In this document: in pieces, positions 1-63,534 of the stretch
Position numbering within the stretch: the first letter of the stretch is position 1
Layout: each line of letters opens with the position of its first letter
IMG/VR virus record: IMGVR_UViG_3300033142_001028
Location: 1-63,534 of that record
Reading direction: 5' to 3' (one strand)
Length of the DNA: 63,534 bases
DNA from: a virus
Translations under genes and position numbers: made by a program
The notes under the pieces: model-generated
Database searches by the model: none
What the model was told of the DNA's origin: nothing
Seen by the model: only the letters and a program-made list of their open reading frames with translations

Positions 1-111
1 GCGGCAAATTGGAAGGCGAACAGGCTAGCAAAATGCAGCCTAGCAGTAAAAGAAAACGTAAAAAACAAATTTGTTCGCAGACTTAAAGGCGGAGATGAAG
101 AATATGTCTAA
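1..111 (+). CDS. C-terminal end of a small protein with the F-x3-L-x-G tail (partial)
   Basis: Frame 1 is open from the first base to a TAA at 109-111, giving a 36-residue C-terminal piece. It ends in NKFVRRLKGGDEEYV, which carries the F-x-x-x-L-x-G motif found at the end of many other small proteins in this window. The next gene starts inside it (ATG at 104), an overlap of 8 bases. No function is recognised. The start lies outside the window. Confidence 0.6.
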   Translation, partial: AANWKANRLAKCSLAVKENVKNKFVRRLKGGDEEYV

Positions 112-373
112 AGAAGAAAATCTTTTAGGAAAACGTGACGAATTTGATATTGAGGCTGCTGTCGAGTACATGCAGCATTATTGGAAAACGTATCCAAAAC
201 AACCTGGATACGAGAATTATAGCGAAAACATGTTTCTGCGCGATGCATTGTACGGAGTCGGAGTCGCAATCGACAATGACAAATACAGCATGGGAAATGG
301 TTTCATCGTATTTATTAAGGATCTCGCAAAGCGAGTTTTCACCGACACATTAAAAGGCAAACGAATATTATAA
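104..373 (+). CDS. Small unknown protein with F-x3-L-x-G C-terminal tail
   Basis: This 89-residue protein starts at ATG 104, chosen because GGAG at 91-94 lies nine bases upstream and because the start overlaps the end of the preceding gene. An earlier TTG at 71 has no ribosome binding site. The body is acidic and rich in aromatic residues with no recognised domain. The last residues read KRVFTDTLKGKRIL, another copy of the recurrent tail motif. The next gene overlaps by one base (TAATG). Confidence 0.65.
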   Translation: MSKEENLLGKRDEFDIEAAVEYMQHYWKTYPKQPGYENYSENMFLRDALYGVGVAIDNDKYSMGNGFIVFIKDLAKRVFTDTLKGKRIL

Positions 374-579
374 TGAAAAACAAATTCGGAAACTCAACCT
401 ATTTGTTCACGCGCAAGTACAAGCGACGAGGATCATTTGGTATGAGAATTAAACGAGCATGGACAGTAACACAAGGATCCGTTGCTGTAGACCACTTTGA
501 GTTGAGTTGCCCTGGATATGAACTTACTTCCGAGGGTCCAGTTATTATTGGCAAACGCAAAAACGAGGTTGTAGAATGA
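373..579 (+). CDS. Small basic unknown protein
   Basis: A 68-residue protein starting at the TAATG junction with the previous gene. The N-terminal half is strongly basic (TRKYKRRGSFGMRIKR) and the C-terminal half is mixed. No known domain is recognised. The overlap at both ends (TAATG at the start, ATGA at the stop) supports it as part of a translationally coupled string of small genes. Confidence 0.5.
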   Translation: MKNKFGNSTYLFTRKYKRRGSFGMRIKRAWTVTQGSVAVDHFELSCPGYELTSEGPVIIGKRKNEVVE

Positions 580-686
580 ACTGGTTCGGCATAGCAATAT
601 TTTTCTTAGTCGTTATATTTCCTTCGGTTGTATGGACGTTAGCTTTTTACAGTGCAATCGCTGGAAGACTTCCGTGGCAGAAATGA
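576..686 (+). CDS. Tiny single-span membrane protein
   Basis: A 36-residue reading frame starts at ATG 576, overlapping the previous stop as ATGA. After MNWFG there is a run of about 22 hydrophobic residues (IAIFFLVVIFPSVVWTLAFY), then a short basic end. This is the pattern of a small inner-membrane peptide. Function is unknown; its position next to a lipoprotein gene hints at an envelope role, which is inference. Confidence 0.45.
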   Translation: MNWFGIAIFFLVVIFPSVVWTLAFYSAIAGRLPWQK

Positions 687-697
687 GGTTGCTGACA

Positions 698-964
698 ATG
701 CGTAACTATGTTATACTGCTAATATTGATCGCACTGACTGGGTGCGCAAGTACACAAGAAGTGGTCAATACGATACCGAGTGCGGCTGGCACGATAGCAG
801 CAGCAGCAATTTTTGGCGGTGAAGTTAGTATGAATCCTGATCCTGTTGACTACATCAAGCAAGACATTAACAGAGAAGGACGCATTATATATGGCGATGT
901 ACGACGCAATACCAAAGATATTATCGCCAATAGTATTAGGAAATTGTTTGAACCAACTAAATAA
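698..964 (+). CDS. Small lipoprotein
   Basis: An 88-residue protein. The start at 698 is chosen because GAGG at 685-688 lies nine bases upstream and because it yields a clean signal peptide, MRNYVILLILIALTGC. LTGC is a lipobox, so the mature N-terminal Cys should be lipidated. The rest has a small alanine-rich stretch and a polar C-terminus. It may be an outer-membrane lipoprotein of the lysis or superinfection type; no specific family is recognised. Confidence 0.6.
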   Translation: MRNYVILLILIALTGCASTQEVVNTIPSAAGTIAAAAIFGGEVSMNPDPVDYIKQDINREGRIIYGDVRRNTKDIIANSIRKLFEPTK

Positions 965-991
965 TAATGTGTATATAATAAAAAGGAAGAT

Positions 992-1306
992 ATGGACAAC
1001 GAGCGTACTAGAGAATTGGATTTTATGATGAGAACTGGAGTTCCGATTCCAGTTACAGATTCACGCGCAGAGGAAAGGTTCCAAACAATATACTACGACG
1101 ATTTCTACACAGTTTCAGAATTGGTCGAAGAAGGTCACATAGAATATGTCGGGCATCAAAAGGAATATGTTTGCTTACGACCGATGTCTAATTTTAAGGT
1201 ATATATTGCAGGCGATGTGCGAGAATTGCAAAGTGGCGAGATAGTAACAATGTCGCTAACTGAGAACGGGCGGGACGAATTTAATACGTGGCTTGATGCA
1301 CAATAG
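992..1306 (+). CDS. Unknown small acidic protein
   Basis: A 104-residue protein with AAGGAAG just upstream of the ATG. It is acidic, contains no Cys cluster and no membrane segment, and resembles no family I recognise. A TATAAT-like sequence at 974-979 precedes it, but no -35 box sits at the right distance, so I do not call a promoter. Confidence 0.5.
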   Translation: MDNERTRELDFMMRTGVPIPVTDSRAEERFQTIYYDDFYTVSELVEEGHIEYVGHQKEYVCLRPMSNFKVYIAGDVRELQSGEIVTMSLTENGRDEFNTWLDAQ

Positions 1307-1343
1307 CAAGCTAATTTGACACATATACAGAAGGATTCAAAAC

Positions 1344-1586
1344 GTGACTGAGCATATCCTAGCGCAGGTAAAGGAAGATGTCGAATTTCTGTTGGAGTTC
1401 ATGCCAGCAAAAGATCCATCGCAAGTCGCAGAAGGGCTCGCGTCTATGTTTTATGTTACTGGAACATACGAAGGTGACGTAAAACTTGCAGGACGAGTGC
1501 GGGACATTCGTGAACGATATGAAATCGTTGCACAGAATGATGAGGAAGAAGATTTTGGAGAAGCTGGTAATTTACCTGATAAATAA
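1344..1586 (+). CDS. Unknown small acidic protein, GTG start
   Basis: An 80-residue acidic protein. Translation starts at GTG 1344, preceded by AGAAGG at 1329-1334. The sequence is largely helical in appearance with an acidic C-terminus (NDEEEDFGEAG). No family is recognised. Its stop codon lies inside the inverted repeat GATAAATAATTTATC (1578-1592). Confidence 0.5.
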   Translation: MTEHILAQVKEDVEFLLEFMPAKDPSQVAEGLASMFYVTGTYEGDVKLAGRVRDIRERYEIVAQNDEEEDFGEAGNLPDK

Positions 1587-1636
1587 TTTATCATTGAACA
1601 ATACCTGTATTTCAAAACAACGTATTTAATTTTCGT

Positions 1637-1645
1637 GATAAATAA
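1637..1645 (+). promoter_or_regulatory. T4-like late promoter box GATAAATAA
   Basis: GATAAATAA lies 26 bases before the ATG of a virion-type gene. The box and its spacing match those at 14182, 20375, 24410, 27604 and 49234. T4 late promoters consist of TATAAATA alone, so this is read as the phage's own late box. No -35 element is visible. Confidence 0.55.
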
Positions 1646-1671
1646 ATGTATACTTAACTAAGGATACATTT

Positions 1672-2196
1672 ATGAACGACGAAGATTTTGAGCAATTTAT
1701 TACGCTCCTCGACGCTGCAATCGCAAGCGACGATCCCAAAATACAAAAAGCATTGAAGAAATTCGTATTTCTTATCAGACTAAACCTGTCTGACGAGGAT
1801 TGCAAGCCAGGCCCATTTACTAAAATGATGGAAACTATTGACGACCTACAACGTAGAGTCGCAGCAGTCGAAGGTCAAGGGCAAACATGGCCGCAAGCAC
1901 AGCCATATCTCGGTAGTGGTGGAACTTCTGTAGACCCATTTACACACTGGTACAATAACGGCACAAACACATTTACTGCTACTAATGCAGTATCAGCGGT
2001 GACTATTCCAGCGACAACTGCCACTACAACAGGCAGCGTTACATTATCAGGCGGAACATCTTGCACAGGCTTTGCGGGTAATACACATCCAGGAAACACA
2101 ACTACATTCACTTCTCCTATATATGAAGTAGATTCTGGTTCGAAAATCAAGGATGACATCAAGGCCAAACTTACGCAACTTGCAAAAGCAGCGTAA
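1672..2196 (+). CDS. Putative virion structural protein
   Basis: A 174-residue protein behind a late promoter box. Residues 1-65 are acidic and helical. Residues 75-160 are rich in Thr, Ser, Gly and Asn with beta-prone repeats, as in fibre or baseplate-decoration proteins. The end is a short lysine-rich helix. No specific T4 homologue is recognised, so a structural role is inferred from composition and promoter. An HNH endonuclease gene follows after 10 bases. Confidence 0.5.
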   Translation: MNDEDFEQFITLLDAAIASDDPKIQKALKKFVFLIRLNLSDEDCKPGPFTKMMETIDDLQRRVAAVEGQGQTWPQAQPYLGSGGTSVDPFTHWYNNGTNTFTATNAVSAVTIPATTATTTGSVTLSGGTSCTGFAGNTHPGNTTTFTSPIYEVDSGSKIKDDIKAKLTQLAKAA

Positions 2197-2206
2197 AGGT
2201 GCTATA

Positions 2207-2668
2207 ATGGATGATACGAAGGAATGCTTAACGTGCGAGGAAGAAAAACCCCTTACGGATTTTTACACCCTCAAAAATAAAAGCAGGATGACAGCACAAT
2301 TATCTTCGTATTGTAGACTATGTTCAAGAATAAGAGCATACACAGTTAAGCGTGAATTAACTGATAACAATTTTCAGAAATTATGGGAATATTTTACAAA
2401 AAATCCTTGCGTAGACTGCGGAGAAGATAACCCCATTGTATTGAGTCTAGATCACATTAGGCCAGGAAAATCTGCAAGCATAAGTGATTTATGTGGCAGA
2501 GTTGACTGGAGCAAAGTTGAAAATGAATTAACTTTATGCGAATCTCGATGTCATAATTGTCACGCAATAAAAACAGCAGCAAGCAGAGACCACTACAAAA
2601 CAGAAGAATTACGAACATATTTGAATAAGTGGGAATTAAATGAGCAAGCTTATGAGGAGTATAAGTAG
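2207..2668 (+). CDS. HNH endonuclease (homing type)
   Basis: A 153-residue protein. The start at 2207 follows AAAGG at 2195-2199. An N-terminal treble-clef-like Cys pair pattern (CLTCEEEKP, then YCRLC) is followed by CVDCG, LSLDHIRPG and CHNCHAIKT, a typical zinc-supported HNH nuclease core with the catalytic DH. It sits between a structural gene and a conserved gene, as free-standing homing endonucleases of T4-like phages do. It probably cuts DNA of related phages lacking it; target unknown. Confidence 0.8.
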   Translation: MDDTKECLTCEEEKPLTDFYTLKNKSRMTAQLSSYCRLCSRIRAYTVKRELTDNNFQKLWEYFTKNPCVDCGEDNPIVLSLDHIRPGKSASISDLCGRVDWSKVENELTLCESRCHNCHAIKTAASRDHYKTEELRTYLNKWELNEQAYEEYK

Positions 2669-2973
2669 TGGATCATCCATTTATTGATGCTAGAGAACTG
2701 ACAAGCGAAGAATTGCAGCAACGCATACAAAAATTGCAAAATATTTTGTATAAAGAAACAACGTTTGGTCATGCTGGTATGGTAGATAGTATACGGGATC
2801 AACTTATCGTTTACGAACAAGAATTTTCAGAACGTATATACTTGCAACGGGTCGAGGAGTTTGAAAAGAAATTTCCTGATGAAACTATTGAAATAGGAGT
2901 CATTGAGACAATAGAAAAAGTGGATCCCGATGCAAATATTGAGATTCCAGTGAAAAGGCAAAAAGATTTATAA
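2668..2973 (+). CDS. Conserved-type small helical phage protein
   Basis: A 101-residue protein. Translation starts at GTG 2668, overlapping the previous stop by one base, with GAGGAG at 2654-2659. It is predominantly helical with coiled-coil character at residues 10-65 and an acidic C-terminus. The gene heads a run of overlapping genes (2668-5319) that looks like a conserved block of marine T4-like phages. Function unknown. Confidence 0.55.
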   Translation: MDHPFIDARELTSEELQQRIQKLQNILYKETTFGHAGMVDSIRDQLIVYEQEFSERIYLQRVEEFEKKFPDETIEIGVIETIEKVDPDANIEIPVKRQKDL

Positions 2974-3653
2974 TGGAATTTCCAACACCTGAACATAATT
3001 CATTTATTATTATACCACATAAATTTGCAGCAACAAGAATTTATGAAGAAAAAGAAGGAACTTCACAAATTTCTTCTACGACAATAACATTAAACATTTC
3101 TTGTGCGCCGATAGACGATGGAATACTAACTCCCGATGAAATGGGAACAAAAGCAATGATAGGATTTCAACGACTTAAAGTTTGGCTTGAGGGCATTTTA
3201 GAATACATCATATTGATTGATAAAGATTCGCCTTTGCTAGATATTATGCTAGATAAAACAGACAATCATGTTATGGTAATCCCAGGAAAACCTGATGATG
3301 CGTTACTAGCAGTATTATTACATTCAAAAATTAGTGCTATTACAGAAGAATTATTAGAAATTTATTCAATAGTGTTACAAGCTACAGACACGAATCAAGT
3401 TGAAAGAATATACCGATGTCCAGATAAACAGTATCCACTACCTGGAATTGAATATTTCGGAAAGGAAACAGCACACGATGTTCCGTGGTGGGAACGACCT
3501 ACTATTGATGTGTGTGATTTTGAGAAGACAGACGATGAGGAAAAAATGATCTGGTACAATACAGATCCTCTTGCTGATATAGGAAAAGAATTTTTGACAA
3601 ATGACACAGAGGCAGATATAATAGTGTTTGACGCATGGAAAAAGAACAAGTAA
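2973..3653 (+). CDS. Unknown phage protein, 226 residues
   Basis: The protein starts at the TAATG junction with the previous gene and its end overlaps the next gene by 19 bases. It is acidic and mixed alpha/beta with no signal peptide or membrane segment. I do not recognise a domain. The C-terminal part contains several Trp and Asp residues (DVPWWERP). Its neighbours suggest a conserved structural or assembly-related block, but this is inference. Confidence 0.55.
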   Translation: MEFPTPEHNSFIIIPHKFAATRIYEEKEGTSQISSTTITLNISCAPIDDGILTPDEMGTKAMIGFQRLKVWLEGILEYIILIDKDSPLLDIMLDKTDNHVMVIPGKPDDALLAVLLHSKISAITEELLEIYSIVLQATDTNQVERIYRCPDKQYPLPGIEYFGKETAHDVPWWERPTIDVCDFEKTDDEEKMIWYNTDPLADIGKEFLTNDTEADIIVFDAWKKNK

Positions 3654-4165
3654 AAACAGACAAATACGGCAATGCTTTGCTAACTATAGAAGACGGCAAA
3701 AAGGCATTGTTGCATGGCATGGATATAGATTTCGCTATCTTCGATAACGTACAAGAAGTGAATAACTTCAATCGTAATAGCGAACAAATATTAGGCTATG
3801 AAACAAACATACGTAATCCAATGTCAAATGATATGGATTTACAGGTATATCACGATATTTGCGCAGCAGATTGGGACATACCTAAAATGTATAAAGAGAT
3901 TGATGCAAAAGAATTTTTGCTAATGTTATGTGATACAACAACTGAACGTAAAAGAGTGGAAACAGAATATAAGATGTTCGAAGAACGAGAACTTATTCCA
4001 CTGTTACAATTTCTGATTTTCATTGTTGATTACATGCGTAAATACAAAATAGTGTGGGGCGTAGGGCGTGGCTCAAGTGTTGCATCATACTGTTTATATT
4101 TGCTAGGAGTACATAAAGTGGACAGCATAAAATATGATCTGCCCATTGAGGAATTTTTGAAGTAA
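3635..4165 (+). CDS. DnaE (Pol III alpha)-like palm fragment, non-catalytic
   Basis: A 176-residue protein whose last 45 residues resemble bacterial DNA polymerase III alpha around the GRGS motif: VGRGSSVASY, then YLLGVHKVDSIKYDL and EEFLK. In DnaE this region leads directly into PDFDxDF, which holds catalytic aspartates; here the protein stops exactly before it, so it cannot be a polymerase. The rest (residues 30-130) could match the preceding DnaE helices. This phage has its own family B polymerase, so the fragment must do something else. Similar short proteins occur, from memory, in T4-like cyanophages. Confidence 0.65.
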   Translation: MEKEQVKTDKYGNALLTIEDGKKALLHGMDIDFAIFDNVQEVNNFNRNSEQILGYETNIRNPMSNDMDLQVYHDICAADWDIPKMYKEIDAKEFLLMLCDTTTERKRVETEYKMFEERELIPLLQFLIFIVDYMRKYKIVWGVGRGSSVASYCLYLLGVHKVDSIKYDLPIEEFLK

Positions 4166-4611
4166 TGGCTAAACGAACATATAGAAGCGCGAAAGGCAAA
4201 GTCGTAGACATGGAAGCTATGCGTGTCGCGAATGAAAAGACAATTGCTGCAGGCAATATGAAAGTCAATGCAAAGGGTGATCGTATTGAGGGCGGGAAAG
4301 TTGTACAAACTGCTAAAGAACGTGTAAAGCCAAGCTATACAACAGTTACACAGACCGCAAAAGTGAGTATGAAAAAGCCACTATCTAGATCAGATGCAGA
4401 CGAAGTTTCTCCTAAGCCAAAGAAAGCACATGAGCCTATGAAAGCTGAAATGACTACAGAAACAGTCAAAAAACGCGACGACGGATCACAATATATAGAA
4501 GTGATTAGTCCTGATGGTGATATTGAAGTAAAAGATGTTGATCCGAAACCAGACAAAAAGAAAACAGTTAAAAAGAAAACAGCTAAAAAGACTAAACGAC
4601 CACTCGTATGA
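4165..4611 (+). CDS. Lysine-rich conserved phage protein
   Basis: A 148-residue very basic protein. The N-terminal region (MAKRTYRSAKGKVVDMEAM, then NMKVNAKGD) looks like a family I associate with marine T4-like phages. The tail is a lysine/threonine-rich, probably disordered segment (KKKTVKKKTAKKTKRP). It may bind nucleic acid or the capsid interior. Function is not known. It overlaps the previous gene by one base and the next by four. Confidence 0.55.
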   Translation: MAKRTYRSAKGKVVDMEAMRVANEKTIAAGNMKVNAKGDRIEGGKVVQTAKERVKPSYTTVTQTAKVSMKKPLSRSDADEVSPKPKKAHEPMKAEMTTETVKKRDDGSQYIEVISPDGDIEVKDVDPKPDKKKTVKKKTAKKTKRPLV

Positions 4612-4871
4612 CTACAGAAGAATTAGAAAGTAAAGAAGCGTTTGTAAAACGTTTAGACGGCACATTCGAGAAATTCGAGTCAATTGTATTAATGCGTGAC
4701 GATTTATACAAGATGCAAGAAATGGTTGAACGTATGGAAACTTCAGGTTTGCGGCGCGAAACAATAGTCTTGCTACTACACGACCACACAAAACTCCCAA
4801 AGGGAACAATCAAAAAAGTATTAAATGGACTCAAAGAGATTCCACTAAAATACTTTAAGGAAGAAAAATAA
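4608..4871 (+). CDS. Small helical protein with N-terminal F-x3-L-x-G motif
   Basis: An 87-residue protein starting as ATGA over the previous stop. Near the N-terminus it has KEAFVKRLDG, the recurrent F-x-x-x-L-x-G motif. Residues 30-80 form helices resembling a helix-turn-helix (GLRRETIVLLLHDH, then LPKGTIKKVLNGL), so DNA binding is possible. No named family is recognised. Confidence 0.5.
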   Translation: MTTEELESKEAFVKRLDGTFEKFESIVLMRDDLYKMQEMVERMETSGLRRETIVLLLHDHTKLPKGTIKKVLNGLKEIPLKYFKEEK

Positions 4872-4993
4872 TGAGTAACTCAGAAGTACAACAAGAAGGT
4901 AACGTATTTTATGTTGATACTGGCGATCTATCTGTAGAAGAAATTAAAACTTTCCTCAAAGAATTTGCCAAAACACGCAAGGAAGAAAAATGA
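4871..4993 (+). CDS. 40-residue protein resembling a portal-protein segment
   Basis: A short frame bounded by TAATG at its start and ATGA at its end. Residues 11-37 (NVFYVDTGDLS, then a charged helix) resemble, from memory, the VFYIDVGNLP region of T4-type gp20 portal proteins. It is far too short to be a portal. It may be a decoy, a remnant or chance similarity. The tight coupling to both neighbours argues that it is translated. Confidence 0.45.
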   Translation: MSNSEVQQEGNVFYVDTGDLSVEEIKTFLKEFAKTRKEEK

Positions 4994-5319
4994 AACTCCG
5001 CGCACTAACTAATAAAATTTTATGCAACTATATTGAAAAGGGCCAGCAAACAACCGTAGGCGGAATCGTTCTTATGGATGATGATAACAGTGAAAGTGGT
5101 ATACGCCCTCGATGGATGCAAGTATATTCAGTTGGTCCCGAAGTAAAAAGTGTTACTGAAGGACAGTGGGTTATGGTAGAACACGGTCGTTGGACACATG
5201 GCATGACAATGCGTGACGAAAACGATGAAGAATTTACTTTGTGGGGTGCAGAAGAGGAAGCAATTCTCTTAGTAGCCGACGAAGAACCTAACACAGAGAG
5301 ATCCGTATCTTCTGCTTGA
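4990..5319 (+). CDS. GroES-like co-chaperonin
   Basis: A 109-residue protein. The N-terminal pattern (RALTNKILCNYIEKG, TTVGGIVLMDD) and central pattern (QVYSVGPEVKSVTEGQWVMVEHGRW) fit the Cpn10/GroES beta-barrel with its mobile loop between them. T4-like phages often carry such a protein (gp31 in T4) to redirect host GroEL to capsid protein folding. The segment after residue 70 is atypical, and the C-terminus is an acidic extension. The downstream promoter overlaps its last codons. Confidence 0.6.
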   Translation: MKLRALTNKILCNYIEKGQQTTVGGIVLMDDDNSESGIRPRWMQVYSVGPEVKSVTEGQWVMVEHGRWTHGMTMRDENDEEFTLWGAEEEAILLVADEEPNTERSVSSA

Positions 5320-5344
5320 CGCTCAATCGGCATTGTGTTATAAT
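5316..5344 (+). promoter_or_regulatory. Sigma70-like promoter for the clamp loader
   Basis: TTGACG at 5316-5321 and TATAAT at 5339-5344 are separated by exactly 17 bases. The promoter begins over the stop codon of the GroES-like gene and lies 33 bases before the clamp loader ATG. The near-consensus match fits an early promoter read by host RNA polymerase. Confidence 0.8.
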
Positions 5345-5376
5345 GTCCTAATGAATGAAAATAATAAGGGCATAAA

Positions 5377-6300
5377 ATGAAAGAACTCTGGGTAGAAAAA
5401 TACCGACCAACAAAAATAAGCGAGTACGTGTTTCGTGACGCAGCACAAAAAACACAAGTACAAAATTGGATTGATAGCAATGCGATTCCGCATCTATTAT
5501 TTAGTGGTGGGCCAGGAACAGGCAAAACTACTCTTGCGAAACTATTACTGAACGAACTCGGTGTTGATGGCGGTGACGTATTATTCATAAACGCATCTTC
5601 GGAAACAGGCGTAGGTAATATGCGCGAGCGTATTTATAACTTTGCAACGCTAATGCCCTACGGAGATTTTCGTTATGTGCTACTTGACGAAGCAGATTAT
5701 CTGTCACGAAACGCACAAGGAGCATTGCGCGGGGTCATGGAGCAGTTTAGCAACTCTTGTAGATTCATACTAACATGTAACTTTTCGTATAAAATTATCG
5801 AAGCAGTTCATAGTAGGTGTCAAGGTTTTCATATTGAGAAACTTGATAAGGTTGAGTTTACTGCGCGAGTCGCAGAGATACTTATAACTGAAGGGGTCGA
5901 AGTAGACTTAGAAACACTTGATTTATACGTAGCAGCAGAATATCCCGACTTACGCAAATGCATTAATTTGTGCCAGCAGAATTCACAGTCAGGCGCACTC
6001 GTAAAACCTCACAGTGAGGATTTAGGTTCGGCCGACTACAAAGTAGAAATGATTGCATTATTTCGTGATGGCAAAATTGCAGAAGCAAGAAAACTTATTT
6101 GTAAGAACGCGGCTGCAAGCGAATACGAGGCAATATATCGTCACATGTACGAAAATTTAGAGTACTGGGGTGATGACATAGAGATACAGAAACGTGCTGT
6201 GATTGTGATTCGTAATGCACTTGTAAATCATATAGCGATTGCAGATGCAGAAATAAACTTATCTGCATGTTGTATTGAACTAGAATTATTGAGAATGTAA
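5377..6300 (+). CDS. 44: Sliding clamp loader ATPase subunit (T4 gp44-like)
   Basis: A 307-residue AAA+ protein of the RFC-small/DnaX family. Visible motifs are LWVEKYRP at residues 4-11, Walker A GGPGTGKTT at 44-52, Walker B VLLDEAD at 101-107, sensor 1 LTCN at 132-135 and the SRC arginine finger at 146-148. As in T4, it should open the gp45-like clamp (33445) and place it on primed DNA for the polymerase (30437). Length matches T4 gp44. It is the first gene after its own sigma70-like promoter. The usual small partner, gp62, is not obvious in the window. Confidence 0.93.
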   Translation: MKELWVEKYRPTKISEYVFRDAAQKTQVQNWIDSNAIPHLLFSGGPGTGKTTLAKLLLNELGVDGGDVLFINASSETGVGNMRERIYNFATLMPYGDFRYVLLDEADYLSRNAQGALRGVMEQFSNSCRFILTCNFSYKIIEAVHSRCQGFHIEKLDKVEFTARVAEILITEGVEVDLETLDLYVAAEYPDLRKCINLCQQNSQSGALVKPHSEDLGSADYKVEMIALFRDGKIAEARKLICKNAAASEYEAIYRHMYENLEYWGDDIEIQKRAVIVIRNALVNHIAIADAEINLSACCIELELLRM

Positions 6301-6301
6301 A

Positions 6302-6574
6302 ATGACAAAATATAATTGGGATGAAATTTGTGAACTTAGGGATAATCTAGAGAAATACTATAGTCTTGAGTATGATAGTCACACAGAAGCAATGGAAGCA
6401 CTATGTCGGCTATCACAATATCCTGACTATATATCAGAAGAACTCTGGGATGCTGTAGTAATTGCAATGAAAAGTGAATTAAAAAATTACACAGAAAATT
6501 CAAAAATTATAACAACACCTATAATGATTGCAAAAAACCTTGTCGAACTTGAATGGAACCATGAAAATATTTAA
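6302..6574 (+). CDS. Unknown small protein next to the clamp loader
   Basis: A 90-residue acidic, helical protein starting two bases after the clamp loader stop. In T4 the gene after 44 is 62, the small clamp-loader subunit. This protein is about half the length of T4 gp62 and I see no clear similarity, so a gp62 role is only a positional guess. No membrane segment or metal site is seen. Confidence 0.5.
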   Translation: MTKYNWDEICELRDNLEKYYSLEYDSHTEAMEALCRLSQYPDYISEELWDAVVIAMKSELKNYTENSKIITTPIMIAKNLVELEWNHENI

Positions 6575-6914
6575 ATGGAAATTGCCCAAACCGTATGACT
6601 CAAGAGTTATTCCTGAGCATCCAGAAGATGAACCAGAGATTGAGTCTAGTGATCGTTTCGCTAAAAGTGCAACACCAAAGTATACACTTGACTGGTACGT
6701 AAAATGGATTGCTACAATAGTTGTCGTAGCTGCCGTGACTTCTAGAGCAACAGGAATTGAATCATTACGTATTTTTGATTTATGGGGCAGCTTGATCGGT
6801 GCAAGTTTATGGTGGTGGGTATCTTTCGTTTGGCGTGATCGTGCATTGATGGTAGTAAATGGTGTCCTTGGATTTATAGTGATGATCGGATTGATGAACT
6901 ATTACTTCGGATGA
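6561..6914 (+). CDS. Membrane protein with about three spans
   Basis: A 117-residue protein starting at 6561, with its ATG inside the end of the previous gene. An acidic cytoplasmic-looking N-terminus of about 50 residues is followed by hydrophobic segments at roughly 47-65 (WIATIVVVAAVTSRATGI), 72-90 (LWGSLIGASLWWWVSFVW) and 94-114. No family is recognised. It overlaps the next gene by four bases. Confidence 0.5.
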   Translation: MKIFKWKLPKPYDSRVIPEHPEDEPEIESSDRFAKSATPKYTLDWYVKWIATIVVVAAVTSRATGIESLRIFDLWGSLIGASLWWWVSFVWRDRALMVVNGVLGFIVMIGLMNYYFG

Positions 6915-7213
6915 GATATACACTAAAATATATAACACGTAATATGTTTTATTATCCTTGCGATTTTGGTGCTTATAACGATTTCGGAATTGGCCAAAAT
7001 CCAAGTGGATCGTATTTAGTATTGCATTTAACAACAAGGCTAGCAGATGCATTGTTCTATGATACACCCGAAGAAGCTGAGTGCTTATCAGAATTTAATG
7101 TTGTGCATTCTGAGTCAGCAGATGAATTTACTGAGCCAGATTACGGATCGTTTGAATTATTGGGTGTTATAGAAGTTTCTGAAAAGAAAATATTTAAGTT
7201 GAAATTAAAATGA
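6911..7213 (+). CDS. Small unknown protein with degenerate F-x3-L tail
   Basis: A 100-residue protein with Tyr- and Phe-rich N-terminal half and an acidic middle. It ends [10 protein letters not shown], matching the recurrent C-terminal motif but lacking the final Gly. The start forms ATGA with the previous stop, and the end overlaps the start of the uracil-DNA glycosylase gene by four bases, so the two are likely coupled. Confidence 0.55.
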
Positions 7214-7851
7214 ATTGGACTGATTTGGAATTTTTCAAAGGCGGTGACAAAGTTGTTGCTGACAAACTTGCAGAAGATATTAATGCAGGCAAGTCTATCT
7301 GTCCGCCTATTCATCAAATCATGCGCGCCCTTGACATTACACATTTCGAAGATGTCAAGGTTGTTATTCTAGGCCAAGATCCTTATCCAACTGCAGGTCA
7401 TGCTAATGGTCTTGCGTTTTCAGTTAACGCTTGTGTGCAACCATTACCAAAATCATTAAAAAATATTTATAAAGAACTAGAAGATGATTTAGGATACAAG
7501 CGGGCAAGCGGCAGTTTACGTGATTGGGCAGAACAAGGGGTACTATTATTAAACACTGTATTGACTGTTGAAGAAGGTTGTGCAGGCTCACATCAAGGAA
7601 TAGGATGGGAAACACTGACAGATGAAGCGATACAGATGTTGAGCGACAAACGAGAAAATATTGTATTTATTCTCTGGGGCAAAAAAGCACAAACGAAAAT
7701 TCCACTGATAAATAAAAACAAACACCGCATTATTACTTCTCCACATCCGTCTCCACTATCTGCTTATCGAGGATTTTTCGGAAGTAAGCCGTTTAGTCAG
7801 GCAAACGATTATTTGTATAAAAATCGTAAAGTGGTAATTGATTGGCGTTAG
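7210..7851 (+). CDS. ung: Uracil-DNA glycosylase (family 1)
   Basis: A 213-residue protein with all the main family 1 UDG motifs: the water-activating loop GQDPYPTAG at 55-63 with catalytic Asp, [12 protein letters not shown] in the middle, and HPSPLS with catalytic His at about 179-184. It removes uracil from DNA to start base-excision repair. Length is close to E. coli Ung (229). Its presence implies that this phage keeps uracil out of its DNA. It ends just before a sigma70-like promoter. Confidence 0.95.
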
Positions 7852-7854
7852 TGC

Positions 7855-7883
7855 TTGACAAATAAACGGTTGTACGCTATACT
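7855..7883 (+). promoter_or_regulatory. Sigma70-like promoter
   Basis: TTGACA at 7855-7860 and TATACT at 7878-7883, spacer 17 bases, 24 bases before the ATG at 7908. AAAGGAA gives a good ribosome binding site for the first gene. Confidence 0.8.
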
Positions 7884-7907
7884 GTTAAACTAATTAAAGG
7901 AATCTCA

Positions 7908-8261
7908 ATGAGCAGCAAAGGTGCTTATCTAATTTTAACGCATGTCCATCAGCCCATCAACAAGGGTCCAGATAAGGGCAAAATGCAAACACACGAAACT
8001 TGTGAATTTGTAGATCGCTATAAAACTAAGCATTTGCAAGGCTCTACGATTATTATGGATGTAGTAAAACGCGAATTCATAAAGAACACATACAGGCAAG
8101 ACGGCCTCTCATATGACCAAGTTGAGGAGCATGTAATTAAAGGTTATGCTGACAAATATACAAAATTTTTAGAGCTTGTGGGAGCACCGATTCCAGAAGC
8201 TTTACTTCTAGATAAAGAAGATATGGAAAAACTAATTGAACAAACCAAGGAAGAAGAATGA
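7908..8261 (+). CDS. Unknown protein, first gene of the AAA+ operon
   Basis: A 117-residue soluble protein with an N-terminal beta-type segment (GAYLILTHVHQPINKG) and a helical, charged C-terminal half. No family is recognised. It is the first gene after a sigma70-like promoter and overlaps the AAA+ ATPase gene by four bases (ATGA), so it is likely made in step with that ATPase. Confidence 0.55.
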   Translation: MSSKGAYLILTHVHQPINKGPDKGKMQTHETCEFVDRYKTKHLQGSTIIMDVVKREFIKNTYRQDGLSYDQVEEHVIKGYADKYTKFLELVGAPIPEALLLDKEDMEKLIEQTKEEE

Positions 8262-9343
8262 CAAAAGAAATAGATGACCTAAAAGAGCTACAAGAACTTA
8301 CTAAAGACAACGATGAAACAGAAGTTGGTGAGTCTGATAGTCGTAGTTTTGCTACGCCAGACCCAACTTATGATGAGTATGAATGTGCAGAAGAAGAAGA
8401 AGGTACGCTAAAGGAAAACGCCCGACAATGGGCAAAGGTCGGTGATGCTTATTTTCCAGCAGATATGACCGCAGATACTCTTCCTTCAGGTCAATACAGC
8501 ATTGATTATTCTCACAGCAGAGGACTATATTTTTCTCCAAAACCAATTAATCTTGATGATTTGCTTATTTTGCCCGATAGCGCGTCAGAAGAAATAATCA
8601 ATAATATTGAAGAATTCTGGAAGAATGAACACCTGTTCCGCAAACTTGGATTTCTATGGAAGCGCGGAGTATTGCTTTACGGTCCAGCGGGAAGTGGCAA
8701 AACTTCTACTCTACAGCTAATTACAAAGAAAGTTGTTGATCGAGGCGGCATCGCAGTTTACGTTAAAGAGCCAAAAGTAACAGCGCAAGGCCTAGAAATG
8801 TTACGTAAAATTGAACCTACTCGTCCAGTAATTGTATTGGTTGAAGATGTAGACGCAATTCAACGAACCTACGGCGAAGCAGATATGCTTGCATTGCTTG
8901 ATGGTGATTTGCAAATTGACAACGTAGTATTCATTGCTACAACAAACTATCCTGAAAAGCTTGATAAGCGCATGGTCAATCGTCCAAGTCGTTTTGATAT
9001 TGTACGCAAAATTGGAATGCCTACAGCAGAGGCACGTACAATTTATCTAACAGAACGAAACGAACGCATTGCAGGCACAGATGAACTTATTGAGTGGGTC
9101 GCTGCAACAGATAAATTCTCTATTGCACATCTTAAAGAACTTATTGTTTCTGTAGAAGCATTGGGGCAAGGGTTTAATGATACGATTGACAGACTACGAG
9201 TTATGATTGATACAACACCTGCTAGTACAGATGATGATGAATCAAAAGGCATAGGCTTTATGGCAGGTGCTGAAAAAAAGTCAGAAAGGGCGGCGACGAC
9301 GGCGGCAAAGCCATCAACCCCGCCAGTCTCAAACAACTCATAA
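8258..9343 (+). CDS. AAA+ ATPase (BCS1/FtsH-like core) with probable -1 frameshift tail
   Basis: A 361-residue zero-frame product. An acidic N-terminal 60 residues precede an AAA+ module: Walker A GPAGSGKT at 142-149, Walker B VLVEDVDA at 193-200 and ATTNYPEKLD with an RFD arginine-finger region near 227-247. The core resembles BCS1- or proteasome-type ATPases. The zero-frame end is a low-complexity Ala/Thr/Pro stretch. A slippery A AAA AAG at 9274-9280 permits a -1 shift giving a 374-residue product whose stop (9379-9381) overlaps the next start as ATGA. Substrate unknown. Confidence 0.85.
   Translation: MTKEIDDLKELQELTKDNDETEVGESDSRSFATPDPTYDEYECAEEEEGTLKENARQWAKVGDAYFPADMTADTLPSGQYSIDYSHSRGLYFSPKPINLDDLLILPDSASEEIINNIEEFWKNEHLFRKLGFLWKRGVLLYGPAGSGKTSTLQLITKKVVDRGGIAVYVKEPKVTAQGLEMLRKIEPTRPVIVLVEDVDAIQRTYGEADMLALLDGDLQIDNVVFIATTNYPEKLDKRMVNRPSRFDIVRKIGMPTAEARTIYLTERNERIAGTDELIEWVAATDKFSIAHLKELIVSVEALGQGFNDTIDRLRVMIDTTPASTDDDESKGIGFMAGAEKKSERAATTAAKPSTPPVSNNS
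9274..9280 (+). other. Probable programmed -1 ribosomal frameshift site (A AAA AAG)
   Basis: In the zero frame the codons are GAA AAA AAG, so the heptamer A AAA AAG is correctly phased, as in E. coli dnaX. After a -1 slip the next codons run open for 33 residues, a Gly/Lys-rich linker then a helix INPASLKQLIKKYGL and a basic end PPKKKR, to TGA at 9379-9381. A GC-rich stretch follows the site and AGGT at 9265-9268 precedes it. A homopolymer sequencing error (seven A) is the main alternative. Confidence 0.6.
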
Positions 9344-9377
9344 AGAAATACGGCTTACGCCCGCCGAAAAAGAAACG

Positions 9378-9983
9378 ATGAATGATAAAATTATATTAAC
9401 TGATGCAGATGGATGTTTATTCAACTGGAACAATACGTTTAATGAATTTATGATTAATCGTGGATACAAAATTGTGCCAGGTGAGGAGGAAAATTATTCT
9501 GTTAGGGAACGATTTGGTTTGTCTCCTGGAACTAAAATGAATTTCATCAAAGAATTTAATCACTCAAATCGAATTGCCGAATTGCCTCCACTCGCAGATG
9601 CACAAGAATATGTTGCTAAACTGAACAATGAAGGCTATAAGTTTATTGTAATTACAAGTCTCAGTGAAAAGCCTAGCGCATATGACTACAGAATGCATAA
9701 TCTTAAAGAACACTTTGGTGATGCAATCATAGGTTTACATTGCTTACGAATCGGCGTACATAAAGGTGAAAAATTAAAAGAGTGGGAAGGCACTGATATG
9801 TTTTGGATCGAAGATCACGTATCCAACGCAGTTGCAGGCGCGAAGCTTGGACTTCGTGCGGTAGTCATCGACCACGTATACAATACACGATATTGCGAAG
9901 ACGATCACTTACTTTATGCTCGCACAACACAAGAAACACCTTGGGCAGATATTTACGAACTTGTTAAAGGGGCAGAAGAATGA
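9378..9983 (+). CDS. HAD-superfamily phosphatase, 5'-nucleotidase type
   Basis: A 201-residue protein starting at 9378, chosen because the HAD motif I then lies at the expected place: LTDADGCLFNW with Asp9 and Asp11. Motif II-like VITSLS is near residue 93 and motif III/IV-like DMFWIEDH near 140. The general size and form fit 5'(3')-deoxyribonucleotidases (NT5C family), which trim nucleoside monophosphates. The upstream out-of-frame Arg-rich extension has no ribosome binding site and is rejected. It overlaps the next gene by four bases. Confidence 0.7.
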   Translation: MNDKIILTDADGCLFNWNNTFNEFMINRGYKIVPGEEENYSVRERFGLSPGTKMNFIKEFNHSNRIAELPPLADAQEYVAKLNNEGYKFIVITSLSEKPSAYDYRMHNLKEHFGDAIIGLHCLRIGVHKGEKLKEWEGTDMFWIEDHVSNAVAGAKLGLRAVVIDHVYNTRYCEDDHLLYARTTQETPWADIYELVKGAEE

Positions 9984-10231
9984 TACAAAATGGCATATTA
10001 AAAGTCGGAGATATAGTTCTTTACAAACGAAAAAAGAAAATTAAAGAATGGGAAATCAACGCCATTTCTCCATCTGGAGACTATATTGAAATAGAAAATG
10101 ATGATTGGGATGAACGCTGGGTTTATCTCGGCAACCTTCTTGAAATTATAGAAAGCAATGAAAACGAAGTTGAAATTACTATTTCTACTGTCAGTCAGCG
10201 GCCGCCAGTTATAGCTTCTAAATTTACATAA
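9980..10231 (+). CDS. Small beta-rich unknown protein
   Basis: An 83-residue protein, ATGA-coupled to the phosphatase gene. The N-terminus (ILKVGDIVLYKRKKKIKEWEI) has the look of an SH3-like barrel of the type common in small phage proteins. The end is Ser/Thr/Pro-rich. No specific function is recognised. Confidence 0.5.
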   Translation: MIQNGILKVGDIVLYKRKKKIKEWEINAISPSGDYIEIENDDWDERWVYLGNLLEIIESNENEVEITISTVSQRPPVIASKFT

Positions 10232-10461
10232 TGAAATTTGAAACGGACGAATATAACATCCTAAAAATGAATATCTGGTTGCAGGAGCATCTAGAAACTT
10301 GTGCGTACTGGCAACCTAACGATCACGGCATTCTTCCCCAAGGTGCGAACGGCGGAGCAATTACATATTTGTTCACGCCAACTAATATGGGATTAGTTGT
10401 AGAAGTGCAATGCTGCTGCGGCCAGAAAACTAACATAACAAACTATGATGAATGGCAATGA
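10231..10461 (+). CDS. Small Cys-containing unknown protein
   Basis: A 76-residue protein starting at a TAATG junction. It contains a CCCG cluster near residue 63 and ends NYDEWQ. The Cys residues (QCCCGQKT) may form part of a metal site with the HLETC segment at residue 20. No family is recognised. Confidence 0.5.
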   Translation: MKFETDEYNILKMNIWLQEHLETCAYWQPNDHGILPQGANGGAITYLFTPTNMGLVVEVQCCCGQKTNITNYDEWQ

Positions 10462-10847
10462 ATCAGGATGATTTTGATAAGGCATATTTTAAAGCCAAGC
10501 TTGCAGGAATAGAAGCTTTAGGCGAATTACTCTTACAACTCATGGGAACTGGCGAAGACCGCTTTGCCATGCAACTATTCCAACTCCATAATAAAGAATA
10601 TGCTTCGATGCTGAATAATGATGCAGTATCAAAAGATCGAGTTTGTGAAAAATCTCCGTATCATTATTGTTTTTCAGTTCCGATGAGTAAAAACATAGAA
10701 CACATAAATCCAGATTCTTTTTTTTGTATTTGGTGCAGTAAAATATATAGTGTAGATTTAACTAAACCTGAACGAGAATTTATCGAGGGTGGGCGAGTAG
10801 TTGGTTCACACAAACTATTACTAGGTATAGTCAGCGGAAAGAAATAA
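10458..10847 (+). CDS. Unknown protein with N-terminal F-x3-L-x-G motif and Cys/His cluster
   Basis: A 129-residue protein. I chose ATG 10458 because it forms ATGA with the previous stop; an ATG two codons upstream (10452) is possible. The N-terminus reads [11 protein letters not shown], the recurrent motif. The later part holds [10 protein letters not shown] and FCIWCSKIY, a likely zinc ribbon. Function unknown. Confidence 0.55.
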
Positions 10848-10848
10848 C

Positions 10849-11958
10849 ATGAGAATCGAAGATTCAGTAAAACTAGATTACAGTGATGTATTGATACGTC
10901 CTAAGCGAAGCACATTAGTATCACGTAAAGAAGTAGATTTAGAACGTGAATTTGTTTTCCGTTATTCAGATGTAAAATATAAAGGCATCCCGATCATGGC
11001 TGCTAATATGGATACAACAGGCACATTCGAAATGGCTCGCGCACTACTTAATTTTAATATGTTTACGTGCATACATAAACACTATGATATGAGTGGTTGG
11101 CGTGAGGGGCTTGTACTTGATACTGGAGCCGATCCTAGTGTTAAAAACTTAGCTATTTCAACTGGCATATCTAATACTGATTTTCTAAAAACAGTAGATA
11201 TTATCTATGCATTTACAGAGATAAACTATATCTGTGTTGACGTTGCTAATGGTTACACAGAAACATTTGTACAATTTATTCGTAAAATGCGCAAGAAATT
11301 TCCCAATAAAGTAATCATTGCAGGTAATGTAGTCACAGCAGATATGACAGAGGCACTTATATTGGCAGGTGCTGACATAGTGAAGGTGGGCATAGGCCCA
11401 GGAAGTGTCTGTACAACACGCAAGAAAACAGGCGTCGGCTATCCTCAACTATCAGCAGTTATTGAGTGTGCAGATGCAGCACACGGATTGAAAGGTCTTA
11501 TTGTTGCAGATGGTGGGTGTACTGGCCCTGGTGATGTTGCAAAATCGTTTGCAGCAGGCGCAGATTTTGTAATGCTCGGCGGAATGTTAGCAGGCCACGC
11601 TGAAGGCGGCGGCTCAATTATATCAGGCTCAGGAAGGAAACTTGGCAGCGACACAGCACTCGATACTTACGACTTGGGCTACGGAGATATGTTTGTAGAG
11701 TTTTACGGTATGAGTTCTGAAACTGCACAGAACAAACATGGAGACGGACTTACAGGCTATCGTGCAAGCGAAGGCAAGCGTGTTTTGATTCCTTACAAAG
11801 GTAAAGTTGAAAATACTGTGAAAGATATACTAGGCGGGGTTCGATCAGCATGTACATATACTGGCAGCATATCACTCAAGGAATTGTCAAAGCGTACAAC
11901 GTTTGTTCGCGTCAACAATCAGCTTAATAATGTCTATGGTACAAATAGTGATGGATAG
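10849..11958 (+). CDS. guaC: GMP reductase
   Basis: A 369-residue TIM-barrel protein of the IMPDH/GMPR family. It has the catalytic loop [11 protein letters not shown] with Cys188, the following [11 protein letters not shown] that is characteristic of GuaC rather than GuaB, and [25 protein letters not shown]. There is no CBS domain, as expected for GMP reductase. The enzyme converts GMP to IMP with NADPH, which would move host guanine nucleotides toward adenine nucleotides. Length is close to E. coli GuaC (347). Confidence 0.9.
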
Positions 11959-12163
11959 CTGTGCTTTATGGGGTTGTGAGCGATGTTTAACAACATATTT
12001 AATGTTTGAACCAGAAGACCACACTAACGGGCGTGGTGTATGTGAAAATTGCAAAAGCATTCAATGGGGCATATGGAACACAAACATATCGAAACAAGAA
12101 TATTTCAAAAGCAAATTAACTGGTGAATACTTAAACGTAGTAAAATTAGAGCGCATAGGATAA
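11951..12163 (+). CDS. Zinc-ribbon small protein with F-x3-L-x-G tail
   Basis: A 70-residue protein. Starts at 11936 and 11951 are both possible; 11951 overlaps the GMP reductase gene by only eight bases. CERC and CENC pairs, 26 residues apart, form a likely zinc ribbon. The tail reads [14 protein letters not shown], then about ten more residues. The same layout (zinc pair plus motif) is seen in the next gene, suggesting a duplicated pair. Confidence 0.6.
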
Positions 12164-12396
12164 TGACTAATATGTTTGAAATAAGATGCCTCGGCAAAAT
12201 GGATTGCCACAATCACTTTTTAATAAAGGCAAGTAGGATAGGCGAGCCAGTAGAGCAACCAAATTGTGAAGTATGTGGCAATAATAATTGGGATATGCGA
12301 GAAACAACAATGCCTGAAAAAGAATACTTCAAACGCATGTTAAAAGATCCTCACGGAACAATCGGCTATCATGTCATACATGAAGATTTGGTATAA
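12163..12396 (+). CDS. Small Cys-containing protein with F-x3-L tail
   Basis: A 77-residue protein coupled to the previous gene by a one-base overlap. It has C..DCH and CEVCG sites, a possible zinc ribbon, then PEKEYFKRMLKDPHG, a variant of the recurrent motif with Asp in place of Gly. Its last 23 bases overlap the end of the convergent sulfotransferase gene. Confidence 0.6.
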   Translation: MTNMFEIRCLGKMDCHNHFLIKASRIGEPVEQPNCEVCGNNNWDMRETTMPEKEYFKRMLKDPHGTIGYHVIHEDLV

Positions 12397-13003
12397 CTGT
12401 AGCCCAACAAAAGTCACATTGCGCTTTATGATACAATGTTAAATCATCTGCGTAGTAAGTCAAAATTCTTTCTTTCAATTCATCATCAATATCAACATCA
12501 CCCTCAGAAGTATTGAAACGACCTAACTCACCTAATCCACTTTGTTTCCACCAATATTCTAACATTTCAAGAGGTATCAATTTTGCAGATTGATTACCTT
12601 TATTTAATAATGTATTTTGCTGCTCCAAATGAATTTCTTTTACGCCAGAATCAATAAAATCCATTAGATCAACTGGTGACATATCTGCGAATAATTTTTT
12701 ATAGCGTGATGATCCATTATCGCGACACTTATTTTTCCAGAGTGAACAAAAGCGGTCTAGCGGGTGGCGAACAACAAAATACGCATCATCAGTAACTTGT
12801 CGGGGTTCGATAGAAGTTATATTATCTGCTTGCTCATTCATCCAAACAAACTGTTTGATGCTAGCAGTACCACATTTTAACGAGATACCAAGTGAGAAAT
12901 TTTCTTCTTTGAAATAGAACCAACCATAGTATATCGCACCTCTCGGCATGGTCTGCTTGCCAAGCTTGAAATCTTCATCGGTGAGTGGTGGACGCATATA
13001 CAT
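12374..13003 (-). CDS. Sulfotransferase family protein
   Basis: A 209-residue protein. SLKCGTAS at 41-48 matches the PAPS 5'-phosphosulfate loop (in eukaryotic enzymes S-x-K-x-G-T-T-S/W), and VVRHPLDRFCS at 77-87 matches the 3'-phosphate loop. The enzyme should move sulfate from PAPS onto a carbohydrate or other acceptor. The start is uncertain: GATAAATA lies directly on the ATG at 13003 and no Shine-Dalgarno is seen, so Met3 or Met19 could be used. It converges with the plus-strand gene ending at 12396. Confidence 0.7.
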   Translation of the reverse strand: MYMRPPLTDEDFKLGKQTMPRGAIYYGWFYFKEENFSLGISLKCGTASIKQFVWMNEQADNITSIEPRQVTDDAYFVVRHPLDRFCSLWKNKCRDNGSSRYKKLFADMSPVDLMDFIDSGVKEIHLEQQNTLLNKGNQSAKLIPLEMLEYWWKQSGLGELGRFNTSEGDVDIDDELKERILTYYADDLTLYHKAQCDFCWATVIPNLHV

Positions 13004-13010
13004 ATTTATC
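13003..13010 (-). promoter_or_regulatory. Late-type box GATAAATA (minus strand), doubtful
   Basis: GATAAATA read on the minus strand overlaps the first base of the annotated sulfotransferase ATG. If it works as a late promoter, the transcript would be leaderless or use a downstream Met. It may be a chance match. Confidence 0.3.
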
Positions 13011-13134
13011 TATGCATATTATTAGCTGTTAATATAAATGACGAGTACCAAGAATAGCTGTTGGTCAGCGGTGTGTAGTTACTAGTATACATTCCTGTCG
13101 TCATGCTATTTACATAGCACCCGTCGCTATATAA

Positions 13135-13142
13135 TATTTATC
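13135..13142 (-). promoter_or_regulatory. Late-type box GATAAATA (minus strand)
   Basis: GATAAATA on the minus strand, just downstream of the phoH stop and about 130 bases upstream of the sulfotransferase start. It could drive late expression of the sulfotransferase with a long leader. The leader holds a perfect hairpin (TGCTAT at 13104-13109 with ATAGCA at 13114-13119). Confidence 0.4.
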
Positions 13143-13148
13143 ATATAG

Positions 13149-13874
13149 TCAATCTGCATCCCCATAACAGCGTAAAACCTCCTCCACTATAGGGTCGCGT
13201 TCGATATGATCCCGTGTGAAGTTAGTCAGCGAAATGGTGTGTGAATTGCTGACCTTAAGTTTCTTAAAGAAATCGTGTAAACCATTTTCCCTCCTTAAGT
13301 CGGACTGATTCAAGTCTCCTGTGATATACATGCGTGTACCATCACCAATGCGGGTTAGAGCCATCTTCATTTGTGCTGATGTAGTGTTTTGTGCCTCGTC
13401 AAAAATAATGACACAATCTTTGAAAGTTCGGCCTCTCATAAAAGCAAGCGGACAAATCTCAATTGTGCCTTCTTCAAGCATTAGTGAAATCTCTTTAGGG
13501 CTATAATATTCCTCAAATACATCCATAAGTGGACGTACCCAAGGAGCCATCTTTTTATTAATGTCGCCAGGCAAAAATCCGTGATCTTCGTCTACGGTAA
13601 CTGCTGGGCGCGTAATGACCACGCGTGATACGTGACCATTCATAAATTCTTGTACTGCTTTTTGTACTGCTAGGTAGGTCTTGCCCGTTCCTGCGGGTCC
13701 TGTTGCGAACACAATACGTTGACTTTGATCGTGTAGATTCGCGATGTATTCCTCTTGTGCAATATTGCGAGGAATTAGTTTTACATAGTTCTTACGTTTT
13801 TGATTGATCTCCTTCCGTGGTTCTTCTTGGATGCGAATGATGCGCCCGTTCCTTTTCTTTTTTGTTCTTGCCAT
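13149..13874 (-). CDS. phoH: PhoH-like P-loop ATPase
   Basis: A 241-residue protein with Walker A GPAGTGKT at 59-66, Walker B VIIFDEAQN near 155-163, and the typical PhoH stretches RVVITRPAV, DHGFLPGD and YITGDLNQSD. PhoH proteins are ATPases associated with RNA metabolism and are very common in marine phages. The start follows GGAGA seven bases upstream on the minus strand. Its role in infection is not established. Confidence 0.92.
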   Translation of the reverse strand: MARTKKKRNGRIIRIQEEPRKEINQKRKNYVKLIPRNIAQEEYIANLHDQSQRIVFATGPAGTGKTYLAVQKAVQEFMNGHVSRVVITRPAVTVDEDHGFLPGDINKKMAPWVRPLMDVFEEYYSPKEISLMLEEGTIEICPLAFMRGRTFKDCVIIFDEAQNTTSAQMKMALTRIGDGTRMYITGDLNQSDLRRENGLHDFFKKLKVSNSHTISLTNFTRDHIERDPIVEEVLRCYGDAD

Positions 13875-14041
13875 TGGTAATTCTCCATTAAAGGCTTGTG
13901 AGTTGATGTGATGGGGTCGTAGAACACAGCGCCTGAAAGAATATCAAGCAAGTGTGTGGTAATTGAGAAATTGGAATATTTCATCTACAGTATTATTTAG
14001 CACTAGTCGTTTTACCAATTACCACGTATATTACAAATTAG

Positions 14042-14050
14042 GATAAATAC
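14042..14050 (+). promoter_or_regulatory. T4-like late promoter box GATAAATAC
   Basis: An exact match to the GATAAATAC form seen at 20375, 24410 and 27604, lying in the divergent region before the virion-type gene at 14215. The box is 164 bases upstream of that gene, so a second box at 14182 is the more likely driver. Confidence 0.4.
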
Positions 14051-14181
14051 GTGTATGAGATTAATAGAATTTACAGCTGGAAGGTCGCCGCGTGATAGCA
14101 AGCTTATCCCTGTTGGATACTGGCAAATCAATTAAATCAGGGATACTATAAATAATTTGATCTACTGATAGTCAGAAAGTT

Positions 14182-14190
14182 GATAAATAA
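14182..14190 (+). promoter_or_regulatory. T4-like late promoter box GATAAATAA
   Basis: GATAAATAA lies 24 bases before the ATG at 14215, the same distance class as the boxes at 1637, 20375, 24410 and 27604. Confidence 0.55.
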
Positions 14191-14214
14191 CAGTATAATT
14201 TAAAGAGACATATA

Positions 14215-14802
14215 ATGCCAAAGAAAGTAAATGAAATCATGGCGCTTCTAAAGCGAGTTGGCGGAGAATCAACTTCTCTAGACATGCTTATGGAGATGGA
14301 AAAGACATTCGACAATGCTAATCTGTATGCTTATAGGAACTGGTTAGATGGAGAGTTAGTCGAAGGTCCGACTATTGATCGTTATTGGTTTACGACAATG
14401 TGGATGTACCCGCACAAAATGATGCCTGATCCTGCAGGAAGTTTGCGCTTAATCAAGTATGGTTGTAAAGTATCATTTGCACAAGACACACTACTCGAAC
14501 CAAAGAGTGTTAAGAATCCAGAAACGGATCTTAAGGGCGGATATTCTAACGAACGCAAACAAGCAAAGATTTTAGAAAAGCCTGTATGGTTAGTACAAAT
14601 TGAAATGCCTCGTAAGTTTGTAGATGAAGCACATGACGCACTTCTACAATTTGAGGATGACGAAATTGATATGGATGACATTAACGCTGCATACGATGAA
14701 GACTTAGATAATAATGAAGAATCTAAAGAGCAAGACGTAAGTGCGGAGACAGATGCGCGTGAAGCAGAGTTTGATGAATTCGCAGGCGAGGAACAAGTAT
14801 AA
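14215..14802 (+). CDS. Putative virion-associated protein, 195 residues
   Basis: The N-terminal 130 residues are well structured (MPKKVNEIMALLKRVGGES, later YRNWLDGELVEGP and WMYPHKMMPDP) and the last 60 are highly acidic. I associate this type of protein with other T4-like phages of environmental origin but know no function. The late promoter box and the neighbouring genes suggest a virion protein. Confidence 0.55.
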   Translation: MPKKVNEIMALLKRVGGESTSLDMLMEMEKTFDNANLYAYRNWLDGELVEGPTIDRYWFTTMWMYPHKMMPDPAGSLRLIKYGCKVSFAQDTLLEPKSVKNPETDLKGGYSNERKQAKILEKPVWLVQIEMPRKFVDEAHDALLQFEDDEIDMDDINAAYDEDLDNNEESKEQDVSAETDAREAEFDEFAGEEQV

Positions 14803-14987
14803 TGAACGATATGCGCAAACTAATGGAAGCGGTTGATGAGCTAGAAGAAGCTACAGGCCCACTTGAAGGTGAGGCAACACATGTTGCTTTTATTGATGGA
14901 TATATAGCAGGATGTGATAGTGGAGACAGGTCTATGGAAGCGGCTAGAAATGCATACAAAGTATGGTTTCATAGACAGCAAGGTTAA
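14802..14987 (+). CDS. Small protein with capsid-targeting-like leader
   Basis: A 61-residue protein whose start MNDMRKLMEAV nearly repeats that of the gene at 28050 (MNEMRKLMEAV). L-M-E followed by A fits the T4 gp21 prohead-protease consensus (L/I-x-E before the cut), so the leader may target the protein into the prohead and then be removed. The remainder is short and acidic with one helix (EAARNAYKVWFHRQQG). The one-base overlap with the previous gene suggests co-expression late. Confidence 0.55.
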   Translation: MNDMRKLMEAVDELEEATGPLEGEATHVAFIDGYIAGCDSGDRSMEAARNAYKVWFHRQQG

Positions 14988-14990
14988 TAT

Positions 14991-15656
14991 ATGAATTACA
15001 AAGCACATTACAACACGCTGATTGAGCGAGCTAGAACAAGATTGCTAGAAGGTTATTCAGAACGACATCATGTTGTTCCTGTGTGCATGGGTGGCGGGAA
15101 TGAAACTGAAAACATTGTTCGCCTTACTGCGGCAGAACATTATGTTGCTCATCAATTGCTTGTTAAGATTTATCCTGATAATTCGCGACTAGCTAAAGCA
15201 GCATATATGATGACTGTGGATAACAATGGCGAACGTGTTACTAATCGTCTATATGGCTGGCTCAAGGAAAAAAATTCAAAAGCACAATCAAAATTAATGA
15301 CTGGCAGCATTCCGTGGAATAAAGGAAAAAATAATGCATATTCCGCAGAATCAAAAGATAAAATTTCCAAAAGTTTAAAAATATACCATGCGAACAACGA
15401 TCATCAGCGCGGTATGTTAGGAAAAAAACATACTGAAGAAACTAAAATAAAAATGTCAGAATCTAGAACCGGCAAGAGTAATGCGTTCTATGGAAAAAAA
15501 CATACTGAAGAAACAAAACAAAAAATATCCAAGGCTTTGAAAGGAAAAGTTGGATGGTTCAATAATGGCTGTGAAGAATGTTACGTAAAGATTAATTCGG
15601 CCCCTGCAGGTTGGATACGTGGCCGAACTTGCAAAACATTAAAGGAGAAAATATAA
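14991..15656 (+). CDS. HNH homing endonuclease with NUMOD3 repeats
   Basis: A 221-residue protein. Residues 20-60 form the HNH core (ERHHVVPVCMGG, ENIVRLTAAEHYVAHQLL). Residues 100-180 hold repeated NUMOD3-type DNA-binding units (KKHTEETKIKMSESRTGK, KKHTEETKQKISKALKGK). The end is NNG...P-x-GW-x-x-GRTCKTL, also present in the GIY-YIG protein at 21383. A paralogue lies at 50790. It is inserted between two virion-type genes as a free-standing mobile gene. Confidence 0.85.
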   Translation: MNYKAHYNTLIERARTRLLEGYSERHHVVPVCMGGGNETENIVRLTAAEHYVAHQLLVKIYPDNSRLAKAAYMMTVDNNGERVTNRLYGWLKEKNSKAQSKLMTGSIPWNKGKNNAYSAESKDKISKSLKIYHANNDHQRGMLGKKHTEETKIKMSESRTGKSNAFYGKKHTEETKQKISKALKGKVGWFNNGCEECYVKINSAPAGWIRGRTCKTLKEKI

Positions 15657-15657
15657 T

Positions 15658-16383
15658 ATGGGCCTCAGGTACCTGGAACTTTCTGGAATGATTTTACCCC
15701 TCATATCAGTAGACGAATTTACTCCGAAGATGGGAACTACAGAAGAAGTTATTGTAATTTCATTCTTTTGTAAAGATGAACTGCCTGCATTTGATCTAGA
15801 TGAATTCATTGACAAGAGTGTTATTGAATTTCTAGATAGCGAAGTTAGTCCGAATCCTAATGAAGACGGCTTGTATCTTGTGTTTATCGAATTCAAACGT
15901 CAACCTAATTTCTGGCTTAAACTTTATGATCTTGTAAAAGACATAGAAAACGTAACTGACAAACTCAACTGGAAAGTACAACCTTACTTAGTTGACAAAC
16001 TGTATGATCTTAGCGATCCTGAATTACACGATGTAGTCATTACAAAAAAACAATCATATGTTCCTCGTCAAGAATTTGAACAAACAGTAGAATCATATTT
16101 TCAAGATAGTGATTTGCTAACGTTTGAAGCAGACGATACACATATCAAAATTGGTGGTGCTGGCGTACAATGGGTATTTGAATTCGTTGGCTTTGGCACA
16201 ACAGACAATATGGTTAAACGACTTAGACTAAATGAACAACACATAGACCTCATGCACACATCAATGGCGCTTGGTTCCTTGCGAGGAATGCTGGGCGGTA
16301 ACTGGGAAATTCAGACAATTGGTGATTTCTACTTTTTGAATAAAGTAGGCAATGAGAGAAGTGTAGTTCTAAGGAGTCAATAA
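15658..16383 (+). CDS. Putative virion or assembly protein, 241 residues
   Basis: AAAGGAG lies 10-16 bases before the ATG, just inside the end of the homing endonuclease gene. The protein is acidic, mixed alpha/beta, without membrane segments or recognisable motifs. The late-type neighbourhood suggests a structural or assembly role. Its gene overlaps the next by one base. Confidence 0.5.
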   Translation: MGLRYLELSGMILPLISVDEFTPKMGTTEEVIVISFFCKDELPAFDLDEFIDKSVIEFLDSEVSPNPNEDGLYLVFIEFKRQPNFWLKLYDLVKDIENVTDKLNWKVQPYLVDKLYDLSDPELHDVVITKKQSYVPRQEFEQTVESYFQDSDLLTFEADDTHIKIGGAGVQWVFEFVGFGTTDNMVKRLRLNEQHIDLMHTSMALGSLRGMLGGNWEIQTIGDFYFLNKVGNERSVVLRSQ

Positions 16384-16829
16384 TGCTTAATAAACACAGA
16401 CAACGAGGTTTTGGCGGGATTGCAATGTATATGGGAATTGTTTTACTTATAGTTCTTGCAGGTTCTGCAACATATTTCAAATGGTCTCAGGACAAACTAG
16501 CAGAAGCTAATCAATTAGTTGCTGTAGAAAAAGCTGGGCGCGCATCTGCTGAGGCAAATCTTACGTTCTTGCAAGAAAGTCATCGCAAGCAACAAGAAGC
16601 AATCGGAAGACTATCAAGTGCGTCAGCAGAAATTCGAAAAGAGCAAGAAGTGACAATTGACATTTTTGCAGAACATGATCTTCAAAGGCTTGCAGAACGT
16701 AAGCCTGGCCTGATAGAACGTCGCGTAAACAGTGCTACGGAGCGTGTATTTAATGAACTGGAAGATATTACAGATCCTATGAGTTATGTATCAAAGCCAG
16801 GCGGCGAATTCGTAAAGGATGAGAAATAA
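16383..16829 (+). CDS. Inner-membrane coiled-coil protein, possible i-spanin
   Basis: A 148-residue protein with one N-terminal transmembrane segment (MYMGIVLLIVLAGSATYF, residues 15-32) preceded by basic residues, then a long coiled coil (about 35-100). This N-in, periplasmic-helix layout fits an i-spanin (Rz type). The next gene encodes a lipoprotein, the expected partner. The pairing is the main support; sequence alone does not prove it. Confidence 0.45.
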   Translation: MLNKHRQRGFGGIAMYMGIVLLIVLAGSATYFKWSQDKLAEANQLVAVEKAGRASAEANLTFLQESHRKQQEAIGRLSSASAEIRKEQEVTIDIFAEHDLQRLAERKPGLIERRVNSATERVFNELEDITDPMSYVSKPGGEFVKDEK

Positions 16830-17194
16830 TGAGAATTTTACTAATTATTTCCACTTTACTATTGATTTCTGCATGTAGTGGTGTTAAAGTAGTAGACGTA
16901 AAGGCAGACGTAGTGGAGCAAACTGTTATACATCCGAATCTTCCAGCGCAATTGTCAATGCGTAAAGTAGATTGGACTGTATTTAACAGAGCGAAAATTG
17001 AAAAGTTATTAGCAGATTATCCAGATCGAGAAATTGTACTATTTGCTTTGTCTGCGAAAGGATACGAAAATCTTTCGTTGAATGTTGGCGAAATTATACG
17101 TTACGTTAAGGAACAGAAAAACGTAATTATTTATTACATAGAAATTCTCCCAGGAGCAGATACGCTTACCGAGGAGGATAATACGAAAGAGTAA
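16829..17194 (+). CDS. Lipoprotein, possible o-spanin partner
   Basis: A 121-residue protein with signal peptide [16 protein letters not shown] and a lipobox ISAC. The mature part has a beta-type domain and an acidic C-terminus. It overlaps the preceding membrane coiled-coil gene by one base, as Rz/Rz1 pairs often do, so an outer-membrane spanin role is plausible. It is longer than most Rz1 proteins and lacks their proline richness, which weakens the call. Confidence 0.45.
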
Positions 17195-17198
17195 GTTT

Positions 17199-17972
17199 AT
17201 GAACAGTAATCATTATTATGATGTACTTGGTGTTAAGAAAAATGCATCAGCAGCAGAAATTAAAAAACAATACCGTAAACTTGCCCAAAAGTATCACCCT
17301 GATCGCAGTAGTGATCCTAACGCGAAGGAAAAATTCCAAGAAATAAATTCTGCTTATCAAACACTCAAAAATCCAGAGAAAAAAGCAGAGTACGATAATC
17401 CTCGGCAACAACAAGGCCAAGGCGGTTTTACATATACTACTAGCATGGACGGCGAAAGCTTGCACGATGCCCTTCGAAAAGCAATGGGCGGCGGCTTTCA
17501 TCAGCGGCGGCATCAGCAAATGGCGCAAGTCAATATCACGCTAGAGGAAGCATTCTCTGGAACTACACGAACACTAAATGGAGAAAGTTTCAACATTCCT
17601 GCTGGAATGCGAAGTGGTAACCACTTGCAAGTTGGTGAATTTATTATCATCATTAACGTACATCGACATCACAAATTTCAACGCTCCCACGATGATCTAT
17701 TAACAGGAATTGAGATTTCTGCAATCGAAGCTATGCTCGGTGTAGAATGTGGAATTACAAATATCGACGGTAAAAAAGTAACAGTAAAAATTCCTGCAGG
17801 CATACAATATGGAAAACTTGTACGAGTTCCTGGAAAAGGAATGCCCAATCCTGAAATAAATCAGCGCGGAGATTTACTAATACAAGTGGTAATGTCAATT
17901 CCTGATGATTTGACAAATGCGGAACGAGCAAGTATAATGAACGTTAAACATCGTAAAACATTTGATATATAG
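17199..17972 (+). CDS. DnaJ/CbpA-type co-chaperone
   Basis: A 257-residue type II Hsp40. The J domain covers residues 5-66 with the essential HPD at 33-35 and ends ...KKAEYDN. A short Gln/Gly-rich linker is followed by the CTDI/CTDII substrate-binding beta domains ([35 protein letters not shown]). There is no zinc-finger domain, as in CbpA. It should stimulate host DnaK and hand over substrates. It sits directly before a ClpA-type unfoldase, suggesting a joint role in protein remodelling. Confidence 0.9.
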
Positions 17973-17981
17973 GAGAATTAA

Positions 17982-20306
17982 ATGAGTCTGGGAAATAGCG
18001 AAAACGGCGACGAGCCGAATCGTAATAATGAAGCAGTAAATAATGTCATGGAGCGAGCGCACATATTCGCTACTGAAAACTACCATGAGTACGTAACCAT
18101 CGAACATTTACTGTGGTCTCTCTTGCATGAAAAAGATTTGCAAAGAATTCTTACGGACATCGGTGGCCGTCCAAATATCATTCGTAACGAAGTCGAGAAT
18201 CATTTAAATACAGCTAACCTAGAAGTGCCAGTTGAAGCACAGATTGGATACACAGGTGCAGATCACACGACTGCACTAACTCGCGTATTTCAACGAGCTT
18301 TGACACAGTATATTTTCGCTGGGCGGCCAGAGATTACAACATACGGTTTACTTCTAAGCATAATGAATGAAGATCATAGTCACGCAGTTTTCTTTATACA
18401 AAAAGGAAGAATTTCGCGTAATAAATTAGTAGAATATCTCAAAGAATACGATGGTAGTCAGAGTGACGCAGAGCTTGATGATGCGCTAGAAGAATACTGT
18501 CGCAACCTTAATGACGAATCCAAGGACGGACTTATTGATCCGATTGTTGGTCGCGAGGAAGAAATTGCTGATACAATTGAGATATTGGCACGGCGCAAAA
18601 AGAATAATGTTTGTTATGTCGGACACCCAGGCGTAGGTAAGACTGCACTAGCGGAAGGTCTTGCTAAAAAAATTGTTGACGGTGAAGTTCCTAAAGCACT
18701 TGAAGCTAAAGAAGTGTACAGTCTTGATATTGGCGCGCTGGTCGCTGGTACAAAGTACCGCGGCGATTTCGAGGAACGCCTAAAGAAAGTACTCAAAAGC
18801 ATTCAAAAGAAAGGTAATGTAATTCTATTCATTGATGAAATACACATGATTATGGGCGCAGGCACAGCATCACAGGGTACAATGGACGCAGGAAACATTC
18901 TCAAACCTATGCTAGCAAAGGGAGAATTACGCTGCATCGGTGCTACAACATTCGATGAATACGAGACTCACTTTGAAAAAGACAAAGCACTTAAGCGTAG
19001 ATTCGGTAAGTATGAAGTAAAAGAGCCGAGTGTAAAGAATACTAAGCGAATTCTCAAAGGACTCGCAAAATACTATGAAAAATTTCATGGCGTGAAGTAT
19101 GAAAAAGGCACACTCATCGCGGCTGTTGACTTATCCGAACGTTATATGAAGAATAAATTTCGACCTGACAAAGCAATTGACATCATGGATTTGGCTGGAG
19201 CTAAGGCTAAGCTTGCAGACGAACCAGTAGTTGATATGGATATGATTATCAAAACTACTTCTAAGCTTGCAAAGATTCCTACAGATATGATTGACATTAG
19301 AGAAAATGATGCCATCTCAACTCTGAATTCCAAACTCAAAGATCGTGTATATGGTCAGGCAACAGCAATTGAAACTTTAGTAGAAGCTATTGAAATCAGT
19401 AAGAGTGGCTTACGTGATGAATGCAAGCCAATCGGTTCTTATCTCTTACTTGGTCCTACTGGAGTCGGCAAAACTTATCTTGCAAAAGAATTATCTGAGG
19501 CACTCGGTGTTGAACTTGTTCGGTTCGATATGTCTGAATACCAAGAGAAACACTCTGTTTCTAAATTGATCGGAGCTCCTCCAGGTTATGTTGGGCACGG
19601 CGAAGGTGAGGCTGGCAGTGGACAGTTGATTAATAAAGTCGAAAACAATCCGAACTGCGTATTGCTACTTGATGAAATTGAAAAAGCAGCACCAGAAGTT
19701 ACACAAGTACTTCTACAGGTTATGGATGATGGTCGTTTGACTAGCAGCACAGGCAAAACGATTGATTTTACAAACGTAATACTCTTAATGTCATCTAATT
19801 TAGGTGCAGCAGAGGGTGAGAAACTTAATATCGGATTCGGGGATCAAGAAAAAGTTGGCGAAGATGATGCAGCAGTTAAACGTTTCTTCGCACCTGAGTT
19901 CCGCAATAGAATAGACGGCATAATCAAGTTTAACAAACTTGGCATTGACGAAATGAAGCTTATTGTTAGTCGAGAAATCGACAAACTAAATGATATGCTT
20001 GCTGACAAGAAAATTTCTGTAACTTGTATGGCAGCAGCTAAGAAATTACTCGCAACAGAAGGCTACGATCCAAAAATGGGTGCAAGGCCAATGGCAAGAT
20101 TGATTCAAGAAAAAGTCAAAAAGCCAATTTCGAAAGAGATTTTGTTTGGTGATTTACAGAATGGCGGTAGAGTTAAGGTCGGTGTTGAAGACGGTGAATT
20201 GAGTCTAACAATAACTCCTGCGAAAGTAGCACTAATCGCGCCAACTGTTGATGAAGTATTAGTAAACGAAGTAACAATTAACAAAGAGAACCCCACACAA
20301 GACTGA
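17982..20306 (+). CDS. clpA: ClpA-type AAA+ unfoldase
   Basis: A 774-residue Hsp100 protein. A Clp N-domain (about 20-150) precedes two AAA+ modules, with Walker A GHPGVGKT at 214-221 and GPTGVGKT at 491-498. There is no ClpB-type M domain between them. In the second module IGF at 617-619 lies just before [11 protein letters not shown], the position of the ClpP-docking loop of ClpA, so it can probably recruit host ClpP peptidase. Length matches E. coli ClpA (758). It ends at a strong terminator and follows a DnaJ-like gene. Confidence 0.9.
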
Positions 20307-20331
20307 CCTCCTATTCGTCAAGCTGTGGTCC

Positions 20332-20362
20332 AGGATAGCCTTTCGGGGCTATCCTTTTTTTT
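20332..20362 (+). terminator. Rho-independent terminator after clpA
   Basis: A perfect 9-bp stem (AGGATAGCC at 20332-20340 with GGCTATCCT at 20347-20355), a six-base loop and a run of eight T. Confidence 0.92.
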
Positions 20363-20374
20363 GCGCGTCTTTTT

Positions 20375-20383
20375 GATAAATAC
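20375..20383 (+). promoter_or_regulatory. T4-like late promoter box GATAAATAC
   Basis: GATAAATAC starts 13 bases after the terminator T-run and ends 29 bases before the ATG at 20413. The clean placement between a terminator and a structural gene makes this one of the best examples of the late box. Confidence 0.65.
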
Positions 20384-20412
20384 TAACAATACTAAGCGTA
20401 ATAGGAAAAATT

Positions 20413-20862
20413 ATGGCAGTCACACCAGCTAGAAAATCAGTTTTAATGATGACCAATACAGGACGAAATCATAATCTGACAGGCGATAAAATTCGTGCTG
20501 ATGGATATTATGGTCGCACCGATGGCATACACACAGTACAGGTTGTTGTTGCTAATTTCACAGGCAGCTTCGGAATACAAGGCACGTTAGCAACTGAGCC
20601 AGATGAAGCTGATTGGTTCGATATTAATGTGAATGTCAATCAAAATGTATCTAGCGCAAGCCCATATGCATCATTTCCTGTTAACCCAGCAGCACCAACA
20701 AACCCAGGCGGCAACGGTGATGATGCTACCTTAGCATTCACTTTCGTAGGCAATTTTGTATATCTACGTGCAATACTTGATCGAAGCACAATCACAGAAC
20801 CATCTGAGCTAGCAGCAGTAACAGAATTAGGAGTAATTAGTAAAGTATTATTGAGTATGTAA
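20413..20862 (+). CDS. Putative virion structural protein
   Basis: A 149-residue beta-rich protein under a late box. It starts MAVTPARKSVLMM, contains VQVVVANFTGSFGIQGTL and an Asn/Pro/Gly-rich loop in the middle. Composition and location at the head of the tail-fibre region suggest a tail or baseplate decoration protein. No T4 counterpart is recognised. Confidence 0.55.
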   Translation: MAVTPARKSVLMMTNTGRNHNLTGDKIRADGYYGRTDGIHTVQVVVANFTGSFGIQGTLATEPDEADWFDINVNVNQNVSSASPYASFPVNPAAPTNPGGNGDDATLAFTFVGNFVYLRAILDRSTITEPSELAAVTELGVISKVLLSM

Positions 20863-20872
20863 GGAGAACATA

Positions 20873-21100
20873 ATGGCACATGAGAGCGAAGCAGAGGCAT
20901 TAGGTAAGGCAGCATTTATAGCAGGTAAAACGAGACAACCGATGAAAGATCATGCACTTGTAAAATTGTTACAAGGACATGGATCAGAAGATCATCACCC
21001 AAATTCGCCTGGAGCAGAAATGTCTCCAGCAGAAAGGCGCATTATGGAAAGGAAAATAAACGACTGGAAACACGGCTGGGATGAAGAACGAGCAAAATAG
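20873..21100 (+). CDS. RMF-like small protein, copy 1
   Basis: A 75-residue protein with the layout of ribosome modulation factor: a helix with A-x3-G-x-A-AFIAGKTRQPM-x-D, a variable middle and a second helix ending W-K-H-GW-DEER. In E. coli RMF the comparable parts are RGYQAGIAGRSKE and WLGGWREAMADR. A second copy follows at 21112. If the reading is right, it might bind ribosomes late in infection; it might equally be a virion protein that re-used the fold. AAGGAG precedes the start. Confidence 0.5.
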   Translation: MAHESEAEALGKAAFIAGKTRQPMKDHALVKLLQGHGSEDHHPNSPGAEMSPAERRIMERKINDWKHGWDEERAK

Positions 21101-21111
21101 TTGAGATAATA

Positions 21112-21405
21112 ATGAATAACATTAATGCGAATGGAAGAGGACGAGCATCATACGGCAGAGGCAAAGCACGCCAACCTATGAACGATACACGGTTTGTAAG
21201 ACTGATGTATGCAGAAGTCGAAGGAAGCGACGATAATCCCCGTGAAGTTAAAGCGCATTATATTACAGAATGGAAGAATGGTTGGAATGAGGCTAAGACA
21301 GAAAATACAAAATCAGTTGCTAGCAAGACGGCAAGCAAAGCTAAGAAAAAAGCTAAAAAGAAATCAAAAAGAAGGCTAAATAATGACACATCACATAGTT
21401 TATGA
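21112..21405 (+). CDS. RMF-like small protein, copy 2, with lysine-rich tail
   Basis: A 97-residue relative of the preceding protein: G-x-G-x-A-SYGRGKARQPM-N-D, then ITEWKNGWNEAK. Residues 66-90 are a lysine/alanine/serine-rich tail (KTASKAKKKAKKKSKRR) resembling a histone-like nucleic-acid-binding end. The stop lies inside the following homing endonuclease gene (overlap 23 bases), so the last residues may have been altered by that insertion. Confidence 0.5.
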   Translation: MNNINANGRGRASYGRGKARQPMNDTRFVRLMYAEVEGSDDNPREVKAHYITEWKNGWNEAKTENTKSVASKTASKAKKKAKKKSKRRLNNDTSHSL

Positions 21406-21964
21406 AACTAAATGTCTAATATCAAACAAAATATATGTGGGTTGTCATACCACAGAGAACATAGATGATGGCTATTTAGGTTCAGGAAAGATATTACGTC
21501 AAGCAATCAAAAAATATGGAAAGAAAGATTTTCAACGAACAATTCTTAAAGAATTTTCTAATTCTAAGGATATGTTTGAATATGAAAATCACGTTGTAAA
21601 TGAGGAATTTATAGCATTACCAAATACATATAATATTGTTGTCGGTGGATCAGGTGGGTTCAATGTGCAAGATAAAGAAGACTGGTTGCGAAAAATAAAA
21701 ATTGCTGCTGGTAACAGAACACACAATCCTGCGCTAGGAAACAAACATACAGAAAAAGCCAAAAAGCTTATTTCAGATGCTAATAAAAAACGAGGGCACG
21801 ATCACCTTTTAATACAAGCACAACTAAAGCGGGGATCAAAGTGGTGCAATAACGGAATCAAAGAAAAAATGTTGCAGGAAATACCTGAAGGATGGGTGCA
21901 AGGACGAATCTGTAAAACATTAGGCCGTCCAAAGATACAGGAGAAGAACATTGACCAGAATTAA
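21383..21964 (+). CDS. GIY-YIG homing endonuclease
   Basis: A 193-residue protein. The N-terminal GIY-YIG domain is seen in HIVYETKCLISNKIYVGCHTT, with the second strand as IYVG and catalytic Arg in LRQAIKKYG. A NUMOD3-type unit follows (GNKHTEKAKKLISDA). The C-terminus (WCNNGIKEKM, PEGWVQGRICKTL) is shared with the HNH endonuclease at 14991. It is inserted before a tail-fibre gene, whose TTG start lies within its last codons. Confidence 0.85.
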   Translation: MTHHIVYETKCLISNKIYVGCHTTENIDDGYLGSGKILRQAIKKYGKKDFQRTILKEFSNSKDMFEYENHVVNEEFIALPNTYNIVVGGSGGFNVQDKEDWLRKIKIAAGNRTHNPALGNKHTEKAKKLISDANKKRGHDHLLIQAQLKRGSKWCNNGIKEKMLQEIPEGWVQGRICKTLGRPKIQEKNIDQN

Positions 21965-23225
21965 TGCCGGTAACACGCTCGCAAATCAGTACGCACCGCC
22001 GTTTGTAATTACAGATAATGTTACTACAAACTGGCATCTACGTTGGAATGCTGATTTAATAGCGTTTGAGGCATATGACCCAAGCGAGAGTGTTGTTGAA
22101 TCAGGATTTGATAGTATTGAATCTGCACTTTTCACTGATGTTACACAACAAGTATTTGTTGTGCCGTGGGAAGCAGCAACTAAAGAGTCTGTATTCATTA
22201 CTATACAAGGTGTTAAACAGCAACAAGATGCCTATACAATAGTAACAAATATTGGCAGCGGGTCAACAACAGTAACACTAGCTGATACGGTATCTGTTGA
22301 AACAGTCGAAATCTTAGGTCTACAAACTTCTGGTGGTGCTAGTATAGAAGTATATTTAGAAACTGCTGTCGGTGCACAAACACTATTTCCAACATCAGGT
22401 AGTATCGGTTGGTATCCTGCAAGTGAACAATCTCTTATTGTAACTCATAACGGTCTAAAATTAACTACTACAGAATATAGTATCATACCTAATGCTACAT
22501 TCACTGGCGCACAAGTTAGCATTGTATCAGGATTAGTGGTTGATGCAGATGTAATTGAAGTTCTCGGCATCGTCACAGCAGGAGAAACTCCTGCTAGCCC
22601 AGTTGAACTTGTAAATCTTACTCCTTCTGATGTAACACTATTTTCAGCAAAACGAGTTGCAGGTGAAACACAGTTTTTCGATATTAAAGGATTAACTGAA
22701 GGTACAAATATTACACTAACAGCAGGCGGAAGTTCTATTACAATCGACGCTGATATTGGTGATTTTGCAAATGTAGGAGGCGGCGAACCAGTTGCACTTA
22801 TCGGAAGTCTTTCAGAAACTATTACTCCGACCAATGAACTAGAATTTAAACGTCTTTTTGCATCCATTACACCAGTAGATCGTATCACGTTAAGCAGTAC
22901 TGCTGACACAATTACGTTTGCATACAACATAGGTTGGAAAACTATTACTGATACTGATTCTCCGTATACCGTGCTTGCAGTAGAGAGACTAATTGCTATC
23001 AACGGATTATCAGCAATTCTAGGCATAACACTTCAAGATCCTAGCACATTACCGAATGGCGAAACAATTACTATTAAGAATCAAACAACAGGCACATTCG
23101 CAATAACTCTTACGCCAGCAGCAGGGTTTATTGACGGTGCTGGCACATACGTCATCAACACAGCATACGGATACGTTACACTTTACAGCGACGGAAATCA
23201 CTATTACATAATTTCTGAGGGATAA
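21951..23225 (+). CDS. Tail fibre or fibre-associated structural protein, TTG start
   Basis: A 424-residue, Thr/Ser/Gly/Val-rich beta protein typical of fibres. Translation starts at TTG 21951, with GGAG at 21940-21943 and overlap with the end of the homing endonuclease gene. Repeated phrases such as VVPWEAATKESVFITIQGVKQ and QSLIVTHNGLK suggest duplicated fibre modules. The C-terminus (GNHYYIISEG) resembles phage tail-fibre ends. Two further fibre genes follow. Confidence 0.7.
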   Translation: MTRINAGNTLANQYAPPFVITDNVTTNWHLRWNADLIAFEAYDPSESVVESGFDSIESALFTDVTQQVFVVPWEAATKESVFITIQGVKQQQDAYTIVTNIGSGSTTVTLADTVSVETVEILGLQTSGGASIEVYLETAVGAQTLFPTSGSIGWYPASEQSLIVTHNGLKLTTTEYSIIPNATFTGAQVSIVSGLVVDADVIEVLGIVTAGETPASPVELVNLTPSDVTLFSAKRVAGETQFFDIKGLTEGTNITLTAGGSSITIDADIGDFANVGGGEPVALIGSLSETITPTNELEFKRLFASITPVDRITLSSTADTITFAYNIGWKTITDTDSPYTVLAVERLIAINGLSAILGITLQDPSTLPNGETITIKNQTTGTFAITLTPAAGFIDGAGTYVINTAYGYVTLYSDGNHYYIISEG

Positions 23226-23226
23226 G

Positions 23227-24393
23227 ATGGCTGGTCTAACTCGGATTAAAACAAACAACATTCTTGACAGAGAGGTTCGGGAACAAGACCTAGCTGACGC
23301 AGCAGTTACGTTCGATAAAATCAATATTACTTCAGGCGGTTCAGTAGGCGAATCTCTTAAGGTTGGCGCTGGCGGCACACTACTCTGGGAACTTGCCTCA
23401 GGCTCTACTAACGCACTTGACACCTTAGTTGATGTTGATACAATAGGCAAACTAAACGGCGATAGTCTCGTTTATGATGTCGGAAGCGGACTATGGAAAG
23501 CTGGAAGTAATGTTCCTAGTAGTCTCGGGCTCAACAGTCTTACTAATGTTACACTTACTACGCCACTCGTTCAAAATGAATTTTTACGTTATGATGGCAT
23601 TGAATGGATTAACGATGCTATTTCAGTTGTATATATTGACGGCATACAACCTGTTGCAATCACTGGCTTACTTGATAATCTTGTAGATGTTGTCGTACCT
23701 AGTCCAACAGTAAATCAACATTTAGTATTTGATGGTAGTGTATGGAGAGCTTCTGATGCTGCCAATGTCGGTAGCATAGATCAATTAGACGATGTAGATA
23801 CTACTACAGTTACACCTATCAGCGGTGATGCACTTGTATGGGATGGTGTTGGCGATTGGGCTCCTTTTGCTATCGTCGGTCTCGGCGCATCAAGTAATAC
23901 ATTCATGGTTGCTGACATTACTGCTAGAGATTTACTAACTCCTGCAGATGGTGACCAATCATTTGTACGTAGCGGCGCTACTACAAGTGAATGGGAAATG
24001 TATATTTGGGATGTACTCGCAGGGCCCGCAGCATGGATTCTTATTAGTACACAAGATAGTGCAAGCACTGATGCTAAGACAATCGAAGCAATTGTTGTAC
24101 CAGCCACAATTAGCCCAGTGTTGCTTGGCAACGTTAGTCCTGATTCGCGTGTTACGGTTGTAACAATTGAAGTCACAATAGCCTTTGATGGATCACCAAC
24201 ATTAAGTGTAGGTGACAGTGGAGATAATGCACGACTTATTGATGATTCATTACATGATCTGAGCGAACTCGGCACATATAGTACAACAACTGACTACGTG
24301 TATGGTGGTAGTACAGATACGGATATTAATGGATATTTCTCTGCAGGCGGAGCTACAACTGGTTCTGCTCGTATCCTCGTAACGTATGTATAA
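23227..24393 (+). CDS. Tail fibre-like structural protein
   Basis: A 388-residue protein that begins MAGLTRIKTNNILDREV and contains repeats of the type LDTLVDVDTIGK...L-x-WDG-x-G-x-W (for example NQHLVFDGSVWRAS and DALVWDGVGDWAP). Such repeats are common in phage tail-fibre shafts. It lies two bases after the preceding fibre gene and is followed by a late box for the next one. Confidence 0.7.
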   Translation: MAGLTRIKTNNILDREVREQDLADAAVTFDKINITSGGSVGESLKVGAGGTLLWELASGSTNALDTLVDVDTIGKLNGDSLVYDVGSGLWKAGSNVPSSLGLNSLTNVTLTTPLVQNEFLRYDGIEWINDAISVVYIDGIQPVAITGLLDNLVDVVVPSPTVNQHLVFDGSVWRASDAANVGSIDQLDDVDTTTVTPISGDALVWDGVGDWAPFAIVGLGASSNTFMVADITARDLLTPADGDQSFVRSGATTSEWEMYIWDVLAGPAAWILISTQDSASTDAKTIEAIVVPATISPVLLGNVSPDSRVTVVTIEVTIAFDGSPTLSVGDSGDNARLIDDSLHDLSELGTYSTTTDYVYGGSTDTDINGYFSAGGATTGSARILVTYV

Positions 24394-24409
24394 TTTTTCC
24401 TTTAATTAG

Positions 24410-24418
24410 GATAAATAC
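24410..24418 (+). promoter_or_regulatory. T4-like late promoter box GATAAATAC
   Basis: GATAAATAC lies 29 bases before the ATG of the large fibre gene, the same spacing as at 20375. Confidence 0.65.
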
Positions 24419-24447
24419 AACATAGAATGAATTAATAGGAACCCACA

Positions 24448-27009
24448 ATGGCAGACACAAAGAATTATGGATTGAAAGGCGTTGGTGATGACGTACAGTT
24501 TGGTAAAGCTGGCGGTCGCTTTGTCTTCAATACGGGTGCGAGTGATTTCCGTGCTACAACAGACGGCACAACACTAGCCCACTTACAAGTATTAACCCCC
24601 GTAGGTGATACTGACGCAGCTACTAAACTTTACGTAGATGATGTAGCATCAGGCTTAGATGTTAAGGACTCTGTTACTTGTGCAAGTACAGCAGATGTAA
24701 CTGGAACATATGTCTCTACAAACGGCCCAAACGCTAACGGTCAGCACACAGGTGTCCCAGCAACAATTGACGGCGTAACACTAGCACAGGGTGATCGTGT
24801 TCTTCTTAAAAACCAATCACCAGCTGATGAAAACGGCATTTACGAAGTACAAGCAACCACCACAACACTTAATCGCGCTAGTGATTTTGATACTGATGCA
24901 GAAGTTACTGCAGGTGCATTTACATTTGTTGAAGAAGGAACAACTAACTCAGACAGTGGTTGGGTACTGCAAGGTCCAGATCCGCTAACAGTTGGTACTG
25001 GTTCAGGTAGTAACCTTAACTTCGTATTATTCAGCACATCAAGTGATATTATTGCTGGTGACGCATTAACAAAAACGGGTAATAATATTGATCTTGACTT
25101 TGTTACTGGTGGTGGACTAACTAACTCAGTAGCTATAGCAGTTGGCGACTTTATTGCATTCTCTGATACAGATAACTCAGACGCGATGCAATTGCGTTCA
25201 TTGACAAACGTCCTAGCTGATCTTGACGTTGTTAACTTGGCGTTCGGATCAGGCGGTTTGATTACTCAGACGGCAGCAGATACATACGTCGAACGTTCAA
25301 TTGCTGCATCAGCAGTAGCAGGCGACGAAGGTATCAGCATTGTTAACGGCAATGGTGTATCAGGCAACCCAACGATCGGTGTTGACATTCAAGGCACAAC
25401 AGCACTAGGTGTAGCAGTCGCAACAGGTGACTCGCTATTGATGTTTGATACGACAGCGGGAACTAACTTAGAAGTAACAGTTGACCAATTAAAGACATTT
25501 ATGAACGCTGGTACGTCCAGCACAAGTATTACAGAAGGTGATAGCACACTAGCTATTGCTGACTCTGGTACTGGTACATTAACAGCCAACTTTGATGGTA
25601 CTGACTATTGGGTGAGCCAGGCATCAGATACAACGTTTGAACACAATGTAAACTTCGAGGTAACTACAGCAACAACAAATGCTGACATTCCAGTTATCAC
25701 AGTTAGCGCACGTAGTTCAGGCACACCAGCAGCGGGTATTGGCCCAAGTATCCAGTTTGAATCTGAAACTGCTGCAGGCGCTCCAGGTAACTTAGAGATT
25801 GGTGGTTTGTTTGCATTAGAAGCAACTGATGTTACTGGTGCGTCAGAAGACTTTGACTTTGTATTCCAACTAATGGCTGGCGGCACAGCAGCAACAGAAG
25901 TTGCACGTATCACAAGTACGGGTAATATAACTTTATCAGGCACGGTCGATGGCATAGACATCGCAACAGATGTAGCAGCTAACACAGCTAAAGTAACTAA
26001 CGCCACGCATACTGGTCAGGTTACTGGTGCAACAGCACTAGCACTAGACGTTACCGCCGTTACAGCACAACCAGCGAGTGGAGTAATCATCGCAACAGAC
26101 ACCATCATAATCAATGATGGCGGTGTATTGTCAGAAGCTACGTTCACACAGATGAATACGTACTTCGATTCATCATTAAGCTTTGGTTCTGGTACAGTAA
26201 CATCATCTGGTACGCCACTTAACAACGAAGTTGCTGTATTTGCTACAGCTACAGACATCAATAGCGATTCTACGTTTACATGGGATGCTACGACACTTAT
26301 TGTTAACGAACTTAGTTTCGCTGGCGACACAATCAGTAACAATACTACTGACCAACCTATAATCTTGCGACCAAATGGAACTGGCTCAATCATATTCCAA
26401 AATGGTTCAAGTGAAGAAATTCTAGAACTTAACGATACTGTTTCAGCAATCAACGGACTTGCTATCACAGCAGGTGCAACAGGTGTCGCGCCAGATATTA
26501 GTATCGGCACAGGCGGCGAAGCAAACATCGACATTGGTTTTACAACTAACGGAACAGGCGTACTAAGTGTTACAGCAGGTTCAGGTAACTATGAAGATAA
26601 TGTTACAGCAGACGATGATCTACCTAACAAAAAATACGTTGACGATGCCATTGAATCACTAGGCGGCTCTGGTTCACTTGATACTGTTACAGGTACAGTT
26701 GACCTAACAACAGCATCCGTACAAAACATCGGTGCAGCAACAGGCATTCCAGCTTCATGTACAATTATGAGTGTAATGCTAGAAGTTGATACGGCATCAG
26801 ATGCAGTAACAACAGTTACAGTCGGTGACGTAACGAACGGTGCAGCGAGCTATATGGCAGCAACAGAAAATGATCCAGAAGTTCTAGACATTTATGTTGC
26901 AGATGGTCGAGTAGCTAACGCAGCAGCAACAAGACAAGCAACAGCTACGGTGGCAACAGCAGGAACTGTCGGCGCAGCAACTTGTATCATCACATTCAGA
27001 CACAATTAA
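24448..27009 (+). CDS. Large tail fibre protein
   Basis: An 853-residue Thr/Ala/Gly/Asp-rich protein with the widespread phage fibre start, including DTDAATKLYVDDVASGLDVK followed by VTCAST and then DGVTLAQGDRVLLKNQ, a well-known tail-fibre module. The middle has beta-helix-like repeats and the C-terminal third has NKKYVDDAIESLGG before a final beta domain. It probably forms the trimeric distal fibre that meets the host. No chaperone gene is obvious beside it. Confidence 0.85.
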   Translation: MADTKNYGLKGVGDDVQFGKAGGRFVFNTGASDFRATTDGTTLAHLQVLTPVGDTDAATKLYVDDVASGLDVKDSVTCASTADVTGTYVSTNGPNANGQHTGVPATIDGVTLAQGDRVLLKNQSPADENGIYEVQATTTTLNRASDFDTDAEVTAGAFTFVEEGTTNSDSGWVLQGPDPLTVGTGSGSNLNFVLFSTSSDIIAGDALTKTGNNIDLDFVTGGGLTNSVAIAVGDFIAFSDTDNSDAMQLRSLTNVLADLDVVNLAFGSGGLITQTAADTYVERSIAASAVAGDEGISIVNGNGVSGNPTIGVDIQGTTALGVAVATGDSLLMFDTTAGTNLEVTVDQLKTFMNAGTSSTSITEGDSTLAIADSGTGTLTANFDGTDYWVSQASDTTFEHNVNFEVTTATTNADIPVITVSARSSGTPAAGIGPSIQFESETAAGAPGNLEIGGLFALEATDVTGASEDFDFVFQLMAGGTAATEVARITSTGNITLSGTVDGIDIATDVAANTAKVTNATHTGQVTGATALALDVTAVTAQPASGVIIATDTIIINDGGVLSEATFTQMNTYFDSSLSFGSGTVTSSGTPLNNEVAVFATATDINSDSTFTWDATTLIVNELSFAGDTISNNTTDQPIILRPNGTGSIIFQNGSSEEILELNDTVSAINGLAITAGATGVAPDISIGTGGEANIDIGFTTNGTGVLSVTAGSGNYEDNVTADDDLPNKKYVDDAIESLGGSGSLDTVTGTVDLTTASVQNIGAATGIPASCTIMSVMLEVDTASDAVTTVTVGDVTNGAASYMAATENDPEVLDIYVADGRVANAAATRQATATVATAGTVGAATCIITFRHN

Positions 27010-27035
27010 TAATTAATCAATAATTGGAGAACAAT

Positions 27036-27521
27036 ATGAGCGAGAAAAGTAAAGCTGCAAAAGCAGCAGCAGAAGCGGCCAAGCATGCCGCAAAAGCAGC
27101 AAACGGAACTGCTGGTCAAGCACGAAATGAAGCTAAGGAAAGCGGAATAGATACAGCAACAGCAGCAGCCGAAGCAGCAGAACATGCAGCAGATCGTTCT
27201 GAAGCAGAAGCAAGAAAAGCTGACGCAGCAGCACAACAGGCAGAAGCAGAAGCTAGGAAAGAAGCCGCTAAACCTGAAGATAAAGAAGACGCAAAGACAG
27301 CACGGGAACACGCAAACGAAGCTGCAATTGCAGCTACAAACGCACACGGACACGCAAACGACGCAATTGCTGACGCACCAAACCCACCAGTGTATCCAGC
27401 ACCAACACCAAGAAAGAAAAGTGATATACGCAAAAAAGCTATCATCATCGGTGGTGCAATGATCGCAGGCGCATACATACAAACTTATGTATGGCCGTAT
27501 ATTTCAACATACATTCAGTAA
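27036..27521 (+). CDS. Alanine-rich coiled-coil protein with C-terminal membrane segment
   Basis: A 161-residue protein; start 27036 chosen for TTGGAGA just upstream. Residues 1-110 are a long Ala/Glu/Lys helix, then a proline-rich hinge (PNPPVYPAPTP), a basic patch and a C-terminal hydrophobic segment (AIIIGGAMIAGAYIQ). A tail-anchored coiled coil next to fibres and a holin-like gene may be a lysis or structural factor. The composition gives a long antisense shadow frame. Confidence 0.6.
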   Translation: MSEKSKAAKAAAEAAKHAAKAANGTAGQARNEAKESGIDTATAAAEAAEHAADRSEAEARKADAAAQQAEAEARKEAAKPEDKEDAKTAREHANEAAIAATNAHGHANDAIADAPNPPVYPAPTPRKKSDIRKKAIIIGGAMIAGAYIQTYVWPYISTYIQ

Positions 27522-27553
27522 TACCTTAGGACTAGCACGAAGGCTAATTCGAC

Positions 27554-27577
27554 AAAGCCCCTTACGAGGGGTTTTTG
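27554..27577 (+). terminator. Rho-independent terminator
   Basis: AAAGCCCC and GGGGTTTT arms (27554-27561 with 27568-27575), six-base loop and a T-run, 33 bases after the coiled-coil gene. It separates the fibre unit from the holin-like unit. Confidence 0.85.
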
Positions 27578-27603
27578 TTTGGCTGGTTATTCTACACAAT
27601 GCT

Positions 27604-27612
27604 GATAAATAC
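27604..27612 (+). promoter_or_regulatory. T4-like late promoter box GATAAATAC
   Basis: GATAAATAC lies between a terminator and the holin-like gene, 31 bases before its ATG. Confidence 0.65.
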
Positions 27613-27643
27613 ACATGAGAAGATTTATTAGGAGAGACCCACA

Positions 27644-28048
27644 ATGGTATGTGAGAAGTGCGGAGAATGTGAAACTTGTGGCGCTGAAAAGAGCGCAGTT
27701 TCACAACCCGAAGATCATTTAGAACACGGATTTAAGAGATTTTGGCGACCTGCTGCTGGATATATTTTTCTAGCAATTTGTCTGTTTGACTTCATGCTTG
27801 CTCCGCTATGGATAGAACATGCAAATCAAACAGTTAATGTTGCTGCATTTGCAGAGATTAGAAAGTTCGAAGATAAGGAAGTACAAATGAAAGCTATCGA
27901 ACACGTTGAACTTGGGAACCGTACTTGGGAACCGCTTACAACAAGAGGTAGCGGGCTATTCTTCTTGGCGTTTGGTTCTATACTTGGTATAGCGGCATTT
28001 TCACGCGGTAAAGAAAAAATAGCAGCAATTAATACAGTAGGACAATAA
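27644..28048 (+). CDS. Holin-like membrane protein
   Basis: A 134-residue protein. A Cys-rich N-terminus (CEKCGECETCG) is followed by FKRFWRPAAGYIFLAICLFDFMLAP, a membrane segment with the R-P-A pattern of several phage holins, then an amphipathic loop and a second span near 108-123 (GLFFLAFGSILGIAAF). It is expressed from a late box after the fibre genes. A holin would make the lysis hole; no endolysin is seen next to it. Confidence 0.55.
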   Translation: MVCEKCGECETCGAEKSAVSQPEDHLEHGFKRFWRPAAGYIFLAICLFDFMLAPLWIEHANQTVNVAAFAEIRKFEDKEVQMKAIEHVELGNRTWEPLTTRGSGLFFLAFGSILGIAAFSRGKEKIAAINTVGQ

Positions 28049-28049
28049 T

Positions 28050-28790
28050 ATGAATGAAATGCGAAAACTAATGGAAGCAGTACAGCTTAACGAATATTTC
28101 GTCAGGGAAGGCGAAACATTTAAGGATGTATGGATAATGTTCTTTTCTGATCTAGTAAATGATGCAAAGATTTTCCAAAACGAAGGAGAAAGTGAAGCAG
28201 CCCGCCAATTCTTAGCAGTTAGCAAAGAGGTTGCTCCACTAAAACAAAAAATAAAACCACTATTAAATACGCCCTTGCCGATAATTGACTCAGACGATGA
28301 TGAATATTGGGATGAAAGCCCAATCTCAAAATTGGACAGACTGGGTGAAATAGTTAGCAGTAATGATCCTACAGAGGATGGCGTTCTTAGTGGTATAATA
28401 GAAGCATTCTATGAAGCGTATTACATCATTGGTGAGCTTGCAGATGAAGCACTAAATGTTAACGAAGCTAATCAAGGTGGTAAGACTGAGCATAGTGGTG
28501 CGAAACACGGAAAAGGTGCATACTACGGTCGTAAGAAAGAAGCTAAGAGAGATAGCAACAAGAATCGTCGCAACGCAGACAAATTTCAATCTAAAGAAAT
28601 TACTGAAATTACTACTGGATATGGTATTGAAGAAGATTTTAATCCACGTGAATCAACTGTTGCGTTACATGAGCTAATGGATGAAGGTATCCTTGATGCT
28701 CGAACAGTTGCAGATGCATGTTTGAATTATATGTCAGAAGCAGACGTAGAAGACATGGCTGAGTCAAACTATTTTTTCGGCGACAATTAA
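28050..28790 (+). CDS. Putative internal virion protein with targeting-like leader
   Basis: A 246-residue acidic protein that starts MNEMRKLMEAV, nearly the same as the gene at 14802, with a possible gp21-type cut after L-M-E. A central basic, Gly/His-rich segment (HSGAKHGKGAYYGRKKEAK) could touch DNA. This pattern is typical of proteins packed inside T4-type heads. The assignment is an inference from the leader and late context. Confidence 0.5.
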   Translation: MNEMRKLMEAVQLNEYFVREGETFKDVWIMFFSDLVNDAKIFQNEGESEAARQFLAVSKEVAPLKQKIKPLLNTPLPIIDSDDDEYWDESPISKLDRLGEIVSSNDPTEDGVLSGIIEAFYEAYYIIGELADEALNVNEANQGGKTEHSGAKHGKGAYYGRKKEAKRDSNKNRRNADKFQSKEITEITTGYGIEEDFNPRESTVALHELMDEGILDARTVADACLNYMSEADVEDMAESNYFFGDN

Positions 28791-28793
28791 ACA

Positions 28794-29372
28794 ATGAGAC
28801 TGTTCGAACTAGCACAGCTTACAGAAGCTAAAAACGATACTGTTGTGTTCACTTTTGGCAGATTCAATCCGCCGACAATCGGACACCAAAAACTTGTATC
28901 CAAAGTTTCAGAAGTCGCAGCTAATCAAAATGCTGACCAAATTGTATACTTGTCAAAGACACAAAAACCAGGAAAGGATCCACTTTCTTGGCAGGACAAA
29001 TATGATTTGTTTAAGAAAATGTTTCCGTCTATTAATGTTAGTAGAGATCATGCAATCATAAATCCATACGTAGCTCTAGAAACATTAGGAAAGAAATACA
29101 AAAATATAATCATGGTTGTTGGCTCAGATCGTGTTGAACGTTTTAGAGGTGATATGCAAAAGTATCTATCTGAATGGGGCATTGAAAACTTCGAAGTTGT
29201 AAGTGCTGGAGAACGTGATCCAGACTCAGAAGGCGCAGAAGGCATGAGTGCAAGCAAGGCTCGACAACTAGCAACAGACGGAAATTTCGCTGAATTCGCA
29301 AACGCATTACCATCAAGTATCAATAATGCCACTAAGAAAGTGGTCTACAATAAGATTCGTAAAAACTCATAA
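28794..29372 (+). CDS. Cytidylyltransferase-like nucleotidyltransferase, perhaps packaged
   Basis: A 192-residue protein. FGRFNPPTIGH (residues 21-31) is the signature of the nucleotidyltransferase family of NadM/NadR and phosphopantetheine adenylyltransferase, and MSASKARQLA near 145 matches its second (ISSTxxR-like) motif. Substrate is unknown; NMN is one option. The leader MRLFELAQLTEA contains L-T-E before A, a possible prohead-protease site, so the enzyme may travel in the capsid. Confidence 0.75.
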   Translation: MRLFELAQLTEAKNDTVVFTFGRFNPPTIGHQKLVSKVSEVAANQNADQIVYLSKTQKPGKDPLSWQDKYDLFKKMFPSINVSRDHAIINPYVALETLGKKYKNIIMVVGSDRVERFRGDMQKYLSEWGIENFEVVSAGERDPDSEGAEGMSASKARQLATDGNFAEFANALPSSINNATKKVVYNKIRKNS

Positions 29373-29376
29373 TCGG

Positions 29377-29405
29377 TTGACAAACGTGGAGACTGGACGT
29401 ATACT
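29377..29405 (+). promoter_or_regulatory. Sigma70-like promoter for an HNH endonuclease
   Basis: TTGACA at 29377-29382 and TATACT at 29400-29405 with a 17-base spacer. The ATG follows after eight bases, so the transcript would have almost no leader. Confidence 0.7.
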
Positions 29406-29413
29406 TTATCATT

Positions 29414-29818
29414 ATGAAAAGGTATTTTCCGAACGGCCAAGTTCATCCAAACTGCGCTAATCTGTATTGTACCCGGCCCACTATGATTCGCTTCATACTC
29501 AAAAGCGGCCTGTATAACTATAAACCATTTTGCTCTTCCTGTACCCGCGCAGCAACAGGAAAGCAGAGTTATAAGCCGAGAGTGGTTCCTATCAAGAAAT
29601 CATACTGTGAAAATCGAGACGGCAGATTAGGATTTGGGTACAAGTGCCCTACAAGAAATCTCAAAAGAATTAACAGTCATCAACTTGACCTTGACCACAT
29701 CAACGGCAATAGAGAAAATAATCATCACTCCAATATGCAAACAATTTGTTCCAATTGTCATAGAGAAAAGACGCACAGAGAAAATGATTGCGCTGGTCAT
29801 AAATACGGAACACGCTAA
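29414..29818 (+). CDS. HNH endonuclease (homing type)
   Basis: A 134-residue protein with two Cys pairs early (CANLYC, CSSC), then YKCPTRN, LDLDHINGNRENN and ICSNCHREKT, an HNH core with the catalytic DH. It has its own sigma70-like promoter, unlike the other endonucleases here, and sits between late virion genes and the replication block. Confidence 0.8.
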   Translation: MKRYFPNGQVHPNCANLYCTRPTMIRFILKSGLYNYKPFCSSCTRAATGKQSYKPRVVPIKKSYCENRDGRLGFGYKCPTRNLKRINSHQLDLDHINGNRENNHHSNMQTICSNCHREKTHRENDCAGHKYGTR

Positions 29819-29836
29819 CCACGTTATTCAAGATAC

Positions 29837-29865
29837 TTGACAACTCCTTGTAAATATAGTACAAT
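29837..29865 (+). promoter_or_regulatory. Sigma70-like promoter for the DsbA-like/polymerase operon
   Basis: TTGACA at 29837-29842 and TACAAT at 29860-29865, spacer 17 bases. AAGGAG follows before the ATG at 29892. It should drive 29892-33391. Confidence 0.8.
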
Positions 29866-29891
29866 ACGCTACTATAAGGAGAATTCTACAC

Positions 29892-30155
29892 ATGACTCAT
29901 CAAGCAAAACACTATTCCTCAGACGATGTACGACGCCTCACAGAACTGGTAAAAGAAGGTGTTATCGTTAAGCAGGAAGTAAAAGATTTAAATGAAGGAC
30001 TAGCAGACACAGTTAAGGCAATCGCAGAAGAAATGGAGATTAAGCCAACTGTACTCAAAAAAGTTATCACAATCGCATTTAAGAACAGCCGCCTTGACGA
30101 ACAAGCTTCGTTCGCAGAACTAGAAGAATTATTGGACGAAATCGGCATCAGTTAA
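29892..30155 (+). CDS. Small helical protein, possibly DsbA-like DNA-binding
   Basis: An 87-residue all-helical acidic protein. Its size and layout (a long helix, then K-x-TVLKKVITIAFKNSR, and an acidic end EELLDEIG) resemble T4 DsbA, a double-stranded-DNA-binding protein linked to late transcription. The match is by pattern, not clear identity. It heads the polymerase operon. Confidence 0.45.
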   Translation: MTHQAKHYSSDDVRRLTELVKEGVIVKQEVKDLNEGLADTVKAIAEEMEIKPTVLKKVITIAFKNSRLDEQASFAELEELLDEIGIS

Positions 30156-30436
30156 TGCGAGTCATTCGCACAGCATTTCAATTTTGGAAAGAGACTTGGC
30201 TAACAAATAAGACGCTATTCTTAGCGGAAATGGCCGGCACTCTTACAGGCATGGCTGCTGCTGCAATGATCGGGTTTCAATCACCAACTCCAGATTTGTT
30301 TACGATTTTTATTTTGTATAATCTTAGTGCAGTATTTTTTATATATTCAAACTATATAAGACAGAGTGCATGGATGATTATGCTAATGATATTTTACGTA
30401 GGCACAAACACAATTGGACTTATACAGGCAATATAA
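30155..30436 (+). CDS. Small membrane protein with three spans
   Basis: A 93-residue protein with hydrophobic segments at about 20-40, 47-66 and 72-92, and a short basic N-terminus. It is coupled to the genes on both sides. No family is recognised; PnuC-type transporters are longer. Confidence 0.5.
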   Translation: MRVIRTAFQFWKETWLTNKTLFLAEMAGTLTGMAAAAMIGFQSPTPDLFTIFILYNLSAVFFIYSNYIRQSAWMIMLMIFYVGTNTIGLIQAI

Positions 30437-33391
30437 ATGTACGTAGATGCAATTTTTAATCCAAAAGATTCAACTATAAAAGTTGTTGAACGCAACAACG
30501 GAAAGCGTGTCTACAAGAGCTATCCTGGAATTTTTGATTTTTATTTAGAAGATCCGAAAGGAAAATTCAGAAGCATTCATGGTGATCCTCTAATAAAGAT
30601 CGAATGCGGTTCAATTGGTGAACTCAAGAAAATGACACGTATCAATTCTCATAAGAAAAAGTATGAGTCAGATATTAAACCCATCAATAAAATTCTTGAA
30701 GCACACTATAAGCACTTAGACACAGCAAATCTAAACATTGCCTTTTTCGATATTGAGACTGATTTCGATAAAGAACTAGGTTACAGTTCTCCAGAAGACG
30801 CGAACAATAAAATTCTCTCAATCGCAGTACACTTGCAGTGGTTAAATCAAACAGTTTGTCTTGCATTGCCGCCTGAAGGCATGTCAATGGATGATGCAAA
30901 AGTTATTGCTGATGAAGTCGGTAATACAATTTTGTATCACGAAGAAACAGATATTCTCGATGCGTTTCTCACACTGATTGAAGATGCAGATGTTTTGAGT
31001 GGCTGGTTCAGTGAAGGTTATGATATTCCTTACACAGTAAATCGTATCATAAAGCTAATGGGCCGGCATGAAACTCGACGCATGTGTTTGTGGGACAAAC
31101 AACCAAAGCCAAGAACATTTCTGAGGGGCGGCAAAGAAAGCCAAACGTATGAGCTAGTCGGTCGAATTCATTTTGATTATCTTGCATTGTACAAGAAATA
31201 TACATATGAAGAACGACACAGCTATTCACTAGATGCTATTGGTGAGGTTGAAGTCAATCAGCGTAAAGTTCCATATGAAGGAACGCTAGATGAATTGTAC
31301 AACAATGATTTTAAGAAATTCTTAGAATACAACATTCAAGATACAGAACTACTTAACGAGCTTGATAAAAAGTTGCAGTTTGTAGCGTTAGCTAGCAGCA
31401 TCGCACATGGAAACGGAGTTCTTCTGCCTCGCGCAATGAGCGCAGTAGCACTTACTGAGCAAGCTATTATCGTTGAAGCGCATGAGCGTAACATGAAAGT
31501 ACCTGATCGTGAACACAGTAGTTCAGATGATCTAGCTGCTGCTGGTGGCTGGGTACAATATCCGAAGAAGGGTTTACATCGTTGGATCGGAAGTAGTGAC
31601 TTAAGCTCACTGTATCCATCTGTAATTCGTTGTCTTAACATGAGTCCAGAAACTATTGTTGGGCAATTGCGCACAGATCAAACTAATAGAGAGATTTACG
31701 CGCATCTTGATGCAGCAAAATCTAATACTTTTTCTGGATGGTGGAATGACAGATTCAATACAATTGAAATGGATGATTTTCTTAACAACGATAATGTTAC
31801 ACGAAGAAAATTAGACTTAGAAGACGGAACTACAATAGATATAACTGGTGCAGAACTGCGCCACCTTATTTTTGAAGGCGGAAATGATTGGAGTATATCT
31901 GCAAACGGAACCATATTTCGCAATGATATTGAAGGTGTAATCCCAGGATTATTGCGTCGTTGGTACAGTGAACGTCAAGTAATGCAAGCATTTAAGCGTA
32001 GTTATGATTCTATAGCAGATGTCAAAGAAGGCATCAAGCTAAATATAACGCAAAATATAGCAGATGAAATTAATGCTAATCTCACTCGCAAATATAACGA
32101 CGATGACGTTAATTTCTTTAATCCGTACGATCCAGACTTGACGTTTAGTATCACGCAAGCAAAGAAAAAAGCAGCAAGCAAAAATACAGAAGACTTGTAT
32201 CAGTATTTACTCGGACACAATTTGTACATTGACAAGAATCTAAAACTTCGTCATAACAATATTGATGAACTCAAAAAGATTATATCATTTTGGGATAAGA
32301 GACAGCTTGTTAAAAAAATTAATCTGAACAGTCTGTACGGCGGACTGCTCAATATACATTGTCGTTTCTATGACTTACGGCTCGGTCAGAGTACTACATT
32401 AACTGGACGCAGTATCGCGAAGCACATGGCCGCAAAGACAAACGAATTCTTAGATAACAGTTACGATCATACTGGCCGCTCAATTATTTACGGTGATACT
32501 GATTCAGTATATTTCTCAGCATATCCGATTTTGAAAGATGATATAGATAAAGGAGAAATCGTGTGGACGAAGGATAGTGTAATTGAATTGTATGACATTA
32601 TTGCGCAGCAAGTAAGTGACACATTTCCAAAGTTTATGAATGACACATTCAATACACCAAAGAAACGAAGTGAAGTTATTAGAGCAAGCAGAGAAATTGT
32701 TGGTGATACAGGGCTGTTCATTAAGAAGAAAAGGTACGCTCTACTTGTATATGATGATGAAGGCAATCGCAAAGATGTCAACGGCAGTGATGGCAAACTC
32801 AAAGCAATGGGTCTTGACTTGCGTAGATCAGATACACAGAAACGTGTACAGGAATTCTTAACAGGCATCCTTTGGCAAACACTACGATTAGAGGGCGAAG
32901 AGGCTGTTATCAAAGTCATACGAGAATTCAAAAAAGAATTCGATACATTGAATCCTTGGGAGAAAGGTTCTCCGACAGGCGTGAATAATCTTACAGCATA
33001 TAACGATAAGCTAGAACGTGCAATGGAAATTAGATTGGGCGGTCGCATCGCAGAAAAGGTTAAGGTGCCAGGTCATGTTATGGCAAGTTTGAATTGGAAC
33101 TCGCTCCGCGCATCACATAATGATTTGCACAGTACTAGAATATTAGACGGACATAAGGTATTAGTTTGCAAACTTAAACCACACAATGACTTTCAAAAAA
33201 CGTCAGTTGCTTATCCTGTAGATGAACCACATCTTCCTGATTGGTTTATAAATTTACCATTTGACGAACAAGCAATGATGCAAGCCAACGTCGATAAAAA
33301 AGTGGAGAACTTACTTAATGTTTTAAAGTGGGACCTCTCTCGCACATCACCACAAGCAGAACTCATGGAAACACTTTTTGATTTTAGTTGA
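30437..33391 (+). CDS. 43: Family B DNA polymerase (T4 gp43-like)
   Basis: A 984-residue replicative polymerase. Proofreading exonuclease motifs: FDIETD near 104-109, the GWFSEGYDIPY region near 190 and YNIQDTELL from 298. Polymerase motif A DLSSLYPS at 388-395, motif B KKINLNSLYGG near 627-637 and motif C YGDTDSVYF with DTD at 687-689. All catalytic residues are present. Length is near T4 gp43 (898). Clamp and clamp loader genes are also in the window. The C-terminus should carry the clamp-binding peptide (LMETLFDFS). Confidence 0.96.
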   Translation: MYVDAIFNPKDSTIKVVERNNGKRVYKSYPGIFDFYLEDPKGKFRSIHGDPLIKIECGSIGELKKMTRINSHKKKYESDIKPINKILEAHYKHLDTANLNIAFFDIETDFDKELGYSSPEDANNKILSIAVHLQWLNQTVCLALPPEGMSMDDAKVIADEVGNTILYHEETDILDAFLTLIEDADVLSGWFSEGYDIPYTVNRIIKLMGRHETRRMCLWDKQPKPRTFLRGGKESQTYELVGRIHFDYLALYKKYTYEERHSYSLDAIGEVEVNQRKVPYEGTLDELYNNDFKKFLEYNIQDTELLNELDKKLQFVALASSIAHGNGVLLPRAMSAVALTEQAIIVEAHERNMKVPDREHSSSDDLAAAGGWVQYPKKGLHRWIGSSDLSSLYPSVIRCLNMSPETIVGQLRTDQTNREIYAHLDAAKSNTFSGWWNDRFNTIEMDDFLNNDNVTRRKLDLEDGTTIDITGAELRHLIFEGGNDWSISANGTIFRNDIEGVIPGLLRRWYSERQVMQAFKRSYDSIADVKEGIKLNITQNIADEINANLTRKYNDDDVNFFNPYDPDLTFSITQAKKKAASKNTEDLYQYLLGHNLYIDKNLKLRHNNIDELKKIISFWDKRQLVKKINLNSLYGGLLNIHCRFYDLRLGQSTTLTGRSIAKHMAAKTNEFLDNSYDHTGRSIIYGDTDSVYFSAYPILKDDIDKGEIVWTKDSVIELYDIIAQQVSDTFPKFMNDTFNTPKKRSEVIRASREIVGDTGLFIKKKRYALLVYDDEGNRKDVNGSDGKLKAMGLDLRRSDTQKRVQEFLTGILWQTLRLEGEEAVIKVIREFKKEFDTLNPWEKGSPTGVNNLTAYNDKLERAMEIRLGGRIAEKVKVPGHVMASLNWNSLRASHNDLHSTRILDGHKVLVCKLKPHNDFQKTSVAYPVDEPHLPDWFINLPFDEQAMMQANVDKKVENLLNVLKWDLSRTSPQAELMETLFDFS

Positions 33392-33416
33392 CTTTCCTTG
33401 CTCGTTTTGTTATAAT
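33388..33416 (+). promoter_or_regulatory. Sigma70-like promoter for the sliding clamp
   Basis: TTGACT at 33388-33393, overlapping the polymerase stop codon, and TATAAT at 33411-33416; spacer 17 bases. AGGAG follows before the ATG at 33445. Confidence 0.8.
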
Positions 33417-33444
33417 TTGTTATCATAATTAGGAGAACTTTTAC

Positions 33445-34194
33445 ATGTTATCGGAAGTATTAACAGACATCCTCGCACAAACACATGGGCTAGGATTTAT
33501 TGAAATGATGAAAATAGATAGTAGCGCAACTGAAACAACGATTGCAGCTATCAACGACGACAAATCAGTTGTCGTATTTGGAAAACTTAATAGTCCGTTG
33601 ACTGAACTAGAAGGTGTAGTAGGATTATCACGAATGGCAGTACTACAGGGTTATTTGAAATATCCACATTTTGTTGGGGATGATGCAACTATTGAAATCA
33701 AAACTACGCAGCGAGACGGTAGTGAAATCCCAACAGAGATTTATTTTTCTGCTAATGGTGGGCACGAATCTAGTTACCGCTTTATGCATAAAGACGTAGT
33801 GGAAGAGCAAGTCAAAGTACCACCTTTCAGGGGTGCAACTTGGGACGTTGTTATTACTGGTACAGATGAGATTATGAAGGATCTGAGCTACTTCAATGGA
33901 GTGTTAGGCGCGTTTGAGCCAACCTTTACTGTAAAGACAGACGTTAATAATGATCTTAATTTCTATATTGGTAGCGGCCCGACTGACCGAGCTACGGTAC
34001 CAGTTGCAAAAGCTGTGAACGGCACACTCACAGGCAATCTTACATGGCCGCTCGTTGAAACGCTTGCTATACTTAAGCTTGCGAGTAAGGCAGATGATTG
34101 TATAATCAGCTTTAGTAACAAGGGTGTGATGAAGATTGAAATGGAAACAGGCCTCGGCAGTTATGAATACTTACTCCCAGCAAGATCAATGTAA
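33445..34194 (+). CDS. 45: Sliding clamp (T4 gp45-like)
   Basis: A 249-residue acidic protein with the general pattern of T4-type trimeric clamps: an N-terminal helix, FGKLNSPLTELEGVVGLSRM and YLKYPHF strands, and a second domain ending in GSYEYLLPARSM. It tethers the polymerase and in T4 also activates late transcription with gp33 and gp55, which are not seen here. It follows the polymerase gene and has its own early promoter. T4 gp45 is 228 residues. Confidence 0.8.
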   Translation: MLSEVLTDILAQTHGLGFIEMMKIDSSATETTIAAINDDKSVVVFGKLNSPLTELEGVVGLSRMAVLQGYLKYPHFVGDDATIEIKTTQRDGSEIPTEIYFSANGGHESSYRFMHKDVVEEQVKVPPFRGATWDVVITGTDEIMKDLSYFNGVLGAFEPTFTVKTDVNNDLNFYIGSGPTDRATVPVAKAVNGTLTGNLTWPLVETLAILKLASKADDCIISFSNKGVMKIEMETGLGSYEYLLPARSM

Positions 34195-34624
34195 AGTTGA
34201 ATCATTTAGCGGAATATTTCGCTTCTTGTCTAACTTCCACCGCGCGCCTATGATGTATCATGGCATTGCATATCCAACATCAGAACATGCATATCAAGCC
34301 GCGAAGACATTAAACGAAAATTCACGAATGAATATTTCGATACTAGGCACGCCATATGAAGCAAAAAAGTACGGCAAAACAGTTAAGCGACGGTCTGATT
34401 GGGATGAAGTAAAATTAGAAGTCATGACGGAAATTGTACGTGCAAAATTTATACAAAATCCGTCACTAAGAGAAAAATTACTTGCAACGGATGATGCTAT
34501 CCTAGAAGAAGGAAATACTTGGGGTGACACATACTGGGGCACATGTAAAGGCGAAGGCGAGAATCATTTAGGAAAAGTCTTAATGGATTTGCGTAATAAC
34601 CTAAATACTAATACAGAGGAATAA
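34163..34624 (+). CDS. NADAR (YbiA-like, DUF1768) protein
   Basis: A 153-residue protein. I chose ATG 34163, inside the end of the clamp gene (32-base overlap), because it gives an N-terminus just before FSGIFRFLSNF. Family hallmarks are FLSNFHRAPM, YPTSEHAYQAAK, KYGKTVKRRSDW, MTEIVRAKF and GNTWGDTYWG. NADAR proteins cleave N-glycosidic bonds to ribose, and some remove ADP-ribose from guanine bases. In a phage, reversal of DarT-type DNA ADP-ribosylation is an attractive possibility. Confidence 0.85.
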   Translation: MNTYSQQDQCKVESFSGIFRFLSNFHRAPMMYHGIAYPTSEHAYQAAKTLNENSRMNISILGTPYEAKKYGKTVKRRSDWDEVKLEVMTEIVRAKFIQNPSLREKLLATDDAILEEGNTWGDTYWGTCKGEGENHLGKVLMDLRNNLNTNTEE

Positions 34625-34627
34625 ACA

Positions 34628-34990
34628 ATGAAAAAAGTAACAATTAATCAAAACGAACTCCTAGAAATTTTGCGAGAGAATCGTGATACGCATGAAGCAG
34701 ACTATAAAGATGCTTATGAAGGGTACTTAGTAACTTGCGGAGAAACTCTAATGAAGTTAATGGAGGAATTCAAAGCTGGCGAACGTGAAACAGTACAGTG
34801 GACTGAGTTCCCGCCACAGAGTCAAGTTAAGGACTATGATCGTGTAATTCGTATGCTTGAGTTATCAGTTGATAATGAAATTGAATTGACGGCAGACGAG
34901 TTTGCAAATTTCGTACAAGACGATTGGCACTGGAAGGAAAACTGGACATTCACTAATTCTAACTATATCAGCAAGACGAGAGGGGTATAA
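34628..34990 (+). CDS. Conserved phage protein of unknown function
   Basis: A 120-residue protein beginning MKKVTINQNELLEILRENRD and later KDYDRVIRMLELSVDNEIEL, TADEFANFVQDDWHWKE. I recognise this pattern as a small protein family widespread in phages and prophages, without a known function. It is mostly helical and acidic. It overlaps the next gene by one base. Confidence 0.65.
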   Translation: MKKVTINQNELLEILRENRDTHEADYKDAYEGYLVTCGETLMKLMEEFKAGERETVQWTEFPPQSQVKDYDRVIRMLELSVDNEIELTADEFANFVQDDWHWKENWTFTNSNYISKTRGV

Positions 34991-35232
34991 TGAATTCTAT
35001 AGACTTTTGTTATTGGCTACAGGGCCATTTTGAAATTAGTGAAACAACTGAATTGAATGAAAAGCAAGTTGAAATTATCAAGAATCATTTAAACCTTGTG
35101 TTCAAGCATGAGATTGATGGCATCTATGAAAAGGATGAATTACAAAAGATACATGACGGCGGCACGGGTGGGCCAGGCGAGTTTACCCCGACGGTGCACA
35201 CTTCACCAAACGATATAAAAATAAGATGCTAA
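34990..35232 (+). CDS. Conserved small phage protein of unknown function
   Basis: An 80-residue protein with the pattern F-C-YWLQG-x-FE, then LNEKQVEIIKNHLNLVF, which I recognise as a small family common in phages. The C-terminal half is Gly/Pro-rich and probably flexible. It is coupled to the genes on both sides. Confidence 0.6.
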   Translation: MNSIDFCYWLQGHFEISETTELNEKQVEIIKNHLNLVFKHEIDGIYEKDELQKIHDGGTGGPGEFTPTVHTSPNDIKIRC

Positions 35233-35233
35233 T

Positions 35234-36763
35234 ATGAGAGATTTAACAGTAGGTAAAAAAGACTATGCATTATTCTTGCCAGCGATAAGTGGCTTCTACA
35301 CAGAAGTACTTGGTCGCTGTAGGAATTTTCCAGATTACCTGCCGCCTGATAGGACACCTAAGGGTTTTGAAAATGGTATGGAAGGTCTTGATTTCTTCAA
35401 CGAGGATAAGGGATATTTCTATTACGATGTGGGTTTGTATTCAGCAGGACACGCATACTTAGACGAAGAACGTACTAATAAATTTGAGTGGATGATTCAA
35501 GAGCGCGATAAGAAAAAGACTACGCTCTTGGGTGATTCAGGCGGGTATCAAATCGGCAAAGGTGTTATTAAATTTGATTGGGAACACTTCTATGAAAAGA
35601 AAGGTGATCCAGGTTACATCGGCAAAGCAGATAAAATGCGAGCAGATATTCTTCATTGGCTTGAATACACGGCTGATTGGTCACTAACACTTGACGTACC
35701 TACATGGGCGTACATGGAAGAAACAGCAAGAGAACGCACAGGGTTGCGCACATTCCAAGAATGCTTAGATGCAACATTATTTAATCTCGATTATTTTGTT
35801 GAGCATAGAGAAAACAAAACAAAGTTCCTCAACGTACTTCAAGGTACAACGTGGGATGATGCAAACACTTGGTACGACGCCGTAAAGGACTATCCGTTCG
35901 AAGGTTGGGCAATGGGCGGCAATAATATGCGCGACATAGAAATCGCCCTTCGGCGTCTTATTATTATGCGGGACGAAGGGTACTTAGAAGGTAAAGATTG
36001 GATTCACTTCTTAGGAACTTCTAAACTTGAGTGGGCAGTAATGCTAACTGGTGTACAACGTGAATTGCGTAAGCACGTAAATCCGAATGTAACAGTCAGT
36101 TATGATGCAGCAAGTCCATTCATCGCAGCAGCAAACGGCCGCATGTATACATATAATTCTTTGTTATGCGACAAACTTAGCTATGTGATGGATAGGGGAT
36201 TTGACGGTAGACAATTAGCTCATAGTGATATTCCGTTTCCGTTTGAAAGTGAAATCGGACGGCGGTTAACAGTCGGTGATGTTTGTCACTACGGTAAAGG
36301 TGATCTTAACAAGCTTGGCAAGGTCACTAACTCAGCTTGGGATTCGTTTACTTATACAATTCTAGGAGCGCACAATTGCTACGCGCACATACGCGCAGTA
36401 CAACGCATCAATCACCTTAGTGACTTAGAGAGTATGCGATTCGATCCAGATTGGAGAACATGGACAAAGACAAAGCGCAAATCTAAAGCAGCAGAAATGT
36501 CTTTTTGGGTTCCGCGAAATTTGTTGTACTTCAATAATTTTATCAAAGAACTATTTGTATCGGACAATCCTATGCAGATGCTAGATGATGCTTCACCATT
36601 ACTTCAAGAAATGACTAATCAGAAATATATCGACGGCAACACAGCATTATTTCAAGATTTGTTCGGAGATGAGAATGATAATGAAGTTATAACTGGCGAA
36701 GATTATGGACGCGAAGATGATGTACTTGATGCACTAGAAAGAAAACTGAGGAATGAAAACTAA
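35234..36763 (+). CDS. DpdA/TGT-like transglycosylase
   Basis: A 509-residue protein of the tRNA-guanine transglycosylase superfamily. DSGGYQIGKG at 101-110 matches the TGT base-binding loop (SDSGGFQ), LDVP at 153-156 gives a second Asp, and LQGTTWDDANTWYDA followed by GWAMGG (224-229) matches the region after the barrel's phosphate loop. Phage DpdA enzymes insert 7-deazaguanine bases into DNA. QueE (44973) and a QueD-like protein (40704) are in the same transcription block, which supports that role; tRNA as substrate cannot be excluded. Confidence 0.75.
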   Translation: MRDLTVGKKDYALFLPAISGFYTEVLGRCRNFPDYLPPDRTPKGFENGMEGLDFFNEDKGYFYYDVGLYSAGHAYLDEERTNKFEWMIQERDKKKTTLLGDSGGYQIGKGVIKFDWEHFYEKKGDPGYIGKADKMRADILHWLEYTADWSLTLDVPTWAYMEETARERTGLRTFQECLDATLFNLDYFVEHRENKTKFLNVLQGTTWDDANTWYDAVKDYPFEGWAMGGNNMRDIEIALRRLIIMRDEGYLEGKDWIHFLGTSKLEWAVMLTGVQRELRKHVNPNVTVSYDAASPFIAAANGRMYTYNSLLCDKLSYVMDRGFDGRQLAHSDIPFPFESEIGRRLTVGDVCHYGKGDLNKLGKVTNSAWDSFTYTILGAHNCYAHIRAVQRINHLSDLESMRFDPDWRTWTKTKRKSKAAEMSFWVPRNLLYFNNFIKELFVSDNPMQMLDDASPLLQEMTNQKYIDGNTALFQDLFGDENDNEVITGEDYGREDDVLDALERKLRNEN

Positions 36764-37100
36764 TAATTCAAAAATACTTATTCCTATTGTTAGGAAACTC
36801 TATCCAAACATGATAGCTGATATGATTACGAAAGTTCAGCCGATGCAAGGCAAAACGGGTTCAATCTTTAGCCTGAATATAGAAGATTCTATAATTAATC
36901 CTTGGTCAGAATGGCGTAGAACAACAAGTTTATGGCCGCGTGAATCAATTACAGGAAAATGGATTGTTGGCCGCATCAACAAACGTGGACGGAATGTTTG
37001 GGGTGGCGGTGGTATGCAAGGTAAGGCTACTCGCAAACGACAATTCGCAACAAACAAAGAATTATTTGCATTAAAATTAAAAGGTAATAGCGATGAGTGA
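36753..37100 (+). CDS. Small protein with a major-capsid-like N-terminus and F-x3-L-x-G tail
   Basis: A 115-residue protein in three parts. Residues 8-41 (ILIPIVRKLYPNMIADMI, then VQPMQGKTGSIFSL) closely resemble the conserved T4 gp23 stretch MVRRAIPNLIAFDI...VQPMNSPTGQVFAL. Residues 50-75 hold the small shared domain W-SEWR...PRESITGKWIVG seen also at 37093 and 39038. The end NKELFALKLKGNSDE is the recurrent tail. It may be a capsid-interacting decoy; this is inference. It overlaps the DpdA-like gene by 11 bases. Confidence 0.6.
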   Translation: MKTNNSKILIPIVRKLYPNMIADMITKVQPMQGKTGSIFSLNIEDSIINPWSEWRRTTSLWPRESITGKWIVGRINKRGRNVWGGGGMQGKATRKRQFATNKELFALKLKGNSDE

Positions 37101-37491
37101 TTTATATATTGTTGATTCTGGAACTGTTACTACTGGTAACGTATTAACATATACCACCACTAATACGGGTTCTATATGGGTCGCGCATGAACCATTAGCT
37201 CCGCCACCGCGGGTAAGCCCAATTCCGCCGCCCGTGCTTGATCCGTTTATCAAGAGGGAGTTTTGGGATGATGTAGAATGGAAAGAATATACTTCTTACA
37301 TGCCGCGGAAATCAATTACAGGTAAGATTATTATAGGAAAAATGCATAAGCGTAGTAAAAAAGATATTATAAAAGGTGGAACTTATCATACATCAAATGT
37401 TACAAATACAATACTTGATAGAGCAATTCCTCATACACAATATGCTAAAACAAAAGAATTGTTTGAAGAAAAACTAAGAGGCAAAGCATGA
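37093..37491 (+). CDS. ITGK-family small protein with F-x3-L-x-G tail
   Basis: A 132-residue protein. A Thr/Tyr-rich start is followed by a proline-rich stretch (APPPRVSPIPPPV), then WKEYTSYMPRKSITGKIIIG, shared with the genes at 36753 and 39038, and a basic segment. The end TKELFEEKLRGKA is the recurrent motif. It overlaps the previous gene by eight bases. Function unknown. Confidence 0.6.
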   Translation: MSDLYIVDSGTVTTGNVLTYTTTNTGSIWVAHEPLAPPPRVSPIPPPVLDPFIKREFWDDVEWKEYTSYMPRKSITGKIIIGKMHKRSKKDIIKGGTYHTSNVTNTILDRAIPHTQYAKTKELFEEKLRGKA

Positions 37492-37793
37492 AACTCGGAG
37501 AATACAGAGTTGTGTATGGTGCATATTATAACTATCGTGCTGTACATGATACATCACATTGCGCAGACATTTGGACTGTAGAGGAACGCTGTCAAGTAAC
37601 ATTATTCGGATTATGTAAGCTGTGGGATTATTGGAGTGAGCATACAGAACCTAACTATGATGCTCAATACACTATACAATTTAAGAGTCCAGAGCAAGCA
37701 TTTGAATATGTAGAACGATTATTAAACGGCAATCCTCGAAATACAACAATAAAGACAGTAGTAACAGAAATAAACCATGAACGAATCAATTAA
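37488..37793 (+). CDS. Unknown small protein
   Basis: A 101-residue Tyr/Trp-rich protein starting as ATGA on the previous stop. It contains VERCQVTLFGLCKLWDYW and a helix at 63-75 (EQAFEYVERLLNG). No family is recognised. It overlaps the next gene by 17 bases. Confidence 0.5.
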   Translation: MKLGEYRVVYGAYYNYRAVHDTSHCADIWTVEERCQVTLFGLCKLWDYWSEHTEPNYDAQYTIQFKSPEQAFEYVERLLNGNPRNTTIKTVVTEINHERIN

Positions 37794-38304
37794 AAGAAAT
37801 TACACAAACAGGAATGGTGAAGTTGCCGATGATGCAATATACTTCACTGGCATCGAAGTCGAGAATACTCCACAACACGGTAAGAACACCCTATTCGTAG
37901 TGGGTATACAACCAGCTGAACAGATTGCTCGATTCGCAGCAGAACGAAAAATTAAACACATTTATCTTGGTGCTAACAAAAGTTTTCACATGATAGATGA
38001 TTGGGAGCCCGTTATAGACGAGCTATTAGAACTAAACTTTTGGGTTACATTAGATTTTCCAGTTCGGTGTCATAACTTTATTATGCGCACAATGGGGAAT
38101 CATATGCGTAAGAGCAAATTTATTCCTATGATTTCTGTCGAGATACCGAACGTAGACATATATAATTACAACACCACAATCAAGATTGATGATATAGACA
38201 TGGATCACTCAAACCCAGGTGTGTGGTGTCATAGTTTGCATAGCCTTTTGAATCGTGATAACTTTACAAGCTGGGATGAATACCAGGATGACGAAGCATT
38301 ATGA
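37777..38304 (+). CDS. Conserved-type unknown protein, 175 residues
   Basis: An alpha/beta protein with FTGIEVENTPQHGKNTLFVVG, a segment predicting a Rossmann-like strand, and KIKHIYLGANKSF. I believe related proteins occur in other T4-like phages near nucleotide- or base-modification genes, but I cannot name a function. It is coupled to its neighbours by short overlaps. Confidence 0.55.
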   Translation: MNESIKRNYTNRNGEVADDAIYFTGIEVENTPQHGKNTLFVVGIQPAEQIARFAAERKIKHIYLGANKSFHMIDDWEPVIDELLELNFWVTLDFPVRCHNFIMRTMGNHMRKSKFIPMISVEIPNVDIYNYNTTIKIDDIDMDHSNPGVWCHSLHSLLNRDNFTSWDEYQDDEAL

Positions 38305-38666
38305 GCGGTTGCGGACGGCCTTTAGCAAAAGATGAGTGGTGGACTTTCTGCGGAGAAACAGATATGGGACAAACTGCTCCTGCTCTTTGTACAGAGTGCG
38401 GAGGTGAGTTTAAGCTTAAAGAGGTAGCTAACATGATGGACGAACGAGCAGTAGAAGCAGGTAGACGAGCAGCAGAAACAATCGCAACAGATAAAGACCC
38501 AGGTGAAAAACACTTTATTTATCGCCTTGTAAAAAGTGCGTTTCGCATTCTAGGTTGTGTATTATTTATTATACTCGGCTTTGTTACTAATGAGATGTTA
38601 TTGTGCTACGGAGCAGGCATGTTTTTTGCAGCAGAAGTTTTAGGCATCGCAGAGGAACTAACATGA
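38301..38666 (+). CDS. Zinc-ribbon membrane protein
   Basis: A 121-residue protein. CTECGGEF together with the upstream Cys residues (GCGRP, FCGET) forms a possible zinc ribbon in residues 1-36. A helix rich in Ala/Glu/Arg follows, then two hydrophobic spans at about 83-97 and 99-116. Location in the inner membrane with a cytoplasmic zinc domain is likely. Function unknown. Confidence 0.5.
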   Translation: MSGCGRPLAKDEWWTFCGETDMGQTAPALCTECGGEFKLKEVANMMDERAVEAGRRAAETIATDKDPGEKHFIYRLVKSAFRILGCVLFIILGFVTNEMLLCYGAGMFFAAEVLGIAEELT

Positions 38667-38866
38667 TACATGCAAGTAACGAAAATTGGTTTGCATATCT
38701 AGAACGTGTTAGAAGGCATTTGCCAGAAGGATTTGAAGACGATTGTGTTGACGACGGAATTGCAGATAAGACTGGTGCATATATTTTTGTATCATTTATG
38801 AGAGGTGGTGCAGCACAAAGGTGTGCCGAAGACCTTGTACAAAAACTAGGAGTTGACGATGGCTAA
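38663..38866 (+). CDS. Small acidic unknown protein
   Basis: A 67-residue protein. ATG 38663 overlaps the previous stop as ATGA, which I prefer over a longer frame with an Arg-rich, unlikely N-terminus. Sequence contains FAYLERVRRHLPEGF and two Asp-rich stretches. No family is recognised. Confidence 0.5.
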   Translation: MIHASNENWFAYLERVRRHLPEGFEDDCVDDGIADKTGAYIFVSFMRGGAAQRCAEDLVQKLGVDDG

Positions 38867-39038
38867 TTGTACATCATGCGGAAGTGAAATTCCAGACGAT
38901 CAAGGTAACTCTTGTTCAATGTGTTACGGCGACCCCGATCATGGTCACGATGGTTACTATCAAGCAATGCTAGATCAGCAATACGAAGAAGAAATGGCAA
39001 AGCAGTATCGTGAAGAATATAGAGAACGAGAAGAATAA
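38859..39038 (+). CDS. Small zinc-finger protein
   Basis: A 59-residue protein starting at 38859 with AGGAG seven bases upstream. CTSCGSE and CSMCYGD, 14 residues apart, make a clear zinc ribbon; the rest is a charged helix (EEEMAKQYREEYREREE). It is coupled on both sides. Probably a nucleic-acid- or protein-binding adaptor. Confidence 0.55.
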   Translation: MANCTSCGSEIPDDQGNSCSMCYGDPDHGHDGYYQAMLDQQYEEEMAKQYREEYREREE

Positions 39039-39316
39039 TGGTAATAGAGATTGACGGCATTATCCATAACGGCAACCTTAAAACTGAATGGACTAAGTGG
39101 AGGGAAACATTTTGTTTCTTGCCACATAAAGACATTACAGGAATATTTATCATGGGACTTATATGGTGTCGTGTGCAGGAATCTCGTATATATAAATATG
39201 AAAATGACATAGGTTATTACATATCGTCTAATTTAGGATATGTAGAGTACGCTAGAACGAAGAAAGATATTTTCTTACGTAGTCTCGCAGGAAAAGAATA
39301 TAGGATAAAAATATGA
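39038..39316 (+). CDS. ITGK-family small protein with F-x3-L-x-G tail
   Basis: A 92-residue relative of the genes at 36753 and 37093: TKWRETFCFLPHKDITGIFIMG, a variable middle, then RTKKDIFLRSLAGKEY near the end. It follows the zinc-finger gene with a one-base overlap and overlaps the peptide deformylase gene by four bases. Confidence 0.6.
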   Translation: MVIEIDGIIHNGNLKTEWTKWRETFCFLPHKDITGIFIMGLIWCRVQESRIYKYENDIGYYISSNLGYVEYARTKKDIFLRSLAGKEYRIKI

Positions 39317-39846
39317 TTTATGAAGTTAAATATTGGCCTAACCCTTGTTTGAAGGAGGCCGCAAAAGATGTTACTGATTTGAGTCTTGAGGTATGCAATG
39401 ACATAATTGCTAATTTATTTGAGACTATGTATACAGGACACGGCATGGGTCTTGCAGCAACACAATGTAACATACCGCTGTGTATTATGGTAATAGACAC
39501 AACACAAATAGGCGGAAAGCTTAAGCAAGCATTTATAAATCCTGTTATCAAAGAACTAACAGAAAAGAAAATCATTTCAGAAGAAGGCTGCTTAAGCTTT
39601 CCTGGAATTTTTGTGAAGATAGAACGCTGTGACGGCGTAGTAGTGGAACACACGACCTTGACAGGAGAGACAGAACAAGCTATACTAAATGGTGTAGATG
39701 CTATTTGCTTTCAGCATGAATACGACCACTTAAATGGTATTGTATTTTACGATCATTTGAAAGCAGCAAAGAGACAAATGATGGAAACGAAAGTACGTAA
39801 GAATGTGAAAAAGATAATAAGACTGGAAAACAAACATGCGCATTAA
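39313..39846 (+). CDS. def: Peptide deformylase
   Basis: A 177-residue protein with all three PDF motifs: GMGLAATQ at 44-51, EEGCLSFPG at 90-98 (Cys is a metal ligand) and QHEYDHLNG at 134-142 (HExxH). It removes the formyl group from nascent proteins. Marine T4-like phages often carry shorter versions; this one is near full bacterial length and has an added basic C-terminal helix. The position in a block of small early genes suggests action early in infection. Confidence 0.93.
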   Translation: MIYEVKYWPNPCLKEAAKDVTDLSLEVCNDIIANLFETMYTGHGMGLAATQCNIPLCIMVIDTTQIGGKLKQAFINPVIKELTEKKIISEEGCLSFPGIFVKIERCDGVVVEHTTLTGETEQAILNGVDAICFQHEYDHLNGIVFYDHLKAAKRQMMETKVRKNVKKIIRLENKHAH

Positions 39847-40324
39847 CATTAACAGACCACCTAAGCACGTTCGAAAAGAACAAGAGCGGATGGCTAGACA
39901 AGAGTGGCATAAGAAGTTTGCGTGGAAGGCTACTAAGGTAGATCATACTGATGTAGGACATAGAGTTGTCTGGTTTGAAAACTACTGGTGCAAGGAGAAA
40001 ATTGGGCCGACACAAGGTGATAGCCCAGGAGACGGACGATACTTCGAAAAATATTCTGAGAAAGAATACTTCAAGAAAAAACTAGATGGTGATTTTGATA
40101 AGCATGAAACAATGGTAGATGAGGCTACTGCAAGTTCAATAGCTAGTCAGATTCGCAATCAAATGAATAAACAGTATCCTAGCGGAGGCTTGCATAAAAA
40201 GGACGGGCCAAATTCAGGTGTTAACTTCAAGAAATATGTAATTGGCAGAGCAGATCAAGATATTGAAGTTGAGTCAATTTTTCTCGGAGACGAAGAAGAA
40301 GATGGATGGGAGGAAGACAAATGA
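39836..40324 (+). CDS. WH-FAW family protein with internal F-x3-L-x-G motif, copy 1
   Basis: A 162-residue protein. EWHKKFAWKATKVD, then VWFENYW resembles a small phage family built on WH-x-x-FAW and VW-E-x-x-x-R/W. The motif EKEYFKKKLDGDFDK lies at about residues 75-90 and is followed by a 70-residue polar, probably disordered tail ending in acidic residues. The next gene is a clear paralogue. Function unknown. Confidence 0.6.
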   Translation: MRININRPPKHVRKEQERMARQEWHKKFAWKATKVDHTDVGHRVVWFENYWCKEKIGPTQGDSPGDGRYFEKYSEKEYFKKKLDGDFDKHETMVDEATASSIASQIRNQMNKQYPSGGLHKKDGPNSGVNFKKYVIGRADQDIEVESIFLGDEEEDGWEEDK

Positions 40325-40707
40325 AATTTAAGATAGACAAACCGCCTGCGCATGTTACAAGACGAAAAAGAATTAATGCTAAACGAGAATGGCACACTAA
40401 GTTTGCATGGCTACCAACCGTAGTAGATGAAACCGATATTGAATATAAGCGGGTATGGTTCGAGAAATATTGGCGGCAAGGTCACTGGGGTCCGTCTCGG
40501 ATGGGAGATGCAAACCCTATGATATTTACAAAATACTCCAATAAAGAATACTTTAAGAAAAAGCTTAATGGAGATTTTGATAAGGAAGAGATTGAAGCTG
40601 ATACTAATGTTGGCTCAACAAGTAGCAGCCGTGCATACGTAAATAATCAAATACTAAAGAAAAGTGGGCCCCACATTCATAATCCATACAAAAGGAATAC
40701 GGTATGA
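40321..40707 (+). CDS. WH-FAW family protein with internal F-x3-L-x-G motif, copy 2
   Basis: A 128-residue tandem paralogue of the preceding protein: EWHTKFAWLPTVVDETD, VWFEKYW, then NKEYFKKKLNGDFDK. The start at 40321 forms ATGA with the previous stop; a longer start with a poor context is rejected. DNA around the motif is also alike (near 40055 and 40543), in line with a tandem duplication. Confidence 0.6.
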   Translation: MKFKIDKPPAHVTRRKRINAKREWHTKFAWLPTVVDETDIEYKRVWFEKYWRQGHWGPSRMGDANPMIFTKYSNKEYFKKKLNGDFDKEEIEADTNVGSTSSSRAYVNNQILKKSGPHIHNPYKRNTV

Positions 40708-41114
40708 AAGAACAAAGATTTATTTTCGTAACGTTTCAGAAAGAAGGCATACATTCTTATCCTGACGCCCCTGAGGGTGTAGAGTTTCTACGCCACCCTC
40801 ATCGACACATATTTCATTTTCGTGTAGACATTGAGGTGTGGAATGATGATCGAGAGATTGAATTTATTTTATTCAAACGTGAACTTGAAGATCAATACAA
40901 GAAAGAAGTAGTTGGTCTCTCATCAGTACTTCAATTAAACAGCAAGAGTTGTGAAATGCTTGCAGATGATCTAGCAGAATACATACAAGATGCATACCCT
41001 GGCCGTGATCTTAAGATCGAAGTAAGCGAGGATGGCGAGAATGGTGCAGTCGGTTATTATCCTGCAGACCGTGAACAAGTACCAATTCTTTATCAACAAA
41101 GAGATATGTTCTAA
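40704..41114 (+). CDS. QueD/PTPS-like T-fold protein, probably non-canonical
   Basis: A 136-residue protein that follows the order of QueD/6-pyruvoyl-tetrahydropterin synthase: GIHSY (first zinc His), HPHRHIFHFRVDIEV (the HGH strand), EFILFKREL (DF-x-x-LK), LNSKSCEMLADDLAEYI (the PT-x-E-x-LA helix) and KIEVSEDGENGAVGYY (E-T-x-x-x-A-x-Y). The three zinc His residues seem present, but the catalytic Cys and the LDH His are not. It may act with QueE and the DpdA-like enzyme or have a new role. From memory, related proteins are common in phages. Confidence 0.5.
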   Translation: MKEQRFIFVTFQKEGIHSYPDAPEGVEFLRHPHRHIFHFRVDIEVWNDDREIEFILFKRELEDQYKKEVVGLSSVLQLNSKSCEMLADDLAEYIQDAYPGRDLKIEVSEDGENGAVGYYPADREQVPILYQQRDMF

Positions 41115-41533
41115 TGACAAGTAAAGATGCTCCTGCTATGCATTCACTAGACTTAGAAGAAAAGATTACACGTATGCTTTCTGACAAGATGAACGAAGAA
41201 ACTGACAGAGCTATAATGCAAACTTATGGCCAACCTAACAACGAATTTATATTACCTGAATCAGTAGAGTATGATAGATTGCGGGAAACGGAACAGAGAA
41301 AATTTAAGGACGCAATTATGCAAGATTGGCAGCAACTAAGAAAACGAGATCCTGACGAGCAATTCCGCAGACAGACAAACAAAGATATTGCAGAGATTAA
41401 AGACTCAATACGCAAGATCGGAATTCTGTTTGGTGAAGACGCACCGAGCGAAGAACAAATGAAAAAACACAAGATGCTTAAAGATGCGTATAACAAGTAC
41501 AAAATGATTGAGGCATTAGTATTAGAAAAATAA
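41114..41533 (+). CDS. Coiled-coil protein, YNKYK family, copy 1
   Basis: A 139-residue helical protein. The C-terminal 50 residues (FGEDAPSEEQMKKHKML, AYNKYKMIEAL) match the ends of the genes at 43120 and 43358, defining a three-member family with longer or shorter N-terminal helices. Function is unknown; similar ends occur in small proteins of other phages. Confidence 0.55.
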   Translation: MTSKDAPAMHSLDLEEKITRMLSDKMNEETDRAIMQTYGQPNNEFILPESVEYDRLRETEQRKFKDAIMQDWQQLRKRDPDEQFRRQTNKDIAEIKDSIRKIGILFGEDAPSEEQMKKHKMLKDAYNKYKMIEALVLEK

Positions 41534-41534
41534 A

Positions 41535-41741
41535 ATGACAAACGGTTTCTTCATAGACGAATTACATAGGGTACATAACGTAAATGTAGTCGGTGCAAAC
41601 CCTAACACTGACGCAGGATGGTACGACATTGATCGCGGTTCATATATAGAAACTGTCGTAACTCACAAAGACAATTTATTCTTAAATGAAGAAGTAGCCA
41701 AAAAAGAATCATTTTTACGACTACTGAAGGACAAAAGATAA
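41535..41741 (+). CDS. Small protein with F-x3-L tail
   Basis: A 68-residue protein ending LNEEVAKKESFLRLLKDKR, a variant of the recurrent tail with Asp at the Gly position. The last 25 residues resemble those of the next gene (DNLFLNEEV against DNVFFEKEA), so the two are probably paralogues. Function unknown. Confidence 0.5.
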   Translation: MTNGFFIDELHRVHNVNVVGANPNTDAGWYDIDRGSYIETVVTHKDNLFLNEEVAKKESFLRLLKDKR

Positions 41742-41744
41742 TAG

Positions 41745-41999
41745 ATGGCATTCGAAAATATAAAACAACAGAAAGTTTGGTGTATTCATTTTTGGGGCAT
41801 GACACTAGAGGAAGGCCTGTTAATGGGCAAAGAAGGTGATGGATTTTATGTGCGTTTAGATGGTGCTGCAATAAATGACATCGAAATAATTAATGCTGAT
41901 AATGTATTCTTTGAGAAAGAGGCAGGAGAAAGAGCATTATTTAAAGCTAACTTAGCTGGTGATAAAAGGCCAGCAAATAAAGATATTAGAGACTTATAA
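41745..41999 (+). CDS. Small protein with F-x3-L-x-G tail
   Basis: An 84-residue protein with DNVFFEKEAGERALFKANLAGDKRP near its end, a member of the tail-motif set and a likely paralogue of the preceding gene. The body is beta-prone (GDGFYVRLDGAAINDIEII). It overlaps the glycosyltransferase gene by one base. Confidence 0.55.
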   Translation: MAFENIKQQKVWCIHFWGMTLEEGLLMGKEGDGFYVRLDGAAINDIEIINADNVFFEKEAGERALFKANLAGDKRPANKDIRDL

Positions 42000-43120
42000 T
42001 GAAAATTTATATCATAGACCTTGAATCCGTTCCGACACGCTATACGTGTCAATGGAAAGAGCATATTCCAACTCTGCTGAAAAATGCAGCGACCTTGAGG
42101 AATAGGGCTGACGTAGAGATAGTAAATATCTCTGGAGGAGAAGCAGAGTTGAAAGCGACGCCTGGAGCTTTCTTAAACTTTGCGCAGACAAATGTGTATA
42201 AGAACAACCAACTAACACAAGTGTCTGAATTATTTTCTGAGGGCGAGGTCAATCCAGGCGACCAATTTATATTCACAGACGCATGGCATCCTGGGATTAT
42301 GCAACTCAAATATATGAGTGAGTTGCTACAGATTCCCGTTGTGATACACGCACTGTGGCATGCAGGAAGCTATGACCCGCAAGACTTCTTAGGCAGACTT
42401 ATCAAAGACAAACGCTGGACAAACAACTTTGAGAAAGCAGTCTTTCATGCAGTAGATTACAATTGGTTTGCAACTGACTTTCACATTGATATGTTCCGAC
42501 GTAATTGTTTCCGCGAACCCTATCAAGGTTACTTCGCAGAACTTGATCCGCACGAAATCGAAACAAAGTATTGTCGCACAGGTTGGCCGATGGAATACAT
42601 GGCTGACACGTTAGCTCCATATGCTAATCTAGAAAAGCGTGACTTGATTCTGTTCCCGCATCGTGTAGCACCAGAGAAGCAAGTAAGGATTTTCAACGAA
42701 TTAGCAGAAGCACTTCCGCAGTATGAATGGGTTGTGTGTCAAGACAAAGAACTAACTAAGCATGAGTTTCATACATTGCTTGGTGAAGCTAAGATGGTCT
42801 TTAGCGCAAACTTGCAAGAAACGCTAGGCATTTCTACTTGTATTGAGGGACCGCTAGTAGGTGCGCTACCGTGTGCTCCGAATCGCTTAAGCTACACAGA
42901 AATCTTTGCAGGACACGAAGAATTTTTATATCCAGATGAATGGACTAGGAGTTACGATAAGTTCGACGCAAACAGAAAGAACTTAGTTGATCGCATAGAA
43001 GATATGATGCAGAACTATGATGCAGCAAAGGCACATTTGTATTCTTACAACCAAAACCAGATTCCGAAGTTCTTTGGGTTCGATGCAGCGATAGAAGTTA
43101 TCTTCAAGGAAGATGACTAA
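41999..43120 (+). CDS. Glycosyltransferase, GT-B type
   Basis: A 373-residue protein. FTDAWHPGIMQLKYM and HALWHAGSYDPQDF in the first half, and LFPHRVAPEKQ, ANLQETLGISTCIEGPLVGALPCAPN in the second half fit a two-domain GT-B enzyme with the sugar-nucleotide-binding E-x7-E-type site in the second domain. Targets could be phage DNA bases (as in T4), the virion or host surface sugars. A similar enzyme is common in large marine T4-like phages. Confidence 0.75.
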   Translation: MKIYIIDLESVPTRYTCQWKEHIPTLLKNAATLRNRADVEIVNISGGEAELKATPGAFLNFAQTNVYKNNQLTQVSELFSEGEVNPGDQFIFTDAWHPGIMQLKYMSELLQIPVVIHALWHAGSYDPQDFLGRLIKDKRWTNNFEKAVFHAVDYNWFATDFHIDMFRRNCFREPYQGYFAELDPHEIETKYCRTGWPMEYMADTLAPYANLEKRDLILFPHRVAPEKQVRIFNELAEALPQYEWVVCQDKELTKHEFHTLLGEAKMVFSANLQETLGISTCIEGPLVGALPCAPNRLSYTEIFAGHEEFLYPDEWTRSYDKFDANRKNLVDRIEDMMQNYDAAKAHLYSYNQNQIPKFFGFDAAIEVIFKEDD

Positions 43121-43377
43121 TGAGTTACGGTGGAGGTAGTCCTGGCGGACGCAAAAACATTACTGTCGCTGAATGGCAGGAGATCAGCATATCTCCAGAA
43201 CTCATGGAAAGGATCGACAGGATGGAACGCAATCTAGATGTTGTAATGGAACGTCTAACTGTGCTTGATAAACCTAATCCTGAAAAGTTAGCGAAGTTCA
43301 AACAACTAAAAGTAGTGTATGAAAAGTACAAATTTCTAGAGAAACTTTGCGGGGAAGATGATGATGGATGTAGATGA
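43120..43377 (+). CDS. Coiled-coil protein, YNKYK family, copy 2
   Basis: An 85-residue protein with the same C-terminal pattern as 41114: LDKPNPEKLAKFKQLKVVYEKYKFLEKLCGED. A Gly-rich start is followed by a coiled coil with regular hydrophobic spacing (ELMERIDRMERNLDVVMERL). Its ending F-L-E-K-L-C-G also fits the recurrent F-x3-L-x-G pattern. Confidence 0.55.
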   Translation: MSYGGGSPGGRKNITVAEWQEISISPELMERIDRMERNLDVVMERLTVLDKPNPEKLAKFKQLKVVYEKYKFLEKLCGEDDDGCR

Positions 43378-43645
43378 CCTCATAGAAGAAATCGGAAATG
43401 TAAACGATGAGGTGATGAATCTTGAGCGACGTATTGATACACTAGATCGTACATTCATTAAATGTACAAACGATATATTAGAAGCACTAAAGTTGCAAAC
43501 TGATATGATTGCAGAACTTGGCGAGTTGGTAGCACTCAGCAAATCGCCAACAGAAGCCGACTTAAAGAAATATGCTGCGATACGTGAAGCGTTTGATCGG
43601 TACGATTTTGTGCGCAAACTTACATTAGGAAAGGACACTGAATAA
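43358..43645 (+). CDS. Coiled-coil protein, YNKYK family, copy 3
   Basis: A 95-residue acidic coiled coil ending KSPTEADLKKYAAI, FDRYDFVRKLTLGKD, matching the family ends at 41114 and 43120. Three consecutive ATG codons are possible starts; 43358 is the first. It overlaps the previous gene by 20 bases. Confidence 0.55.
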   Translation: MMMDVDDLIEEIGNVNDEVMNLERRIDTLDRTFIKCTNDILEALKLQTDMIAELGELVALSKSPTEADLKKYAAIREAFDRYDFVRKLTLGKDTE

Positions 43646-43983
43646 TGAAACTAGGTATAGAACCAAAAACGTGCCCCACTCATGTAATTAAGATTTACAT
43701 TGCTGGTGACAGAAATCTTGCTAGACAAGTACTCCAAGAGTATGTTATGCGTGGTGCGTGTGTTAGCATTTCAGAAGAAGAATATATCTACACAATGGGT
43801 AATGAAACAGGAATCGTAGTAAACTTAATCAATTACCCGCGCTTTCCTAAGACAGAAGAAATATTACTAGAGCAAGCATTAGAATTAGCAAACGAGCTAC
43901 TTGTAAAGCTTTTTCAAGGATCTTGTACTGTAGTAGATTACAATGGAGAATCATTCTTCATTAGTAGAAGAAAAGACGATTAA
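43645..43983 (+). CDS. Conserved small phage protein of unknown function
   Basis: A 112-residue protein with THVIKIYIAGD, a Cys-containing beta pattern, ETGIVVNLINYPRFP and a helix ALELANELLVKL. I recognise this as a small family common in phages that often carry such accessory blocks. The fold looks like a compact alpha/beta domain. No function is known. Confidence 0.6.
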   Translation: MKLGIEPKTCPTHVIKIYIAGDRNLARQVLQEYVMRGACVSISEEEYIYTMGNETGIVVNLINYPRFPKTEEILLEQALELANELLVKLFQGSCTVVDYNGESFFISRRKDD

Positions 43984-44003
43984 AAATCTATAGGAGAAAT
44001 AAA

Positions 44004-44336
44004 ATGGAAGAATTTGTAGCAGGGTTGACAATCGGAGGATTGTTAATAGAGAACTTAATTATTTTTGTGGCGGGCGCAATAGCATTGCTCGGATACAAGA
44101 TTAAACGTATGCTAGGTAGCAACGGCTGGGATAAGAGCAACATGACAAATGCTTTGCGCTTAGAGAGCCACGAAACAATGCACCCAGAAGATTTTGGACG
44201 CATGTATTATTTGACACATGCGCAAATGGATTTGCTTCGTAACAACGGACACGATCCAGACATGCCTTTCGGATATATCAGTTTAGACGAACTCTCAGAA
44301 GTTGTAAAGACTCGACCAACAGAAGATCATGTTTAA
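44004..44336 (+). CDS. Single-span membrane protein
   Basis: A 110-residue protein preceded by AGGAG. One hydrophobic segment at about 8-30 (LTIGGLLIENLIIFVAGAIALLGY) is followed by a basic turn and a soluble domain with an acidic end (EDFGRMYYLTHAQMDLLRNN). An inner-membrane protein with its domain in the cytoplasm is likely. Confidence 0.5.
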   Translation: MEEFVAGLTIGGLLIENLIIFVAGAIALLGYKIKRMLGSNGWDKSNMTNALRLESHETMHPEDFGRMYYLTHAQMDLLRNNGHDPDMPFGYISLDELSEVVKTRPTEDHV

Positions 44337-44754
44337 TAGAATAAGAAATTATTTTCTGAATCGTCGTGTTAAGAAAAAGACGAATTCTACTATCAGGTTA
44401 TTACAAACAGCGGCGCCGCCATCACCTACTGTTATGATTTTTGATGATGCGCAATCAAATACGTTAACGTTTACAAATAACAATGGCGTAAAGATTTTCT
44501 CAATTGAACCAAATGGAGAAGCAGTTTGGCACAAGGAAGATGTATATAACGAAGCTGCCTCTATATTTCTCCAGTGCGTTACTATGAACATTGAGGATAA
44601 AGCAGGTATTGCGCAAAATCGCATGGAATGGGAGGAACGCATAACTGTGAAACTCGCTAGACAAGCGGAAATAGCTCCACTTGGGCCTGAGGAGTTGACA
44701 GATGTTATTCGAAAGTGTATAATGTATGATAAGCTGAAGGGTACAAAAAACTAA
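44329..44754 (+). CDS. Small unknown protein of phage type
   Basis: A 141-residue protein with a basic N-terminus, a beta-hairpin-like middle (LTFTNNNGVKIFSIEPNGEAVW) and a helical C-terminus. The hairpin followed by EAASIF is a pattern I associate with small proteins near phage structural and accessory genes. It ends IMYDKLKGTKN, an imperfect version of the recurrent motif. Confidence 0.5.
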   Translation: MFNRIRNYFLNRRVKKKTNSTIRLLQTAAPPSPTVMIFDDAQSNTLTFTNNNGVKIFSIEPNGEAVWHKEDVYNEAASIFLQCVTMNIEDKAGIAQNRMEWEERITVKLARQAEIAPLGPEELTDVIRKCIMYDKLKGTKN

Positions 44755-44755
44755 A

Positions 44756-44968
44756 ATGGCAGTAAAATACTATAGAATAATTGCAATTGATTATGTCGAA
44801 GACTGTAAGTGTGACTCAGCCGAAGAAAAGAATGCTTGGATGGTTTTAGAAGATAAAGTAAACGCATTCCTTGTATCTGAAATAGAGCAAGATCGAATAT
44901 GGAATCTCAGTGGAGATATTATTTCTGCTAACTATGGACTTGCACAAGTACTAGTTACGGAAAAGTAG
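44756..44968 (+). CDS. Small unknown protein
   Basis: A 70-residue protein with one or two short beta strands and a helix (EEKNAWMVLEDKVNAFLV). It lies one base after the previous gene and four bases before queE. No family is recognised. Confidence 0.45.
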   Translation: MAVKYYRIIAIDYVEDCKCDSAEEKNAWMVLEDKVNAFLVSEIEQDRIWNLSGDIISANYGLAQVLVTEK

Positions 44969-44972
44969 CATA

Positions 44973-45887
44973 ATGAGCAATAAATATAAATACAGCGAAA
45001 TATTTACTTCGATTCAAGGCGAAGGAACCTACTGTGGAACACCGACAGTTTGGCTTCGTTGGTTCTTATGTAATTTACAATGCAGCGGCTTTGGTCAGAA
45101 AATACCAGAAGAACGCAGTACACATATTTTACCATATAAAGAATTCGACGTTAGCACTGTAAAGCGTATCGAAGATTTACCTGTTTGGGATTATGGTTGT
45201 GATTCTAGCTATAGCTGGGCGCGGAAATTCAAAGATTTATGTCCTGCGCATACAGCAAGACAACTTGCACAGAAACTAGAAAACGAATTACGCAAGTTTG
45301 ACAACAATCCTGACGGAAAATTCTTGCTAAATAATGAGCGCGAGCTAAAAGATGTACATTTTTGTATGACAGGTGGTGAGCCGATGCTTGAACGTACACA
45401 AGTAGGGCAAGTCGAGTTACTGCATGCGTTAGCAGATAATGTGAACTTACCAAGATTTATTACAGTAGAGACAAACGGAACACAGACGCTAACAGATGAA
45501 TTAGCAAAAACAATCTCGTCATACGTAGCAAGCGGCGGAGAATGGTTTTGGTCGTGTTCGCCTAAGCTATTATATACAAGTGGTGAGAAGCCAACTAAGG
45601 CAATTAAGCCTGCTGTAGTCAAAACGTATCAAGACGTTAGTGCGTTTGGACAACTAAAGTTTGTTGTAAGCAACAGACCAGAAGCATGGGATGAACTTGA
45701 AGAACGAGTTGAAGATTTTAGGAATGCAGGGATTGAGTGGCCTGTTTGGATAATGCCCGTTGGCGCGACAGTCGAATCACAACAAGACGAGGATGCTATT
45801 GCAATAATTGAGGAAACTATTCGTAGAGGTTATCACGTTGCTACGAGAGTACATTGTTACATTTGGGGCAATCAGATAGGAACATAA
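44973..45887 (+). CDS. queE: 7-carboxy-7-deazaguanine synthase QueE, phage type
   Basis: A 304-residue radical SAM protein. SEIFTSIQGEGTYCGTPTVWLR is the QueE N-terminus, and MTGGEPML and FITVETNGTQ are the SAM-binding motifs. The cluster site is odd: Cys33 and Cys37 (CNLQC) are followed by SGFG, and the third Cys may be Cys76 in YGCDSSYSW, with about 38 residues inserted. I recall this layout from other phage QueE proteins. It makes the 7-deazaguanine precursor CDG from CPH4, the QueD product. Confidence 0.88.
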   Translation: MSNKYKYSEIFTSIQGEGTYCGTPTVWLRWFLCNLQCSGFGQKIPEERSTHILPYKEFDVSTVKRIEDLPVWDYGCDSSYSWARKFKDLCPAHTARQLAQKLENELRKFDNNPDGKFLLNNERELKDVHFCMTGGEPMLERTQVGQVELLHALADNVNLPRFITVETNGTQTLTDELAKTISSYVASGGEWFWSCSPKLLYTSGEKPTKAIKPAVVKTYQDVSAFGQLKFVVSNRPEAWDELEERVEDFRNAGIEWPVWIMPVGATVESQQDEDAIAIIEETIRRGYHVATRVHCYIWGNQIGT

Positions 45888-46078
45888 TGAATCCTTATTC
45901 GCAAGATAGAAAGAAATGTATTAGACAATATGAAACTTGGCGAAAAGGCGCTATGGACAAATGGAATGAACATCGTGTTTGGGTATATAACGACGGATCA
46001 GCAGTAGCAAGTGTTATACGAGGTCCGTTTTCTGAGAAAGAGTATTTTAAATTATTACTAGAAGGTACAGTACAATGA
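45887..46078 (+). CDS. Small protein with F-x3-L-x-G tail
   Basis: A 63-residue basic, Trp-rich protein (YETWRKGAMDKWNEHRVW) ending FSEKEYFKLLLEGTVQ. The start is at the TAATG overlap with queE. Almost nothing but the tail and a small Trp/Tyr core is present, so the tail may be its main function. Confidence 0.6.
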   Translation: MNPYSQDRKKCIRQYETWRKGAMDKWNEHRVWVYNDGSAVASVIRGPFSEKEYFKLLLEGTVQ

Positions 46079-46341
46079 AGAAAGATACGGAACAGAAATT
46101 ATTGATGGAACAGCCAATTCGTTATGAACGTGATGGAAATAAACTCACTAAGATCAATGAAGGGTGGGTAACTGAGGACAAAGAAATTTTTACACGATTA
46201 CTTCGTAAAGAAACATTCCATTATATAGACGGAGTGGAACAAAAGGAGACTGACGTTGTAATTGAAACGCTTGAAACGCTCAAAGGCACGATGTACATGA
46301 AGCGTAAGCTTAGAGGCAAACTATTCGATGATGTTCAGTGA
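46075..46341 (+). CDS. Small protein with internal F-x3-L and C-terminal L-x-G motifs
   Basis: An 88-residue charged protein with DKEIFTRLLRKE in the middle and TMYMKRKLRGKLFDD at the end; both are partial matches to the recurrent motif. Start forms ATGA with the previous stop. Function unknown. Confidence 0.5.
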   Translation: MKKDTEQKLLMEQPIRYERDGNKLTKINEGWVTEDKEIFTRLLRKETFHYIDGVEQKETDVVIETLETLKGTMYMKRKLRGKLFDDVQ

Positions 46342-46501
46342 TAACGAGCTAGCAATAATTTGGTTCGCGTTATTAATGGAACAACAAGAACAGAAAGAAG
46401 GAACGCCTCGCTGGTGGAAGTATGCGCGTATGGTTCGAAAAATAGAGGACGCATTAGGGGCAACAAAGCGGCCATTGTTAAAGGTAGTAAAGACAAAATG
46501 A
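46328..46501 (+). CDS. Conserved-type 57-residue phage protein
   Basis: A short frame with MMFSDNELAIIWFALLMEQQ, PRWWKYARMVRKIEDALG, a helix-turn-helix-like arrangement I recognise from small phage proteins. Its start lies within the previous gene and its stop overlaps the next as ATGA, which supports real translation. The next frame in this region has an unlikely Arg-rich start and should begin at 46498. Confidence 0.5.
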   Translation: MMFSDNELAIIWFALLMEQQEQKEGTPRWWKYARMVRKIEDALGATKRPLLKVVKTK

Positions 46502-46686
46502 ATGACGATGATTGGGAAAATAAAACTATCCTTCATGGCGGCGGTGAGTGGCTTAAAGAGAAAGATGGCCTGTACACTAAGTATATGAATATTCATTACA
46601 AGGATGGCAGAGTAGATAGACACATAATGGAGTCTGGAGTAACAGAAAAAGAATACTTCAAGAAAAAATTAGATGGATCCGACTGA
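46498..46686 (+). CDS. Small protein with F-x3-L-x-G tail
   Basis: A 62-residue protein starting as ATGA at 46498. After a WENKTILHGGGEWLKEKDGLY body it ends TEKEYFKKKLDGSD, one of the closest matches to the motif core KEYFKKKLDG also seen at 39836. The tail lies at the very C-terminus. It overlaps the next gene by 14 bases. Confidence 0.6.
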   Translation: MNDDDWENKTILHGGGEWLKEKDGLYTKYMNIHYKDGRVDRHIMESGVTEKEYFKKKLDGSD

Positions 46687-46885
46687 ACGTTGGCTGAAAC
46701 GTAGATGCAGGGCAGATGAAAAACTTGTTTGTTGGGCAACGTTGCGTATAATAACTCGAGGTGAAACATATTACGAGTATCAGATGAACGGAACGAAGAT
46801 GAATAATATCATCATAAATGAAAAAGAATATTTTAAGCAAGCCCTATTAGGGTTTAAGGGATTTAAATTTTATGACAAAAATTAA
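46673..46885 (+). CDS. Small basic protein with F-x3-L-x-G tail
   Basis: A 70-residue protein with an Arg/Lys/Cys-rich start (ERWLKRRCRADEKLVCW) and NEKEYFKQALLGFKGF near its end. Third consecutive motif-bearing gene in this cluster. It overlaps the following gene by 14 bases. Confidence 0.6.
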   Translation: MDPTERWLKRRCRADEKLVCWATLRIITRGETYYEYQMNGTKMNNIIINEKEYFKQALLGFKGFKFYDKN

Positions 46886-47462
46886 AAGAATTTTACCTTT
46901 CGGTTGGTTTCCAGGACACTGGGGTCTAACAGGAAAAGTACGTGAAAGAGCAGAAGCAGAATACACACTCATTGGCGAAAGTCTCGACAAGAAAAATATC
47001 GAGATTAATCTTGGTGATCGAACTGATGAGGAAGTTGCAGTAGCATTACTTGAACACGAAGTAAAATACGGTAGGCTAACTCAGAAAGAACTTGACAAGC
47101 AAAGTGCAACTATTAAAAATGAACCTTGGGTGGATGTTAAGAATCTAGAAACAGATCCTGATAATCCTCGCTATGGCGGCGTTGAACTTGACTGGAATCA
47201 AGCATTCATTGACCACTTAGAGAAACATGGCTACGGTCCAAATCCAGATGATGAAGACACAGTTAATGATTGGTTCAACGATCTATGCAGAAACATTGCG
47301 TTAGATGCATATGATGGTGTTGGGGACTTTCAGGAACGAGTAGAGGATACTTCTCAGGTAGCTCGTCGTACAAACATACACGAAGACGCCATTCCTATAA
47401 ATATTGCTCCGCCGATTGATGGTGCAGAAAGTATAGAAGATATTGCAGACGATGATCTATAA
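46872..47462 (+). CDS. Conserved-type unknown protein, 196 residues
   Basis: The N-terminus ILPFGWFPGHWGLTGKVRERAEAEY resembles a protein found in other marine T4-like phages. Residues 50-140 are helical and acidic with DLCRNIALDAYDG, and the end is disordered and acidic. It lies just before the RNase H gene (one-base overlap). Function unknown. Confidence 0.55.
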   Translation: MTKIKRILPFGWFPGHWGLTGKVRERAEAEYTLIGESLDKKNIEINLGDRTDEEVAVALLEHEVKYGRLTQKELDKQSATIKNEPWVDVKNLETDPDNPRYGGVELDWNQAFIDHLEKHGYGPNPDDEDTVNDWFNDLCRNIALDAYDGVGDFQERVEDTSQVARRTNIHEDAIPINIAPPIDGAESIEDIADDDL

Positions 47463-48529
47463 TGAGTGATAAACAAAAATATATCTTAGTAGATGCAATG
47501 AACATGTTTCACAGAGCGAAGCATGTAGTCCATCGCGGCGACATTGACACCCGCATAGGTATGGCGCTACACATCATGTTTAATAGCCTACGCAAAGGCT
47601 GGCGTGACTTGGGCGGGCATCACGTTGTCTACTGTCTGGAAGGACGTAGCTGGCGCAAGGATGAATACAAAGAATACAAAGCCAATCGTGTAGTTGCACA
47701 ACTTAAGAAATCACAAAGAGAGCGCGAAGATGATGAATTATTCTTTGAGGCGTTCAATGAACTGAATAAATTTATACAAGAGAAAACCAATTCCACAGTA
47801 TTACAATGTCCTGTGGGAGAAGCAGATGATCTAATTGCAACATGGATTGATTTGCATCCTGAAAACGATCACATTATTATTAGTTCGGATTCAGATTTTG
47901 TACAACTGCTAGCACCTAATGTTGAGATTTATAACGGCATCACTGATGTCCGTTTTACAGATCAAGCAGCGTATGATGCAAAAGGACGCAAGTTAGAGTT
48001 AGCAGTTAAGAGTGACGGGAAACTCAAGGTAGGCAAGCCTGACGGATTTTTTCAAATGGATCAGGATGACTGGAACGAGTATGCCATGTTTCTGAAGTGC
48101 ATACGCGGCGATAAAAGTGATAACATTTTTCCTGCGTTTCCCGGTGCTCGCATCAAAGGAAGTAAAAACAAAACAGGTATATTGGAAGCTTGGGAAGATC
48201 GAAATGACGGCGGATATAACTGGAATAACTTTATGCAGCAAAGCTGGACAGATGTAGACGGCAACACGCATACAGTTAAAGATAGATATGAGGTCAATCG
48301 TAAACTAATTGATCTACACAGACAGCCTGATGATATAAAAGAAATGCTTGTGCAATCTATTCTCGATCACATAGATGCGCCGCGCAAGCAAGGTGTTGGC
48401 ATACATTTCTTGAAGTTTTGTTCAATGTGGGACTTAGATAAGATCGTAAGATATCCTGACGAATACGCAGGAATGCTTAACTCTACATACAACGATCATT
48501 TAAAAGAAATCGCAAAGGAAATAGCGTAA
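47462..48529 (+). CDS. rnh: 5'-3' exonuclease / RNase H (T4 Rnh-like, FEN family)
   Basis: A 355-residue PIN/FEN-like nuclease. LVDAMNMFHRA (Asp11), GEADDLIATWI, SSDSDFVQLL and RGDKSDNIFPAF carry the metal-binding acidic residues, and the last also matches the helix-hairpin-helix region of T4 RNase H. The protein removes RNA primers and flaps on the lagging strand. It is somewhat longer than T4 Rnh (305). It works with the polymerase, clamp and clamp loader found in this window. Confidence 0.9.
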   Translation: MSDKQKYILVDAMNMFHRAKHVVHRGDIDTRIGMALHIMFNSLRKGWRDLGGHHVVYCLEGRSWRKDEYKEYKANRVVAQLKKSQREREDDELFFEAFNELNKFIQEKTNSTVLQCPVGEADDLIATWIDLHPENDHIIISSDSDFVQLLAPNVEIYNGITDVRFTDQAAYDAKGRKLELAVKSDGKLKVGKPDGFFQMDQDDWNEYAMFLKCIRGDKSDNIFPAFPGARIKGSKNKTGILEAWEDRNDGGYNWNNFMQQSWTDVDGNTHTVKDRYEVNRKLIDLHRQPDDIKEMLVQSILDHIDAPRKQGVGIHFLKFCSMWDLDKIVRYPDEYAGMLNSTYNDHLKEIAKEIA

Positions 48530-48744
48530 TGGCGCATCATTCAGGAACTATTGAGATTGTCAAAATAACTGATTGGCATAAATGGTTCTCTATATTTAGT
48601 AAAATAGATATGCACGGTAAAAAAATAAGAGGATTTATGTATCGTCATCATGCGCAAGCATGGGATTGTGGTCACACAATAAACACTTATTCTTATGTGA
48701 CGCAAAAGGATATGTTCAAACTAAAATTAAAAGGAAGAGCATGA
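48529..48744 (+). CDS. Small WHKWF protein with F-x3-L-x-G tail
   Basis: A 71-residue protein with DWHKWFSIF and HGKKIRGFMYR, a degenerate form of the W-x-x-W/ITGK layout at 36753-39316, and the end TQKDMFKLKLKGRA. It overlaps the RNase H gene by one base and the next gene by four. Confidence 0.6.
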   Translation: MAHHSGTIEIVKITDWHKWFSIFSKIDMHGKKIRGFMYRHHAQAWDCGHTINTYSYVTQKDMFKLKLKGRA

Positions 48745-49235
48745 TTATACAATTAAAAGAAATCACAGACAGTAGTTGGTTAGTAATGACGGAAAAAGAA
48801 CAAGAAAAAATCGGATTACTAAGCACAAACAAATCGGGAAAATATCTTCTACTCACAAACGACGGCAAGGTGCAATTTGCAAATGATGAAGAGGTAAAGG
48901 ATTTCTTTGAGGAAGATGTCTTTAATAATATAGTTGTAACGAAGCTAGCTGAGGAGAAAGACTTTTTTATTAAAGGATTTCCAGTAGACTTCGATCATCC
49001 GTTTGAAGCTGATACAGAAGATGTAATTTCTACTCTTCCGCTATATACCAAAACAAAAAACAGTAAAGTCTTTCATTGTGCAGGTTACTATTGTGTTAAA
49101 TTCCCAAAAGGATGGATTCATTCTTTCTCACCTAAGCTATCAACTCTGCTAAAATATGAATATGTAGGTCCCCTTAAGACTGAAATGGAAATGAAGTCGA
49201 ATTTAAGCATATTGAAGAAGAACAAAAATAAATGA
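48741..49235 (+). CDS. Conserved-type unknown protein, 164 residues
   Basis: A soluble alpha/beta protein starting at 48741 (ATGA coupling with the previous stop). FIKGFPVDFDHPFEA, LPLYTKTKNSKVFHCAGYYC and FPKGWIHSFSPKLSTL form a pattern I associate with conserved proteins of T4-like phages, function unknown. It is the last gene before a late box. Confidence 0.55.
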   Translation: MIIQLKEITDSSWLVMTEKEQEKIGLLSTNKSGKYLLLTNDGKVQFANDEEVKDFFEEDVFNNIVVTKLAEEKDFFIKGFPVDFDHPFEADTEDVISTLPLYTKTKNSKVFHCAGYYCVKFPKGWIHSFSPKLSTLLKYEYVGPLKTEMEMKSNLSILKKNKNK

Positions 49236-49242
49236 TAAATAG
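49234..49242 (+). promoter_or_regulatory. T4-like late promoter box GATAAATAG
   Basis: GATAAATAG overlaps the stop codon of the preceding gene and ends 19 bases before the ATG at 49262. It should drive 49262-50759 late. Confidence 0.5.
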
Positions 49243-49261
49243 TAAGTAGGACACATATATT

Positions 49262-49462
49262 ATGGCAGACGAAATAAAAAACTTTCGTTTAAAAATACGC
49301 AATACAGCTAGTCTCAAACGGAGAGAATTATCATTTGGTTTGGCAGAAGCGCAGCTTCTAGATACCGAAATAGTTGCTCTTGAAGCACATATAGAAAAAT
49401 TAGAACTGGAGCTCCTACAGACAAAAACAATGTCCATTGATATTGTGGGACGTGATTTTTAA
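49262..49462 (+). CDS. Small helical protein, possibly structural
   Basis: A 66-residue protein starting MADEIKNFRLKIRNTASLKRR, followed by a coiled-coil-like helix (LLDTEIVALEAHIEKLELEL). It lies behind a late box. A small virion-associated role is inferred. Confidence 0.5.
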   Translation: MADEIKNFRLKIRNTASLKRRELSFGLAEAQLLDTEIVALEAHIEKLELELLQTKTMSIDIVGRDF

Positions 49463-49475
49463 ATGTGGAGTTTTA

Positions 49476-50531
49476 ATGAAAAGACTATTTATAGGGCTAG
49501 TCGCTCTATTGACAATCAGTACGGGGCAAGCACACGACTTAGCTGATAGAATGAATGAGGTGCTTCCTGCCGTTGCGTATATACGAGTAGAACAATTTGC
49601 TGTCCGCGATAAGCTAAATCCTCTTACCAAACTTACCTCTTCCATCCGAGTTCCAACCACACCTATCATTGGTACAGGATTTATCATTGATAATAACAAC
49701 GTAGTAACAAATTATCACGTTATTGCTTCCGCTGTAAAACATAATACTGAAATTCACATAACCTTTGAAGGAAGTAATCAACGATTTCTAGCAACAGTTA
49801 TTGGTTACGATAAAATAGCTGACGTTGCTTTGCTAATAATTCCAGGTGAACACCAAAGTGTTGAGATATTAGATGACACTGATTTACGGATGGGCGATCC
49901 CGTATTCAGCATATCACATTTTTATGGCATCGGTTGGTCAGGCACACAAGGTGTAATTAGTTCTATTCGCCGGCAAGATCAACGATATCCTTACATCAAT
50001 AACCTACAACTACAGCTATTGCAAGGCAGTGGTAGTTCAGGTGGCCCTGTATTCAATATGAATGGCGATGTCATTGCATTAAATCGAAGTATTCTTTCTA
50101 TGTTTCCAAAATCAATAATACAAACACGTAGTTCCGTTCTTTCTATGGTAGGCTATCCTGTAAGGGGAGATACATTGATAGCTGCAATCGCGGGCATACG
50201 CAAGGATATCATTGTCGTGTATCTTGATCTAGGAGTGTCATTGATAACATTTGGAAAGGATAGTATGTTTCACCTTAACTATGCAAATGGAGATGATGAA
50301 TACCCTATCGGCGTAATGGTAATGAGCATTGATAAAAATATATCTACTACTTTGCAACAATCAGATATTATTATCAGCATAGAAGGCAATAAATTCTCTG
50401 ATCCTTCTGAGTTGTTTACATGGCTTAATGAACAGATCAAATATAAAGTTGGAGATACAGTTAACATACAAGTTTACCGAGACGCAGAAATCATAAATAT
50501 TGCAGTACCAATAACAATAGCAGGATTATAA
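49476..50531 (+). CDS. Exported HtrA/DegP-like serine protease with PDZ domain
   Basis: A 351-residue protein; start 49476 chosen for GTGGAG upstream and a clean signal peptide MKRLFIGLVALLTISTGQA. The trypsin-like domain has the triad VTNYHVI (His81), ADVALLI (Asp116) and GSGSSGGPV (Ser188). Residues about 275-350 form a PDZ domain (GVMVMSIDKN, DIIISIEGN). It should act in the host periplasm. Exported proteases of this kind are unusual in phages and may have been captured from a bacterium. Confidence 0.85.
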   Translation: MKRLFIGLVALLTISTGQAHDLADRMNEVLPAVAYIRVEQFAVRDKLNPLTKLTSSIRVPTTPIIGTGFIIDNNNVVTNYHVIASAVKHNTEIHITFEGSNQRFLATVIGYDKIADVALLIIPGEHQSVEILDDTDLRMGDPVFSISHFYGIGWSGTQGVISSIRRQDQRYPYINNLQLQLLQGSGSSGGPVFNMNGDVIALNRSILSMFPKSIIQTRSSVLSMVGYPVRGDTLIAAIAGIRKDIIVVYLDLGVSLITFGKDSMFHLNYANGDDEYPIGVMVMSIDKNISTTLQQSDIIISIEGNKFSDPSELFTWLNEQIKYKVGDTVNIQVYRDAEIINIAVPITIAGL

Positions 50532-50759
50532 ATGGAACAAATCAAAGTTTACACGAAGAAACGCTGTCCGTATTGCACGGCGGCCAAACTATGGTTATCT
50601 CAAAGAAACTATGACTACACAGAAATTAGTCTCGATGATGCTGATGAACAAAACAAATTTATTTCCTGTTATCCTGCACTTCGAACTGTTCCGCAAATAT
50701 TTGTTGGGGATAAGAGCATTGGCGGGTTTAACGAACTTACCAAATCTAAACTTGCGTAA
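50532..50759 (+). CDS. grx: Glutaredoxin
   Basis: A 75-residue glutaredoxin with the CPYC active site at 12-15, TVPQIFVGD containing the cis-Pro at about residue 53, and SIGGFNEL for glutathione binding. It directly follows the HtrA-like gene. T4-like phages often use a glutaredoxin to supply electrons to ribonucleotide reductase; no reductase is in this window. Confidence 0.92.
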   Translation: MEQIKVYTKKRCPYCTAAKLWLSQRNYDYTEISLDDADEQNKFISCYPALRTVPQIFVGDKSIGGFNELTKSKLA

Positions 50760-50773
50760 TATGAAGTAGATTA

Positions 50774-50782
50774 GATAAATAC
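50774..50782 (+). promoter_or_regulatory. Late-type box GATAAATAC before a homing endonuclease
   Basis: An exact GATAAATAC only seven bases before the ATG at 50790. The transcript would be almost leaderless for that ATG, so the box may belong to the displaced downstream gene or the true start may lie further in. Confidence 0.4.
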
Positions 50783-50789
50783 TGTTATA

Positions 50790-51431
50790 ATGAATTACGA
50801 ATTTTACTATAACAGGCTGAATCAACGATCGGAAAATCGGTTGCTAGAAGGCTATACTGAGAAACATCATATTATCCCCCGCTGCATGGGTGGCACGGAT
50901 GATCCTGAGAACATTGCTATATTGACCGCTAGAGAACATCATATAGCACACCAGTTATTGGTTAAGATGTATCCTGGCCATCACGGATTGATCTCCGCAT
51001 TAAACGTAATGAGAACTGCTAGCAGTAAAAAGTATAGCTGGATTAAACGATTATGCCACGAACAATTATCTAAGAACTACAATGATCGTTATGGGGTTGA
51101 TCGAGCGAAAAAGATAAGGAATAAACAATCTGTTTCGAAGATGGGCAATACCAACGGGCGATTCGGAAAAGGATGGAAAGCTACACCCGAACAAAAAGCA
51201 AGGATGTCCGAGGCACATAAAGGACAACTCGCATGGAATAAGGGCAAGAAAACTGGACCACAGACCCACGAACGCATTTCTCATCGTGCTCGTAAATGTC
51301 AAAAATCTTGTACAGTCGATGGCATAAAATATTCTTCGCGCAATGAAGCTGCTGACAAATTAAATATTCATATCACCACTATATATAAATGGCTTGCAAG
51401 CGGGCGAGCAAAGGAACACACAAATGGCTAG
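50790..51431 (+). CDS. HNH homing endonuclease with NUMOD-type repeats
   Basis: A 213-residue paralogue of the protein at 14991: LLEGYTEKHHIIPRCMGG, ENIAILTAREHHIAHQLL forms the HNH core, then NUMOD3-like repeats (TPEQKARMSEAHKGQLAWNKGK) and a C-terminal helix-turn-helix of NUMOD1 type (SSRNEAADKLNIHITTIYKWL). The C-terminal domain differs from 14991, so these proteins have exchanged DNA-binding ends. Confidence 0.85.
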   Translation: MNYEFYYNRLNQRSENRLLEGYTEKHHIIPRCMGGTDDPENIAILTAREHHIAHQLLVKMYPGHHGLISALNVMRTASSKKYSWIKRLCHEQLSKNYNDRYGVDRAKKIRNKQSVSKMGNTNGRFGKGWKATPEQKARMSEAHKGQLAWNKGKKTGPQTHERISHRARKCQKSCTVDGIKYSSRNEAADKLNIHITTIYKWLASGRAKEHTNG

Positions 51432-51720
51432 ACCGAAACCGACAATTATTCTAGAACATACTGATTCAAAAACATACAAGAGCGAGCAAGTTCTTCAAGC
51501 GGACTATATCTATGCAGTATACTTTGACGGGCGACCTATCAATCTTCGAACATTGAATTCTCTTGTCAACTATCCTGGCCCTAAATATAAAAAAGTCAGT
51601 TTTTCAAATTCTGGTCATGCGTTCAATCTAGCAGAGCGCCTTAATCGTATATTCAAGACAGATTCATTTGCTGTATGGAAACTAACTGGTGGTGAAATTA
51701 TAACCGAAGATACAATATAA
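51424..51720 (+). CDS. Unknown small protein, 98 residues
   Basis: Start 51424 has AAGGA upstream and gives MARPKPTIILEHTDSKTYK, an N-terminus more sensible than the longer frame inside the endonuclease gene. The middle is beta-type (YIYAVYFDGRPINLRTL). A helix near residue 72 (AFNLAERLNRIFKT) and a final LTGGEII are seen. No family is recognised. It overlaps the end of the homing endonuclease gene by eight bases. Confidence 0.5.
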   Translation: MARPKPTIILEHTDSKTYKSEQVLQADYIYAVYFDGRPINLRTLNSLVNYPGPKYKKVSFSNSGHAFNLAERLNRIFKTDSFAVWKLTGGEIITEDTI

Positions 51721-51721
51721 G

Positions 51722-52090
51722 ATGGCCGCTGAACATATCCAACCGTTAAAAGATTTCATATTCAGTGAATTAAACGAAGATGTGTTTCCAGAAGAAACTC
51801 ATAAATCATTAGATGGACTCATGTTCAACGCGCCTACTACTTTGCGCCTGACTCATTTTGGCTATAATATTTTAAGAAATATCTACGATCACGAAAAATT
51901 TCCTCTTGAAGAAAAGCTAACTGGTCGAGAATTATTGACACTCAAAAATCATGTGACTTGGCCTTACTATCTTCCTGGGAGTCATGCTAATCTTTTCCTG
52001 TTTACCATCAAACAATCATTCATTCTCAAACTCAACGGTGGAGATGTGAAAAAGTGGCTCAAAAATCTATATGAGAAGAATTCCAGTTAA
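51722..52090 (+). CDS. Unknown phage protein with F-x3-L-x-G near its end
   Basis: A 122-residue protein with TTLRLTHFGYNILRNIYDH, FPLEEKLTGRELLTL and a C-terminal KQSFILKLNGGDVKKWL, which fits F-x-x-x-L-x-G. The general look is of a small alpha/beta phage protein. It is the last gene before a sigma70-like promoter region. Confidence 0.5.
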   Translation: MAAEHIQPLKDFIFSELNEDVFPEETHKSLDGLMFNAPTTLRLTHFGYNILRNIYDHEKFPLEEKLTGRELLTLKNHVTWPYYLPGSHANLFLFTIKQSFILKLNGGDVKKWLKNLYEKNSS

Positions 52091-52146
52091 AACAACGACT
52101 TAAGTACAGGTGTCGTAAGTTATTGATTCTTATGGATATAAAGTGC

Positions 52147-52175
52147 TTGACATAAGTGCTTGATTCCTGTAATAT
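52147..52175 (+). promoter_or_regulatory. Sigma70-like promoter
   Basis: TTGACA at 52147-52152 and TAATAT at 52170-52175, spacer 17 bases. AGGAG lies before the ATG at 52223. The unit is short and closed by a terminator at 52568, so this may be a strongly expressed monocistronic transcript. Confidence 0.7.
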
Positions 52176-52222
52176 AAGCACAATGGTATAGAACTATGTC
52201 ATAGATACAGGAGAAATTCATA

Positions 52223-52546
52223 ATGGCGATTAATCGACGCAAAACAGAAGAAGTACGCACAAGCACTCTAGCCGATGGCACGAGTGTAGAATGCGTAGTA
52301 TGGGCAATTGAGCTAGACGGCGAACAGGTCGGCGAAGCTTGTGCTACATACAAGACAAAGACCCAGCGCACCTGGGATGCTAGCATGACCGTTGACGGAG
52401 TTTCAGTTTCGGTAGAAGGCATTGCTTCAATTAGCAAGGCCGTAACTGCATTGAACGATCAGTTGGTAGCTGCAACGGCTACTGATGCTGCTGATACAGC
52501 GGATGCTAACATTGAGATTGTTGAGTCTGAGGACGCTACAGCGTAA
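52223..52546 (+). CDS. Unknown protein in its own transcription unit
   Basis: A 107-residue acidic protein with two beta-rich repeats (GTSVECVVWAIELDGEQVGEA, then WDASMTVDGVSVSVEGIASI) and an Ala/Thr/Asp-rich end. It has a private sigma70-like promoter, a strong ribosome binding site and a terminator, marks of an abundant early product. No family is recognised. Confidence 0.6.
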   Translation: MAINRRKTEEVRTSTLADGTSVECVVWAIELDGEQVGEACATYKTKTQRTWDASMTVDGVSVSVEGIASISKAVTALNDQLVAATATDAADTADANIEIVESEDATA

Positions 52547-52567
52547 TCTACTCCTTTCCAAGTAAAG

Positions 52568-52592
52568 AGGCCCCGCTAAGGGGCCTTTTTTA
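52568..52592 (+). terminator. Rho-independent terminator
   Basis: AGGCCCC (52568-52574) pairs with GGGGCCT (52580-52586) around a five-base loop, followed by a T-run. It closes the unit of 52223-52546. Confidence 0.92.
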
Positions 52593-52688
52593 TACCTGTA
52601 AGGAATTCAATGACTTAATACGTGTACGTAACTATCTGTTTTTAAAGAGTTTCCACTTAAGTGCTTGATGTTAAACAGGTTATAGTTG

Positions 52689-52717
52689 TTGACAAATGGC
52701 GCGCAGTTCCATATAAT
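52689..52717 (+). promoter_or_regulatory. Sigma70-like promoter for the MoxR gene
   Basis: TTGACA at 52689-52694 and TATAAT at 52712-52717, both consensus, spacer 17 bases. A 57-base leader follows before the ATG at 52775. The 228-base gap from 52547 otherwise holds the terminator and AT-rich sequence. Confidence 0.9.
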
Positions 52718-52774
52718 ACACATACTAGATAGACAAACGCAAGTCACATAAACGATTAATAAGGAACACGCACC

Positions 52775-53887
52775 ATGGCTAAGACAGACACGAATCAAAA
52801 AAGCATTCCAGTTCGACCTTCTGAACTTGTAGAAGTAGTCGAGCATGTAATGTCAGTAGGCCGTCCTTGCATGATTTGGGGACCGCCAGGAATCGGCAAA
52901 TCAGACATTATCGCACAGATCGGAGCGAGAGAGAATCGTCCCGTGATCGACCTGCGTTTGCTCTTGATGGAGCCGACTGACCTTAAAGGCATCCCTTTCT
53001 ACGATCCGAAGACGGAAACGATGAAGTGGGGCAAGCCAGGTGAGCTTCCAGGTGAGGCCGATACAGAACTGCATAACGCTATTCTGTTCCTTGACGAGAT
53101 TAACGCTGCACCGCAGTCGGTTCAGGCCGCTGCATATCAGTTGATTCTGAATCGCAGAATTGGCGAGTACGAGCTTCCTGAATGTGTAAGTATCGTTGCT
53201 GCTGGTAACAGAGAGACTGATCGCGCAGTAACTTTTCGCATGCCGTCAGCACTTGCTAACAGGTTCATGCACTTTGAATTGATCGTATCTTTCGAAGATT
53301 GGCAGGACTGGGCAATTCGACACGGCGTACATCCTGACGTAGTTGGTTTCTTGACTGCGCATCCGAACTACTTGTTCCAGTTTGATCCGAAGAGTGGCGA
53401 CAAGGCTTTTGCTACTCCGCGTTCGTGGACGTTCGTTGGAGAGGCTCTGACTGACAAGCTTTCTGACAAGCTGAACGAAGTCATGGTCGCTGGCACAGTT
53501 GGTCTTGGACTCGCTACTGAATTCATGCAGAGCAGGCGCTTGAAAGGCAAGCTTCCGAATCCTCGCGACATCGTGTTGGGCAAGGTTACTAAGCTGAAGG
53601 AAGACAAAGCGATTGACGTTTCTGCTAAGTACTCGCTGGTTATCGGCATGTGCTACGCAATGTCTGAAATCAAGCAAGAGTTTGAAATGGACAAGTCTAA
53701 GGGTGACAAGGACTGGAACAAGGTCACTGACAACTTTTTGAAGTTTATGATGATCCCTGAACACTTCAAGAAGGAAATGGTCATCATGGCTGCTGTTACA
53801 GCATTCCGTCGCTACGACTTGGACTTCGATTCTGAGACTCCCACTTTCAACAAATTCTTCAAAGAGTACCAAGAGTGGATTGTCTAA
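52775..53887 (+). CDS. MoxR-type AAA+ ATPase
   Basis: A 370-residue protein with Walker A GPPGIGKS at 36-43, Walker B AILFLDEIN at 102-110 followed by QAAAYQLIL, and AAGNRETD (sensor 1). It resembles the MoxR/RavA and CbbQ groups, which remodel VWA-domain partners; the next long gene encodes such a partner. Codon use is richer in G/C-ending and highly expressed codons than neighbouring genes. It has its own consensus promoter and terminator. Confidence 0.88.
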   Translation: MAKTDTNQKSIPVRPSELVEVVEHVMSVGRPCMIWGPPGIGKSDIIAQIGARENRPVIDLRLLLMEPTDLKGIPFYDPKTETMKWGKPGELPGEADTELHNAILFLDEINAAPQSVQAAAYQLILNRRIGEYELPECVSIVAAGNRETDRAVTFRMPSALANRFMHFELIVSFEDWQDWAIRHGVHPDVVGFLTAHPNYLFQFDPKSGDKAFATPRSWTFVGEALTDKLSDKLNEVMVAGTVGLGLATEFMQSRRLKGKLPNPRDIVLGKVTKLKEDKAIDVSAKYSLVIGMCYAMSEIKQEFEMDKSKGDKDWNKVTDNFLKFMMIPEHFKKEMVIMAAVTAFRRYDLDFDSETPTFNKFFKEYQEWIV

Positions 53888-53925
53888 ATGGTTAACTGGT
53901 GCAACGTGACTTGCGCTATGATTGG

Positions 53926-53958
53926 CCGCCCCGAGACTTTCTTTGGGCGGTCTTTTTT
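53926..53958 (+). terminator. Rho-independent terminator after the MoxR gene
   Basis: CCGCCC (53926-53931) pairs with GGGCGG (53945-53950) around a 13-base loop, followed by TCTTTTTT. It lies 38 bases after the MoxR stop. Confidence 0.85.
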
Positions 53959-54072
53959 ATGAGATTCAAACAGTTACAGGCGCTCGTAAGTCATTGATTC
54001 TATTAGAGCAGAAATACTCCAAAAATAGTTATAAGTTATTGATAACTATAGTAATAGAGATGCATAAAGTGG

Positions 54073-54101
54073 TTGACGCAAGGGGTGTTTTACCGTATAA
54101 T
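54073..54101 (+). promoter_or_regulatory. Sigma70-like promoter for the VWA gene
   Basis: TTGACG at 54073-54078 and TATAAT at 54096-54101, spacer 17 bases, 29 bases before the ATG at 54131. It probably drives the run through RtcB and beyond. Confidence 0.85.
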
Positions 54102-54130
54102 ATGTATATAAATTGATAGGAACTAATCAA

Positions 54131-55618
54131 ATGTCACAGAAGTTTTCCCCAGAAGATAAATTAGTCAAAGCACGTATTATTTACAACGATTGCGTGTTTC
54201 TCGGCAACTTAGCACTTCGACTTGAATTGGTCGATGCTACCGCATGGTGTCCTACTGCGGCAACTGACTTCAAGCATTTGTACTACAATCGAGATTTTAT
54301 TGATCGTTGTTCACTTGAAGAAACCAAATTTGTGATTGCACACGAGGTTATGCATTGTGTGTACGATCACTTTTCTCGTCGTGAGGAACGTGATCCGCGT
54401 CTGTACAATTGTGCTGGCGACTACGTAATTAACTTGGAACTGAAGGATCTTGGAATCGGTTCTTTTCCTTCCAGTAATACCATGATGGATCCGAAGTACG
54501 AAGAATTCATCAAAGAGAATTTCCCTGAGCGTTACCGAAAGTATAAGAAAGAATTTGCTGGTGGTGAGCCAGGTGTGCTTTGCGAAGAAAAGTATCGCGA
54601 TATGTCTTCTGAGGAAGTCTACAACATCCTAAAGAAAGAACAGGATGAGCGGGACAAGCAGAATGGTAAAGGCGAGAGCGACGGCCAGTGTGGCGAATGT
54701 GGCGGTACTGGACAGGCCCCAGGCGATCAAGGTGAAGGCGATCAAGATGGTGAAGGCGAAGGTGGCAGCGGCCAATGTGGCGGAAGCACCCCAGGTGATT
54801 GCCCGTCTTGTGGTGGTTCTGGCAAGAGTAAAGGCGGCCAGAACGGACCAATTTCACACGATATGCATATGGATCCTGAGGCTGGTGATGCTGATGGTGA
54901 CGAAAATGATGGCTCGCAAGGTCCGATCAAGATTGACCAAGAAGAAATTGATCGGATGGACAGCGATATGCGTAAAGCGATCATGGACGCAGCAGCAGTT
55001 GCATCCGAAGCACGTGGTGGCGCAGGTAACATCCCAGGTGGTGTTAAGCGTCTGATTGATGATTGGACAGATTCTACAGTTGACTGGCGCGAGTATTTGA
55101 ATAACAGCATTCAGTCAACTTTGAAGTCAGATTACACATGGCAGCGTCAGAGCAGGAAGTCTCGCTCTACGAATTACTACTTGCCTGCAATGGACAACGA
55201 TATGATGGTTAGTGTCGATCTTGCGATTGATACGTCAGGTTCAATGTCTGATGAAATGTTGAGAGACATTCTTGCAGAGGTTAAAGGTATCATGGAGCAG
55301 TTCGCAGACTTCAAGCTTCGTGTATGGTGCTTCGATACTGAAACGTATGAAGTTCACACGTACACACCTGACACGGTTGATGAGATTTATGACTTCGAGT
55401 TAGAAGGTGGCGGTGGTACGATGTTTGAGTGCAATTGGGAAATGATGCGTCAGGAAGAAATTGTTCCAGATCAGTTCATTCTCTGCACAGACGGTTACCC
55501 CTGCGGAACTTGGGGCGAAGAGGATTACTGCGATACAGTATTCTTGGTGCACGGTCGTAAGAGCATTGTTGCTCCCTTCGGTGTTACGGTACATCACGAA
55601 AACGCTACTGACGATTAA
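54131..55618 (+). CDS. VWA-domain putative metallopeptidase, MoxR partner
   Basis: A 495-residue protein. HEVMHCVYDH (His71 to His75) is an HExxH zinc site, and AGDYVINLEL follows, as in DUF2201-type proteins. Residues about 175-245 are a Gly/Asp/Cys-rich, zinc-ribbon-like linker (CGECGGTG, CPSCGGSG). The C-terminal VWA domain carries the MIDAS motif DTSGSMS from 367. Paired with the MoxR ATPase, it recalls MoxR-VWA two-part systems. Start 54131 is preferred over an upstream ATG with no ribosome binding site. Codon use is like the MoxR gene. Confidence 0.85.
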   Translation: MSQKFSPEDKLVKARIIYNDCVFLGNLALRLELVDATAWCPTAATDFKHLYYNRDFIDRCSLEETKFVIAHEVMHCVYDHFSRREERDPRLYNCAGDYVINLELKDLGIGSFPSSNTMMDPKYEEFIKENFPERYRKYKKEFAGGEPGVLCEEKYRDMSSEEVYNILKKEQDERDKQNGKGESDGQCGECGGTGQAPGDQGEGDQDGEGEGGSGQCGGSTPGDCPSCGGSGKSKGGQNGPISHDMHMDPEAGDADGDENDGSQGPIKIDQEEIDRMDSDMRKAIMDAAAVASEARGGAGNIPGGVKRLIDDWTDSTVDWREYLNNSIQSTLKSDYTWQRQSRKSRSTNYYLPAMDNDMMVSVDLAIDTSGSMSDEMLRDILAEVKGIMEQFADFKLRVWCFDTETYEVHTYTPDTVDEIYDFELEGGGGTMFECNWEMMRQEEIVPDQFILCTDGYPCGTWGEEDYCDTVFLVHGRKSIVAPFGVTVHHENATDD

Positions 55619-55619
55619 A

Positions 55620-56006
55620 ATGTATCAGATGGTCAATCATAACGGCAACAAGGCTTACGAAGTCGATAATAAGCTTTATCAGACTCAAATGGAAGCTAAA
55701 GTTGATATTCAAGTGCAAAGGGCGAAGATTGATATAGAAATATTGCGTCTTGAGCAACAGCGAATAGCAGACTTTAGAAAAAAAGTTGGCCTTACTTTGC
55801 TAGAGAATGATGCAAGTGTCATGTTCACAAAGACAAGACAAGCAGTAATCGAATTGGCATTTGCTCACGAAATGGGAAAGACTCAGTACGTGATAGACCA
55901 AGCAGCATTAGCAGTTGCAAATACTCGCACAATGTACGACTCAGTTTGCAGAAAGATTTTTAAGATTTGTTTGAAGCATGGACTCAAGAGTGAGCATTTA
56001 AAATGA
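55620..56006 (+). CDS. Helical unknown protein, 128 residues
   Basis: Start 55620 lies two bases after the VWA stop. The protein is nearly all helix with coiled-coil character (QVQRAKIDIEILRLEQQRIADF) and a basic end (KIFKICLKHGLKSEHLK). No family is recognised. The frame extends upstream inside the VWA gene, but that part is a shadow. Confidence 0.5.
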   Translation: MYQMVNHNGNKAYEVDNKLYQTQMEAKVDIQVQRAKIDIEILRLEQQRIADFRKKVGLTLLENDASVMFTKTRQAVIELAFAHEMGKTQYVIDQAALAVANTRTMYDSVCRKIFKICLKHGLKSEHLK

Positions 56007-56257
56007 CTTTAGGTGAAATAGTAAATAAGCGTCAACTTGACCTTAGACTTGAAAAGGCAGAAGCAGAATTGCAGTCTGCCTTAAGAGTGCTTGACTACTT
56101 GCTAAAAGAATCGGCCGCGACATTGTTTGGATATGAGCGTAAGCCGAATCATAAAGAACGTTGTTATGCTAACGCCAAGTCACTTGACGTAGCACACGAA
56201 AAAATTGAGAAGTGTAAGAAAGAATTGTTTCAATTCAAATTGAAACACGGTGAATGA
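56003..56257 (+). CDS. Small coiled-coil protein with motif-like tail
   Basis: An 84-residue helical protein ending KKELFQFKLKHGE, similar to the recurrent tail but with one extra residue before Gly. Residues 10-35 form a coiled coil (LDLRLEKAEAELQSALRVL). It is coupled to the previous gene as ATGA and lies just before rtcB. Confidence 0.5.
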   Translation: MTLGEIVNKRQLDLRLEKAEAELQSALRVLDYLLKESAATLFGYERKPNHKERCYANAKSLDVAHEKIEKCKKELFQFKLKHGE

Positions 56258-56267
56258 GAGAAGAAAG

Positions 56268-57521
56268 ATGGCTAAGAAAATACAAAATTATGAAGTAATG
56301 AAAGGTTTGTCTGGACAAGGCATTATCAAGTCTTGGACAAAGGGCGTTCCGTTTGAGTCACAAGCGCGGGATCAGCTAAAGAATATTGCATCGTTGCCGT
56401 TCATCCACAAGCATGTAGCAGCGATGCCTGACGTACATTTAGGTAAGGGCGCGACGGTTGGGTCAGTAATTGCAACTAAGGGTGCGATTATTCCTGCTGC
56501 GGTAGGAGTAGATATTGGTTGCGGAATGAATGCTGTACGACTTTCGTTGAAAGCTGCGGATTTGCCTGACACATTAACAAACGTGCGCGGAGAAATTGAG
56601 CGCATGGTTCCTGTTGGTCACGACTATCACACACGTTCGCGTATGGGATCAAAGTGGCACAACAAGACTGACAAGCTTTTGAACAACACTAACCAGCAGT
56701 TAGACCCAGGAATGCGGTCGATTCTTGCAAAGCATCCTACGATTGGTAAGATAGGTCGTGACTTTGAAGATCGCGCATACCGTCAGATTGGTACGCTTGG
56801 TGGTGGTAATCACTTTATTGAACTTTGCTTAGACGAGGCGGATGATGTTTGGGTAATGCTTCACTCAGGTTCACGTAATCCAGGAAACTGTATCGGCAAC
56901 TATTTCATTCAGCTTGCTAAGAAAGAAATGGAACGATTCTTCATTCAGCTTCCTGATAAGGATTTAGCATACTTGGCCGAAGGCACAGAGTACTACGATG
57001 ATTATATCGAAGCTGTTGGCTGGGCGCAAGACTTTGCATATCGTAATCGACAGGTTATGATGGAACTTGTAATCATGGCACTGGAGCGCAAGCTGCCGCC
57101 GTTCTTGATTACTAAGGAAGCAATCAACTGTCACCACAACTATGTTTCGATGGAGAATCACTTCGGTGCGAATGTACACGTAACTCGCAAGGGTGCTGTA
57201 CGTGCGCGTGTAGGCGACTACGGAATTATTCCAGGATCAATGGGTGCTAAGTCATTCATCGTTCGCGGACTTGGTAACAAGGATTCATTTAACTCTTGCT
57301 CTCACGGAGCAGGACGTTCACATTCACGATCAGCGGCTAAGCGATTGTTTACAGTCGAGGATCACGAACGAGCTACGGCAGGTGTTGAGTGTCGTAAGGA
57401 TGCTGGTGTGCTTGATGAGACACCTGCTGCTTACAAGGACATTGATGCTGTTATGAATGCTCAGAGAGATTTAGTTGAGATTGTTCACACGTTGAAGCAA
57501 GTAGTCTGCGTAAAAGGATAA
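56268..57521 (+). CDS. rtcB: RNA ligase RtcB
   Basis: A 417-residue RtcB protein. MPDVHLGKGATVGSVI, VGVDIGCGM (Asp82 and Cys85, Mn ligands), GGGNHFIE and SCSHGAGRSHSR with the guanylylated His at about 346 are all present. RtcB joins 2',3'-cyclic-phosphate or 3'-phosphate RNA ends to 5'-OH ends and could repair tRNAs cut by host anticodon nucleases. No archease gene is next to it. Start 56268 is chosen because an upstream ATG encodes a poor N-terminus. Confidence 0.95.
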   Translation: MAKKIQNYEVMKGLSGQGIIKSWTKGVPFESQARDQLKNIASLPFIHKHVAAMPDVHLGKGATVGSVIATKGAIIPAAVGVDIGCGMNAVRLSLKAADLPDTLTNVRGEIERMVPVGHDYHTRSRMGSKWHNKTDKLLNNTNQQLDPGMRSILAKHPTIGKIGRDFEDRAYRQIGTLGGGNHFIELCLDEADDVWVMLHSGSRNPGNCIGNYFIQLAKKEMERFFIQLPDKDLAYLAEGTEYYDDYIEAVGWAQDFAYRNRQVMMELVIMALERKLPPFLITKEAINCHHNYVSMENHFGANVHVTRKGAVRARVGDYGIIPGSMGAKSFIVRGLGNKDSFNSCSHGAGRSHSRSAAKRLFTVEDHERATAGVECRKDAGVLDETPAAYKDIDAVMNAQRDLVEIVHTLKQVVCVKG

Positions 57522-57525
57522 GATA

Positions 57526-57801
57526 ATGAGTGAAAGAGACTGTTCAGCAAAAAACATAATGCAGATGATTGGATTCTGTTGGGTATTATTCATTGGTCTT
57601 GCATTCGTTACTGGTTGTAGCGAACCAACGCCACAAGAAAGATTTGAAACTTATGTTGCTAATACAGGCACTCCGAATGGTGCAACTAACATCGAAATCA
57701 TAGATGAAAAGTGGTACACATTTGAGTACAACGATCAGTGTTTCTTGGCAACGAGATACTGGCGTCACGCTGCATTAACGAAAATTGATTGCGAGGATTA
57801 A
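57526..57801 (+). CDS. Small lipoprotein
   Basis: A 91-residue protein with a hydrophobic segment (MIGFCWVLFIGLAFVTGC) ending in the lipobox VTGC, so it is probably lipidated. The mature part is about 60 residues with two further Cys that could pair. The charged 13-residue N-terminus is long for a signal peptide. A role in superinfection exclusion is possible but not shown. Confidence 0.55.
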   Translation: MSERDCSAKNIMQMIGFCWVLFIGLAFVTGCSEPTPQERFETYVANTGTPNGATNIEIIDEKWYTFEYNDQCFLATRYWRHAALTKIDCED

Positions 57802-58005
57802 ATGAATTTCTTAGACGCTAAGGAACTACAGAAACATGCGATGAAGGCCAAGTATGGCTGGCGTAGGTTCTTTATTCCTACACCCAGGTCCATTAAGAAC
57901 GATGCATTTAATACTGCCTTTCGCATCAGAAATAATGGTGGTCGGCCAGAAGAACAAACTTCGGCACGACTAGACTTTGTACGTAAGTATCCGATAAAGG
58001 ATTAG
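57802..58005 (+). CDS. Small basic unknown protein
   Basis: A 67-residue protein rich in Arg, Lys and aromatic residues (YGWRRFFIPTPRSIKND, later TAFRIRNNGG). It begins immediately after the lipoprotein stop. Nucleic-acid binding is possible from the charge; no family is recognised. Confidence 0.45.
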   Translation: MNFLDAKELQKHAMKAKYGWRRFFIPTPRSIKNDAFNTAFRIRNNGGRPEEQTSARLDFVRKYPIKD

Positions 58006-58006
58006 A

Positions 58007-58318
58007 ATGAGTTTTTGCTCACATTGCGGATCGAAGAACGCACCTGTAACACCATCTGCTAACAAAGGATATACGATGTATGTTGCAGAGGAAGGTGAAT
58101 CTTGTACAGAATGTTACGATCCTGATATTGAAATGTTAATGTGCGATGATTGTAACGGAATAACTTACAAAAGCATCAGCATCACTCCGCCACCGATGTC
58201 CAATCCCAAAACAACTAAGATTCTGGGTGGCATAGGCTCGCGGAAGGTGTTGTGGCTTATTGGTGGCGAGTGGGTCGAGAAAGGCTGGCTCTTGCCGCAG
58301 GTAGGTTCAGATGTTTAA
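58007..58318 (+). CDS. Zinc-ribbon unknown protein
   Basis: A 103-residue protein with CSHCGSK, CTECYD and CDDCNG, three Cys pairs that can bind one or two zinc ions in residues 4-50. The C-terminal half has a beta-type end (KVLWLIGGEWVEKGWLLP). No family is recognised. Confidence 0.5.
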   Translation: MSFCSHCGSKNAPVTPSANKGYTMYVAEEGESCTECYDPDIEMLMCDDCNGITYKSISITPPPMSNPKTTKILGGIGSRKVLWLIGGEWVEKGWLLPQVGSDV

Positions 58319-58649
58319 ATGGAACACAGACAAGATTAGTTCAGATTTGCTAGACATTCCTAATGTCGAAGCGGTCATTGAACACGACCCTGGCGGGGAT
58401 GTAGACACTAGCAACCTTCTCGCTAAAGTAACTGGCGCAGACGAATACATTTATGTGTGCGGGTTTAGTGTTGACAATGTTATCACTGATCCTAGAGACA
58501 CTGACATTGAAATGGTCGAAATTACAGATCAAAGCGGTGACGGGTTACAAAGCATCGACTTTGAGGTCGCGCGGGCGTATATAGCCGTACGTCAATATTT
58601 CGTAGGGCAGAATGTAGAAGTCGTTAACAGACTAAAGGATTATTTCTAA
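58311..58649 (+). CDS. Acidic unknown protein
   Basis: A 112-residue, strongly acidic protein with a beta-type core (NLLAKVTGADEYIYVCGFSVDNV) and a C-terminal helix. No known domain. It overlaps the previous gene by eight bases and the next by one. Confidence 0.5.
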   Translation: MFKWNTDKISSDLLDIPNVEAVIEHDPGGDVDTSNLLAKVTGADEYIYVCGFSVDNVITDPRDTDIEMVEITDQSGDGLQSIDFEVARAYIAVRQYFVGQNVEVVNRLKDYF

Positions 58650-58753
58650 TGAATGATACAATAGTATTACTTATCATGTTCTCGCCAGTCTTTAGCATGT
58701 GCATATATAATGCGATCACCATGTGTGAAGCATTGAAGACAAAGGAAAGTTGA
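58649..58753 (+). CDS. Tiny single-span membrane protein
   Basis: A 34-residue frame: MNDTIVLLIMFSPVFSMCIY, then a short polar end. It starts at a TAATG overlap and is followed by the ribosome binding site and start of the next gene. One membrane span is likely. Confidence 0.4.
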   Translation: MNDTIVLLIMFSPVFSMCIYNAITMCEALKTKES

Positions 58754-58754
58754 T

Positions 58755-59033
58755 ATGACTTGTAAATGTGGAAGTACACGCATCGCAGGAGTGGGTGCAA
58801 AATGTTCTGATTTATGTTATACTACATTACCTGGCCGTAAAGATATTGACGGTTATGTGGTAAATGGGCTTGGCATCGGCGGTGGCGACTATGTAGAATT
58901 CGACTACTGCCTCGACTGTGGGCAACTACAGGGAACGTTTCCAATCACTGAGAAGTCGATCAGCGAAGCGTTGGATGACGCAGGTCTCTCCGAAAGAGAA
59001 TACGACGAAGACGGATTTGAGGTACGAACATGA
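58755..59033 (+). CDS. Zinc-ribbon small protein
   Basis: A 92-residue protein beginning MTCKCGSTRIAGVGAKCSDLC, with YCLDCGQLQG in the middle: two Cys pairs in the layout of a conserved phage zinc-ribbon family. The C-terminus is acidic. AAGGAAAG lies just upstream of the start. Confidence 0.55.
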   Translation: MTCKCGSTRIAGVGAKCSDLCYTTLPGRKDIDGYVVNGLGIGGGDYVEFDYCLDCGQLQGTFPITEKSISEALDDAGLSEREYDEDGFEVRT

Positions 59034-59278
59034 ATATTACAATAGAATCAATTATGAATGCATGGTTGCCGATTTCGGTATTCTACTTTGTATATTTTAT
59101 ACTTTGCCCGATGTTAGCTATGTCTGGTAATCGCTGGATAAACAAAGCAACTGGTGCTGAAAAACGCAAGCGATATTGGCAGGGCGTTCGTTGGGCATCA
59201 GGCATGTTTCATATTGCAGCAGTACTTGCGGGGTTACTGTTGTGGGTTTTACATCCTTACATGTTTCCCGCACAATAA
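59030..59278 (+). CDS. Membrane protein with two spans
   Basis: An 82-residue protein with hydrophobic segments at about 10-32 (AWLPISVFYFVYFILCPML) and 56-76 (ASGMFHIAAVLAGLLLWVL), separated by a basic loop (EKRKRYWQGVRW). No family is recognised. ATGA coupling with the previous gene. Confidence 0.5.
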   Translation: MNITIESIMNAWLPISVFYFVYFILCPMLAMSGNRWINKATGAEKRKRYWQGVRWASGMFHIAAVLAGLLLWVLHPYMFPAQ

Positions 59279-59302
59279 ATTAACTGGAGGAAATACAGAT
59301 TA

Positions 59303-59644
59303 ATGCAGTATTTTAAATGGCAAGAAGGTCGGCAGAAAAGTGGCTACGATAAGATGCTCCTTATTCAAAATACCTTCCTTCTTCCATTTGATTGCTACAT
59401 TATTCGCTATCGTGAAGGTTCAGAGATTGATACGCACACTGATCCTGTAGAAGGAAAAGAACATCACAGAATCAACATTGTATTAAAAAATGCGGAGTAT
59501 GGCGGGCACTTCTGGTGCAACGACGAAGAATCCTTAAACATATTTAATCGCATTATTTATTTTCGACCAGACAAATTTGAACACTCAGTTTCAAAAATAC
59601 TATTTGGAACTCGGTATGTACTAAGTATAGGATGGGTTAAGTGA
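59303..59644 (+). CDS. Minimal 2OG-Fe(II) oxygenase
   Basis: A 113-residue protein with the full facial triad of the family: His45 and Asp47 in THTDP, His94 in EHSVSK, and Arg104 in GTRYVLSIGW for 2-oxoglutarate. IIRYREGSEI before and GGHFW between are as in prolyl-hydroxylase-like phage proteins. Such short versions are common in marine phages; substrate unknown. GGAGG precedes the start by about 12 bases. Confidence 0.8.
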   Translation: MQYFKWQEGRQKSGYDKMLLIQNTFLLPFDCYIIRYREGSEIDTHTDPVEGKEHHRINIVLKNAEYGGHFWCNDEESLNIFNRIIYFRPDKFEHSVSKILFGTRYVLSIGWVK

Positions 59645-60024
59645 GCGCAATAACAGAGCCGAATAGCAAAGAGCAATTCCTCAAACTTTTAAGTGGTAAG
59701 GAAATTGCGAGAGACAAATTCGGAACAGTAATCAATATTGATGATATTGTTGTGTTTGGCTCAGGTGTGAAAAGCGGTCCAGATTTGAATTACGGGCTCG
59801 TAACTAAAATAAATTACAATAATATAGATGAGAAGACTGGCGAAGAAAAAGTATCTACTGTTGGTGTGCGAAAATGTCAAAAAAGCTGGGGTGCTAATGG
59901 CGTTTATAAACTGAACCTACATAGAGTTTCGATTAAGCGATGGGAGAATACTTGGGTCATTACTGAGTTTACACCGCAAGAAGTTAAAGATGCTATCAAA
60001 GCAGGAAACAACATAAAGAAATGA
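59641..60024 (+). CDS. FGTP tandem family, copy 1, with N-terminal F-x3-L-x-G motif
   Basis: A 127-residue protein starting at GTG 59641, overlapping the oxygenase stop. KEQFLKLLSGKEIARDKFGTVI near the start combines the recurrent motif with the family signature (A-x-D-x-F-G/D-T). A beta-barrel-like body follows (DIVVFGSGVKSGPDLNYGLV). The four members at 59641, 60185, 60567 and 60947 lie in tandem. Confidence 0.6.
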   Translation: MSAITEPNSKEQFLKLLSGKEIARDKFGTVINIDDIVVFGSGVKSGPDLNYGLVTKINYNNIDEKTGEEKVSTVGVRKCQKSWGANGVYKLNLHRVSIKRWENTWVITEFTPQEVKDAIKAGNNIKK

Positions 60025-60188
60025 TTATAGCAACACTAGAAATGTGGCAGGATGGACAAGATGAACCTGTTAAGGAATTCGATAAAGAGTTTCCGAGCAT
60101 GGCACATATGCATCAATGGTTGAATATTCAAGCGCAACATCCATTTATGTGGCTCATATTAATAGGTACGACGGAGATAAATGAATGA
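60021..60188 (+). CDS. 55-residue unknown protein
   Basis: A short frame starting as ATGA on the previous stop and ending over the next start. The sequence starts MIIATLEMWQDGQDEPVKEF and has a hydrophobic segment near the end (PFMWLILIGT). It is inserted between two tandem paralogues. No family is recognised. Confidence 0.45.
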   Translation: MIIATLEMWQDGQDEPVKEFDKEFPSMAHMHQWLNIQAQHPFMWLILIGTTEINE

Positions 60189-60586
60189 TAATGGAAGCAA
60201 CGGAAGCTGATCGCAAACGGATTGAATTCGTAAGTAAACTCAAAGACAAACCGTATGCGTGTGACATATTTAATAGAGCAATACAACCTGGGGACATTCT
60301 AATCTTTGGTACTGGAACGCAGAGTGCAGCAGGATTGAACTTCGGACTTGTCGAAAAATTCAATTACAAAACTGCAACTCAATATACTTACACTCATAAA
60401 ACTGGTGAAGATTATGTTTCGTCAGTAACAGTCAAAGTTGCAACTGTACGAAACGACATCATACGATTGCAGAATCGACGCGGGCTTGCATCATTTAGAG
60501 AAGCCTGCATTCTAGACAATCCGCCAGAAAATATTATGGATGTATTTGTTGAGTGGGAGGAAAGCAATGTCAAGCGCAAAAGATAA
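60185..60586 (+). CDS. FGTP tandem family, copy 2, with N-terminal F-x3-L motif
   Basis: A 133-residue member: RIEFVSKLKDKPYACDIFNR at the start, then GDILIFGTGTQSAAGLNFGLV and a barrel-like body resembling copy 1 closely (GSGVKSGPDLNYGLV there). The motif has Asp at the Gly position. The last part (PPENIMDVFVEWEE) matches the family end P-x-E-x-x-D-x-F. Confidence 0.6.
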   Translation: MIMEATEADRKRIEFVSKLKDKPYACDIFNRAIQPGDILIFGTGTQSAAGLNFGLVEKFNYKTATQYTYTHKTGEDYVSSVTVKVATVRNDIIRLQNRRGLASFREACILDNPPENIMDVFVEWEESNVKRKR

Positions 60587-60947
60587 ACAAGTATTCACTG
60601 AATCGCTCAAAGGTCTTAAGACAGCTAGAGACCGCTTCGGAACGCCAATCGCTGCTGGCGAAATCATTGCGTATGCTACTGTTCAGTGGAAAAGCCCGAT
60701 AATGAAAGTCGCAAAAATTATAGAAGTAAAACGCAAAGAAGGAACTAAGATGGTGAATCAGGGTGGTAAATGGGTTTCAACTCCTGACCAAAAAGTTACT
60801 TTGCGTGTTCAGGGTGCGATGAAATCATCTTGGGATGAAGACGGAAAATGGGAATTACAGAATGCGTCTACACTAAAGAAAATAGAAAACGTGATTATAC
60901 TCACTGATCCTGTCCAAGAAGTTGTAGACTTGTTTAAAGATATTTAA
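60567..60947 (+). CDS. FGTP tandem family, copy 3, with N-terminal F-x3-L-x-G motif
   Basis: A 126-residue member starting at 60567 (GGGAGG upstream). DKQVFTESLKGLKTARDRFGTP at the N-terminus is the clearest combination of motif and signature. The end is VIILTDPVQEVVDLFKDI. Copies 3 and 4 share this end, copies 1 and 2 share the middle. Confidence 0.6.
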   Translation: MSSAKDKQVFTESLKGLKTARDRFGTPIAAGEIIAYATVQWKSPIMKVAKIIEVKRKEGTKMVNQGGKWVSTPDQKVTLRVQGAMKSSWDEDGKWELQNASTLKKIENVIILTDPVQEVVDLFKDI

Positions 60948-61312
60948 TGGCTGATGATAAAGATAAACGAGTATTTAAAGATAAGCTTTCGGGCAAAACG
61001 ATTGCTTACGATGTCTTTGATACGCCAATGTTTGAAGGCGAATTTCTATTACATGCTGCAGGTGGCACAAGCCCTGAAATGCGTGTGTTAAAGATCCTCG
61101 AAGTGCGTAATGCACAAGCGTATCGCGGCGGCTACGGAAATCGTAAGAGAGAAAAATTTATTCAAGTCTCATTGAAAGTACGGAGAGCTACGCGATGGGG
61201 TCGTGGAGATTGGGTTTTACAGGATCGTCAGTCTTATATTAAATCATTAGAAAATTGTATTGTATTAACTAATCCAAAACCAGAACTTATAGAATTGTTT
61301 AAAGACGTTTGA
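60947..61312 (+). CDS. FGTP tandem family, copy 4, with N-terminal F-x3-L-x-G motif
   Basis: A 121-residue member: DKRVFKDKLSGKTIAYDVFDTP, a barrel-like body with a basic insertion (YGNRKREKF), and the end CIVLTNPKPELIELFKDV. It is coupled by one-base overlaps to both neighbours. Confidence 0.6.
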   Translation: MADDKDKRVFKDKLSGKTIAYDVFDTPMFEGEFLLHAAGGTSPEMRVLKILEVRNAQAYRGGYGNRKREKFIQVSLKVRRATRWGRGDWVLQDRQSYIKSLENCIVLTNPKPELIELFKDV

Positions 61313-61707
61313 TGGAATCTTCTAATAAATCTATAGAATACGTCTTAGATGCGCTTTGTAACTATTATTATATTTACGGAGAGAATAGATCAAGATTTAT
61401 GAGTGGCTGGGTGAGTGAAATACGTACAGCAGTTTATGTTGATAGCGTAAACTTTGACAAAGCAGATACGCCCATACACATGTTTGATGGTTTGCATGAT
61501 AAAGAAATAAGTGGAACTTACTTTTTTATGAGGCAAGCACTTAACGAAATGTGTCGCGACATAGAAGAAATGGGTGAATTTCCGATTACTGATGAAAAAT
61601 ATTTAACAGATCAATGTTGCAAATATTTTGAAGCAGCATGGAAATTTAAAGAACGAGAAAATTTTAAGAGGAAACTAGCTGGTCAAAGAGTTATTCACGA
61701 CTGGTGA
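61312..61707 (+). CDS. Unknown protein with F-x3-L-x-G tail
   Basis: A 131-residue acidic helical protein. The start overlaps the previous stop as TGATG. The C-terminus reads KERENFKRKLAGQRVIHDW; A-G-x-R/K-x-I-x-H/A-D recalls the motif-plus-signature of the four preceding proteins, here at the opposite end. Function unknown. Confidence 0.55.
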   Translation: MESSNKSIEYVLDALCNYYYIYGENRSRFMSGWVSEIRTAVYVDSVNFDKADTPIHMFDGLHDKEISGTYFFMRQALNEMCRDIEEMGEFPITDEKYLTDQCCKYFEAAWKFKERENFKRKLAGQRVIHDW

Positions 61708-61734
61708 AGTAGTCTAGACTGTTAGCGGCGAGTA

Positions 61735-61772
61735 TGAATCACCTTACTGCTAGCTAATCAATTAGTGATTCA
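61735..61772 (+). promoter_or_regulatory. Leader hairpins before the SPFH gene
   Basis: TGAATCAC (61735-61742) can pair perfectly with GTGATTCA (61765-61772), whose last base is the first of the AGGAG ribosome binding site. A competing hairpin is possible between TTAGC (61722-61726) and GCTAA (61753-61757) with AGTA/TACT inside. The two structures exclude each other, so the leader may control translation of the next gene. No promoter is obvious here. Confidence 0.45.
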
Positions 61773-61786
61773 GGAGAAGTAAAAAA

Positions 61787-63295
61787 ATGGATAGTATAAT
61801 GTCAGGGTTTAGCTTGGTACCGAGCTTTGGCGGACAGATCGCGATTGGGATAGGTGTATTTCTATTCCTCGTTGTCTTTGTCGCCAAACTGTATCGAGTG
61901 GTAGTAAGGCCGAACGAGGTGCATGTTGTACAGAATCGCAACTCGACGGTAATGTATGGTAAGACACCCGAGCCTGTTGAAGACGCTAATGGCGATTTAA
62001 TTGAAAGCACAGATCACATCGTCAGCAACAGTTATTACGCATGGCCTACTTGGTGGCCGCGTATTGGTGTAACAGTTAGAATTTTGTCACTGGCTATTTT
62101 CGACCAAAAGCTAACTGATTACGAAGCATACGATATTGGTAAGGTTCCGTTTATGGTTGACGTAGTAGCGTTCTTCCGTATCTTTGATCCATCTATTGCT
62201 GCGAAGCGCACGACTGATCTACATGAGTTGCGTTGCCAGCTAGAATCAATCTTGCAAGGTGCTACACGTAACATTCTTGCTAAGAACGAGATTGAAGAAA
62301 TCATGCAGGAGCGTAACACGTATGGTCAATTGTTTACGACTGAGACCGAAGATCAACTACGGGCTTGGGGCGTAAGTAATGTTAAGAATATCGAGCTTAT
62401 GGATATTCGTGACGGTAAGGACTCTAGGGTTGTTACAGACATCATGGCTAAGAAAGAATCTTTGATTGATCGTGAGTCGCGTGTTGTTCGTGCTGATAAC
62501 AAAAAGAAAGCCGAGACAGCGGAAATTGAGGCAGGACAGGTTATTGCTGTTCGCGCTCAAGAAGCTGAACAGTTAGTTGGTGAGCGTACTGCTGAGAAAG
62601 ACAAGCAGGTTGGTATCGCTAACGAAATGGCGAATCAGGAAATTCAAGAGCAAGCTAAGACTACTGCTGAGAAAATTATGGCAGTTCAGTTGGTCGAGAA
62701 TGTTCGTGCTGCTGAGATTAACCGCGAAGTACAAGTAGTTGCGGCAGATCAGGACAAGCAGACGTTTGTTATTCGTGCAGACGGTGAGAAGCAGCAGAAG
62801 ATTATTACTGCCGAAGCTGAGAAAGCTGAGACAGTACTTGTTGCTGAAGGTATCTTGGTACAGCAGTTGAAAGACGCTGAAGGTATTCTCGCAGTCGGTA
62901 CTTCTGAGGCAGAAGCAAAACGCTTGTTTGAAATGGCTCGCGTTACACCTGAGCTAGAAATGGCTCGCGAAATTGGCGAAAACGAAGGTTATCAGGGTTA
63001 CTTGGTTAGCATTCGTGGAGTCGAGAAAGACGAGACAGTTGGCGTTGAGCAAGCTAAGGCATTGCAGGATGCTGGCATCAAGGTTATTGCTAACACAGGA
63101 AATGTCGCTAGCGGCATTGACAGTGTGATGGATCTTTTCTCCGCAGCAGGCGGAACAGAAATCGCAGCAATGGCTGAGGCGCTTAGTCAGACTGACGCTG
63201 GAGCAGCACTGTTGAGTCGTTTGGGTATTAATACCGGGACTGAAAAGACAACGACAGCAAAGCCACGCAAAGTAACAGCGGCTAAAAAGTCGTAG
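61787..63295 (+). CDS. SPFH (flotillin/stomatin-like) membrane protein
   Basis: A 502-residue protein. One N-terminal membrane segment (about 18-35, IAIGIGVFLFLVVFVAKL) is followed by an SPFH/band-7 domain (about 40-215, with DVVAFFRIFDPS and ALAKNEI-type helix NILAKNEIEEI) and a long Ala/Glu-rich coiled coil (215-400), then a flexible Lys/Thr end. Flotillins form membrane rings and platforms. In a phage it may organise or protect the host membrane. Codon use resembles the MoxR, VWA and RtcB genes. Confidence 0.88.
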   Translation: MDSIMSGFSLVPSFGGQIAIGIGVFLFLVVFVAKLYRVVVRPNEVHVVQNRNSTVMYGKTPEPVEDANGDLIESTDHIVSNSYYAWPTWWPRIGVTVRILSLAIFDQKLTDYEAYDIGKVPFMVDVVAFFRIFDPSIAAKRTTDLHELRCQLESILQGATRNILAKNEIEEIMQERNTYGQLFTTETEDQLRAWGVSNVKNIELMDIRDGKDSRVVTDIMAKKESLIDRESRVVRADNKKKAETAEIEAGQVIAVRAQEAEQLVGERTAEKDKQVGIANEMANQEIQEQAKTTAEKIMAVQLVENVRAAEINREVQVVAADQDKQTFVIRADGEKQQKIITAEAEKAETVLVAEGILVQQLKDAEGILAVGTSEAEAKRLFEMARVTPELEMAREIGENEGYQGYLVSIRGVEKDETVGVEQAKALQDAGIKVIANTGNVASGIDSVMDLFSAAGGTEIAAMAEALSQTDAGAALLSRLGINTGTEKTTTAKPRKVTAAKKS

Positions 63296-63304
63296 AGCAA
63301 ATGG

Positions 63305-63329
63305 TGAGTGGGGCGTTAAGCCCCACTCA
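63305..63329 (+). terminator. Strong hairpin after the SPFH gene, probable terminator
   Basis: TGAGTGGGGC (63305-63314) pairs perfectly with GCCCCACTCA (63320-63329) around a five-base loop. The following sequence is only weakly T-rich (ACTTTAAAT), so termination may be partial. Confidence 0.7.
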
Positions 63330-63336
63330 ACTTTAA

Positions 63337-63534
63337 ATGTATACAGTAACACCAGACAATGACGTATTAAAAATTCGCCTAATCAAACCTGGGCGCAATT
63401 CGAACCGAGTGCAAGTATGCACTGTATCATCGCCTGAGGATGAAACACGATCTCTTTGGGGTCAGATAAATTATGAATTACATATGTCTGAAATTTTCAC
63501 AAACCGTGAAGATGCAGAGAAACAAGCATTCATA
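63337..63534 (+). CDS. Start of an unknown small protein (partial at window end)
   Basis: An open frame from ATG 63337 to the window end, 66 codons. It starts MYTVTPDNDVLKIRLIKPG and the last residues visible are EDAEKQAFI, which is the beginning of the recurrent K-x-x-F pattern seen at the end of many small genes here. The stop lies outside the window. Confidence 0.5.
   Translation, partial: MYTVTPDNDVLKIRLIKPGRNSNRVQVCTVSSPEDETRSLWGQINYELHMSEIFTNREDAEKQAFI

Follow-up and report, generated by a model that had tools for sequence, protein, structure and literature searches.

The window, a 63,534-nucleotide stretch spanning positions 1 to 63,534 of the IMG/VR virus record IMGVR_UViG_3300033142_001028, encodes a MoxR-type AAA+ ATPase and a VWA protein with an N-terminal metallopeptidase-like domain, which we tentatively read as a two-gene, early-to-middle remodelling machine with the capacity to cut its client (probability about 0.45). 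The pair is of a kind already in print, and the window phage is a further member. The phage setting claimed in the original prediction is borne out by the virus record and by the T4-type polymerase and clamp loader encoded in it, and both reading frames of the predicted MoxR-VWA pair are present, one with AAA_5 and the other with DUF2201_N and DUF2201 above the cut-offs. Judging from its family, the MoxR protein would form an ATP-driven AAA+ ring, with the VWA protein as its adaptor. The MIDAS of midasin binds an acidic residue through its metal; by analogy, the MIDAS metal of the phage protein may hold such a residue on the client or on the ring. ATP hydrolysis would expose a segment of the client, which the putative N-terminal zincin would then cut, H71, H75 and probably D97 being the putative zinc ligands and E72 the candidate general base. 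The host-sigma70-type promoters, one per gene, make it probable that both proteins appear in the early to middle phase; the client would then most likely be a complex of the host or an early one of the phage.

The ATPase gene (52,775 to 53,887, plus strand) encodes 370 amino acids and carries a Walker A motif, GPPGIGKS, and a Walker B motif, LFLDE. Both are present in nearly all of the 93 proteins compared, the Walker A pattern in 91, with Phosso and N4 as the exceptions, and Walker B in all 93. The protein matched Pfam AAA_5 (1.2e-6, 29 bits, cut-off 22) and PHROG 1297 (5.9e-98), and among solved sequences midasin alone was found at E 0.01 or better (4.9e-7), a result in favor of the remodelling machine. 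The bpMoxR domain of the MoxR-vWA-beta-propeller ternary system scored 15.4 bits, below its Pfam cut-off of 27, and a search of NCBIfam produced one weak match to the ATPase, far under the cut-off, and none to the VWA protein. Assignment to a defence system was rejected: PADLOC gave the ATPase a weak IetA match (0.0035) and the VWA protein none at 0.01.

The open reading frame of the VWA protein begins at a TTG at 54,113, and an AGGA stretch directly precedes the ATG at 54,131. Therefore, the likelier product is the 495-amino acid protein encoded from 54,131 to 55,618 on the plus strand. It matched DUF2201_N (1.9e-39, 136.3 bits, cut-off 23.2), DUF2201 (1.2e-12, 48.5 bits, cut-off 26.4) and PHROG 1314 (2.1e-101). 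Its MIDAS motif is complete, as the original prediction had stated: DTSGS at residues 367-371 (55,229 to 55,243, plus strand) supplies D367, S369 and S371, and T430 and D454 follow further on. Among the phage proteins with a letter at these positions, the D, S and S were found in 72 of 72 and the T and D in 69 of 69. The predicted model (mean pLDDT 81.2) has a VWA fold, with a best Z of 12.6, and the MIDAS domains of MDN1 and Rea1 were among the best 20 Foldseek matches, which we count for the remodelling machine. The alignments for structure prediction held 72 of 121 and 58 of 121 full-length sequences. The Cys/Gly-rich linker (54,689 to 54,811, plus strand) noticed earlier is real and includes two CxxCGG motifs, starting at C187 and C224. 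Its status as a conserved part of the protein was ruled out: among 81 phage proteins it is private to the window phage and a contig that matches it at 100% (L002), and one other protein (L038) has a single CxxC of this kind. Residues 185-236, the linker region, have a pLDDT under 50.

The zinc-site motif of the N-domain is HEVMH, residues 71-75 (54,341 to 54,355, plus strand). The original prediction had named the lack of a conserved zinc site in homologues as evidence against itself; the site is conserved, the whole HExxH being found in 80 of 81 phage proteins (H71 in 81, E72 in 80, H75 in 81) and in all seven further phages inspected. D97 and N101 (54,419 to 54,433, plus strand), located on helix 89-107 in the model, are present in 80/80 phage proteins with a letter there, and D97 is our candidate for the third zinc ligand. 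HExxH, D97, N101 and the MIDAS are near-absolutely kept in phages down to 23% identity to the window protein. This conservation, the HExxH of the seven further phages and a sequence search match of the VWA protein to selecase (0.0085, over the HExxH) all count for the remodelling machine. The N-domain was modelled separately because VWA rows took up the VIA-align comparison of the entire protein; the model was built on a relative (L016) and not on the window protein. Its top fold matches were metallopeptidases, namely selecase (Z 6.1), jannalysin (5.8), abylysin (5.7) and the DNA-protein-crosslink repair protease 6mdw (5.3), which counts for the remodelling machine. A Z of about 6 is modest, and values under 8 may reflect a common arrangement, a point on the other side. 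Rows of lower Z (ArdC 4.2, ERAP1 4.3 and others) were left out of the argument. Foldseek with the same model gave a best E of 0.021 and none at 0.001, which is weak taken alone and is counted against the remodelling machine.

The original prediction had given each gene a strong promoter of its own, and this held up. A sigma70-like site, TTGACA-17-TATAAT (12 of 12 matches), is located at 52,689 to 52,717 upstream of the ATPase gene, and another, TTGACG-17-TATAAT (11 of 12), at 54,073 to 54,101 upstream of the VWA gene, both on the plus strand. Terminator-like hairpins followed by a U run are found on the same strand 5′ of the first promoter (52,564 to 52,591; -19.0 kcal/mol, z -4.57, 0/200 shuffles equally good) and between the two genes (53,924 to 53,958; -19.6 kcal/mol, z -4.95, 0/200 shuffles equally good). 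A loose promoter scan of positions 44,500 to 63,534 found 43 sites against 45.1 expected, with no excess. Sites with at least 11 of 12 matches in the whole window numbered 13 on the plus strand, where 1.45 were expected from 200 simulations with the window's own dinucleotide frequencies, and one on the minus strand. Sites of 11 or 12 matches precede the ATPase gene in 62/79 loci and the VWA gene in 44/67; in the controls they were found in 6 of 392 cases for nine neighboring families and in 42 of 1000 random stretches. These counts suggest that, in the window and its close relatives, the two genes each tend to have their own strong early-type promoter-like site, and they count for the remodelling machine. 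Strong sites are also frequent at the neighboring exonuclease (16/49) and QueE (9/30) genes, a point against the remodelling machine. Promoter-like sites are sequence matches and not transcripts, which is counted on the same side. The T4 late-promoter motif, TATAAATA, was found 7 times in the window against 4.98 expected; as it is not enriched, an early/late contrast within the window could not be drawn.

The co-occurrence across phages that had been put forward as a check was observed. In 68 of 80 related viral loci the VWA gene lies downstream of the MoxR gene on the same strand, which counts for the remodelling machine; in the remaining 12 the contig stops first, and for this reason they are not taken as exceptions. 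Counted over genome-contig loci, a linked VWA partner is present in 67/80. The order is broken in Vequintavirus-type phages. Linkage is lost in nomine, whose annotated MoxR genes lie 3.4 kb off on the opposite strand. It is also lost in bov25_3 and KB57, where the two tblastn matches differ in strand and are separated by 3.7 and 5.0 kb, those of KB57 coming from record KT934943 for VWA and from NC_028659 for MoxR. These cases are counted against the remodelling machine. Two small conserved genes precede the pair on the plus strand, one at 51,424 to 51,720, whose family is present in 65/92 neighborhoods, and one at 51,722 to 52,090 (68/92; weak PHROG 15638 match). A tblastn search of 50,697 phage records found the MoxR protein in 810 and the VWA protein in 701, N4 gp24/gp25 being one example. 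Among large phages the pair is a frequent, uncharacterised module.

The other readings differ in the client and in the use made of the metal site. A role in virion assembly or maturation, where the pair would build parts of the tail or head and structural proteins would be trimmed by the zincin, is a possible though less probable account. Such a role was proposed for the group 2.2 jumbo phages, with a two-tailed virus of archaea as the parallel (PMC7824862). Virion mass spectrometry of phAPEC6 includes the ATPase gp265c (49.52 kDa, 6 peptides, 19.0%), and the MoxR protein of 121Q, a 98.94% identical genome, computes to a close 49.51 kDa, while its thymidylate synthase computes to 35.51 kDa, equal to the value in the phAPEC6 list. 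The presence of thymidylate synthase in that list stands against the virion role, as non-structural carry-over is possible, and the phAPEC6 VWA gene, presumably gp264c, is not named in the main text. The PA5oct record flags its MoxR "ESI-MS/MS", and structural genes lie close to the pair in 121Q, PA5oct and S-TIM66; like the phAPEC6 ATPase, these observations speak for a virion role and against the remodelling machine. Four virion proteins of the N4-like RPP1 are encoded close to its gp24/gp25 homologues, according to a report that places N4 gp24/gp25 among the middle transcripts (PMC4193335); the latter argues against a virion role and for the remodelling machine. A virion role is also disfavored by the promoter-like sites of host type that both genes have in relatives of the window, and by the pair's neighbors in N4, LIT1 and DSS3phi2, which are replication or nucleotide-metabolism genes; those in Rhizobium N38 are mixed. 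A narrower reading, which we consider unlikely, is a host-directed remodelling protease that pulls apart and clips a specific host complex, for example a transcription, translation or defence assembly. Phages would keep a catalytically intact version of the cellular MoxR/VWA chaperone, the private host-type promoters would express both parts at the start of infection, and the ATPase would perhaps be carried in with the particle.

Somewhat less likely still is a non-proteolytic chaperone or metal-insertion factor, with a structural or metal-delivering site and an HExxH that does not cut. A cellular clade of 32 proteins, mostly from Campylobacterota, has lost H71 and E72 and kept the MIDAS and the MoxR neighbor, which shows that the protein can be retained after the catalytic pair is gone; H75 and N101 are kept in this clade and H80 and D97 mostly kept. 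The tree was built from 130 of 148 sequences, leaving out partial ones and those of at least 600 residues. In Atu_ph07, a cultured phage, HE is replaced by HQ, which also counts against the remodelling machine. The MoxR-vWA systems described so far serve mainly in assembly or in the insertion of metal clusters, in the account of PMC7159879. Because of that clade and Atu_ph07, the actual proteolysis that the original prediction drew from the intact HExxH is given here as a proposal, although the motif itself stands. Against a non-proteolytic role, an unused site would be expected to drift, as it did in the cellular clade, and the exact HExxH kept in phages therefore counts for catalytic use; HE is also kept in other cellular proteins (30/67). 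An HNH endonuclease, the label that the peptidase-VWA half carries in PHROG 1314 and many phage records, is extremely improbable and was rejected. The label is all that speaks for it: the fold matches are VWA and zincin, and Pfam gives metallopeptidase and VWA with no HNH in the window protein (E 0.01), in N4 gp25 (DUF2201_N, 3.1e-87) and in S-TIM66.

The near-strict catalytic conservation in phages, set against the loss in the cellular clade, and the private host-type promoters mean that proteolysis and timing can be put to a direct test in laboratory phage N4 and E. coli K-12. Open-licence papers yielded no experimental test of the pair's role and no demonstrated activity, complex or client, the latter counted against the remodelling machine. 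The original prediction had called the phage function open; the pair and a proposed role had already been published (PMC7824862). The essentiality of N4 gp24/gp25 was not found in the consulted text of the CRISPRi-ART paper, whose genome-wide screens covered T4, T5, SUSP1 and PTXU04, with N4 appearing for rIIA/rIIB knockdown and in the methods (PMC11879866). The S-CREM1 paper, in its passages on the cyanophage MoxR, leaves VWA unmentioned (PMC9964418); in cyanophage S-TIM66 the VWA-peptidase gene is directly 3′ of MoxR.

One likeness is to Bacillus phage 0305phi8-36, whose orf66 and orf63 were assigned in 2007 to a MoxR-type metalloprotein chaperonin as its two linked subunits, a likeness drawn from the paper's description (PMC2147016). 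A 2021 survey described group 2.2 jumbo phages with a MoxR and metallopeptidase-vWA pair and proposed a role for it; as in the window, a MoxR AAA+ gene is accompanied by a vWA gene whose product has a metallopeptidase domain fused at its N terminus, and the window adds its private Cys/Gly linker, the comparison following the paper's description (PMC7824862). N4 gp24/gp25 (PHROG 1297/1314) are adjacent, in unchanged order, and have HExxH and MIDAS intact. They differ in identity (28% for gp24, the MoxR protein, and 23-25% for gp25, the VWA protein), in a shorter linker, in the N4-type phage that carries them and in a gp24 without the standard Walker A pattern. In RavA-ViaA and midasin/Rea1, as would be the case in the window pair, a MoxR-type AAA+ module works with a MIDAS VWA module, although midasin is one giant chain, unlike the two genes of the window. 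Neither system is known to contain a zincin domain. The N-domain shares the HExxH helix with selecase (MJ1213), jannalysin and abylysin and, on modest scores, may have a similar fold; these minimal metallopeptidases are only about 104-112 residues long and lack both a VWA domain and an ATPase.

The stretch carries a gene for a MoxR-type AAA+ ATPase (52775-53887, 370 amino acids) and a second one (54131-55618, 495 amino acids) for a VWA protein, whose N-terminal part is a putative metallopeptidase domain (DUF2201_N) and whose C-terminal part is VWA-like. The original prediction located the pair correctly overall and erred in the start of the second gene, which is likely the ATG at 54131. The elements predicted around the genes follow the order terminator, promoter matching the sigma70 hexamers at 12 of 12 positions, MoxR gene, terminator, 11-of-12 promoter, VWA gene. 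The DNA, a virus record of 63,534 bases, comes from a T4-type phage, carrying a DNA polymerase, a clamp loader and a Clp-type ATPase. Among the 8 polymerase matches listed out of 2583 records, Sinorhizobium phage Phosso was at the top (42.7% identity), and the others were also phages, with genomes larger than 340 kb.

The neighborhood includes an HtrA-like trypsin-fold protease with a PDZ domain and a possible signal peptide (49437-50531), about 2.2 kb upstream of MoxR, as well as an RtcB RNA ligase (56250-57521) and a Band 7/SPFH protein (61787-63295) downstream of the pair. Homing-endonuclease-like genes are located at 50790-51431 and 14991-15656, one of them within the conserved neighborhood upstream of MoxR. 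Two small gene families (51424-51720 and 51722-52090) precede MoxR in 65/92 and 68/92 neighborhoods; strong promoter-like sites are rare at both (1/63 and 0/64, respectively). Farther away, a ClpA/ClpB-type double AAA+ ATPase with a Clp_N domain (17982-20306) has its own 12-of-12 promoter-like site (17910-17938), and an IMP dehydrogenase/GMP reductase-like gene (10849-11958) and a QueE-like gene (44973-45887) hint at nucleotide or base-modification metabolism.

A tblastn search (1e-5) of 50,697 phage records yielded 810 that match MoxR and 701 that match the VWA protein. Linkage was analyzed in the best 80 of at least 591 confirmed viral-contig loci, which were found with the MoxR alignment. 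The VWA gene was present in 68 of these 80, always on the same strand and downstream of MoxR (68/68), with a gap of at most 300 bases in 52 loci, 301-3000 in 10 and more than 3000 in 6. At the other 12 loci the contig ended 1 to 6,292 bases past MoxR; whole-record searches found the VWA gene in 0/12 of them, an empty answer that is uninformative by itself. Order and strand are the same in PA5oct, Phosso, Atu_ph07, 121Q, phage G, LIT1, N4, SCTP-2, phiFa, DSS3phi2, Vibrio phage 2.275.O, CR3, Rhizobium N38 and S-TIM66, with up to nine intervening genes (phage G). The exceptions are nomine, a vequintavirus-type phage by the taxonomy line of its record, where the VWA gene and the annotated MoxR genes are 3.4 kb apart on opposite strands, and bov25_3 and KB57, where the positions of two tblastn matches place the genes on opposite strands. 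Across the three the distance is 3-5 kb, as opposed to the adjacent order elsewhere. By similarity we take bov25_3 and KB57 to be of vequintavirus type too, and such phages may represent a sizeable share of the records.

The predicted zinc site and the MIDAS were compared in 81 phage VWA proteins (the window, its duplicate contig L002, contigs L003 and L004, 9 cultured phages and 68 contigs). H71 and H75 are invariant and E72 is found in 80/81. The VWA gene of Agrobacterium phage Atu_ph07 (4944-6233) specifies Q instead, a natural HQxxH variant whose zincin site is possibly inactive. Among proteins with a letter at the position, H80, D97 and N101 are each conserved in 80/80, and the MIDAS residues D, S and S in 72/72 and T and D in 69/69. 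HExxH is intact in 6/6 further cultured phages, of which Rhizobium N38 lacks H80. S-TIM66, in addition to these six, has HEVLH and DTSGS intact. In contrast, among the best 80 of at least 482 confirmed genome-contig loci, 67 had the VWA gene (67/67 on the same strand, 64 downstream), and the proteins kept H71 in 33/67 and E72 in 30/67, with H75 in 67/67, H80 and D97 each in 64/67 and N101 in 66/67. A single FastTree run on 130 sequences, rooted at the midpoint, grouped 32 of the HE losses in one clade (support 1.0) with 30 Campylobacterota-type titles and 2 reading only "bacterium". E72 but not H71 is missing from three more proteins, which belong to Desulfobacterium, Desulfovibrio and a delta proteobacterium. 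Two sequences whose titles name metagenome genomes of Rickettsiales and Planctomycetota (L094 and L096) fall within the phage clade, probably as phage contigs misbinned with bacteria; another sequence, L134, was also placed among phages. Our reading of these sequences is that some bacteria retain the VWA protein without the catalytic pair, while the sampled phages almost never lose it.

The model of the full VWA protein (pLDDT 81.2, pTM 0.66) has a disordered linker and matched VWA domains among known structures (best Z 12.6, rmsd 2.7, 137 residues); its Foldseek top 20 includes the MDN1 and Rea1 MIDAS domains. The N-terminal domain modeled was that of the relative L016 (251 amino acids, pLDDT 85.1). 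Its best matches were selecase, jannalysin and abylysin (rmsd about 4, 96-101 residues) at Z 5.7-6.1, where values below 8 may reflect a common arrangement, and the best Foldseek E was 0.021. A zincin fold is nonetheless likely, though short of proven. Weight is added by the seven highest-ranking VIA entries, all metalloproteases if 6mdw and BlaR1 are counted as such, and by an independent sequence search in which the window protein matched selecase across HExxH (E 0.0085). The family is labeled "HNH endonuclease" in PHROG 1314 and many phage records, such as YP_950503.1 (N4 gp25), an identity contradicted by Pfam and fold evidence.

A loose promoter scan of 44500-63534 showed no excess (43 sites, 45.1 expected). 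Sites with 11 or 12 matches numbered 13 on the plus strand of the whole window (1.45 expected) and 1 on the minus strand. Since such sites precede MoxR in 62/79 and VWA in 44/67 related loci (window included), versus 6/392 for nine neighboring families combined, private promoter-like sites are, as judged from sequence, a common trait of both genes within this phage group, although the loci are mutually related and were picked by similarity to the window MoxR, and the counts are not independent. The exonuclease family (16/49), QueE (9/30) and the remaining plus-strand ORFs (136/879) also have them; cultured loci L005-L013 were excluded from the named-family counts and included in the remaining ORFs. 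Repetition with slightly changed stretches, leaving the window out, gave 61/79 for MoxR, 47/70 for VWA and 42/1000 for random stretches.

The gene pair, its conserved sites, the VWA fold and the promoter-like sites are established by the analysis. As the best explanation, the pair would be a remodeling protease with early timing, involving a ring, a MIDAS grip and the cutting of a client by the putative zincin. Virion evidence points the other way. The particle list of phAPEC6 includes the ATPase gp265c, of 49.52 kDa (PMC7247149); phage 121Q has a genome 98.94% identical, and its MoxR, at 49.51 kDa, fits gp265c. The PA5oct record marks its MoxR as detected by mass spectrometry, and in RPP1 virion proteins are encoded near homologues of N4 gp24/gp25, its MoxR and VWA proteins (PMC4193335). 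The phAPEC6 ATPase is possibly carry-over, because thymidylate synthase is on the same list (PMC7247149).

In the portions of the open-licence literature covered, no earlier description was found of the promoter trait or of the HExxH contrast between phages and cells. The pair itself is of a known type, because a linked MoxR pair in phage was already noted in 2007 (PMC2147016), and a 2021 jumbo-phage survey described, for group 2.2 phages, a MoxR-vWA pair whose vWA protein carries a metallopeptidase fused at the N-terminus; it proposed a role in virion assembly with processing (PMC7824862). The pair in the window is a further case of this phage MoxR/metallopeptidase-VWA pair.
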